34,553 nucleotides of DNA. It comes from Deltaproteobacteria bacterium (GTDB lineage Bacteria > Desulfobacterota > Binatia > HRBIN30 > JACQVA1). The DNA is taken from the NCBI GenBank assembly GCA_016210005.1, contig JACQVA010000017.1, forward strand, positions 1 through 34,553, in the 5' to 3' direction. This document shows, in pieces, positions 1 to 34,553 of the stretch (the first letter of the stretch is position 1; each line of letters opens with the position of its first letter). The notes beneath the pieces are model-generated. The model had not been told where the DNA came from. It made no database searches and was given only the letters and a program-made list of their open reading frames with translations. The translations under genes were made by a program, and so were the position numbers.

Positions 1-39
1 CAGCATGAAAAGGTCAGCGGCATTCTGGCGCCCGCCTGA
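1..39 (+). CDS. Possible 3' end of a plus-strand gene (partial)
   Basis: From the first base one frame reads QHEKVSGILAPA and then a TGA stop at 37-39. It looks like a normal protein C-terminus, but only 12 residues are visible and no family can be named. It would converge on the DUF748 gene that ends at 102. It could be chance, because short open stretches are common in GC-rich DNA. Confidence 0.3.
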   Translation, partial: QHEKVSGILAPA

Positions 40-63
40 GTCTCCCTGCCATCGCCAAACGCA

Positions 64-78
64 TGACAAATCTTGTCA
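64..78. promoter_or_regulatory. Perfect inverted repeat TGACAA-ATC-TTGTCA
   Basis: A perfect 6-bp inverted repeat with a 3-bp centre lies between the stop at 39 and the DUF748 stop at 102. It is AT-richer than its surroundings and has the shape of a dimeric regulator site. It is not followed by a T-tract, so it does not look like an intrinsic terminator. No regulator can be assigned. Confidence 0.3.
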
Positions 79-101
79 CACCGACCGATTGAGCAATCTC
101 C

Positions 102-3038
102 TTAAACGAATGGCACAGTTTCCTTAAGCGAATGCCATTGGTCCTTGGCCCGCTCCGCCAAAGCGCGGCGAACTCTCTCGCGAGTATCTCGCTGAGGCAA
201 CCCCTGCAGCTTGCCGAGAACACCCTGCCCTTCCCACTCCTGAAGCAGCCGCTGCTCACTGAGCCCGCGCACGTCACCGGCGGTGACGGTCGCGGCGAGA
301 GTGACGCCGATTCCCGGACGCGTGGCAAGCAGGCCGGCGAGTTGCCCGATCGTTTCGGCCCCCGCGGGCGTGAGATCGCTCCGCCCGACGCGACACGCGA
401 TCGGCGCCGGTCCGGCGGCGGCCTTATTCTTGTCGCCGCCGAACACGGCACCGACGAGCTTGAGTGGCGAGGCCAAGGCGTTCACGATGGCGCGCCGGAG
501 TGCTCCGCCAACCACCGCGAGCACGTCAACCTTCGCCCCCTGCGCATCGGCCTCGATCGGGATGCCGAGCACAATGTCGCCGTGAACGTCGCGCATCAAC
601 GCCAGCGCCATCGAGAGCGGGATACCGAACTGCTGCTCGAACAACGACTCACCCGCTCCGCCCTCCAGGCCGAAATCGTGCAACGTCAGCCAGGTGTCGC
701 TCCAGTAGCTCTCGCCGTTGAACGAAGCCTTCGTCGCGATCGACGCGTTGCCACTGGCGATGCGGTAGCTGGAGAAACTCGCCGCGTATGGGTTGAGCCG
801 TGGCAGAGCGATTTGCTCACCGTTGAGTTCGATCCATCCTCGGCCAGATTTCTGCCCGCCGAAGATTTCGATCTTGCCGAGCACCGCGCTGGTCGCCTGA
901 GCGCGGAGGTTGGCCACCGCGAGCGCCGGCCAGCGCAGTTCGCGCAGCTCAACCGCGAACGGAGCCAGATCGCCACCAAAGAAGGGAGTCACGGTCCGAT
1001 CGACGACCGCGACACGGCCGCCCGCTAGACGGATCGAATCTACTTCCACCTCGATCGGTCGCGGCGGGGCCGCCGCCGAAGGCGCGGGCGCCTCGCTGGC
1101 AGGAGCCGAGGCCGGAGAGAATTTCGGGACTGCAATCCCCGTCGCCGTGCGGGCGAGCTGCACGGTCGGTCCGCCGAGCCGCAGATCGCCGATCACCGCA
1201 CGCACTGGTCGCGGGGCCGCGGCCTGCGCCGCGGGCAGAAGTCTCGGGACGTACAAGTCCTTAATCGGCAGATCGAGCGATCGCACGCCCACACTGAAGG
1301 ACTTGGAATCCGTTGCGGCAAGCTGGAAGTCGGCGACCGCGAGCCGACCGCGCAGATGCACGTCATCGGTGCGGCGCGCGGTGGCGGACGAGCCCGGCAG
1401 TACTCCCGGAATCTCCAGCTCGGTGATGGCCATGTCGAACGATCGCGCGCCCATCGTGAAACCCTGTGGCTCGGCATTGCCGAGCCGGAGTTCGGCGAGC
1501 GACAGGCGGCCGCGCAGGCGAAGATCACTCGACGTGAGCTGGCCCACATCCACCCCGGGCGCCGCTAGGCCGGCCTCGATCGTCAGCTCCGAGCCGAGTC
1601 GGCCGGCCTGCAGAAGATTGGATGGGAGCGCGCTCGTAACCGCCGCGAACTCCGCCAGCGGCAGGTTCGTGATTCGCACCGTGCCGGCGAAGGCAGGCGA
1701 AAAGAGGCGCAGTGCGCCCTCTGCGTTGACCGATCCCGCGCCCGCCGTCAGTGCCAACTGCATCCGCGCCCGCCGGTCGGTGTCACTGGCGAGGTCGCTC
1801 GTGGTGAGCCCGACGCCGACATCGAGTGACGCCGCCGCGTTAAGCAAGCGGATGCGCGATTCGGTAACGCGCAGCGACGAGACGGACCAGCGCCAGGGCG
1901 CGGCGGCCGGGCCGGCTGCCGGCGAAGCCGACGCGGAGGATGTCGGGTCCAGGGTCCGGCCGGCATTCGCCGGCGGACTGGACGCAGCGGCAAGCAACGG
2001 CAGAAGATCGCCGCCCAGTGGCCTCACGGGCAGTGAGGCCCCGACAATCTCGACCTCGCTGACGGCGACGCGGCGCCCGACCAGATCGAGTGTATCCAGC
2101 TTCACCGTAACGTTGCGCCAGGCCAACGCGGGTTCGTCGAGCTGCGGAACGCGCACGGCGACGTCACGCAGCGTCACCGTCCCGCGCAGCTCGTTTCGCG
2201 TTACCGTATCGAGCCGGTACGCAAGCGCCGCGTCGAGCGCGCCTTGCAAGGCGCTCCAGCCGACTGTGGGAATGTAAAGCCGGGTCTGGTGCAGTGGCAG
2301 ATTCCGGGCCTCGAGGTCAGCTTCGAGGGCCGTCCCGCCTTCGCGCAACGTCAAGCGCGCGTCGAGCCGCAGTGCTCCCTGATCAAGCGCGAGGGCCAGG
2401 CGCATCCGCGACGGCTCGTCGTAGAGCCCGGGGCGCATTGCGATGTCGCTGACTTCGACGTGCTCGATGGTCACCTCGATCGGCTCACTCTCCTTGATCG
2501 TCAAGTCGTGGAAGCGCAGCCTGCCGTCGCGAAGCACGAGCCGATCGACGCCGAAACCCCAGCCCACGTTCGCTGGCGCCGGTGTTTCAGCGCCGAGCGT
2601 GCTCTGCGGCGCGGGCGTTGCCGCCGTAGCTGCGGGCGCGGCGCTCGCCGGCACTAGCGCCAGCAGGTTGAGCTGGCCATCTTCGAGCCGATCGAGCGCG
2701 ACGCGCGGCGATTCCAGCACCACCTCACGCAGCCGCACGGTCTTACCCAGCAACTGCAGCCAGCGCAGCTCGACGGCAAGCCGCTTCCACGCCAACAGTG
2801 GCGGCGTGTCAGCCTCACCCGCGGCGGCGCGCACCGTCACATCACTCAGCCCTATCCCGCCCCACAGCAACGAGAGATCGACGTCGCCGATTTCCACCCG
2901 AGCATGCAGTGCTTGCGAGGCCTGTGAGACGAGAAGCCGACGCACGGCCTCGGGCAGTGCCGCCCGAATCACCAGCAGCACACCGAGCAACGCGATCCAG
3001 CGCCGCCAGCGGTTAAGCCAGGCGAAGCGAGCCGTCAT
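102..3038 (-). CDS. DUF748 / AsmA-like large envelope protein
   Basis: A 978-residue protein. It starts with a short basic segment and one hydrophobic helix (about residues 10-27, WIALLGVLLVIRAAL), then a long body rich in beta-type repeats. The opening phrase LSLLWGGIGLSDVTVRAA and the C-terminal part (GIGVTLAATVTAGDVRGLSEQ) are typical of DUF748 proteins, which are related to AsmA/YhdP-type intermembrane proteins. Family knowledge suggests an inner-membrane anchor with the bulk in the periplasm, possibly in lipid transport or envelope upkeep; the exact role is unknown. Two low-complexity Ala/Pro-rich linkers are present. The frame extends to 3077, but ATG 3038 is preferred because it directly precedes the membrane helix and has GAGG a few bases upstream. 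It lies 39 bases downstream of the DUF481 remnant. Confidence 0.85.
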   Translation of the reverse strand: MTARFAWLNRWRRWIALLGVLLVIRAALPEAVRRLLVSQASQALHARVEIGDVDLSLLWGGIGLSDVTVRAAAGEADTPPLLAWKRLAVELRWLQLLGKTVRLREVVLESPRVALDRLEDGQLNLLALVPASAAPAATAATPAPQSTLGAETPAPANVGWGFGVDRLVLRDGRLRFHDLTIKESEPIEVTIEHVEVSDIAMRPGLYDEPSRMRLALALDQGALRLDARLTLREGGTALEADLEARNLPLHQTRLYIPTVGWSALQGALDAALAYRLDTVTRNELRGTVTLRDVAVRVPQLDEPALAWRNVTVKLDTLDLVGRRVAVSEVEIVGASLPVRPLGGDLLPLLAAASSPPANAGRTLDPTSSASASPAAGPAAAPWRWSVSSLRVTESRIRLLNAAASLDVGVGLTTSDLASDTDRRARMQLALTAGAGSVNAEGALRLFSPAFAGTVRITNLPLAEFAAVTSALPSNLLQAGRLGSELTIEAGLAAPGVDVGQLTSSDLRLRGRLSLAELRLGNAEPQGFTMGARSFDMAITELEIPGVLPGSSATARRTDDVHLRGRLAVADFQLAATDSKSFSVGVRSLDLPIKDLYVPRLLPAAQAAAPRPVRAVIGDLRLGGPTVQLARTATGIAVPKFSPASAPASEAPAPSAAAPPRPIEVEVDSIRLAGGRVAVVDRTVTPFFGGDLAPFAVELRELRWPALAVANLRAQATSAVLGKIEIFGGQKSGRGWIELNGEQIALPRLNPYAASFSSYRIASGNASIATKASFNGESYWSDTWLTLHDFGLEGGAGESLFEQQFGIPLSMALALMRDVHGDIVLGIPIEADAQGAKVDVLAVVGGALRRAIVNALASPLKLVGAVFGGDKNKAAAGPAPIACRVGRSDLTPAGAETIGQLAGLLATRPGIGVTLAATVTAGDVRGLSEQRLLQEWEGQGVLGKLQGLPQRDTRERVRRALAERAKDQWHSLKETVPFV

Positions 3039-3077
3039 GATACCTCGATGTGCACCGTCTCCCTGTGGCGTGGCCAA

Positions 3078-3390
3078 TTACCAGATGAGCGAGAGCCTCA
3101 ATGTGACCCACAAGCTGTTCCGCTTCGCCCCAGGCGACGGCCGGCTATCATACTCATCGCGGACCACGAACTTGGCGCTGATCGGGTCGATGAGTGGAGC
3201 CGTCAGCCCGGCTTCGGTGCGCAGCAAGTAGTCCGTGGTGAAATGCTGGTCCCCAGGGTGAACGTGGTGGGCTGCTTCGTCCGCACGGTGCCTAACTCAA
3301 CCCGATCGAAAAACCGGTAGTGTCGGTCGTGCTCTGCTGCACGTTTAGGCCGAAATCGAGGCCGCCATCCCAGTAGCGCTCCGTGAGCCT
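3078..3390 (-). pseudogene. Decayed, internally deleted DUF481 outer-membrane protein gene
   Basis: Three minus-strand pieces in different frames each resemble part of a DUF481 (YdiY-like) beta-barrel protein. The first, near 3300-3390, reads RYWDGGLDFGLNVQQSTTDT and runs into a TAG after GFSIGLS. The second, near 3240-3285, reads VRTKQPTTFTLGTSI. The third, 3078-3258, reads TTDYLLRTEAGLTAPLID, then ISAKFVVRDEYDSRPSPGAK, and ends SLWVTLRLSLIW-stop, a typical outer-membrane C-terminus with a final aromatic residue. DUF481 proteins usually exceed 200 residues, so the middle strands appear to be missing and at least two frameshifts are needed. An AAAGGAGG sequence (3413-3420) precedes a GTG at 3408 that could still start a 38-residue peptide. 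The homology is recognised by eye only. Confidence 0.6.
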
Positions 3391-3492
3391 ATCGCGTCGC
3401 CATCGCACTCTGCCTCCTTTGCGCCTCCGTCTGGATGAGCTGAGTTCCCCCGCGAATGCCGGGCACAAGAGCACCCCAGGGGGGCGGGCCGG

Positions 3493-3927
3493 TCACGCTG
3501 CTTTCAGTTCGGACGTACAATGCGGGCAGCGCGTTGCCTTGATGGCGATCGCCGAGACACAGTACGGGCAGGCCTTGGTGATTGGTGCCGCTGCGGGCGG
3601 CTGCTGGAGCCGATTGACCTGCCGGATCAGAATGAAGATCGCGAAGGCGACGATCAGGAAGTCGAGCACGGTGTTGACGAACAGCCCGTAATTGATGGTG
3701 GGCGCCCCGGCCGCTTTCGCCGCCGCCAGGCTTGGGTAGGTCTCACCCGACAATGCGATAAACAGATTGGAGAAATCCATCCGGCCAAGCAGCAATCCCA
3801 GCGGGGGCATCAGAATGTCTCCCACGAACGAGGTGACGATCTTGCCAAACGCCGCGCCGATAATGATCCCCACGGCCATATCCACCACGTTGCCCCGCAT
3901 CGCGAACTCTTTGAACTCTCTCAGCAT
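3493..3927 (-). CDS. mscL: Large-conductance mechanosensitive channel MscL with zinc-ribbon tail
   Basis: A 144-residue MscL. The N-terminal amphipathic helix and first membrane helix are clear ([20 protein letters not shown]), followed by the conserved GDILMPPLG loop and a second helix near residues 83-104 ([18 protein letters not shown]). MscL forms a homopentameric inner-membrane pore that opens under membrane tension to relieve hypo-osmotic shock. The cytoplasmic tail is longer than in E. coli and ends in two Cys pairs, CPYC and CPHC, 11 residues apart, which look like a zinc ribbon. The start is supported by GGGAGGGTGGAG just upstream. It sits 97 bases downstream of the small membrane-coil gene in the same orientation. 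Confidence 0.95.
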
Positions 3928-4024
3928 GGCTCCACCCTCCCGAGTTCAGGTTCCTTTCCACCGCAGCACGGCACGGCCGCTGCCGCCACCGCGCCAGAGG
4001 TCTTGTGCGGGCGCGCGGCAGCAA

Positions 4025-4300
4025 CTAGCCGCCGAGGCCTGCTTTGACTTTCTTCAGGACATCGATGTTCTTTTGCAGCCCGTCGACGTGCTGTTGCATG
4101 TCGACGATCGCCTCGCCGAGTTTCACGGCTGAGCCTAGCGCGCCACCCGATTCGCCGGCCCTTTCCAGCGCCTGTTTCCCGAGTTCTCCCAACTGCGCGT
4201 CGGCGCGACGCTGACTCACCGAGCCGCAAAGGAACCCGATGGCAAAGATGGTTCCGATCAGGCCGAGACGCACAATGCGACCGTTCCTCCCTGGCGACAT
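4025..4300 (-). CDS. Small membrane-anchored coil protein of unknown function
   Basis: A 91-residue protein I do not recognise. It has a basic N-terminus, one hydrophobic segment at about residues 10-28 (VRLGLIGTIFAIGFLCGSV), then a hydrophilic helical part with heptad-like spacing (VDMQQHVDGLQKNIDVLKKV). The segment could be a signal anchor with a periplasmic coil; a Cys at about residue 25 lies at the end of the hydrophobic run, so a lipoprotein is possible. AGGAGGAAGCT directly before the ATG is a strong ribosome binding site, which supports a real gene. It precedes mscL by 97 bases in the same direction and may share its transcript. Confidence 0.65.
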   Translation of the reverse strand: MSPGRNGRIVRLGLIGTIFAIGFLCGSVSQRRADAQLGELGKQALERAGESGGALGSAVKLGEAIVDMQQHVDGLQKNIDVLKKVKAGLGG

Positions 4301-4316
4301 AGCTTCCTCCTAAAGG

Positions 4317-4746
4317 CTACAACGGAGGTGCATCCTTGGCGACTTGCCACTCAGCTTCTCCGAGTTGCGCACTCCGAGCGGCGTCGCCGTGCGTACACCC
4401 CATTTCCCTACCGGCTAGTTTCTGTGTCATCTTGTGCCACAATGGTCCTTGTGGCTTCAAGGGGGCGGCTCGTCTGTGCTCCGGGCTTGTCGCCAGCGCT
4501 GGCCCCCGCAGATCGATTCCATCGTCGTCCTCCCCGATCACGCGCACACTGCCTGAACCTGCCCAGCTGGCACTGCGTCGTACTCGACGCGGTTGGGATA
4601 CGTAAAGAAGGAATTCAGGATCGCGCAGGGCAGTGTCGAGAGGCCGCGCCACGGACCGGCCTCGCTCGGCTCGTGGCAACTGCCTCTGCCGCGCGGGCTT
4701 GCGGGGATGGAGATTGTGCCCTGGAAACGGGGTGTGTGCTGTGGCC
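4317..4746. other. 430-base stretch without a convincing gene
   Basis: Open frames cross this stretch on both strands, but they have skewed composition (many Arg, Ser and Cys), no recognisable domain and no good start signal. It separates the end of the nos-linked redoxin gene (4747) from the small membrane-coil gene. A short TTGTG-C-CACAA inverted repeat occurs near 4432. I see no clear terminator and nothing else to annotate. Confidence 0.5.
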
Positions 4747-5274
4747 CTATGAGCTGCCGCCCATGATCTCTTGGACCTCGCGATCGAAGTCCTCCGGCAG
4801 CACGTAATGGTGCTCGATGTGGCGGACCAGCCCGTCTTTACCGACAAACACCACGATCGGCACGTAGTTCACCTCGTAGTCGCGCAGTAGCTGCACGTTC
4901 TTGCCGGCCAGCATCGGGAACGGCAAACTGAACTGATCCTTGTAGCGGCGGATGAGCTTGTCGCTATCAGCCAGGACGTTGATCGTGATGATGGTGAGGC
5001 CATCGCCGGCGTGGGCCTCGTGGGCGCGCTTGAGAAAGCCGATTATCTGCGTGCAGTAGTGGCACATGTTGTGAGTAAAATACAGGATCAGCGGTTTGCC
5101 CAGCAGCTCGGGTAGGCGATAGACCTCGCCGGTCTCGTCCGGCAGCGCAAACGCCGGCGGGGGTTTGCCGACCGCGGCGATTTCGGCTGCCGCCGGGCCG
5201 GGCCGCGCCACGCTGGCCAGCATGGCCAAGGCGACAGCAGCGGCTCGCCATGCATAATTCGTTTGCCCGCTCAC
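4747..5274 (-). CDS. TlpA/AhpC-type periplasmic thioredoxin-fold protein
   Basis: A 175-residue redoxin. A signal peptide is visible (hydrophobic residues 11-24, Ala-rich cleavage region near 28-30). The thioredoxin fold carries the active-site motif CHYC (Cys71, Cys74) and the expected cis-Pro region NYVPIVVFV (Pro139). TlpA-like proteins reduce disulfides or keep copper-site Cys residues reduced in the periplasm. It is the last gene of the nos run. Its start codon is GTG at 5274, and the first G is the last base of the upstream TAG, so translation is probably coupled; GAGGTGG sits just upstream. With the SCO protein two genes upstream, a role in readying Cu-binding Cys residues for NosZ CuA is a reasonable inference, not proven. 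Confidence 0.85.
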   Translation of the reverse strand: MSGQTNYAWRAAAVALAMLASVARPGPAAAEIAAVGKPPPAFALPDETGEVYRLPELLGKPLILYFTHNMCHYCTQIIGFLKRAHEAHAGDGLTIITINVLADSDKLIRRYKDQFSLPFPMLAGKNVQLLRDYEVNYVPIVVFVGKDGLVRHIEHHYVLPEDFDREVQEIMGGSS

Positions 5275-6350
5275 TACGCCACCTCGACGCGCGTGATGGT
5301 GAACTGCACTTGGTTTTCGTAGTTGGCCGGGTAGATCAGCGGAATGCCGTCGGCTTCGGCGTAGGCGTAAGCAAAGGTCTCGAGCAGATCGCCGCCCTGC
5401 TTCGGAGCCAAGGCGATGGCGCGTCCTTCGGAGACCTTGAAGCGGTTGGGTGAGAGCTTGCCGAAGAAGAAATTGCGGGCCGCGGGGTTCTTGTCTGCCT
5501 CTGACACATCCACCGGTACCCAGCCTGCGTCACGGTCATGGAAGCTGACCCAGCAGTGAGCGCCGGAGCAGTCACCGCTAAGCTGTCCGCTGGCGCCACC
5601 GGCGGCGGGCAGCGGGAAGCCTTGCTCCCAGCGCACGGGGATGCCGCGTGAGATCAGGATCGCCATGAACAAAGAATGGTAGTCGTCACACTTGCCGCGC
5701 TTGTGGCGCATAATCCATTGGGTATCGCCGGTGCCGCAGCCGGGGATCTGCTTGTCGTAAGAGAGCTCTTCGATGATGCCCTCGAACACCCGGCGCGCCA
5801 CCTCCAGCGGTTGCTTGGCATCGCCGATGGCGTTGCGGGCGAATGCCTCCACTTCGTCCGTCATGCGCGTACGGGAGGTGTAACGCAGATATTTTGCCGC
5901 GCCGGCAGCGTCGAGCGCCTGCGCCGTGCTGCCGGCCTGCTTGCGGGCGACGTGATAGCGGGCGGTCAGCGACCAGTCGGCGGAGATGTGCTTGCTGGCG
6001 GCGCGCACGTGCACGATCTGGTTGCCGTAAGTCTCACTGGTGGTGGTCTCGTGGGGCAGCGTGCAGCTGACCGACAGTTTGCTGATCGCCTGCGCCGCGT
6101 CGGCCGGCGGCAGCGGCATCCAGAGATGAAAATCCTCGGCGTCAGCCGGCAGGTTGTGCACCACCGTGCGGTAGGTGACATCGAACTCCATCTGGCGCAG
6201 GCGGGTGATATCGACGCCGTCCGCGGTTGCGGCGCTTGCCAAACCGGCCCGCAGCGCCAGGCACGCCGCGCCGCTGTAGCCGGCCAAACGAAGGAAATCG
6301 CGACGGTCAATCCCGCGGCTGTGCAAAGGCGGAGGCTGAGCGGAGCGCAC
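5274..6350 (-). CDS. Tat-exported transglutaminase-like domain protein
   Basis: A 358-residue protein. Residues 14-24 (IDRRDFLRLAG) form a twin-arginine signal motif (Arg16-Arg17) followed by a hydrophobic stretch to about residue 41, so export of a folded protein is expected. The C-terminal half holds a transglutaminase core with the catalytic triad in order: Cys221 in RGKCDDYHSLF, His265 in GAHCWVSF and Asp281 in VPVDVSEA. Bacterial members are usually Cys proteases or amidases rather than cross-linking enzymes; the substrate here is unknown. The start overlaps the 3' end of the SCO gene by 44 bases and the end overlaps the redoxin start by 1 base. The gene is therefore embedded in the nos run, an unusual place for this family. 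Confidence 0.85.
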   Translation of the reverse strand: MRSAQPPPLHSRGIDRRDFLRLAGYSGAACLALRAGLASAATADGVDITRLRQMEFDVTYRTVVHNLPADAEDFHLWMPLPPADAAQAISKLSVSCTLPHETTTSETYGNQIVHVRAASKHISADWSLTARYHVARKQAGSTAQALDAAGAAKYLRYTSRTRMTDEVEAFARNAIGDAKQPLEVARRVFEGIIEELSYDKQIPGCGTGDTQWIMRHKRGKCDDYHSLFMAILISRGIPVRWEQGFPLPAAGGASGQLSGDCSGAHCWVSFHDRDAGWVPVDVSEADKNPAARNFFFGKLSPNRFKVSEGRAIALAPKQGGDLLETFAYAYAEADGIPLIYPANYENQVQFTITRVEVA

Positions 6351-6915
6351 GGAGCATATCCTCCTTGTCCCAAAAGTAGGTATCGAATGCGGCGGTCGGT
6401 TTGCCGGTGGGGTCGATGACCAGCACCTTGATGGTGTGCCGGAGCGCCTCGCCGCCCGCGGCGGCCGCGCCCTCGACCGTGATGCCGAAGTCCTTGAGCA
6501 CCCCCGCCACCCGCGGCTGCTCGCCGGTAAGAAAGAGCCAGCGCCGGTCTTGCTTCGGGTCGATGCCGTGCTTGGCGAAGTGCTTGAGGATCTCTTCCGG
6601 CGTGTCCGCCGCCGGATTCACGCTCACGTGGAGGTACTGCACGTTCGCCGGGCTAGTCAGCTCTTCGTCGAGGGCTTTGAGCATGTGGGTCAACATCGAG
6701 CAGCTGGCGGTGCACTTGGCGAAGGTAAATCCCAAGAGCGTGGTCTTGCCCGCCAGTGACTGGTTGGAGATCGTTTGCCCGTCCCAATTGGGTAAGGCGA
6801 AGCTTGGCAAGTCGGGCTGACGTTCGCTTGGAATCAACGCCCAGGCCAGTACCCCAACGCCGAGCAACAGGCCGGCACCGATCGCCGTGATGGCAGCCTT
6901 GCTCACGGTGGTCAC
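6307..6915 (-). CDS. SCO1/SenC family copper chaperone-like protein
   Basis: A 202-residue protein with an N-terminal membrane anchor (about residues 8-28) and a thioredoxin-like SCO domain. The copper ligands are present: Cys68 and Cys72 in KCTASC and the distant His160 in RHTIKV. SCO proteins deliver copper to, or reduce, the CuA site of cytochrome oxidase, and some act on nitrous oxide reductase, whose CuA site is homologous. The GTG start at 6915 overlaps the TGA of the upstream gene in a GTGA arrangement, which suggests translational coupling; a GTG three codons in is an alternative start. No nosL was found in this window, so this protein is a candidate copper donor to NosZ. That link is inference. 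Confidence 0.9.
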   Translation of the reverse strand: MTTVSKAAITAIGAGLLLGVGVLAWALIPSERQPDLPSFALPNWDGQTISNQSLAGKTTLLGFTFAKCTASCSMLTHMLKALDEELTSPANVQYLHVSVNPAADTPEEILKHFAKHGIDPKQDRRWLFLTGEQPRVAGVLKDFGITVEGAAAAGGEALRHTIKVLVIDPTGKPTAAFDTYFWDKEDMLRALRSASAFAQPRD

Positions 6916-7565
6916 CCCTGCTCGATCACCACTTCGGTGGGCTTGCTGTCTTTGACGTTTACGACCTTACCCTTAGTGACGCTGCCGGCGCGCCACACGC
7001 GCACCTGATGTTCTCCGGGCGGAACCTCGGGGATGGTAAAGCTGCCATCTTCCTTGGTGATGGCCGCGTAGGGATGATCGAAGACCAACACGAAAGCGTG
7101 CTCGTCGGGGTGGCGGTTACACACCACCTCGATGAAACCGGTCTCCTCACGGTAGCGGTGGAACGGTACGATCGGCTTGCGCACCTCGACCCCCGAATGC
7201 GGCAGGGCCACGTTGTAGACCGTGGCGCCGTAATGCAGCGGGCGCTGCGAGACTTCTTTCTGGTAGGCCAGCCGCATGTACAGGTGAGTGTTGTGCATCG
7301 TGCCGTCGTCGTTGCGCAGCACAAACGAGTTGCCAACGAAGCCGACGCTGAGAAACGGCTCGAACTTTCCGCCGGCCGTGTGCGTGATGACCGTATCCTG
7401 CTTGGGCACCGCGCTGCTGCTCACGCCCTCGATCCAAACCACCGCCGGTCCGTCTTCTATCGTGCCGGTGACCTTTCCCCGTACCTCCCCTGCTTCGGCT
7501 GACGCCGCCACTGCAAGCACGACCGCCAACTGCAAACAGGCTCTGCGTATCCCTTTCGTTCCCAT
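6912..7565 (-). CDS. Periplasmic cupredoxin-like / carboxypeptidase-regulatory-like protein
   Basis: A 217-residue protein with a Sec signal peptide (hydrophobic residues 11-22, AEAG cleavage region). The N-terminal part resembles a plastocyanin-type fold with possible copper ligands His91/His94 (MHNTHLY) and Cys149/His152/His156 (VVCNRHPDEH). The C-terminal part (about residues 162-215, with PEVPPGEHQVRVWR) is a carboxypeptidase-regulatory-like beta sandwich. Similar proteins are often labelled methylamine-utilisation or plastocyanin-like, with no firm function. The frame is open to 7694, but ATG 7565 starts a clean signal peptide and leaves 37 bases after nosY. Within the nos run it could bind periplasmic copper or carry electrons; this is inferred from ligands and position. 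Confidence 0.8.
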   Translation of the reverse strand: MGTKGIRRACLQLAVVLAVAASAEAGEVRGKVTGTIEDGPAVVWIEGVSSSAVPKQDTVITHTAGGKFEPFLSVGFVGNSFVLRNDDGTMHNTHLYMRLAYQKEVSQRPLHYGATVYNVALPHSGVEVRKPIVPFHRYREETGFIEVVCNRHPDEHAFVLVFDHPYAAITKEDGSFTIPEVPPGEHQVRVWRAGSVTKGKVVNVKDSKPTEVVIEQG

Positions 7566-7602
7566 GAGTGCGATTCCTATCCTTTCCTTCGAGGTTATTG
7601 CT

Positions 7603-8439
7603 TCACACCAAAGTGTCGGCCGCCACACGGCGCCGGAAAATAAGGTAGCTGAGCGCGAGCGGTACCGCCAGCCACAGCAGCAAGGCGGCCGCAACCAGCG
7701 CGCTCGGAGGAGCCGAGGGAATGGCGGTAGCCACCCCTAAGGGCGAGGTCGCCCCTGGCAGCCATTGGAAGCACAAGATACGAAATGCATCTGCCGGGTT
7801 GAGCAGTACCAGAATACCGAACAGGACGGTTGGCACCTTGCCTCCGGCCAGGATGAGCAGGCCGACGACCAGCAGATCGAACACCAGCACAAACCACATC
7901 CAGACGAAGACCGAGGCCACCACCGCGCGGTCACGCCCGCGCGCCAGAAGCGAGACCAGAAACGACAGCCCCAGGAACACCAGGCCGATCAACACCGCCA
8001 GGCCGATCAGCACCGCATAGGTACTCAGCTCCAAACCCGACCACAGGCGCAAGGCGATGCCCGCCGTTCCCAGGCCGGCAACACAGGCCACCGTCAGGGC
8101 GAGCGCGAAGCCGACGAAAGTGCCAGCGAAATACTGCCCGGCAGAAAGCGGATACACCAGGATCAAGTCCAGCGTCCCGCGAGCCTTCTCGTCGATGATC
8201 GCCCCGCAGCCCAACACCAATGCCAGCAACGGGACCAGGTACGTGGTCAGGTTCATCAGGCTGGCGATCAGCGCCTCTTGCCCGTGCGTGCCGGCCACGC
8301 CGATCGGTGCCGCGCCGAAGAAGGCGATGGCCAGAACCGACACCGCCAGCAGGGCACAGACGATCCAGATCCAGCGATTGCGCAAGCCATCGCGCAACTC
8401 CTTTTGCGCGATCACCAGCCAGGCCTCAGTTGAGTTCAA
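7603..8439 (-). CDS. nosY: NosY, ABC-2 type permease of the NosDFY copper-site assembly system
   Basis: A 278-residue polytopic membrane protein with about six hydrophobic segments. The cytoplasmic entry KELRDGLRNRW, the phrase DEKARGTLDLILVYPLSAGQ and the later LLNPADAFR are characteristic of NosY. With NosF and NosD it forms an ABC complex that supplies what is needed to build the CuZ sulfide-copper cluster of NosZ. The most likely start is TTG at 8439, preceded by GGAG at good spacing and overlapping nosF by 14 bases. A GTG at 8415 is a shorter alternative and would remove the first eight residues. Confidence 0.93.
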   Translation of the reverse strand: MNSTEAWLVIAQKELRDGLRNRWIWIVCALLAVSVLAIAFFGAAPIGVAGTHGQEALIASLMNLTTYLVPLLALVLGCGAIIDEKARGTLDLILVYPLSAGQYFAGTFVGFALALTVACVAGLGTAGIALRLWSGLELSTYAVLIGLAVLIGLVFLGLSFLVSLLARGRDRAVVASVFVWMWFVLVFDLLVVGLLILAGGKVPTVLFGILVLLNPADAFRILCFQWLPGATSPLGVATAIPSAPPSALVAAALLLWLAVPLALSYLIFRRRVAADTLV

Positions 8440-9316
8440 AGTAGACTCCCTCCAGGCTCGGCTCCTCTACGTGCAAGTGGCTGAGCATCTGCGCGTGGGC
8501 GTTGAGGCCGAGCAGAAACGCGGTCTTCGCGGCCTGCGGCACCTCGGCGACTTGTACGTGGTCTTTGCGCGCCACCGCCGCCGCGCCTAGCTGCATCAGC
8601 ACGCTTTCGGCCAGCGGCCGCTCGGCATCGCGCAGGTAGATGTGCACGCGCACCGGCATGCGCAGGTCGCGCCGCAGTTCTTCGACCGTACCCAGCGCCT
8701 TCACCTCGCCGTTGGCCAACACGCACATCCGGTTGACGTGCGGGCCGACCTCGGACAAGCGATGCGACGACAGCACCACCGTGCGCGGGCCGCCCGACTG
8801 CAGCAAGCGAAAGAAATCGCGCACGCCTTGCGGGTCGAGGCCTTCGAGCGGTTCGTCGAGAATCAGCACCGTGGGTCGGCCCAACAGCGCTTGCGCCAGG
8901 TTGAGGCGCTGCTGCATACCCTTCGAGTACTCGCCCACGGGGCGCTCAGCGGCGGCGGTCAGCCCGACGCTCTCCAGCATCGGCGCCACTACTTCGGCCC
9001 CGAGGCCGCGCAGTTCGGCGAAGTAGCGCAGCGTCTCTGCGCCCGTCAGGTGCTCATAGAAGCGAATCCGTTCCGGCATGAAGCCCAGCGTGCGCCGAAA
9101 ATCACACCAGGTTTCGTCGTTGGGCTCGCGCCCTTCGAGCAGGAGCTGGCCGCTCGTCGGCCGGCACAAGCCGAGCAGGATGCGCAACAGCGTGGTCTTG
9201 CCCGAGCCGTTGTGGCCGAACAAGCCGATCCATTCGTGCCGCGCGATTTCGAGGTCGAGCGGGCGCAGCGCCTCGACAGCGCCGAACCGCTTCGACACGC
9301 CTGCAAGCTTGAGCAT
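8426..9316 (-). CDS. nosF: NosF, ABC transporter ATPase for NosZ maturation
   Basis: A 296-residue ABC ATPase. Walker A is GHNGSGKTT (34-42), the signature is EYSKGMQQRL with the Lys variant common in this family, and Walker B is VLILDEP, followed by the D-loop GLDPQG and the switch His in LSSHRLSE. It powers the NosDFY complex at the inner membrane. The ATG at 9316 shares its first base with the stop of the nosR-nosD fusion gene (TGATG), and GGGGAGA lies just upstream, so translation is tightly coupled. A TTG one codon earlier is also possible. Confidence 0.94.
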   Translation of the reverse strand: MLKLAGVSKRFGAVEALRPLDLEIARHEWIGLFGHNGSGKTTLLRILLGLCRPTSGQLLLEGREPNDETWCDFRRTLGFMPERIRFYEHLTGAETLRYFAELRGLGAEVVAPMLESVGLTAAAERPVGEYSKGMQQRLNLAQALLGRPTVLILDEPLEGLDPQGVRDFFRLLQSGGPRTVVLSSHRLSEVGPHVNRMCVLANGEVKALGTVEELRRDLRMPVRVHIYLRDAERPLAESVLMQLGAAAVARKDHVQVAEVPQAAKTAFLLGLNAHAQMLSHLHVEEPSLEGVYFELN

Positions 9317-12300
9317 CAATTCTCCCCGGGCAGATGCTCCAGCTTGGTGAGGGTGCCGTAGTAGTTCTTGGGGGCAGCCGGATAGCGGTCGAGCAGCGCC
9401 GTCCAGTTGGGCGTGACCGGCGTCATGTGCGGCGCGTTGTCGACCGCCTTGGGCGCGGCGATCACCGGGAACTCGCGCTCGGCGAAGGCGAGCACCTGGA
9501 AGGCCGGGCTGGAGAGCAGCAGCTTGGCGCTGGGGTACTTCCAGAGCAAAGCATCGACGAGGGTGTTGGAACGGTAGGGAACATCACCCCGGCCGTCGTT
9601 GTTGAGGTCCCAGCCGACGTAGTCGCCCCAGAAGTTGCCGTTCCAGGTTTGGTCGCGCGCCGAGACGTACTTCACTTGGATCTCGTTGGCCATGAAGCTG
9701 TTCTCGGAGATGTCGTTGTCCTCGGAGCCGCCCCAGTAATGCACGCCCAGATTGTTGCGGGCAATGAAATTACCGCGCACGGTGTTGAAGAGCGAATTGT
9801 ACAGGAACAGGCCCTTAGTGTTGCCGACGATGACGTTGTCGTTGGCGCGGCTGCGCGTCACCTGCATCAGCAGCAGGCCGTGGGTGGAGTTGTTGTGCAG
9901 GGTGTTGCGGCTGGTGTCGAGGTTCTTGGAGAACATCAGCGCCAGCCCGACGTAATTGTCGGCGACGACGTTGTCGCTGAAGTTGCCGCGGTCGCACCAC
10001 ATCGTGTGAATGGCGTAACGCGAGTTGCGCACGGTGTTGCCGGTGACCGTGGCATCCATGCTCAGGTCCATGTAAATGCCGTCGCGGCAGTGATCGAGGT
10101 CGTTGTCCGCGATCACCGCTCCGCGTGCGCTCCACAGATGCACGCAGTTGCCGCGGGCGTTTTGCTGCAACTCGGCCAGGCCGGCGACATGGTTGCCGCG
10201 GATGAGCGCGCGTTCGGCCCCGTGAATCCAAATGCCGAAGTGGCTCTGCTCGATGCGGTTGTTGATGATCTGCGCGTCGGTGGCTGACTGCTCCACCCGC
10301 ACGCCCGCGTGCGACACCTCGGCGTCGCCCCGCCCGCTCGAGCGCAGCGTGACTCCTTCGAGGCGTACATTGGGCGACGCGATCGCGACCACGTGGCTAC
10401 GGCCGCCGGCGTCGATAATTGCCCCGTCCTCGCCCACCAGCGCCAGCGCTTTGTCGATCACCACACTCTCGGAGTACACGCCCGGCTTGAGCCGAATGGT
10501 GTCGCCGTCGTTGCCGGCCGCAATGGCGGCCGTGATCGCCCCGGTGCCGGGAAGCACGACCCGCTCCGCGGCCTGGGCCACGCCCACAGCCAGTGTCGCT
10601 GCCGACAGCAGCGCCAGCACCACCAGCGGGCGCGGCGTCCGCTGTTCGCGCTTGGCCACGATCAACTCAGGGCACACGCCTTGGTCCATTCCCGTGCTCT
10701 GGCAGTCCCAGCATTGCAGGCACTCGCCGTAGTTGATGCGACCGGTTTCGTACGCAATCGCCTTCGGTTCACAGCCCTTGTAGCAGATCTTACACGTCTT
10801 GCACTGCTCCCAGCGAAACAGCGGCAGCAAGGGCTTGCGGCTGGGGATGGCCAGAGCGCCGCCGAGGGGACAGACGAAGCGGCAGAAGAAACGATACACC
10901 ACCGCGGAAACCAGGGTGATGACGGCGAAATAGGCGACGAAGTGAAACGGCCGAGCCAAGCGCAGGATGAAGGTCTTGAACGGCTCGACCTCGTCGAGCA
11001 TTTCCGCCAACGGCAGGCTCACCAAGGCCACGGCCAGGATGACCAGGAAGGTGACGTACTTACCGGCGCGCCCGAGCCGGCCTGGATCCCAAGCGTCGAT
11101 GCGGCGGTGAAGCTGCTTGGGGGCGATGCGCTTCCATCCCGCCGCCAGTAGTTCCAAGAGCGCTCCGTAAGGGCAAAGCCAGCCGCAGAAGAAGCCGCGA
11201 CCCCAGACCACCAGCGAGACGGCAATGGCGATCCAGAACAGAAAGATCATCGGCTCGGAGAGGAACACCTCGAACGGAAAGACGCGGCGCACCGCCGCGT
11301 TGGCCGGCGTCAGGATTTGCGTCGCACTCGGCTGCGCCTTGAGCACCAGCCCTACCCATACGGCCGCCACCACCGCAATCGAGCGGTGCAGTAGTTTGCG
11401 GTAGGCCAGCAGCTGTTGTCGCGCGGCGAAGATGGCGGCGGTCACCAGCAAGAACAGCGCGAAGGCGACGGTGTTGAGTGCGCTCGCTTGCCAGCGCGTG
11501 CGCCAGAATGGCAGGTCCTCTTCGATGAACGCCGCGGGCAACTCGAAGGGCGCCAGGAAGGTGCCGTAAGCGCGGCGGTCTTGCACGCGATAGGGAATGG
11601 TCAGGTGAAAGACGAACGGCTGCGTCGGATCGAAGTTGCGGTTCTTGAGGAAGAAGATCCCGCCCTCGCGTAGCGCCGGTGCGCCCTCGATCGGCGGCTC
11701 CGGCAGATTCAGGTAATCGGTGTCCCGAAAAACAAACTGGTCCTTGCCCTGCTCGATGGAGAAGCGATCGAAGATGCCGCCGCGTGCGAAGCCGGCACCT
11801 TTGAACGACAGCTCGCCTTCGGAGCAGATGTAGAGCGCGCTGCCGCCTTCCTTCTCTACGCGCTCTTGCACCATTTGGTAGTAGCGCTCGCCGACGAGAT
11901 TCTTGCCGATGACGGGCGGATCGAGGACGGTGAACCTCACGTTCAGCACCGGCTCTGAGCCGCTGCCGCCAACCTCGTCGGCCTTGAGCACCAGTTGGCC
12001 CAAGGCGCCGACGGCCACCAAGTCCCGCCAGGTGTGGGGGGCAAACTGCTTTAGCGGTCGCCGCTTGCGCACTTCGTACGCTTTGACAATGCCGACAGCG
12101 CGCCCGACCGTACGGCCGGCCTCTAAGATGGTGGCGTTCTCGGCCACCGCCGTCACCGTCGCCCCGCTGATGCCGTCGACGCGGGTGTAGCCCTCGTGCG
12201 GCTGGTCGCTGATCAGAATGCGGTCACGGATGTCCTTGCCCACGTATTGGGCCACGAAGTCGTGGATCACCTGTTCGGAGAGCCCGATCAGCACGATCGG

Positions 12301-12642
12301 CTCGGCGTGCTGAACGATCTTGACGCCCACGATCTTGCCCGCCGGATTGATGCCGACCAGGGTATTGATCGAGTGGCCGGAGTAGCCCGGGATCTGGACC
12401 AGATCGTCGGTGACAAAAACGTATCCGAGTAGGCTGCGTCGCTCCTCGGCACCGGGGCCGTAGCCCTCCCAGTAGCTGTCTTTGCGCTCGAACTCGGTCG
12501 CCTCAGGCAGCACGTCAGCTGGCTGGTAGTCGTACTTCTTGGTACCGAAGGCGACTTGTGCGTGCGCCTTGGCCAGCCCCCAGGGGCTGGCGGCTAGGAG
12601 CGCCAACAGCAGGCGTGCCGCCAAGACGGTCGTAGTCCTCAT
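9316..12642 (-). CDS. NosR-NosD fusion protein (flavin/Fe-S electron donor plus beta-helix NosD)
   Basis: One uninterrupted 1108-residue frame that joins two proteins normally encoded separately. Residues 1-28 are a signal peptide. A periplasmic FMN-binding domain carries DGISGATVT with Thr162, the expected flavinylation site. Next come membrane helices with two CP motifs (FFCGWLCPYG and FFCRFVCPLGG) and two cytoplasmic 4Fe-4S clusters: Cys614, 617, 620, 624 and Cys641, 644, 647, 657. This is complete NosR. At about residues 672-690 a hydrophobic stretch (LVVLALLSAATLAVGVAQAA) looks like a NosD signal peptide turned into a last membrane helix. The rest is NosD, a right-handed parallel beta-helix (CASH-type repeats, to 1108). 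The predicted topology is consistent, with NosD in the periplasm. GTG 12651 is an alternative start; an internal GTG at 10659 could also yield separate NosD. Confidence 0.92.
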   Translation of the reverse strand: MRTTTVLAARLLLALLAASPWGLAKAHAQVAFGTKKYDYQPADVLPEATEFERKDSYWEGYGPGAEERRSLLGYVFVTDDLVQIPGYSGHSINTLVGINPAGKIVGVKIVQHAEPIVLIGLSEQVIHDFVAQYVGKDIRDRILISDQPHEGYTRVDGISGATVTAVAENATILEAGRTVGRAVGIVKAYEVRKRRPLKQFAPHTWRDLVAVGALGQLVLKADEVGGSGSEPVLNVRFTVLDPPVIGKNLVGERYYQMVQERVEKEGGSALYICSEGELSFKGAGFARGGIFDRFSIEQGKDQFVFRDTDYLNLPEPPIEGAPALREGGIFFLKNRNFDPTQPFVFHLTIPYRVQDRRAYGTFLAPFELPAAFIEEDLPFWRTRWQASALNTVAFALFLLVTAAIFAARQQLLAYRKLLHRSIAVVAAVWVGLVLKAQPSATQILTPANAAVRRVFPFEVFLSEPMIFLFWIAIAVSLVVWGRGFFCGWLCPYGALLELLAAGWKRIAPKQLHRRIDAWDPGRLGRAGKYVTFLVILAVALVSLPLAEMLDEVEPFKTFILRLARPFHFVAYFAVITLVSAVVYRFFCRFVCPLGGALAIPSRKPLLPLFRWEQCKTCKICYKGCEPKAIAYETGRINYGECLQCWDCQSTGMDQGVCPELIVAKREQRTPRPLVVLALLSAATLAVGVAQAAERVVLPGTGAITAAIAAGNDGDTIRLKPGVYSESVVIDKALALVGEDGAIIDAGGRSHVVAIASPNVRLEGVTLRSSGRGDAEVSHAGVRVEQSATDAQIINNRIEQSHFGIWIHGAERALIRGNHVAGLAELQQNARGNCVHLWSARGAVIADNDLDHCRDGIYMDLSMDATVTGNTVRNSRYAIHTMWCDRGNFSDNVVADNYVGLALMFSKNLDTSRNTLHNNSTHGLLLMQVTRSRANDNVIVGNTKGLFLYNSLFNTVRGNFIARNNLGVHYWGGSEDNDISENSFMANEIQVKYVSARDQTWNGNFWGDYVGWDLNNDGRGDVPYRSNTLVDALLWKYPSAKLLLSSPAFQVLAFAEREFPVIAAPKAVDNAPHMTPVTPNWTALLDRYPAAPKNYYGTLTKLEHLPGEN

Positions 12643-12779
12643 TACTGTCACTGCTCTCTTGACTGGGAATTACTGCGCGGCGAGTGCGCCGAGCTTAGGC
12701 TGCGAGCACAACCAACACAAGGGGTGGCACTGCAAGCAAGGTAAGGCCGGTCCTTCGTCGCGGCCAAAGACTGTTGGTG

Positions 12780-12830
12780 AAAAGAAGAGGCGGGAGCCCG
12801 TCGGCCGCTGGCCGACCGGGTCCCGCCTCA
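12780..12830 (-). terminator. Strong intrinsic terminator after nosZ
   Basis: On the minus strand a long GC-rich hairpin (12788-12830, arms beginning GAGGCGGGA and ending TCCCGCCTC, about 20 bp with small mismatches) is followed at once by TTCTTTTC. It starts 18 bases beyond the nosZ stop. It should end the cytochrome c-nosZ transcript, so that the nosR-nosD run needs its own promoter or read-through. Confidence 0.85.
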
Positions 12831-12848
12831 TTCAACGGGCGACCGCGG

Positions 12849-14675
12849 CTAGACCTTGGCTTTCACCATCAGTCGCATGCGCATTTCCAGATGCAACGCA
12901 TGGCAGAAGTTGGTGCAGTAGATCCAGTGGACGCCGGGCTTGTCGGCCACGAACGTCACTGAGCGGGTCTGATACGGTCCGACGATGAAATTGATGCCGT
13001 AGTTGGAGACCGCGAACCCGTGCGTCAGGTCGGGGATCTCGTCGTTGTTGGTGACAATGAACGTCACCTCGTCGCCCTCGTTCACCTCCACCGTCTGGAG
13101 GCCATAGACGGGCGCGTTGGCGGTCATTTTCACAGTCACCTTCTTGCCGTCGCGCTCGATCGAGCTCTTCGTCGTTGCCTGCGGGTGCTCGTCCATGCGC
13201 ACGCGGTGCACGACTTTGGGCTCGATGATGTCGCGGCGCACGATGATGCAGTCGTGGGGCTCGACGTAAGCGGAGTGGTCATGCAGCAGCTTCATCTTGT
13301 CGCCGGTGATGTCGATAAGCTGATCGTTCTCCGGCTTGATCGGTCCGACGTTGATGAAGCGGTCCTTCGAGATCTTGTTGAGAGCCACCAAGTACTTGCC
13401 GTCGGCTTCCTTGGTTTCGGCCATCGAAGCCATGATGTGGCCGATCTGGTAATGGATGTCCAAGCGGTCCACCACCGCCGTCGCGCCCGGGGAGGGGTTC
13501 TTGTAGATGTCGATGGCCTTCTGGATGTTCCACTTCACCACCTGGCTGTCGATGAACAGCGAAGTGTAAGCATTGCCGCGGCCATCGAAGGTCGTGTGCA
13601 ACGGGCCCAGACCGATCTCCGGCTCGCCGATGACGCAGTCGCGCGGTTGGATCTTCCCGTTGAAGGCGTCCTCGATCTTGCTGATGTCGATGACACTCGC
13701 GGTTGGGGAAACCTTGCCGGAGGCGATGGCGTATTTGCCGTCCGGGCTGACGTTGACGCCGTGCGGGTTCTTGGGGATGGGGATGGCCAGAGTGAAGCCG
13801 GAATCGGGGCCGCCCTGCAACATCTTCACGCCATCGACCACCTTGTACTTGTTGTTGGCCAGGGCCTCCTTGATGCGGCCCCAGTGGAAGACGACCAGGT
13901 AATCGCGGTCGTTGGCGAGCATTTCCGAGACGGTGGCGCCGTTCTCGGTATTGTAAGAGGTCGCGAAGGAGTACCGGCCTTGGTAATCGACGTTGGCGAG
14001 GTCGAGGTTGTGGGGCACCAGGATCTGCGCCACCACCTCCATCTTGTTGATGTCGATGATGGTGTGCATGCCGGGGTACTTCTTGGAGTCAAAGTAATCG
14101 CCCTTGCCGTCGTTGGGCAGCGGCACCTGAAACTCGCTATTGAGGATCAGCCACTCGGTGACCGGGGCGCGCTGGGTGAAGAGGCCGTGGGCGCCCTGGA
14201 TGTGCGGCACCTGCATGATGGCGTCGGTTTCGAGGGTGTCGATGCGCACGCGGGCGACGCGGTTGTTGATCTTGTCGTTCACGAACAGGTAGCGGCCGTC
14301 GTAAGTGCCGTCCTTGTACGAGCCGTGCACGTGGTGGGTGTCGCCCTGGATGACGCCCTTCAGCAGTACCTTGCTCTCGTTGGTAGTGCCGTAGCCGGTA
14401 CCGCTGTCGGCGTTGAACACCGGGATGCGTTTGATCTCATTGCCGGATGGAACGCCGATGACGCGGATTTCGCCCGACTGCCCGCCGCTCCAGAACCCGT
14501 AGTAGTCGTCCAACTCACCCGGGTGCACCTCGGTGCGCAGCTGCGTCTTGGCAGCTTCGACCGAGGGGGCGAGCGAGCCGCCGGTCACAATGAGGGCGAA
14601 CACGAACCCGCCGATGCCACCGATGAGGAGAGCGGGGTTTACACGCCTGAGGGCCTTCCAGCCTTTGGTTAACAT
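12849..14675 (-). CDS. nosZ: NosZ, nitrous oxide reductase
   Basis: A 608-residue enzyme that reduces N2O to N2 in the periplasm. The N-terminal seven-bladed propeller holds all seven CuZ histidines: His114 and His115 (GDTHHVH), His163 (QGAHG), His305 (KNPHG), His360 (GPLHTTF), His413 (QIGH) and His474 (VEPHD). The C-terminal cupredoxin domain holds the CuA ligands: His552 (DLTHGF), Cys587, Cys591, His595 and Met598 in YCTNFCHALHLEM. The N-terminus has Arg-Arg (LRRVNPALL) but not a full Tat motif; one hydrophobic stretch (15-33) looks like a Sec signal or anchor, as in clade II NosZ. The start has a perfect AAGGAGG. It lies 57 bases after the diheme cytochrome gene and is followed by a terminator. 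Confidence 0.97.
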   Translation of the reverse strand: MLTKGWKALRRVNPALLIGGIGGFVFALIVTGGSLAPSVEAAKTQLRTEVHPGELDDYYGFWSGGQSGEIRVIGVPSGNEIKRIPVFNADSGTGYGTTNESKVLLKGVIQGDTHHVHGSYKDGTYDGRYLFVNDKINNRVARVRIDTLETDAIMQVPHIQGAHGLFTQRAPVTEWLILNSEFQVPLPNDGKGDYFDSKKYPGMHTIIDINKMEVVAQILVPHNLDLANVDYQGRYSFATSYNTENGATVSEMLANDRDYLVVFHWGRIKEALANNKYKVVDGVKMLQGGPDSGFTLAIPIPKNPHGVNVSPDGKYAIASGKVSPTASVIDISKIEDAFNGKIQPRDCVIGEPEIGLGPLHTTFDGRGNAYTSLFIDSQVVKWNIQKAIDIYKNPSPGATAVVDRLDIHYQIGHIMASMAETKEADGKYLVALNKISKDRFINVGPIKPENDQLIDITGDKMKLLHDHSAYVEPHDCIIVRRDIIEPKVVHRVRMDEHPQATTKSSIERDGKKVTVKMTANAPVYGLQTVEVNEGDEVTFIVTNNDEIPDLTHGFAVSNYGINFIVGPYQTRSVTFVADKPGVHWIYCTNFCHALHLEMRMRLMVKAKV

Positions 14676-14732
14676 TGCGGCCTCCTTACGCTGTCCGTCG
14701 TGAACCGATTCCGCCGAGGGGTTTTCGCCGGC

Positions 14733-15557
14733 TTACTTGGCGGCCACCCGCGGCCCCGGCCCCTGCTTCATCAGCTCCAAGCAGTATGAAACCACATCCC
14801 ACTTTTGCTTTTCTTCCAACACGTCCGCAAACGAGGGCATCGGGGTGCCATCCATGCCGGTGACGAAAGTCCGATAGATCTCCTTGGCTCCGGTGCCGCC
14901 CTTGAGCGGCCCCGAAGTGAAATCAAAGGGTACGATCTTGTCGCCCCAGTTGTCCTTCAATCCATCAGCCGACTCGCCGTCGCCACGGCCTTCGGCGCCG
15001 TGACACTTCACGCACCCGGCATCCGTGAACAGCTCCTTGCCGGCCTTGACCGACTCGGGTGTGCCGACGTAGTCGGGCACGTTGTCGATCTTGATCGGCT
15101 CGGCGGGCTTGTACTCCGCCCACTTCGGCGAGAACGTCTTGACGTACGCGATCACGGCCTTGCGGCTCTCGAGCGGGACATCGGCGTGCGAGGGCATGCC
15201 CGAGCGCGCAACACCGCCGGTCACCGTGCGCAACAGATCCTCATCGGTCGGCAGCGAGCCCGTCGGTGTGCTGCGGAACTTGAACATCCCGGCGGTGAAG
15301 TCACGCGGGTAGATGGTGACCACCACCCCGTTCTTCTGCGCCCGGTGCACCACCCCGATCAACCCTTTGCCGTCGCCCTTGGCGCCGTGGCAGATGACGC
15401 AATAGCGGTCGTAAACCTTCTTGCCTTCTTCCACCAGCTGCTCGTCGCCGGCGCGCGCCAGGCTCGGGAGCGCCGCCACCAACAGTCCGGCGGCGATAAC
15501 AATCCCCTGCCGCCTTTCGATGCGCCTCACGGTATGTCGATTTCTTGACCACATCAT
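14733..15557 (-). CDS. Periplasmic diheme cytochrome c, probable electron carrier to NosZ
   Basis: A 274-residue protein with a Sec signal peptide (hydrophobic residues 19-33, ALARA-like cleavage near 36). It has two c-type haem sites, CVICH (53-57) and CVKCH (182-186), each followed by a likely axial Met: Met121 in SGMPSHADV and Met240 in TPMPSFADV. The repeated PS(H/F)ADV phrase indicates two homologous cytochrome c domains. GAGGAGGG precedes the ATG. Its position directly upstream of nosZ in the same direction supports a role as electron donor to the CuA site, as known for other nos-linked cytochromes; the redox partner is inferred. Confidence 0.92.
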   Translation of the reverse strand: MMWSRNRHTVRRIERRQGIVIAAGLLVAALPSLARAGDEQLVEEGKKVYDRYCVICHGAKGDGKGLIGVVHRAQKNGVVVTIYPRDFTAGMFKFRSTPTGSLPTDEDLLRTVTGGVARSGMPSHADVPLESRKAVIAYVKTFSPKWAEYKPAEPIKIDNVPDYVGTPESVKAGKELFTDAGCVKCHGAEGRGDGESADGLKDNWGDKIVPFDFTSGPLKGGTGAKEIYRTFVTGMDGTPMPSFADVLEEKQKWDVVSYCLELMKQGPGPRVAAK

Positions 15558-15720
15558 GTGTGTAGCCCTCCTCTCTCACTGGTGGACACCTACCGCACCT
15601 GCTGGTCACACCGCAGAGCGGTGCCCACTATACCTGCTCGGTCTCATGCCCGCCATGCTCCGCCCTTGCCTGCCGGCAGCTCTAAACCGGGCGCACCGTA
15701 GTCTTCCTCGCTGATGATTG

Positions 15721-16752
15721 TCAATAAGCGTTTTCTCCGTCGCGCAGGTCAAACTTGGCGTCGCTCTCGACGCCGGCCGGCCACCGGCTCGATGCCAGGC
15801 GGCGGCGGTCCTGATCCAGGATTAGGGCGGCTGAGTGTGCGCTGCGCTCAACTAATGCCACGCCCTCGGCTGGCGACATCACCAGCACGGCCGTCGCCAG
15901 ACCGTCGGCTTCCGTGGCAGTGGGGGCTAGGACTGTAACGCTCGCCGCGCCCTGCGCCGGCATCAGGCTGCGCGGGTCGATGATGTGGTGGTAGCGCACG
16001 CCATCCACTTCAAAATACCGCTCGTAGTCGCCTGAGGTCGAGACTGCACCACGTGACAGCTCGACGACGGCCAGCGGCGGGGTGTCTGCCTGCGGGGGGC
16101 GCACCGCGATCCGCCAGGGACGATCGTCGGGGTGTTTTCCGAACACACGGATGTCGCCGCCGATGGCGGCCACGCCGCCTCGCGCGCCGCTTTGCTCCAG
16201 TACTTCGGCCACGCGATCCGCCGTGTATCCCTTGCCGACGCCACCGAGTCCGAGCGCCATACCCGGCTGCGCTAGAGCGATGGTCCGCTGATCCTCACTC
16301 AGCACGAGACCGCGGAGGTCGGTGAGTGGGCGGAGCGCCTCGAGCTCTGCGGCTGACGGCACGCGCGGGTGCTCAGGTATGCCCCAGAGTTTGATGACCG
16401 GCTGCAACAAAGGATTGAAAGCCCCGCCCGAGCGCGTGGCGATTTGTACCGCCGCCCGGGTGACCTCGAAGAGCTCGGGTGCGACACTCACCGGACCGGT
16501 GCCCGCCTGGGCGTTGAGCCGGCTGAGGTCGCTGGTGCTCTTGTAGTTGCTGAGCAGCTGATCGAGCCGGCTGACTTCGGCGAAACCGCTGGCGATGGCC
16601 CGCTCGGCCACGGCTTCATCGTCGATCGCCACCGTCAGCGTTACCACCGTGCCCATGTGCGGCTGGGAGCGCCGTACCACGACCTCGCCCGGGTTACGGG
16701 CGCACGCAGCCATCAGCGAGAGCAGCAGCACCAGCGAGCGCGGAGTGATCAT
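15721..16752 (-). CDS. nosX: ApbE-family FAD:protein FMN transferase (NosX-like)
   Basis: A 343-residue ApbE protein. From ATG 16752 it begins with a short hydrophobic signal ending in Met-Ala-Ala-Cys (Cys17), so it is probably a lipoprotein; the frame is open to 16806 but that start would bury the signal. Family motifs include PHMGTVVTL, YKSTSDLSRLN, GGVGKGYTADRV, AAIGGDIRVFG and YHHIIDPRS. The usual DPRTG is DPRSLMP here. ApbE attaches FMN to a Thr in SGAT motifs, and NosX does this for NosR. The fusion protein in this window carries such a motif, so a dedicated pairing is well supported by context. It is upstream of the cytochrome gene, 163 bases away, and divergent from the NnrS operon. 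Confidence 0.9.
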   Translation of the reverse strand: MITPRSLVLLLSLMAACARNPGEVVVRRSQPHMGTVVTLTVAIDDEAVAERAIASGFAEVSRLDQLLSNYKSTSDLSRLNAQAGTGPVSVAPELFEVTRAAVQIATRSGGAFNPLLQPVIKLWGIPEHPRVPSAAELEALRPLTDLRGLVLSEDQRTIALAQPGMALGLGGVGKGYTADRVAEVLEQSGARGGVAAIGGDIRVFGKHPDDRPWRIAVRPPQADTPPLAVVELSRGAVSTSGDYERYFEVDGVRYHHIIDPRSLMPAQGAASVTVLAPTATEADGLATAVLVMSPAEGVALVERSAHSAALILDQDRRRLASSRWPAGVESDAKFDLRDGENAY

Positions 16753-16921
16753 CGATCGGTCCCACCTCCAAGCGACGATAGCACGTACCGGCGCTCTTGC
16801 CGCCAACCCGGCTGGGCCGCGGCCGGGGTGCTGGCCAGCCCGCGCGCGATGCGCTAAGTCTCTGCGTGGCTGAAGCCGCCCATGGCTCGCGCTTGGGTGA
16901 GTTCGCCATCAGGGTTTGTGA
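16753..16921. promoter_or_regulatory. Divergent intergenic region between nosX and the NnrS operon
   Basis: This 169-base gap must hold promoters for both directions. I looked for a TTGAT-N4-ATCAA type FNR/NNR box and saw none that is convincing. The plus-strand gene has a modest AGGG ribosome site; the minus-strand gene has GGAGG about 12 bases before its ATG. The control protein for this locus cannot be told from the sequence. Confidence 0.35.
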
Positions 16922-18715
16922 ATGCAGATGTCAGATAGTTTTACCGCCAGCACCACGATCGATGAGGTCTTGCACGTCAATGCCGCCCTCAGCCGCATCC
17001 TGAACGCCCGCGGCATCGACACCTGTTGCGGCGGCAGCGCTACCCTCGCCGAAGCCACCGAGATCCGCGGCCTGGGGCTGGCTGAGTTGTTGGCCGAGCT
17101 CAATGCCGCCGCCCCTGCGGCGGCGGTAGCGGAGCAACCACCGGGTGAAGCTCCCGCAGCCGTGCGCAGCTGCACGCCGCCGGTGCCGGAAGAGGCGGCC
17201 TTGGCGGCGACTCCGAGCGGGGTGACTCAGCCCGTGCCGACTCCCAAACCGGCGCAATTCGTCCCCTTCTTCATTGCCAGTCTGCTGATCGCGCTCACCT
17301 TCGGCGCCACGCTCGGCATGTTGACGCTGGCGACAATGACGTTGCCGTGGAGCTTCATCGGCGCCGTGCCGGTCGGTATGGCCAAGATCGCCCACGGCTA
17401 CTCCCAGGTCTTCGGGTTCGCCACGCTGTTCATCATGGGGGTCGCCTACCACATCATGCCGCGGTTTACCGGCAACCCGGTGGCCACTGTTGGCCTGGCC
17501 AAGGCGTCGTTCTGGTTACAAACCGGCGGGGTAGTGCTAATCGCCGCCGGCATGCTTATCGGCGCCCCGGTGGCCGCGCCGGCCAGAGTGCTGGGCTCGC
17601 TGTTGCTGCTGGCGGCGGCGACCGCATTCGGCAGCACCGTACACCGTACGCTCGCTGGTGGCACACCGACGCCGGAACACTTGGAGCGCTACTTGCGGGC
17701 GGGCTGCGTGTGGCTGCTGCTTGCCAGCGCACTCGCCTGTATCACCGCCGCCGGGGTGGAGGTCTTGCAGCCGGCGGTGTGGGAGACCGCGCTATGGGGC
17801 TTTGCTGCCTCGTGGATCTTCGGGATGAGTCTGCGCGTGTTGCCCGTGTTTCTCGGGCTGCCGCCGGCCCCGGGGCGTTACAGCGCCTGGTTGTTCGCGG
17901 GCTACCAAGCGGCGGCGGCGCTGTGGATAACGGTTTCAGTGGCCGAGGCTTGGTATCTGATACCGCTCGCGCGAGCGCTGGCCGGCTCCGTGTTGGGGGT
18001 TGCGGCGGCGACCTTCGTTGCGCTCATCGGTATTTTCGGCCCGCGGCTCGAACGTCGTGGCAGGAGCGAGCAGGGCTACGAGAAGTTCATGGTCAGCGCC
18101 TACGCTTGGCTGCTGGTAGCGCTCTTCTTCGCGCCGGGCTGGAGTGCCGCCGCCGCGCTACGTGGTGGCGCCGCGCCATCGTTGCTCCTCGACTTCGGCC
18201 GCCACGCCTTCACCCTCGGTTTTCTCACGCAGATCATTTTCGGCGTCTCTACCCGTATTATTCCCGTGTTCACCGGTGCTCCATTATGGAATCCGGCTTG
18301 GCACACGACGACGTATTTCTTGCTCAACGCCGCCGTTTTGGCGCGCGGCCTCGAAGTTGCGGTGGAGCTCGCGGGCTGGTCCGAAGCCTGGCCGTACATC
18401 TCGATCAGCGGTCCGCTCGCCGTCGGCGCCTTCGCCGCGTTCAGCGCCAACGTCATGTTGACCGTGCGCTCGCGCCCGCCGGTGGCCGCTGTCAGTGGCG
18501 GCGATCCCGTGGCTGATGCGCTGGTGGTAGACCTGCTCCAGGTACCCGGCGCGCTCGATCTCCTGGTGAGCCGCGGCTTTCGCCCGTTGCAGAACCCGGC
18601 GATGCGGGCCGCGATGGGCCGCACGCTGACGCTACGGCAGGCCTGCCGAATTCATGGCATCGACGTCACCCCGCTAGCAGCCGAACTGCGCCGCCTGGCG
18701 GCACAGCGCTCGTGA
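16922..18715 (+). CDS. NnrS-family membrane protein fused to ScdA_N (DUF542) and DUF1858 domains
   Basis: A 597-residue protein with three parts. Residues 12-62 match ScdA_N/DUF542, including the Cys pair in GIDTCCGG (Cys35, Cys36), known from the RIC/YtfE di-iron repair proteins. Residues about 110-490 are NnrS, a haem/copper membrane protein linked to nitric oxide tolerance, with about twelve hydrophobic segments and His-containing motifs (AHGYSQVFGF, GVAYHIMPRF, GRHAFTLGFLTQI). Residues about 515-595 resemble DUF1858 (LLQVPGALDLLVSRGF and later HGIDVTPLAAEL). NnrS normally stands alone. The second ATG two codons in is an alternative start. It leads a plus-strand group with the FmdE-like and hemerythrin genes, which suggests a nitrosative-stress operon. 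Confidence 0.88.
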   Translation: MQMSDSFTASTTIDEVLHVNAALSRILNARGIDTCCGGSATLAEATEIRGLGLAELLAELNAAAPAAAVAEQPPGEAPAAVRSCTPPVPEEAALAATPSGVTQPVPTPKPAQFVPFFIASLLIALTFGATLGMLTLATMTLPWSFIGAVPVGMAKIAHGYSQVFGFATLFIMGVAYHIMPRFTGNPVATVGLAKASFWLQTGGVVLIAAGMLIGAPVAAPARVLGSLLLLAAATAFGSTVHRTLAGGTPTPEHLERYLRAGCVWLLLASALACITAAGVEVLQPAVWETALWGFAASWIFGMSLRVLPVFLGLPPAPGRYSAWLFAGYQAAAALWITVSVAEAWYLIPLARALAGSVLGVAAATFVALIGIFGPRLERRGRSEQGYEKFMVSAYAWLLVALFFAPGWSAAAALRGGAAPSLLLDFGRHAFTLGFLTQIIFGVSTRIIPVFTGAPLWNPAWHTTTYFLLNAAVLARGLEVAVELAGWSEAWPYISISGPLAVGAFAAFSANVMLTVRSRPPVAAVSGGDPVADALVVDLLQVPGALDLLVSRGFRPLQNPAMRAAMGRTLTLRQACRIHGIDVTPLAAELRRLAAQRS

Positions 18716-18762
18716 GCGTCGCACGCCGTCATCATCACCGCATTCAAGGAGCGAATGGAATC

Positions 18763-19392
18763 ATGGCACACACGGCCCGCGAACATCTCGACCTCAACCT
18801 GCGCACGCCGCCGCCGCCGATCCTCATCCGCGATCCCTTTCTCGAGTTCCTCGGCCTGGTCGCGCCGGCCGAACCGGTGGCGGTCACCTTCGAGGACCTA
18901 GTCAAGGCCGCCGGCCATCTCTGCCCGACGGTGGCCGGCGCTTACCTGCTCATGCGCCACGGCTTGCTGGCGCTTTACGGCGAGCAGCCGGCGGTACGCG
19001 GCGACGTGCGCGTGACCGCTTACGGCGGGCCCACCGATTTCGGCTACGGCCCGATCTCACAGCTCGTGAATCTGGTGATCGGCGCGGCCCCGGAAACCGG
19101 CTTCGGCGGCCTCGGTCCGGGCCGCTTTCGCCGCCGCGGCCTGTTCGTCTTTCGCCCCGATGATCTGCGTCACAACGAGTTCGAGCTCGAGCGGCTCGAT
19201 CGCGGCGAGGCCGTGCACGTCACCTACGAGCCCACCGTCGTCCCCGCGCCCAAGGACCTCGGCGCGGTCATGGGCCCGGCGCTGACCACCGGCGAAGCCG
19301 CCGCGGTCGAGCGCTTCCGCGGCCTTTGGCTCGGACGCGTGGCCGAGATTCTCGAAGCCGACGCGCGCGCCGTCAAAATCACCCGTAAGTAG
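18763..19392 (+). CDS. FmdE-like domain protein
   Basis: A 209-residue protein that resembles the FmdE (formylmethanofuran dehydrogenase subunit E) region, shown by FEDLVKAAGHLCPTVAGAYL near residues 46-65, where His-Leu-Cys-Pro is the conserved metal-binding type motif. No C-terminal zinc ribbon is seen. FmdE domains also occur in many bacteria without methanogenesis, so the name says little about function. ATG 18763 follows AAGGAG by 11 bases; the frame is open back to 18712, overlapping the NnrS stop, but that extension (MSVARRHHHR...) looks non-native. It is 47 bases downstream of the NnrS fusion and 12 bases upstream of the hemerythrin gene, so it is probably co-transcribed with both. 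Its role there is unknown. Confidence 0.75.
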   Translation: MAHTAREHLDLNLRTPPPPILIRDPFLEFLGLVAPAEPVAVTFEDLVKAAGHLCPTVAGAYLLMRHGLLALYGEQPAVRGDVRVTAYGGPTDFGYGPISQLVNLVIGAAPETGFGGLGPGRFRRRGLFVFRPDDLRHNEFELERLDRGEAVHVTYEPTVVPAPKDLGAVMGPALTTGEAAAVERFRGLWLGRVAEILEADARAVKITRK

Positions 19393-19404
19393 CCGCGCCG
19401 CGCC

Positions 19405-19968
19405 ATGATCAACATCGGCGACCCGCCGGCGAGCGATTTCAACGACCCGCTCGGTGTGCTCAGCGACTGTCACCGGCGAGTGGAGCACTTTCTGCAACTT
19501 TTGCTCACGGTGACGCAGCAGGCCCAGGGCGGCGAGCTGGCCCCCGATCAGCGCGCCGCCCTGGAAGCCGGGCTGCGCTACTTCGCCGAAGCCGCTCCCA
19601 AGCATACCAGCGACGAAGAGGACTCGCTCTTTCCGCGCTTGCGGGCCTGCCGGCACCCCGAGGTTCGCGCCGCGCTCGCCGTCGTCGAGTCCTTGCATGC
19701 CGACCACCTCCGCGCTGAACCCGCTCATCAAGTAGTCGACGAACTCGGGCGGCGCTGGCTGGCGGACGGTCGATTGCCGGCCGACTCGGTTCGAACCCTG
19801 AGCGAAACCCTGCGCCAACTCGCGGCTACCTACCAGCGCCACATCGCCATCGAAGACACTGAGCTCTTCCCGCTTGCCCGCCGCGCTCTCGACACCGCTG
19901 CGGTTGCCGAGCTGGGGCAGGAGATGGCGCGCCGTCGCGGTCTTCGCGTCGGTAGCGGGCCGCGCTGA
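19405..19968 (+). CDS. Hemerythrin HHE-domain protein
   Basis: A 187-residue all-helical protein with the hemerythrin-like ligand pattern: CHRRVEHFL near residue 22, APKHTSDEEDSLFPRL near 65-80, SLHADHL near 98 and RHIAIEDTELFPLARRAL near 149. These His and Glu/Asp residues bind a di-iron centre that can bind O2 or NO or act in Fe-S repair. Coupled with the ScdA_N domain two genes upstream (ScdA/YtfE proteins are ScdA_N plus hemerythrin), it may supply the missing half of a split RIC-type protein. I saw no strong ribosome site; the 12-base gap suggests coupling. Confidence 0.88.
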   Translation: MINIGDPPASDFNDPLGVLSDCHRRVEHFLQLLLTVTQQAQGGELAPDQRAALEAGLRYFAEAAPKHTSDEEDSLFPRLRACRHPEVRAALAVVESLHADHLRAEPAHQVVDELGRRWLADGRLPADSVRTLSETLRQLAATYQRHIAIEDTELFPLARRALDTAAVAELGQEMARRRGLRVGSGPR

Positions 19969-20042
19969 GCGGCCCAGCGCAAGCGCTTGACTTCTTCGAG
20001 CGGTTGCTGGGAAACTCCGGCCCGGTGCTTAATTAAGGGCGC

Positions 20043-22730
20043 ATGGGCATTCCGATTCGGGTCTTGCTGATCGATGACTCCGAGGACGATGCGGCCTTGC
20101 TGTTGCACGAGCTCGGCCGCGGCGGGTACGACCCAACCTGGGAGCGAGTGGATACGGCGCCGGCGCTGGCGGCCGCGCTGCAGCATGGGCAGTGGGACCT
20201 GATCACTTGCGACTGGGTCATGCCGCAGTTCAGCGCCCCGGCGGCGTTGGCGTTGATCCGGCAACACGGCTGCGACTTGCCCGTCATCATCGTCTCCGGT
20301 GCGGTCGGCGAGGAGATCGCGGTCAGCGCAATGCGCGCCGGGGCGCACGACTACGTCAGCAAACACAAGCTGGTACGTTTGGTGCCGGCGATCGAGCGCG
20401 AATTGCGCGAGGTCGAAGTGCGGCGCGCCCGCCGGCAGACGGAGCAAGCCTATCGCGCGGTGGTCGAGGAGTCGCTGCAAGGCCTGGCGATCATCCAAGG
20501 CTCGGCGATGGTGTTCGCCAACCCGGCCCTGGCCCGCATCAGCGGCGTCTCCGTGGCGGAGTTGCTGCAAATGCCGGTGGCGCAAATGGCCGAGCGCATC
20601 CACCCCGCGGAGCGCGCAGAGGTGGCGCGGCGCATGGAGCTGCTCTTAGCCGGCGTGCCCATCCCCTCGCGTACCGAGACGCGGATTGCGCGCAAGGACG
20701 GCAGCCTGCGGTGGTTCGAAACCCACACCAGCCGGATCGAGTATCAAGGCAAGCCGGCACTGCAGGTCGCCTTTCTCGACGTCACCGACCGCAAGCGCGC
20801 CGAGGAAGCACTGCAAGTTAGCGAGCGCCACTTCCGCGCGCTCATCGAGGGTGCCCTCGATCTGATCGGCATCCTCAATCCCGACGGCACCGTGCGTTAC
20901 GTCAACCCGGCGCATACGCGGCTGCTCGGCTACTCCGCCGAGGAACTCATCGGCCGCAGGGTCTTCGAGTTGGTGCATCCGGAGGATCGGCAAGCGATTG
21001 TGGACGCCTTTCTGGAAGGCGTCGGTGAAGGCTTCACCAGCCGTTCGGTCGAGTTCCGCTTCCGGCACAAGGACGGTTCCTGGAAATCCTTCGAGGGCGT
21101 AGGCCGCAACCTCATCGCTGATCCGGTGATCGCCGGCGTGCTGGTGAACTCGCGCGACATCACCGAGCGCAAGCAGGCCGAGGCCGACCGCGCGCGCCTG
21201 AGCGCCGCGGTCGAGCAGGCGGCGGAGTTTATCGTCGTTACCGACCCGGACGGAACCATCCGCTACGTCAACCCCGCCGGTGAGCGGCTCAGTGGTTACA
21301 GCCGCGACGAACTGTGCGGCCAAAGCCCCGCCCGCTTCGTCTTCGCACCGATCGAGCCCGAGCTGCGCCAGAACTTGCGCGCCGCTTTGGCCCGCGCCGA
21401 GGTGTGGTCCGGCTGCCACGTGCAACAGCGCAAGGACGGCACGTCGTGTGAGGTCGAGCTGACGATTTCGCCGGTGCGCGACGCCTCCGGGCAGGTAATC
21501 AACTACCTCGCCATCGGACGAGATGTCACCCACGAACGGCAGCTGGAAACGCAGTTGCGCCAGGCCCAGCGGCTGGAGGCGATCGGACGCCTGGCCGGCG
21601 GTGTGGCTCATGACTTCAATAATCAGCTCACAGTGATCATCGGCTCAGCGCAATTCCTGCTCACCGGATTGGCCCCCGACGACCCCGGCCGCCAGCATGT
21701 GGAGCGCATCGCCGAGACCGCCGACCATTCCGCCCGCCTGGTCCGCCAGCTGCTCACCTTCAGCCGGCAGCAGCCGCTGGAGACTCGCCCATTACAGCTC
21801 GGCAATTTGCTCGCCGAGATGGCACCGGTCCTGCGCCTGCTCTTGAGTGAACAGATCTCTCTGCAAGTGAGTACGCTGTCCGAGCTGTGGCCGGTGCAAG
21901 CCGATCGGGTTCAGATCGAGCGCGTCATCATCAATCTGGCGGTCAATGCGCGTGACGCCTTGCGCAGCCGGGCGGAGCCGAGCGCGCATGCGGAAGCGAG
22001 TCCGGATGCAACGATTGTCATCAGCGCCACCAACGTGCAATTCGAGGCCGTACCCCCGGCGCTGAGCGAACATCTGCGCCCCGGCGCCTATGTACTGCTC
22101 GGCGTGCAGGACAACGGACCCGGCATGGAGGCGGCGGTGCGCGAGCGCATCTTCGAGCCTTTTTTCACCACCAAGGATCCAGGTCATGGCACCGGTCTCG
22201 GGCTGGCGACGGTGTTCGGGATCATCACTCAGCACGGTGGCCACATCACTTGTACCAGCGAACTGGGGCGGGGCAGCACCTTTCACATCTACCTACCTCG
22301 CGGCCAAATTGCCGACCTGCCGGCGCCGCAGCCGCATGCCGCCCAGCTGCGGCCTCGCAGCCCCCAGGAGCCGCGCACCGTGCTGATTGCCGAAGACGAA
22401 GACAGTGTCCGCGACGTCGTGCGGCTGGCGCTGGAGGAATCCGGCTACCGCGTCCTGGTTGCCCATGCCGCCGACGATGCCGTGGCGGCCGCTTCCGCCA
22501 ACGGGGTTGCGGTTGACGTGCTGATCACCGACATGGTGATGCCGGGCGGCAGCGGCACCAAGCTCGCCCAGCGGTTGAGCCAGCACCACCCCGGCATGCG
22601 GGTGCTGTTCATTTCGGGCTATCACAATCGGGCCCTCGATCTCTCGGCGCTGCCGGGCGCCCGTTTTCTGCAAAAGCCGTTCGGTTTGGATCAGCTCCTG
22701 CAGGCGGTCGAAGAGCTGCTCGCCGGCTGA
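20043..22730 (+). CDS. Hybrid sensor histidine kinase (REC-PAS-PAS-PAS-HisKA-HATPase-REC)
   Basis: An 895-residue soluble kinase with no membrane segment. An N-terminal receiver domain (1-125, phospho-acceptor Asp57 in TCDWVMP) is followed by three PAS domains (about 140-260, 263-385 and 390-505, each ending in a DVTDRK/DITERK/DVTHER type motif), a HisKA domain with His523 in GGVAHDFNNQLTVI, a HATPase domain (N box INLAVNARDAL, G1 DNGPGM, F box FEPFFTTK, G2 GTGLGLATV) and a C-terminal receiver (Asp830 in DMVMPGG). The class with HDFNN is typical of soluble multi-PAS hybrid kinases. A weak AAGGG precedes the ATG. No DNA-binding response regulator is adjacent, so the output is unknown; PAS sensing of redox or gas state is possible given the neighbours. 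Confidence 0.93.
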   Translation: MGIPIRVLLIDDSEDDAALLLHELGRGGYDPTWERVDTAPALAAALQHGQWDLITCDWVMPQFSAPAALALIRQHGCDLPVIIVSGAVGEEIAVSAMRAGAHDYVSKHKLVRLVPAIERELREVEVRRARRQTEQAYRAVVEESLQGLAIIQGSAMVFANPALARISGVSVAELLQMPVAQMAERIHPAERAEVARRMELLLAGVPIPSRTETRIARKDGSLRWFETHTSRIEYQGKPALQVAFLDVTDRKRAEEALQVSERHFRALIEGALDLIGILNPDGTVRYVNPAHTRLLGYSAEELIGRRVFELVHPEDRQAIVDAFLEGVGEGFTSRSVEFRFRHKDGSWKSFEGVGRNLIADPVIAGVLVNSRDITERKQAEADRARLSAAVEQAAEFIVVTDPDGTIRYVNPAGERLSGYSRDELCGQSPARFVFAPIEPELRQNLRAALARAEVWSGCHVQQRKDGTSCEVELTISPVRDASGQVINYLAIGRDVTHERQLETQLRQAQRLEAIGRLAGGVAHDFNNQLTVIIGSAQFLLTGLAPDDPGRQHVERIAETADHSARLVRQLLTFSRQQPLETRPLQLGNLLAEMAPVLRLLLSEQISLQVSTLSELWPVQADRVQIERVIINLAVNARDALRSRAEPSAHAEASPDATIVISATNVQFEAVPPALSEHLRPGAYVLLGVQDNGPGMEAAVRERIFEPFFTTKDPGHGTGLGLATVFGIITQHGGHITCTSELGRGSTFHIYLPRGQIADLPAPQPHAAQLRPRSPQEPRTVLIAEDEDSVRDVVRLALEESGYRVLVAHAADDAVAAASANGVAVDVLITDMVMPGGSGTKLAQRLSQHHPGMRVLFISGYHNRALDLSALPGARFLQKPFGLDQLLQAVEELLAG

Positions 22731-22873
22731 TCTCGACCCTCGTTGAATAGTCGCGACCATCGACCCGGGCACCCGGCCTGGCGCCGGCGCTCATACGACT
22801 GAAGCCCGGTCTCCAGATGTGACGCCGAGGGCCGGGATGCGACCCCAAAATTCCCGGATGTCAAAGCCCGCTC
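22731..22873. other. Convergent intergenic region
   Basis: This gap separates the ends of the plus-strand kinase and the minus-strand thiolase. It contains several short GC-rich palindromes (for example CCGGG-CA-CCCGG near 22774) but no hairpin with a T-tract that I would call an intrinsic terminator. No gene is seen. Confidence 0.4.
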
Positions 22874-24073
22874 TCAACCCGTCCTCTGTACCGTGGCTAC
22901 CGTGCTGCAGATCGGGCCGCCGATGTTGAGGGTGGCACCGCAGTGGGCGTTGGCAACTTGCAGCGCGGCCGGCGCTGTACCGAGCAGCTGCTGGTGCACC
23001 CACCCGATCATGGCAACACCGGTGGCGCTGATCGGATGCCCCTTGGCGATGAGCCCGCCGGAGGTGTTGATCGGGCATCTGCCGTCACGGCGCGCCCAGC
23101 CCTCCATGAAGTACCTGAGCCCCTTGCCTGACTCGGCGAGGCCGGTGATCTCGACGGCCAACGGCCCCATCACCGAGAAGCAGTCGTGTACCTCTTGCAG
23201 TGACAGGTCCTGCGGCTTCGCGCCGGCCATCTGCATGGCGGCTGCGAAAGCGCGTCCGGCGCCCACCGGCTTGAGCAAGCTCTCGCCCCGCGAGGCCATC
23301 GATAAGCTGTCGGTCGCTTGGCCGAACCCCACCAGTACGGTGGCCGCCGACTTGCCCACCCCCAACCTCGCCAGCCCTTGGTCGTCGCAGACGATGATTC
23401 GAGCCCAGCCATCGGAGATCTGCGAGCACTCGAACAGCTTGAGCGGCAGCGGCGGATCGCTGAAGAGCCGGTGACTGGCCAGCACCGCCTCCTTGGTCAC
23501 AGGTGCTCTGGGTTGGTGCATGTGCGCCAACGGGTTGTGCGAGGCGTTCTCGTAGAACAGCGGCGGGATGCAGGCGAACTCCTCCTCGCTGTAGCCGTAC
23601 GCCTTCATGTAGCTATCCATGATGACCGCAAACGAGTGAGGGAACGTTAGCGGTGGGAACAAGTCCTCCTTGTGCGCGGCAGCGCCGAGCGCCTCGCCGA
23701 CGACCTTGGAGTCGAGCTTGCCTTCGAGCGGGTGCATCTTCTCGACACCGATAGCGAGGGCGATGTGCGCCTGCTCGGCCAAGATGGCGGTGGCGCAGTC
23801 GAGCACTGCGAGGCCGCCCGAGTCACAGGCATTGGCGACCGCCTTGATGCTCTTGCCGGTGTATGCCGGGTCCATGGCGACCAGCCCGGCGATAAGTAGT
23901 TGACTATTCAGCGTCGGCGTCAACAAGCCGGCGATGGCGATGTAATCGATCGCGCGGCGGTCGATGTCGTCGAGGTCCTTCGCCCCCGCGTCGTCAATCA
24001 TCGACTCGATCGGATAGTTGCCGAGATTGCCGAAACGGCTCTGCGCGTAACGGACGAGATAGATCTTCTTCAT
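22874..24073 (-). CDS. Thiolase-family acyl-CoA acetyltransferase
   Basis: A 399-residue thiolase-fold enzyme. The nucleophile is Cys83 in AVANACDSGGLAV; the catalytic His regions are LQEVHDCFSVM and GLIAKGHPISATG, and the C-terminal Cys is in NAHCGATLNIGGP. The sequence is closer to the SCP-x/non-decarboxylating thiolase group (cd00829 type) than to biosynthetic PhaA enzymes. Members cleave or form beta-ketoacyl-CoA, often in sterol, fatty acid or ketoacid breakdown; the substrate cannot be told. The start has GGGAGG a few bases upstream. It stands alone, convergent with the sensor kinase, and no DUF35/OB-fold partner gene is adjacent, though such partners are common. Confidence 0.9.
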   Translation of the reverse strand: MKKIYLVRYAQSRFGNLGNYPIESMIDDAGAKDLDDIDRRAIDYIAIAGLLTPTLNSQLLIAGLVAMDPAYTGKSIKAVANACDSGGLAVLDCATAILAEQAHIALAIGVEKMHPLEGKLDSKVVGEALGAAAHKEDLFPPLTFPHSFAVIMDSYMKAYGYSEEEFACIPPLFYENASHNPLAHMHQPRAPVTKEAVLASHRLFSDPPLPLKLFECSQISDGWARIIVCDDQGLARLGVGKSAATVLVGFGQATDSLSMASRGESLLKPVGAGRAFAAAMQMAGAKPQDLSLQEVHDCFSVMGPLAVEITGLAESGKGLRYFMEGWARRDGRCPINTSGGLIAKGHPISATGVAMIGWVHQQLLGTAPAALQVANAHCGATLNIGGPICSTVATVQRTG

Positions 24074-24168
24074 CGGCGCACCTCCCGCGGGTTCTTCTTG
24101 TGCCCAGCATGCTCGGACACAAGAGCCGGCTCACGGCATGACTGCCCTGATCTCGCCTCGTATTGAGC

Positions 24169-24188
24169 GAGTCACATTTGCGTGACTC
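24169..24188. promoter_or_regulatory. Inverted repeat GAGTCAC-N6-GTGACTC upstream of the thiolase gene
   Basis: A perfect 7-bp inverted repeat separated by ATTTGC lies 96 bases upstream of the thiolase ATG, in a 272-base region without a gene. The spacing suits a dimeric regulator (TetR- or GntR-type sites are common near acyl-CoA genes). No T-tract follows, so a terminator is less likely. The regulator is unknown. Confidence 0.4.
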
Positions 24189-24345
24189 CCCGGCGACCGC
24201 CCCAACGCGACATCCATTAGCGGGCGGCACCATCCCGGCCAGCCTTTCGCAGCAGAGCGCATTTCGCCGGGTGCTGCAACCGGCGTGCGCAGATGGCGGG
24301 CTATTGCTTCATCCGCATTCCCATCGCCGCTGGAATGAATCAAGA

Positions 24346-26745
24346 CTACGGCGCGCAGATTAGGGTGAGCCCGTCCACGTCAAGTACCAGCTGCGGCGAG
24401 TTGACGTATGACTTGCTCACCGTAGCCAGGTTGACTCGCCCCGCCCCGGTCCAAGTGCCTCTTTGGCGCAGAGGGACTCGGATCGTAAAGGGCGCTGTGC
24501 ACACGCCGATCTGTGTATCTACAACTGGTAGCTGCAGCCCGCTTGTGCCAGTTCGCCAATCGCGCAGGTCCTGTAATGCCGCCACCAGGCTGGCAGAGTT
24601 GGCCGGGTCGTAACTCTGTCGTGGTAATACGATGCGGATCGCATCGGCTACACCTATCTGTGGACACGTGGGCAGATTGGGATCGAGGTTGTTCAGACAC
24701 GCCACCACCCTGAACCCACAGGCGGTAGCCTCTGTACCGAAATCACACGTCGGATCATTGTTGTGGCAAGTCTGGATTCCGTTGGGCCGGCCGCCCCGGT
24801 CTAGTGCGGGGGTGTTGTTGGGGTTAACCACGGCCCATTCGACAAGACACGAACGCTTATCATTCACGCCGCGACTCGCTCCGTTACCGGGAATCAGTTC
24901 GTAGTTGCAATTATTGTCGCAACCGTCGCCGTTGACGGCATTGCCGTCGTCGCACTGCTCGCCGCGGTTGAGTACACCATCGAGGACGCACGGCGGCAGC
25001 GTCGGCGTCGGCGTGCGAGTCGGTACCGGCGTACGCGTAGCGGTTGGCGTCCGGGTGCGGGTCAAGGTGGGTGTCTGCGTCGGGGTTAGACTGGCAGTTG
25101 CGCTTGCCGTCGGGGTTGAGGTCGGAGTTGCCGACGGTGTCTCGGTCGGGACTTGGCATACTGACCCGTCATCAGCTTGCCCGTTGCAGTCGTTATCGAG
25201 CCCGTCGCACACCTCGGCGCTTGGAGCTTGGTTCCCGTTGCACACCAGCGCCCCGCCGCTGCACGCTGTCGTGCCCGCGGAGCACACGCCGAGCAGACCG
25301 GTGTTGCACGCCGCGCCGCCGCCCGGGTTGCCATCGTCAACCTGCGCGTTGCAGTCGTTGTCGACCCCGTCGCAGACCTCGGCGCTGGGAGCTTGGTTCC
25401 CGTTGCACACCAGCGCCCCGCCGCTGCACGCCGTCGTGCCCGCCGCGCAAACGCCGAGCAGACCGGTGTTGCACGCCGCGCCGCCGCCCGGGTTGCCATC
25501 GTCGACCTGCCCGTTGCAGTCGTTGTCGACCCCGTCACAGATCTCGGCCGTCGGGTTCTGGCAGGTTCCGAGACAGATACCGCACGTGCACTGGTCGTTG
25601 CTGCTGTTCGGGTTCCCGTCGGCACAGGTTTGGCCGTTCTTTACCGGCAGCGTCGCGCAGCCACCGGTCGATGGATCGCACATGCCGGCATTGCACTGAT
25701 CATCGAGGTTGCTGCAGTCGAGCGGGATGCCGGAGCAGTCACTGTTGGAGCACGTATCGTTCACGGTGCACGGGTTGCCGTCGTCACAGGCACCGGTGCC
25801 GGTGCACGGGATCACCGGTGCGGCTGTGGAGACGATGTAATTGTCGACTCGCTGGCCGGCCATAAAGCCACGTGGATCGGACTCGAATTCCACGCCGGTG
25901 GCGCCGGAGTTGGTCCCGCTAACCGCCGGTAGGCTGATCGTTGTCACCAGCAGGCCGTCCCAGGTCTTGAAGACCTGTAGTTGGTTATCGAGTACCACCC
26001 GCAGGGTAGCCGGGCTGCTGCCCTGGACCGACACCAGCATCGTGTGGAAAGCAGAGGCATTGAAGGCGGCCCGCCGCGCGCTCCGCGCTACGATGCCGTC
26101 GGGGATGACGGGGGTGGTGGTGTTCTTGGGAGCGACGCGAACTTCTCCGAAACTATCCAGCTCGACCCGAAAGCCGCTCGCCGAGCCGCCGCGCACGCCG
26201 TCCCCGGTGTACGCATTGCGGCTGCGGAAGTAGATATTCGCCGTCGTGGCATCGACGTCGCAGGCGTAAACGCCCCTATCGCCGGGACTCGCCTGCATCG
26301 GAACCAGTATGCTGGCCTGGATGTTTAGATCCTGTCCGACGTTGGTGCTGCTGGTGCAGCAGGTCGAAGTCGCGCTGACCTCGAACCCACCACCGCCGTA
26401 GTAGTTGCTGGCGTTGAGAACGCTGTTGTTTTCGATCGTCGCGCCGACCACGTTGCAGAAGCCGGTGCCTTTTAACCCGATATACCCCTTCGAGCCGGTA
26501 CCGCCGAAGGCACTGTCACTCATCCCGAGCGAATAGTTCGGGTTTGCCGGATCATTGGCGGTGCCACACTGCGCTCCGGCGCTGCGATTGAAGCTGTCCG
26601 AAAACAGCACCGACGCCAGCGCCGGCGCAGAGCCGAAGGCGGCGGCGCAGAGCATCACCGCGGTGAGAACCCATGCTCTCGTTCGCGGCGCTCTGGCACC
26701 ACGTGCTGATCGCTTTACTCGCCTGCTGCCCTGGTCGCGCGTCAT
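24346..26745 (-). CDS. Secreted MopE-like Cys-rich protein with Thr/Pro linker
   Basis: A 799-residue exported protein. A long basic N-terminus precedes a signal peptide (about residues 25-45). Residues 46-310 form a lectin/concanavalin-like or similar beta domain without clear assignment. Residues about 315-560 are Cys-rich, with three MopE-type putative metal-binding motifs (CDGVDNDCN, with VDDG). A Thr/Pro/Ser linker (TPSATPTSTPTAS and on, about 545-600) leads to a CDDGNAVNGDGCDNNC motif of the DUF4215/Myxococcus-repeat type, and then a C-terminal domain of unknown type ending LVLDVDGLTLICAP. Such proteins are found outside the cell in Deltaproteobacteria-like lineages and may bind calcium or copper. 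AGGAGGCGGGC before the ATG is a strong ribosome site. It is divergent from the large regulator gene. Confidence 0.8.
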   Translation of the reverse strand: MTRDQGSRRVKRSARGARAPRTRAWVLTAVMLCAAAFGSAPALASVLFSDSFNRSAGAQCGTANDPANPNYSLGMSDSAFGGTGSKGYIGLKGTGFCNVVGATIENNSVLNASNYYGGGGFEVSATSTCCTSSTNVGQDLNIQASILVPMQASPGDRGVYACDVDATTANIYFRSRNAYTGDGVRGGSASGFRVELDSFGEVRVAPKNTTTPVIPDGIVARSARRAAFNASAFHTMLVSVQGSSPATLRVVLDNQLQVFKTWDGLLVTTISLPAVSGTNSGATGVEFESDPRGFMAGQRVDNYIVSTAAPVIPCTGTGACDDGNPCTVNDTCSNSDCSGIPLDCSNLDDQCNAGMCDPSTGGCATLPVKNGQTCADGNPNSSNDQCTCGICLGTCQNPTAEICDGVDNDCNGQVDDGNPGGGAACNTGLLGVCAAGTTACSGGALVCNGNQAPSAEVCDGVDNDCNAQVDDGNPGGGAACNTGLLGVCSAGTTACSGGALVCNGNQAPSAEVCDGLDNDCNGQADDGSVCQVPTETPSATPTSTPTASATASLTPTQTPTLTRTRTPTATRTPVPTRTPTPTLPPCVLDGVLNRGEQCDDGNAVNGDGCDNNCNYELIPGNGASRGVNDKRSCLVEWAVVNPNNTPALDRGGRPNGIQTCHNNDPTCDFGTEATACGFRVVACLNNLDPNLPTCPQIGVADAIRIVLPRQSYDPANSASLVAALQDLRDWRTGTSGLQLPVVDTQIGVCTAPFTIRVPLRQRGTWTGAGRVNLATVSKSYVNSPQLVLDVDGLTLICAP
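25202..25531 (-). repeat. Two tandem 165-bp repeats coding 55-residue MopE units
   Basis: Within the MopE-like gene, a 165-bp unit starts at 25202 and recurs at 25367 with few differences; a third, partial unit begins at 25532. Each unit codes the motif CDGVDNDCN, then a Gly-rich VDDGNPGGGAACNTG loop and a short Cys-rich segment. The near identity at DNA level points to recent duplication or gene conversion. Confidence 0.9.
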
Positions 26746-26757
26746 GCCCGCCTCCTA

Positions 26758-26777
26758 TGATCTAGCGTGATCTAGTG
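26758..26777. promoter_or_regulatory. Tandem direct repeat TGATCTAGYG x2
   Basis: TGATCTAGCG is followed at once by TGATCTAGTG, giving a 10-bp period, directly upstream of the MopE-like ribosome site and in the gap divergent from a winged-helix regulator. OmpR/PhoB-type winged-helix proteins bind direct repeats with 10-11 bp spacing, so this is a candidate operator. Its closeness to the translation start would suit repression or autoregulation. Assignment is inference. Confidence 0.45.
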
Positions 26778-26912
26778 CCGGGCACGGAGCCCCGCAGTTT
26801 TACTGATGGTCGCAATACCCCAGCCGCCGGGCCAAAGCTTGAGGGACAGCTGAGGATTTCGTGAGGAAAGCGGGGAATTTCCATGGTAAGAAGACAGCGT
26901 GAGGGTACGGCG

Positions 26913-29900
26913 ATGATTCGGGCCTTTGGGGAATTCGAGCTTGATGACGAACTGTTCCAGCTCCGGCGCAATCGCCGCGCCATCAAGTTGGAACCGAAGG
27001 CGTTCGACCTCCTGGCCTACCTGTTCACCAACAGGGATCGAGTCGTGGGCAAACAGGAGCTATTCGAGCGGCTGTGGCCGGGGCAGTTCGTCAGCGACTC
27101 TGCGTTGTCGTATTGCATCAAGGCGGTGCGCCAGGCGGTCGGCGACCGCGGCGATTGCCAGCGCGTGATCGCCACCGTACCCCGGCGGGGTTACCGGTTT
27201 GTCGCGCCGACTACCGAACTTGATCCCGCCGGCGCGGTCGCCGGCCAGCTCGCCAGCGGCGGCGAGTCGGGTTACACAGCAAACGGCAACTTCATCGGTC
27301 GCTCGCAGGTGCTAGCCACGCTGCAGCGGGCCTTGGCGACCACCGCCGCGGGCCGGGGCCAACTGGTATTGCTCTGCGGCGAGCCGGGCATCGGCAAGAC
27401 CCGGACGGCGGATGAACTGGCCAGTCTCGCGCGGGCCCGCTCGGTGCGGGCGCTGATCGGTCGTTGCCACGAGGGCGAGGGGGCGCCGCCCTTTTGGCCT
27501 TGGACGCAGATCTTGCGCACGCATCTGCGGCACTTGGAGTCGGCGGCGCTGCCGGCGCTGTTGGGTCACGGCGCTGCCAACCTGGTGCAGCTGGTGCCCG
27601 AGCTGGCCGCCCGCCTGCCTGGGCTGGCGGGCGCGATCGCACCCGCCGAGACCGAGCAGGCTCGCTTTCGCTTGTTCGAGGGCGTCGTCAACTTGCTCGA
27701 CGCCAGTGGTCGGACACAACCGCTGGCCGTCATCCTCGACGACCTTCACTGGGCCGACACCCCGTCGTTGCTGCTGTTGCAGTTCGTTGCCCGCGCAATT
27801 ACGGACTCCCGCGTCCTCGTGCTCGCAACCTACCGCGACACCGACGTGCGACCGCAGCAAGCGCTGACCCACGCCCTAGGGGATCTAGTGCGCGCACCCA
27901 ACAGCCAGCGCATCGAACTCGCCGGCCTCGAGGCCGGCGACGTCGCCCGTTTCGTCGAGCGGGTGCTCGGACAAACGCCGCCGGTATCACTGGTCAGCGC
28001 CATTCACCGGCAGACCGAGGGCAATCCGTTCTTCGTCACCGAAGTGGTCCGCTTCCTGAGCGCCAGCGGGCAACTCGCTCAGCTCGCCACCGGCACGCTG
28101 ACGTTGTCAGTGCCGCCCACGGTCCGCGACGCCATCGTCCGGCGTCTCGGGCAGCTGTCGCCCGCCTGCCGCGCGCTGTTGGCAGGCGCCGCGGTCCTCG
28201 GGCGCGACTTCGATATTGCCCTGCTAGCCGAGGCCTCGGCGCTCGTCATCTCAGTAGACGAGGCCATACCCTCCCCGCGTGCCACGCTATTGGATCTGTT
28301 GGATGAGGCGCGTGCGGCCGGGATCATCGAGACTATGCCGCAACCGGTCGGGGCGTATCGTTTCGGGCATGCCTTGATCCGTGAGACGCTCTACGAGGGC
28401 TTGAGTACAGCCGAGCGAATCGCTTGGCACCAGCGAGCCGGCGAGGCCCTGGAGCATTCGTCCGAGCGCGACAGCGGCATCCGTCTGGCAGAGTTGGCGC
28501 ACCATTTCACTGAGGCAGCCGTGGGCGGCGAGGTGCACAAAGGGGTGCATTACGCCGAGCGCGCCGCCGAGCAGGCGGCGATGCAGTTGGCGTACGAAGA
28601 TGCCGCCAGCCAATACGAACGCGCCCTGCAACTAAGCGCGCTCGATCCGTCGCTCGCCGGCCGGCGGGGGGAGTTGCTGTTGGCCCTCGGGCACAACCAA
28701 TGGCGGGCGGGCGAGCTGGCGCGCGCCCGCGCCACCTATCATGCCGCGGCGGTTGCGGCGCGGGCGGAGCAGGCGCCGGAGCGCTTTGCGCGCGCCGCGC
28801 TCGGTTACGGCGGTGGCTTTCGCGGCTTTACCCTCGGCACCATCGACCCGGTGTTGATCGATCTGTTGGAAGAAGCATCGGCCTTGCTGCCGGCACACGA
28901 CAGCGCCCTGCGCGCGCAAGTGACCGCGCGCCAGGCGGTGGCGCTGTACGACCTGCCCAATTCGCTGCCGCGCCGCGATACGCTCAGCCGCGGCGCGGTC
29001 GAGATGGCCGAGCGCATCGGCGACAGCGCGGCCCAAGTCGGAACGCTGTCGTGCCGCCACTGGGCCATCTGGGGGCCGGATAATCTTGCCGACCGCACCG
29101 CCGCCGCCAACGCCATGGTCAGCCTGGCCGAGCGAGTCGGGGATCTCGAGATGGCGCTCCAGGCCCATCGCTTCCGGCTGATCGATGCCCTCGAAGTCGG
29201 CGACATCCACGCGGTGACACTGGACCTCGCCGCGTGTGCTCGGCTGGCCGAGCAGCTGCGCCAGCCATACTACGAATGGTATGTCCTCGGCTTTCGGGCT
29301 TTGCAGGCGTTTCTCGCCGGCCAATTCAGCGACAGCGAGCGCTTCTCGCAACAGGCGCTTGCGATCGGGCAACGGGCGCAGAGCAGCAACATCAGCCAGA
29401 TGTACGGCGCGCAAATCCTCGCCCTGCGCCGCGAGCAAGGTCGGGTGGCGGAAGTCGAGCCCATGCTGCAAGGCCTGGTCGCCCAATTTCCGACCGTACC
29501 GTCATGGCGCTGCGGGCTGCTATACGCGCTTGCCGAACTCAATCGCGCCGACGAGGCCAAGGCCCAACTCGCCATTCTGGCGGCCGGAGACTTTGCCGGC
29601 ATACCGCGCGACATGTTCTGGTTGGTGGCCATGGCGGGTTTGGGCGACGTCTGCGCCACACTCGGTGACGTTGCCCGCGCCGAGCTATTGTATCGGTTGC
29701 TCCTGCCCTTCCGCGACCGCAACGCCGTCAACGTCGTCGGTACCTGCACCACCTCGATCGCGCGACCGCTCGGCCGCCTGGCAGCGCTCATCGCTCGGCC
29801 CGACCATGCCCGCCAGCACTTCGAGGACGCACTGGCAATTGAAGGGGGAATGGGTGCGCGTCCGCTGCTCGCACACACACAGCACGACTACGCGGCGATG

Positions 29901-30092
29901 CTGCTGACTACTGGCGCCGCCAGCGACCGCGACCGAGCCCGCCAACTGCTGGCAGCGGCGGTGGAGAGCTACGAACAGATGGGCATGCACAGCTTCGCCC
30001 AGCGCGCCGCCCAGCTGGTGCCGCGTCCACAGCCTGCACGGCGCACCACCATGACCCGCCGCACCAAAGTAACCCCGCTGCGAAGACGCTAG
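26913..30092 (+). CDS. Winged-helix / AAA-type ATPase / TPR transcriptional regulator
   Basis: A 1059-residue regulator. Residues 1-98 are an OmpR/CadC-type winged helix (FGEFELDDELFQLRRN, GKQELFERLWPGQ and the end phrase TVPRRGYRFVAP). A STAND/AAA-like ATPase follows, with Walker A GEPGIGKT (156-163) and Walker B-like LAVILDDLHWAD (about 270-281). The rest is a long helical region with TPR-like repeats to the C-terminus. This layout is shared with large one-component regulators next to DUF/adenylate-cyclase-type ATPases; the ligand is unknown. ATG 26913 is preferred over 26883: GAGGG lies 9 bases upstream and homologs start close to the winged helix. It is divergent from the MopE-like gene, a possible target, and convergent with the MBL-fold gene. 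Confidence 0.88.
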   Translation: MIRAFGEFELDDELFQLRRNRRAIKLEPKAFDLLAYLFTNRDRVVGKQELFERLWPGQFVSDSALSYCIKAVRQAVGDRGDCQRVIATVPRRGYRFVAPTTELDPAGAVAGQLASGGESGYTANGNFIGRSQVLATLQRALATTAAGRGQLVLLCGEPGIGKTRTADELASLARARSVRALIGRCHEGEGAPPFWPWTQILRTHLRHLESAALPALLGHGAANLVQLVPELAARLPGLAGAIAPAETEQARFRLFEGVVNLLDASGRTQPLAVILDDLHWADTPSLLLLQFVARAITDSRVLVLATYRDTDVRPQQALTHALGDLVRAPNSQRIELAGLEAGDVARFVERVLGQTPPVSLVSAIHRQTEGNPFFVTEVVRFLSASGQLAQLATGTLTLSVPPTVRDAIVRRLGQLSPACRALLAGAAVLGRDFDIALLAEASALVISVDEAIPSPRATLLDLLDEARAAGIIETMPQPVGAYRFGHALIRETLYEGLSTAERIAWHQRAGEALEHSSERDSGIRLAELAHHFTEAAVGGEVHKGVHYAERAAEQAAMQLAYEDAASQYERALQLSALDPSLAGRRGELLLALGHNQWRAGELARARATYHAAAVAARAEQAPERFARAALGYGGGFRGFTLGTIDPVLIDLLEEASALLPAHDSALRAQVTARQAVALYDLPNSLPRRDTLSRGAVEMAERIGDSAAQVGTLSCRHWAIWGPDNLADRTAAANAMVSLAERVGDLEMALQAHRFRLIDALEVGDIHAVTLDLAACARLAEQLRQPYYEWYVLGFRALQAFLAGQFSDSERFSQQALAIGQRAQSSNISQMYGAQILALRREQGRVAEVEPMLQGLVAQFPTVPSWRCGLLYALAELNRADEAKAQLAILAAGDFAGIPRDMFWLVAMAGLGDVCATLGDVARAELLYRLLLPFRDRNAVNVVGTCTTSIARPLGRLAALIARPDHARQHFEDALAIEGGMGARPLLAHTQHDYAAMLLTTGAASDRDRARQLLAAAVESYEQMGMHSFAQRAAQLVPRPQPARRTTMTRRTKVTPLRRR

Positions 30093-30162
30093 GCCGAGAG
30101 CTGGGGACGCACGTTCTGAGATGAAGACGCGGCTAGGAGGCTGAGCGGGTTCACGGCCTCGC

Positions 30163-30186
30163 CCAGCCGGCGCATTCGCCGGCTGG
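30163..30186. terminator. Hairpin between convergent genes
   Basis: A perfect 10-bp stem (CCAGCCGGCG / CGCCGGCTGG) with a CATT loop lies between the ends of the regulator (30092) and the MBL-fold gene (30191). It is well placed to serve as a two-way transcription end, but no clear T-tract follows on either strand, so it may act with Rho or only stabilise 3' ends. Confidence 0.5.
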
Positions 30187-30190
30187 TTCC

Positions 30191-31660
30191 TCAGGGCGAT
30201 ACGCCGGCGCGAAACACCTGGTACTCGAACTGATTGCCGCTCTCGCGCATGGTCGCAACCAGGACCAAGTTGCCGTCCGTGCGCACGTTGACCAGACCGT
30301 AGACCAAATCGAGCGCGAGCGGTGTCTGCCCGAGCGGGCGCAGCGCCTTACCTTTACCTGGCGGGTCGAAGCGCGCAGCCGCGGGTTTGACCTTCGCGAC
30401 CGCCTTCTTATCACCGCTCTGGTAGTCGAACTCGAAGGCATCCGCATACCCGAGCGCAACCGAACGGGCCAGCTCGGTTGAATACAGCAACGGCGGCTGG
30501 ACGGCTCCGTCCGGCGCGAGGCTTTCACGGCCGTAGCGAGCCGACGCCCCCAACACCCGCGGCCGCGGGTGGGCGTAGCTTTCGTTGTCACCGCTTGAGA
30601 TTACCGTTGCGCGTGCGGCCATGGCCTTGACGAACTCCAAGTCGATATCATCGGAGCCGTGATGGCAGCCCTTGGCGACGTCGGCGCTGAACTCGTCATT
30701 GGAGACGTAGCTCAGGAGCAGTCGCTGGGCGGCGGTGTTGAGGTCGCCGGTGAGCAGGATGCGGCAGGCACCATATTCGACCCGCATAACAACCGAGTGA
30801 CCGTTGCGGGTCACCGAGGCACTGCCGAGGTCGCGCAGGCCGACAGCGTCGGCGTCGAGGCGTTCCGCAATCGGGCCGAGCACTCGTATAACAGAGGCAC
30901 CCTGCTCCGGCCGGTAGCCCGGCAGGTACTCGTCGGCGGCCGACAGCCGGCTCACGTGTTTGGGCACTTTGCCGACCAGTGCCGCGCAGCGGGCGAAGTC
31001 GCCATCGAACGGGCGCGCCGGGTTACGAAAGTCGTCCTTGCCGTTGAGCAGCTCGGTAATGAACGTGCCGTCGCGGTCGATGCCACGATGGCCGCGCGGG
31101 AAGGGGACGACGCTCCCCGATCGGGTCTGGCCGAGCGGGTCGGCGCCGCGGAATCGCCCCATGCCGTTGTGGTACAGATTGTCCACCGACACCGCGAAGG
31201 TGCGCTCGGGCCGCGAGCCGGCGGCGGGGAGACGACCGCCGAGAACGTTGATGAGGCCGCCGTAATGATCGTAGTCGGCGTGCGTCATGATGACGTTGTT
31301 CAACGTCACCGCCGTCTGTCCAAGGTCGGTCAGAAACTTCCAGCGCAGGAAGTTCGGCGCCCCCTTCTTGGTGTCCTGGTCCTCACTGGCAATCCCGGCG
31401 TCGATGAGGTGCCAGCGGCCATCCGGCGTCTTCATCAGCACGCCGTCGCCCTGGCCGACATCGATCACGTACAGCTCGAGCAGCGACTCGTCGCCGAGAT
31501 GCTGATTGCCGATTCTGCCCTCGACGCCGCGCGCTCGTACGACACTGTCCTTGCTGCCGACCTTCACCACCTCACAGGCGTCGCCCCAGAGCAGCTGCAC
31601 GCGCCCACCGGCCTTGGTGACGAGGTACTGAGCCATGCTCTTCACATAACGCACTGCCAT
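30191..31660 (-). CDS. Stand-alone ComEC/Rec2-type metallo-beta-lactamase-fold protein
   Basis: A 489-residue soluble protein. Residues about 8-50 are a small SH3-like beta segment. The MBL domain follows, with YVIDVGQGDGVLM, WHLIDAG and the metal motif THADYDH (His127, Asp129, Asp131, His132), then ILLTGDLN, CHHGSDD and SSGDNESYAHPRPRVL. These phrases match the C-terminal hydrolase domain of the DNA uptake protein ComEC, but no membrane competence domain is present. The substrate is unknown; nuclease or phosphodiesterase activity is likely for the fold. A C-terminal domain of about 120 residues is unassigned. ATG 31660 has AAAGGAG six bases upstream; the frame opens earlier at 31714. Confidence 0.85.
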   Translation of the reverse strand: MAVRYVKSMAQYLVTKAGGRVQLLWGDACEVVKVGSKDSVVRARGVEGRIGNQHLGDESLLELYVIDVGQGDGVLMKTPDGRWHLIDAGIASEDQDTKKGAPNFLRWKFLTDLGQTAVTLNNVIMTHADYDHYGGLINVLGGRLPAAGSRPERTFAVSVDNLYHNGMGRFRGADPLGQTRSGSVVPFPRGHRGIDRDGTFITELLNGKDDFRNPARPFDGDFARCAALVGKVPKHVSRLSAADEYLPGYRPEQGASVIRVLGPIAERLDADAVGLRDLGSASVTRNGHSVVMRVEYGACRILLTGDLNTAAQRLLLSYVSNDEFSADVAKGCHHGSDDIDLEFVKAMAARATVISSGDNESYAHPRPRVLGASARYGRESLAPDGAVQPPLLYSTELARSVALGYADAFEFDYQSGDKKAVAKVKPAAARFDPPGKGKALRPLGQTPLALDLVYGLVNVRTDGNLVLVATMRESGNQFEYQVFRAGVSP

Positions 31661-31933
31661 GCCGTACTCCTTTCGTTGAATTCGTGCTTCCACAAAAGGG
31701 CCGCCAGCACACACCCCGTTACTTCACTTGCTGTCGATCGACCCACACGCTTGCGCGAGCTTACTGCCGGACTGGGGCGCGCGCAAGCGCGGCAAAGACC
31801 TTGGCGGATTGCCGATCTATGGCGGCGACCTATGGGACTCATGCAAACTCGGTCTTTGATCGGCGTTGGACCATCTGCGTATACGAAGATCAACCATTAT
31901 CACTGGGGCGTTGTTCTCGGTCAGGGAGGAAGT
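31661..31933. promoter_or_regulatory. Divergent intergenic region, MBL-fold gene and amidohydrolase
   Basis: A 273-base gap between divergent genes that must hold both promoters. Open frames cross it on the plus strand but lack coding character. I could not pick out a convincing -35/-10 pair or operator. GGGAGGAAGT before 31934 is the amidohydrolase ribosome site. Confidence 0.4.
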
Positions 31934-33076
31934 ATGACCAGCGCGATCGACTATATGCTGATTTCAACCGATGACCACATCATCGAGCCGCCAGACGTGT
32001 GGCACGGGCGGTTGGAGGCCAAGTACCAGTCGCGCGCGCCGCAGATCGTCGAGCTCGACGGCGAGGAGCGTTGGGTCTTCGAGGACCAGAAGCTGATCAA
32101 CACCGGGCTGTCAGTGATGGCCGGGAAGAAGTACGAAGACTACAACCCGAAGGCGGCGCGCTTCGCCGACATGCGACCCGGCTGCTACGATCCCAAGGAA
32201 CGGCTCAAGGATATGGACCTCGACGGCATCGAGGCGCAAGTGCTGTTCCCGAGCACGCCCGGCATGGCCGGGCAGACGTTTTCCGAAGCCAACGACAAGG
32301 AGCTGGCGCTACGCTGCCTGCAAACTTACAACGACTGGCTCGCCGATAGCTGGTGCGCGCCGAATCCGCGGCGGCTGATCGGGCAGACGATCGTGCCGCT
32401 GTGGGATATGAGGCTGGCGGTCGCCGAGTTCCAGCGCGGCTTGAGGCTCGGTCACAAGGCGCTCTCAATGCCGAACGATCCGCAGAGTATGGGCTATCCG
32501 CGGTTGTCCGACCGGTACTGGGACCCGCTGTGGGACACAGTCGAAGAGGCGGGCGTCCCGGTGTCGATGCACATCGCCTCGGGGACACAGAAGCGCTGGT
32601 TCCCACTCACACCGGGTGAGGGCTCGCCGGCAACAGTATTCATCACGGTCGGACCGACAGCCAATTTCACCGTCATTGCCGACATGATCTTCAGCGGCCT
32701 GTTACACCGCCACCCAAAGCTGCGTTTCGTCTCCGCGGAAGGCGGCATCGGTTGGATCGGCTATCTGCTGCAACGCGCGGACGAGGTCTATCACAAGCAT
32801 CGCCACTGGAGTAAGCCGCCGATCACCGAGAAGCCGAGTTTCTACTTTCGCCGGCAGATCTTCGCCAACTTCCTCGACGACGCCGTCGGAATCACGGCGC
32901 GCCACCACATCGGCGTCGACAATCTGATGTTCGAGGTCGACTATCCGCACAGCGACACGACCTTCCCGAACTCGCGCCGGATCGCGAGCGAGCGCTTCAG
33001 CGAGGTGCCGGCCGGCGAGGCCCGCAAGATCTTTCGCGACAACGCGATCCGGTTGTTCAAGCTCGATCTGGCGTGA
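31934..33076 (+). CDS. Amidohydrolase-2 family metal-dependent hydrolase
   Basis: A 380-residue TIM-barrel protein of the amidohydrolase-2 (ACMSD-like) family. Visible signatures are STDDHIIEPPDVW at the first strand (usual metal HxxP/DxH site), DMDLDGIEAQVLFPST, PVSMHIASG, RHPKLRFVSAEGGIGW and the late acidic ligand region FEVDYPHSDTTFPNS. Members hydrolyse or decarboxylate ring-cleavage products and related acids; the substrate is unknown. The frame is open far upstream across the MBL-fold gene on the other strand, but that part is not coding; ATG 31934 has a GGAGG site and begins at the domain. The CoA-transferase gene follows after 10 bases, so the two are probably one operon for breakdown of an organic acid or aromatic compound. 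Confidence 0.9.
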   Translation: MTSAIDYMLISTDDHIIEPPDVWHGRLEAKYQSRAPQIVELDGEERWVFEDQKLINTGLSVMAGKKYEDYNPKAARFADMRPGCYDPKERLKDMDLDGIEAQVLFPSTPGMAGQTFSEANDKELALRCLQTYNDWLADSWCAPNPRRLIGQTIVPLWDMRLAVAEFQRGLRLGHKALSMPNDPQSMGYPRLSDRYWDPLWDTVEEAGVPVSMHIASGTQKRWFPLTPGEGSPATVFITVGPTANFTVIADMIFSGLLHRHPKLRFVSAEGGIGWIGYLLQRADEVYHKHRHWSKPPITEKPSFYFRRQIFANFLDDAVGITARHHIGVDNLMFEVDYPHSDTTFPNSRRIASERFSEVPAGEARKIFRDNAIRLFKLDLA

Positions 33077-33086
33077 GCGATTGGCG

Positions 33087-34304
33087 ATGGACGGAGCGTT
33101 GCAAGGATTCAAGGTCCTCGAAGTCGCCCAGTGGTGGTTCGTGCCGGCGGCGTGCGCCGTGCTGGCGGATTGGGGCGCCGGCGTGATCAAGATCGAGCAC
33201 CCGGCAACCGGCGACCCGCAGCGCGGCCTGGCGGCGATGGGCTGGAAGTCGAAGGAAGGCAACGTCGACTTCATGATGCAGCAGTCCAACCGCGGTAAGC
33301 GCAGCGTCGGCCTCGACCTCGCGACGCCCGACGGCCGCGAGCTGCTCTACCGGCTGGCGCGGGACAGTGACGTGTTCGTGACCAGCTTCCTGCCCGATGC
33401 TCGGCGCCGTCTGCAGATCGACGTCGAGGACATCCGCGCCATCAATCCGAAGATCGTCTACGTGCGCGGCTCGGGCCAGGGGCCGCACGGGCCGGACTGC
33501 GAGAAGGGCGGCTACGACGCCACCGCATTCTGGTCGCGCGGCGGTCTCGCTGCCGCGCTGACACCGGCGGCCGCGGACGAACCGGTAATGCAACGGCCGG
33601 CGTTCGGCGACTCGATCGGCGCGCTCGCGTTAGCAGGCGGCATCACCGCGGCCTTGCTGCGGCGCGAGCGCACTGGCACCGCTGCCGTGATCGACGTCTC
33701 GCTACTCAGCACCGCCATGTGGGTGCTGGCGCCCGATATCGTGGCCTGCAAGCTGGTCGATCCGGCGCGTTGGATGCCGCCATACCACCGCGCCACCCAT
33801 TTCAATCCGGTCGCCAACGCCTACCCGACCAAGGACCGGCGCTGGATCATGCTGGTCATGCTGCAGGCGTCACGGCACTGGCCGGACTTCTGCCGTCACA
33901 TCGATCGGCCCGACCTGATCGACGACCCCCGGTTCGCTAGCGACGCAGCTCGCTTCGAAAACCGCGCGGCGTGCATCGCCGAGCTCGATAAAGCCTTCGC
34001 GGTGCGGCCGCTCGATGAGTGGCGGGTAAAGCTCGCGACCATGGAAGGCGCGTGGGCACCGATGCAAACACCGGCGGAGATACTCGACGACCCGCAAGCA
34101 ATCGCCAATGGCTACCTTCCCGAGGTCGATGGCGGCGACAAGGGCAAGTTCCAACTCGTCGCTAGCCCGGTGCAATTCGACGAGCAGGTGCCCACCCTGC
34201 GCCCGAGTCCGGAGATGGGGCAACACACTGAGGCAGTGCTACTCGAACACGGACTCTCGTGGGACGAGATCGCCGCCCTCAAGGCGTCGGGCGCGATTCT
34301 GTAA
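33087..34304 (+). CDS. Class III CoA-transferase (CaiB/BaiF family)
   Basis: A 405-residue enzyme of the CaiB/BaiF family, close to the usual length of about 400. It shows the N-terminal LEVAQWW and ADWGAGVIKIEHPATGDP phrases, NRGKRSVGLDLATPDGRELL, and the likely catalytic Asp in AFGDSIGALALAGGITAALL followed by GTAAVIDVSLLSTAMW. These enzymes move CoA between carboxylic acids by a covalent anhydride/thioester route; substrates range from carnitine to bile acids and aromatic acids. The start ATG at 33087 is two codons after a TTG, with a weak GAGCGA site; translation may be coupled to the amidohydrolase, whose stop is 10 bases upstream. Confidence 0.93.
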   Translation: MDGALQGFKVLEVAQWWFVPAACAVLADWGAGVIKIEHPATGDPQRGLAAMGWKSKEGNVDFMMQQSNRGKRSVGLDLATPDGRELLYRLARDSDVFVTSFLPDARRRLQIDVEDIRAINPKIVYVRGSGQGPHGPDCEKGGYDATAFWSRGGLAAALTPAAADEPVMQRPAFGDSIGALALAGGITAALLRRERTGTAAVIDVSLLSTAMWVLAPDIVACKLVDPARWMPPYHRATHFNPVANAYPTKDRRWIMLVMLQASRHWPDFCRHIDRPDLIDDPRFASDAARFENRAACIAELDKAFAVRPLDEWRVKLATMEGAWAPMQTPAEILDDPQAIANGYLPEVDGGDKGKFQLVASPVQFDEQVPTLRPSPEMGQHTEAVLLEHGLSWDEIAALKASGAIL

Positions 34305-34332
34305 CGCTCTCGGAGGGCAAGCGCACGGCTGC

Positions 34333-34479
34333 GCAGAGACCGCAATCGTGCGGGAGAAGCAGCTGAAGAAGTGGCGTCGCGCCTGGAAGATCGAGCTGAT
34401 CGAAGCTCAGAACCCGGACTGGCGAGACCTCTATGACCTGATCCTGCCCGAGAAGTGTTCGCTGGACACGGTGACGTGA
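34333..34479 (+). pseudogene. C-terminal fragment of a GIY-YIG nuclease
   Basis: This stretch reads AETAIVREKQLKKWRRAWKI, then ELIEAQNPDWRDLYDLI, and a TGA stop. It matches the C-terminal half of small GIY-YIG family proteins (usual length about 90-100 residues). The N-terminal catalytic GIY...YIG half is absent; the CoA-transferase stop lies only 28 bases upstream, so the front was probably deleted. The frame continues back into the CoA-transferase gene only as an overlapping shadow. Not expected to be active. Confidence 0.7.
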
Positions 34480-34483
34480 GATG

Positions 34484-34553
34484 TTAGGGTCCTTCAGCAA
34501 GCTTGGCAAAGACTTTGAAGAACTCGGCGATGTCGTCCATGCGTGGCAGCCCG
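34484..34553 (-). CDS. 3' end of a minus-strand gene (partial)
   Basis: On the minus strand the right edge reads GLPRMDDIAEFFKVFAKLAE and then GP and TAA (34484-34486). The amphipathic helix pattern looks like a real C-terminus. Only 22 residues are visible, so the family cannot be named. It would be convergent with the GIY-YIG fragment. Confidence 0.5.
   Translation of the reverse strand, partial: GLPRMDDIAEFFKVFAKLAEGP

Follow-up and report, generated by a model that had tools for sequence, protein, structure and literature searches.

A conserved NosR-NosD fusion gene with a predicted signal peptidase site at the joint between its two parts

The stretch of DNA analyzed here, which we call the window, is 34,553 nucleotides long and carries a nos operon on its minus strand. 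Within the operon lies nosRD (9316..12642, minus strand; open frame and profile matches), a NosR-NosD fusion gene encoding 1108 amino acids plus a stop. The frame runs from an ATG at 12642, or possibly from a GTG at 12651, to a stop codon at 9316-9318, and the plus strand of 9316-12642 is crowded with stops. A preliminary description of this DNA had placed NosR and NosD together in one open frame of about 1108 codons, which was borne out, with the strand corrected to minus. We conclude that NosRD is a real, conserved fusion of two known proteins.

The NosR part is preceded by an N-terminal signal peptide (residues 1-28, cleavage site AHA|Q, 12559..12642, minus strand), predicted from the sequence, its hydrophobic segment and homologous sites. 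It is conserved in the same manner as the site at the joint (below): among the 12 aligned rows extending this far, 11 have Ala at -1. Residues 29-661 (10660..12558, minus strand) comprise a periplasmic FMN domain, approximately five membrane helices and a cytoplasmic Fe-S domain. The SGAT site at residues 159-162 (12157..12168, minus strand), which we take to be the flavinylation motif with Thr162 as the modified residue, has G160, A161 and T162 invariant across an alignment of six fusions. All twelve cysteines expected in NosR are likewise invariant in these six: those of the CP motifs (C486/C490 and C587/C591) and the eight assigned to two [4Fe-4S] clusters (C614, C617, C620, C624, C641, C644, C647 and C657, 1108-aa numbering; residues 614-657, 10672..10803, minus strand). 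SGAT, the CP motifs and the eight Fe-S cysteines had been listed in the preliminary description as marks of a complete NosR, and all are present in the frame. The NosR profile NF046105 matched residues 45-668 with 449 bits, FMN_bind matched residues 89-170 above its cut-off (both in 1111-aa numbering), and Fer4_5 also matched. The NF046105 score lies below the 1000-bit NCBI equivalog cut-off of that profile. All four unfused NosR proteins tested also fell short of it, at 595-798 bits, so this threshold is too strict to settle the matter; we call the part NosR on grounds of homology and gene context and do not claim that it is an NF046105 equivalog. NosRD thus shares the FMN domain with SGAT, the CP motifs and the eight Fe-S cysteines with NosR, a membrane Fe-S flavoprotein of the NosR/NirI family and the proposed electron donor of NosZ, and differs from it in bearing NosD at its C-terminus. 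The helix count is our own reading of the hydropathy segments, and the topology is drawn as described for Pseudomonas stutzeri NosR, whose N-terminus is periplasmic and C-terminus cytoplasmic according to the accessible part of PMC7660919.

The NosD part occupies residues 692-1108 (9319..10569, minus strand) and is identified as a right-handed beta-helix by profiles, a structure match and a structure model. As the preliminary description had it, this beta-helix is complete: the NosD profile TIGR04247 matched over its whole length (residues 706-1077 in 1111-aa numbering, profile positions 1-377 of 377), with 410.8 bits against a cut-off of 300. The nearest solved structure is the NosDFY series (PDB 7o0y, phmmer E 3e-76). 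Among solved structures, one further match of note was obtained, RnfG, which aligns with residues 30-175 in the NosR part, and no solved structure therefore spans the whole of NosR. When structures were predicted from six fusions, the mean pLDDT was 49.9; the NosD beta-helix alone was confident and NosR and the joint were not, so this weak model does not bear on the joint. Compared with ordinary NosD, as represented by TIGR04247 and by 7o0y and related NosDFY entries, the window protein shows a full-length beta-helix match and keeps the signal peptide, but this signal peptide is internal and lies on the same chain as NosR.

The surrounding genes, all on the minus strand, fit a nos operon. Upstream of nosRD are apbE (15721..16806; profiles), an FAD:protein FMN transferase gene lying in the same stretch as NosR, which its product would flavinylate; a c-type cytochrome gene with two cytochrome c stretches (14733..15557; profile and locus comparison); and nosZ (12849..14675), whose product is a clade-I-like N2O reductase (TIGR04244, 818 bits) that lacks a canonical Tat motif. 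Downstream, nosF (8426..9319), which encodes an ABC ATPase, overlaps the end of nosRD and is followed by nosY (7603..8439), which encodes an ABC-2 permease (both by frame and profile). Then come a gene for a carboxypeptidase-regulatory-like protein that we read as cupredoxin-like from its conserved His and Cys (6912..7694, start uncertain), one for an SCO1/SenC copper chaperone (6307..6915; profile, locus comparison and alignment), one for a transglutaminase-like protein (5274..6350; profile and locus comparison) and one for a TlpA/ResA-like thioredoxin with a CxxC motif (4747..5274; profiles, locus comparison and alignment). The order cytochrome c-nosZ-nosRD-nosF-nosY, together with the cupredoxin-like gene, was found in all ten loci compared, the SCO1 gene in nine, and the transglutaminase-like and TlpA-like genes in eight. 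Among the exceptions, the L025 contig ends within the SCO1 gene, L028 has its TlpA-like gene on the other strand before the SCO1 gene, and L021 (G020) has no match to the SCO1, transglutaminase-like or TlpA-like genes. Near the nos operon, on the plus strand of the window, lie a gene at 16922-18712 for a 597-aa protein with ScdA_N (DUF542), NnrS and DUF1858 domains and, beside this NnrS-domain gene, one for a hemerythrin-domain protein (19405-19965).

A database search for the same fusion, proposed in the preliminary description, found it in 13 genomes, in 12 as a single frame and in one (G1056) over two contigs, with the split outside the joint. Among 58 relatives, three had full-length fusions: the window, G020 (65% identity) and G044 (60%). 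Five named MAGs carry fusions 51-60% identical to the window protein, one titled 'Nitrospirae' (L025), two 'Acidobacteria' (L026 and L029), one Vicinamibacterales (L027) and one Krumholzibacteriota (L028). By set, fusions were found in 4 of 396 genomes of the L026 phylum, 1 of 80 of the L028 phylum, 2 of 8 of the L025 phylum, 1 of 297 genomes sampled from the phylum to which the window belongs (its own copy), 3 of 148 of the window's class and 7 of 193 of the L026 class (G1056 among them); these sets overlap, and few candidates were scored per genome (two in the 396- and 297-genome sets), so that some fusions may have been missed. We infer that the fusion spans at least four phyla: the window genome (G000) is missing from the full listings of two of the phyla, and the Acidobacteriota sample of 396 and the sample of the G000 phylum had no genome in common among the matches listed. 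Separate, adjacent nosR and nosD genes are present in G012, G736 and G825; G012 and G736 were rejected as fusions, their nosR and nosD being separate ORFs divided by stops. The unfused NosR of G736 (L098, 7021-9699) is lengthened at its C-terminus by an additional segment with hydrophobic stretches at its end. A tblastn search of 72,556 plasmids gave matches in 218 records, all below 60% identity; among the 30 records listed, nine plasmid places cover at least 80% of the query, each joined from two or three pieces. Spread on plasmids was rejected, as the five records checked (three among the nine) have separate nosR and nosD, adjacent in two of them.

Trees were built with ten of the 13 fusions, which are also the basis of the operon comparison, the survey of NosZ N-termini and the NosL search; the three fusions found later were used for the joint only. 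The ten grouped together in the NosR tree (19 rows, support 100/99) and in the NosD tree (46 rows, quick method, 99 SH-aLRT), and their NosZ proteins did so in the NosZ tree (19 rows, support 92/94). Their nearest relative, both by NosR (100/99) and by NosZ (86/92), is G825, which has the gene order cytc-cytc-nosZ-nosR-nosD, with nosR and nosD separate and adjacent. A frame change interrupts nosR in this MAG, and nosD, cut by the contig end, was left out of the NosD tree. The grouping in all three trees fits a single origin, with the reservation that one-sided grouping by itself cannot tell gain from loss. Since the fusions come from several phyla, horizontal transfer of the fusion between phyla is suggested.

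The joint itself (residues 662-691, 10570..10659, minus strand; alignments and hydropathy) is a retained NosD signal peptide. Between the last NosR cysteine and the first NosD strand, a charged stretch is followed by a hydrophobic stretch and a small-x-Ala motif, and cleavage is predicted after Ala691, between bases 10570 and 10569. Signal peptidase sites follow the (-3,-1) rule. The -1 residue is Ala in 13 of 13 fusions; it was first found to be invariant in ten, and G940, G942 and G1056, which were found after the rule had been stated, also have Ala. The -3 residue is a permissible one (A, S or I) in 12 of the 13 fusions; the exception, G940, carries an unfavorable Pro, with T-P-A placed three residues upstream of the site. 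Site 691 tops the 48 columns of the joint by conservation, in a region where mean pairwise identity is 0.36, compared to 0.59 overall. In the ten fusions, it is the sole invariant Ala that has a permissible -3 residue and stands behind a strongly hydrophobic stretch; of the other invariant Ala residues, A546 has mostly Pro at -3 and A436 has Leu, Met or Trp. Ala likewise fills this position in each of the eight unfused NosD proteins whose operons include nosR; one of these, L098, has Pro at -3, like G940. Over all 63 unfused NosD rows, Ala is present in 26 (22 with a permissible -3), a gap in 13 and another residue in 24; the non-Ala rows are mostly distant NosD with poorly aligned N-termini, and the control is clean for the nearer NosD only. 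Hydropathy peaks do not separate a signal from an anchor: the joint helix reaches 1.74, the N-terminal signal peptide 1.68 and the NosR segments 1.23-2.24. A conserved (-3,-1) site behind a hydrophobic stretch is thus present at the joint, as in signal-peptidase-processed polyproteins.

Before the fate of the joint is considered, it must be asked whether the long frame is genuine and whether it is the source of NosD. We give next to no credence to an assembly error or frameshift that merged two genes. The genome is of draft quality, in 268 contigs, but the same frame and joint recur in 12 single-frame copies, of which five come from named MAGs with different titles; single-frame copies elsewhere at 51-65% identity, and further copies reached with the L026 protein as query, exclude chance or error, and we rejected an artefact because independent homologues carry nosRD. 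It also seems quite improbable that NosD is made, additionally or mainly, from an in-frame start such as the GTG at 10659 (V662), with the long frame reflecting a lost stop codon. Initiation at V662 would yield a good signal peptide, and a GTG with a 5-of-6 Shine-Dalgarno match stands two residues ahead of the hydrophobic stretch in L025 and G826. However, V662 of the window has no Shine-Dalgarno match better than 3 of 6, and the codon, which the preliminary description had named as a start that might speak against a single product, is GTG in only 4 of 10 fusions. In G020 and G044, ATG, GTG and TTG are all absent from CPELI up to the hydrophobic stretch, so internal initiation offers no general explanation, and it was rejected when a codon-by-codon check of ten fusions found that a start codon is not conserved.

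Judging from the sequences, nosRD is likelier to encode a processed precursor than a tether, with predicted cleavage freeing NosD and leaving NosR in the membrane. On balance we lean toward a fusion of single origin whose NosD signal peptide is intact and whose chain is cut after export. Adjacent nosR and nosD would have become one frame once, the NosD signal peptide unchanged. One chain would leave the ribosome; NosR would insert, leaving its C-terminal Fe-S domain on the cytoplasmic side, and the NosD signal peptide, acting as an internal in-to-out signal sequence, would export NosD, after which signal peptidase I would cleave after Ala691. The predicted products are a membrane NosR that still bears the short signal helix and receives FMN from the neighboring ApbE, and a mature NosD in the periplasm, which would associate with NosFY in the assembly of CuZ. 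The benefit would lie in targeting both factors co-translationally and supplying them 1:1, not in a permanent scaffold. Cleavage is favored because the -1 Ala is kept, in a variable joint, at the column where unfused NosD has it. Should the joint helix stay uncut, NosD would be held on NosR, and electron supply and CuZ assembly would take place in one NosRD-F-Y complex. The single frame, the correct in-to-out topology, a joint hydrophobicity within the range of the NosR segments and the presence of nosF and nosY after nosRD in 10 of 10 loci all agree with such an arrangement, and the NosB-NosC2 fusions, as described in the accessible part of PMC11409646, are a precedent for a fused nos electron-transfer protein. 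An uncut joint gives no obvious reason, however, for an invariant -1 Ala at the expected column, and we regard the tether, which is the main rival reading, as less likely than cleavage. The earlier proposal that the NosD signal peptide became a final membrane helix stands as to origin and topology; that this helix is a permanent anchor tying NosR to NosDFY is less supported than the opposite, given the residues at -1 and -3.

Cleavage of NosRD would have a parallel. FbcH of Bradyrhizobium is a cytochrome b/c1 precursor for which cleavage by signal peptidase is established. The two share a common plan, in which a single gene encodes a membrane protein and, behind an internal signal peptide, a partner that is exported; the proteins are unrelated, and in NosRD the cleavage is a prediction. 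The NosB-NosC2 fusion of clade II nos clusters consists of proteins different from those of NosRD and is not known to involve an assembly factor. What it has in common with NosRD is a nos accessory electron-transfer protein arising via gene fusion (PMC11409646, accessible part). No mention of a NosR-NosD fusion was found in the literature searched, which covered few subscription journals and included the accessible parts of PMC7660919, PMC6530538, PMC11409646 and PMC5405112; the one relevant match to 'nosRD' was the gene list nosRDFYLX in PMC5405112, which is not a fusion. N2O is a greenhouse gas, and both of the fused proteins help bacteria to destroy it. NosZ is the N2O-consuming enzyme, and a natural NosR-NosD fusion bears on how NosR and NosDFY are coordinated, hinting directly that the two work in a set ratio or at a shared site. 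It is also a warning for annotation, as two nos markers can share one protein.

We also compared the NosZ proteins of these loci. Thirteen C/H/M columns are invariant across 16 rows, among them seven His and a CuA-type C, C, H, H, M set, which we assume to belong to CuZ and CuA. By eye, an Arg pair after the likely NosZ start was absent in 8 of the 10 fusion loci; the window (RRVNPA) and G826 (SRRGIL) have one, and in L021 and L026 runs of Arg occur shortly before the likely start, which would be relevant only if the true start lay further up. In contrast, RRxFL-type motifs were seen by eye in all six unfused-locus NosZ proteins examined (e.g., RRNFF in G825 and RRGLL in L103). In a published survey, clade I and nosR go together with Tat export and clade II and nosB with Sec export, although there are exceptions (PMC11409646). 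By eye, the NosZ proteins of L026, L027, L029 and L095, all four Acidobacteriota, have lipoprotein-like N-termini with a Cys after the hydrophobic stretch; L027 alone has a canonical lipobox.

A search for nosL (PF05573) in the ten fusion genomes, which as drafts may lack genes, found it in G020 only, and not in the window's genome. Certain Cys and His residues are kept in other proteins of the operon: CX3C and a His in SCO1 (9 rows), CxxC in TlpA (8 rows), and five His and one Cys in the cupredoxin-like protein (10 rows). Copper may therefore be supplied by the SCO1, cupredoxin-like and TlpA proteins in place of NosL. The fusion clade offers a setting for studying N2O reduction where NosL is absent and NosZ apparently does not use Tat export. 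Tentatively, and giving it rather less than an even chance, we put forward that these loci represent an undescribed nos system of one origin in at least four phyla, in which NosZ would have changed from Tat to Sec or lipoprotein-like export, SCO1 and the cupredoxin-like protein would stand in for NosL, and a cut NosR-NosD polyprotein would give equal amounts of electron donor and assembly factor. The nosL gene of G020 (C21:6718-7041; L021, same coordinates, minus strand) lies directly downstream of the cupredoxin-like gene and occupies the place that SCO1 has in the other loci, as if the two were alternatives. Finally, two loci, L007 (G016, 688-3693) and L063 (G350, 430-3474), hold NosD and a NosF-like ABC ATPase in one frame of approximately 1000 aa, with the halves linked by a hydrophobic stretch, and are possible NosD-NosF fusions.
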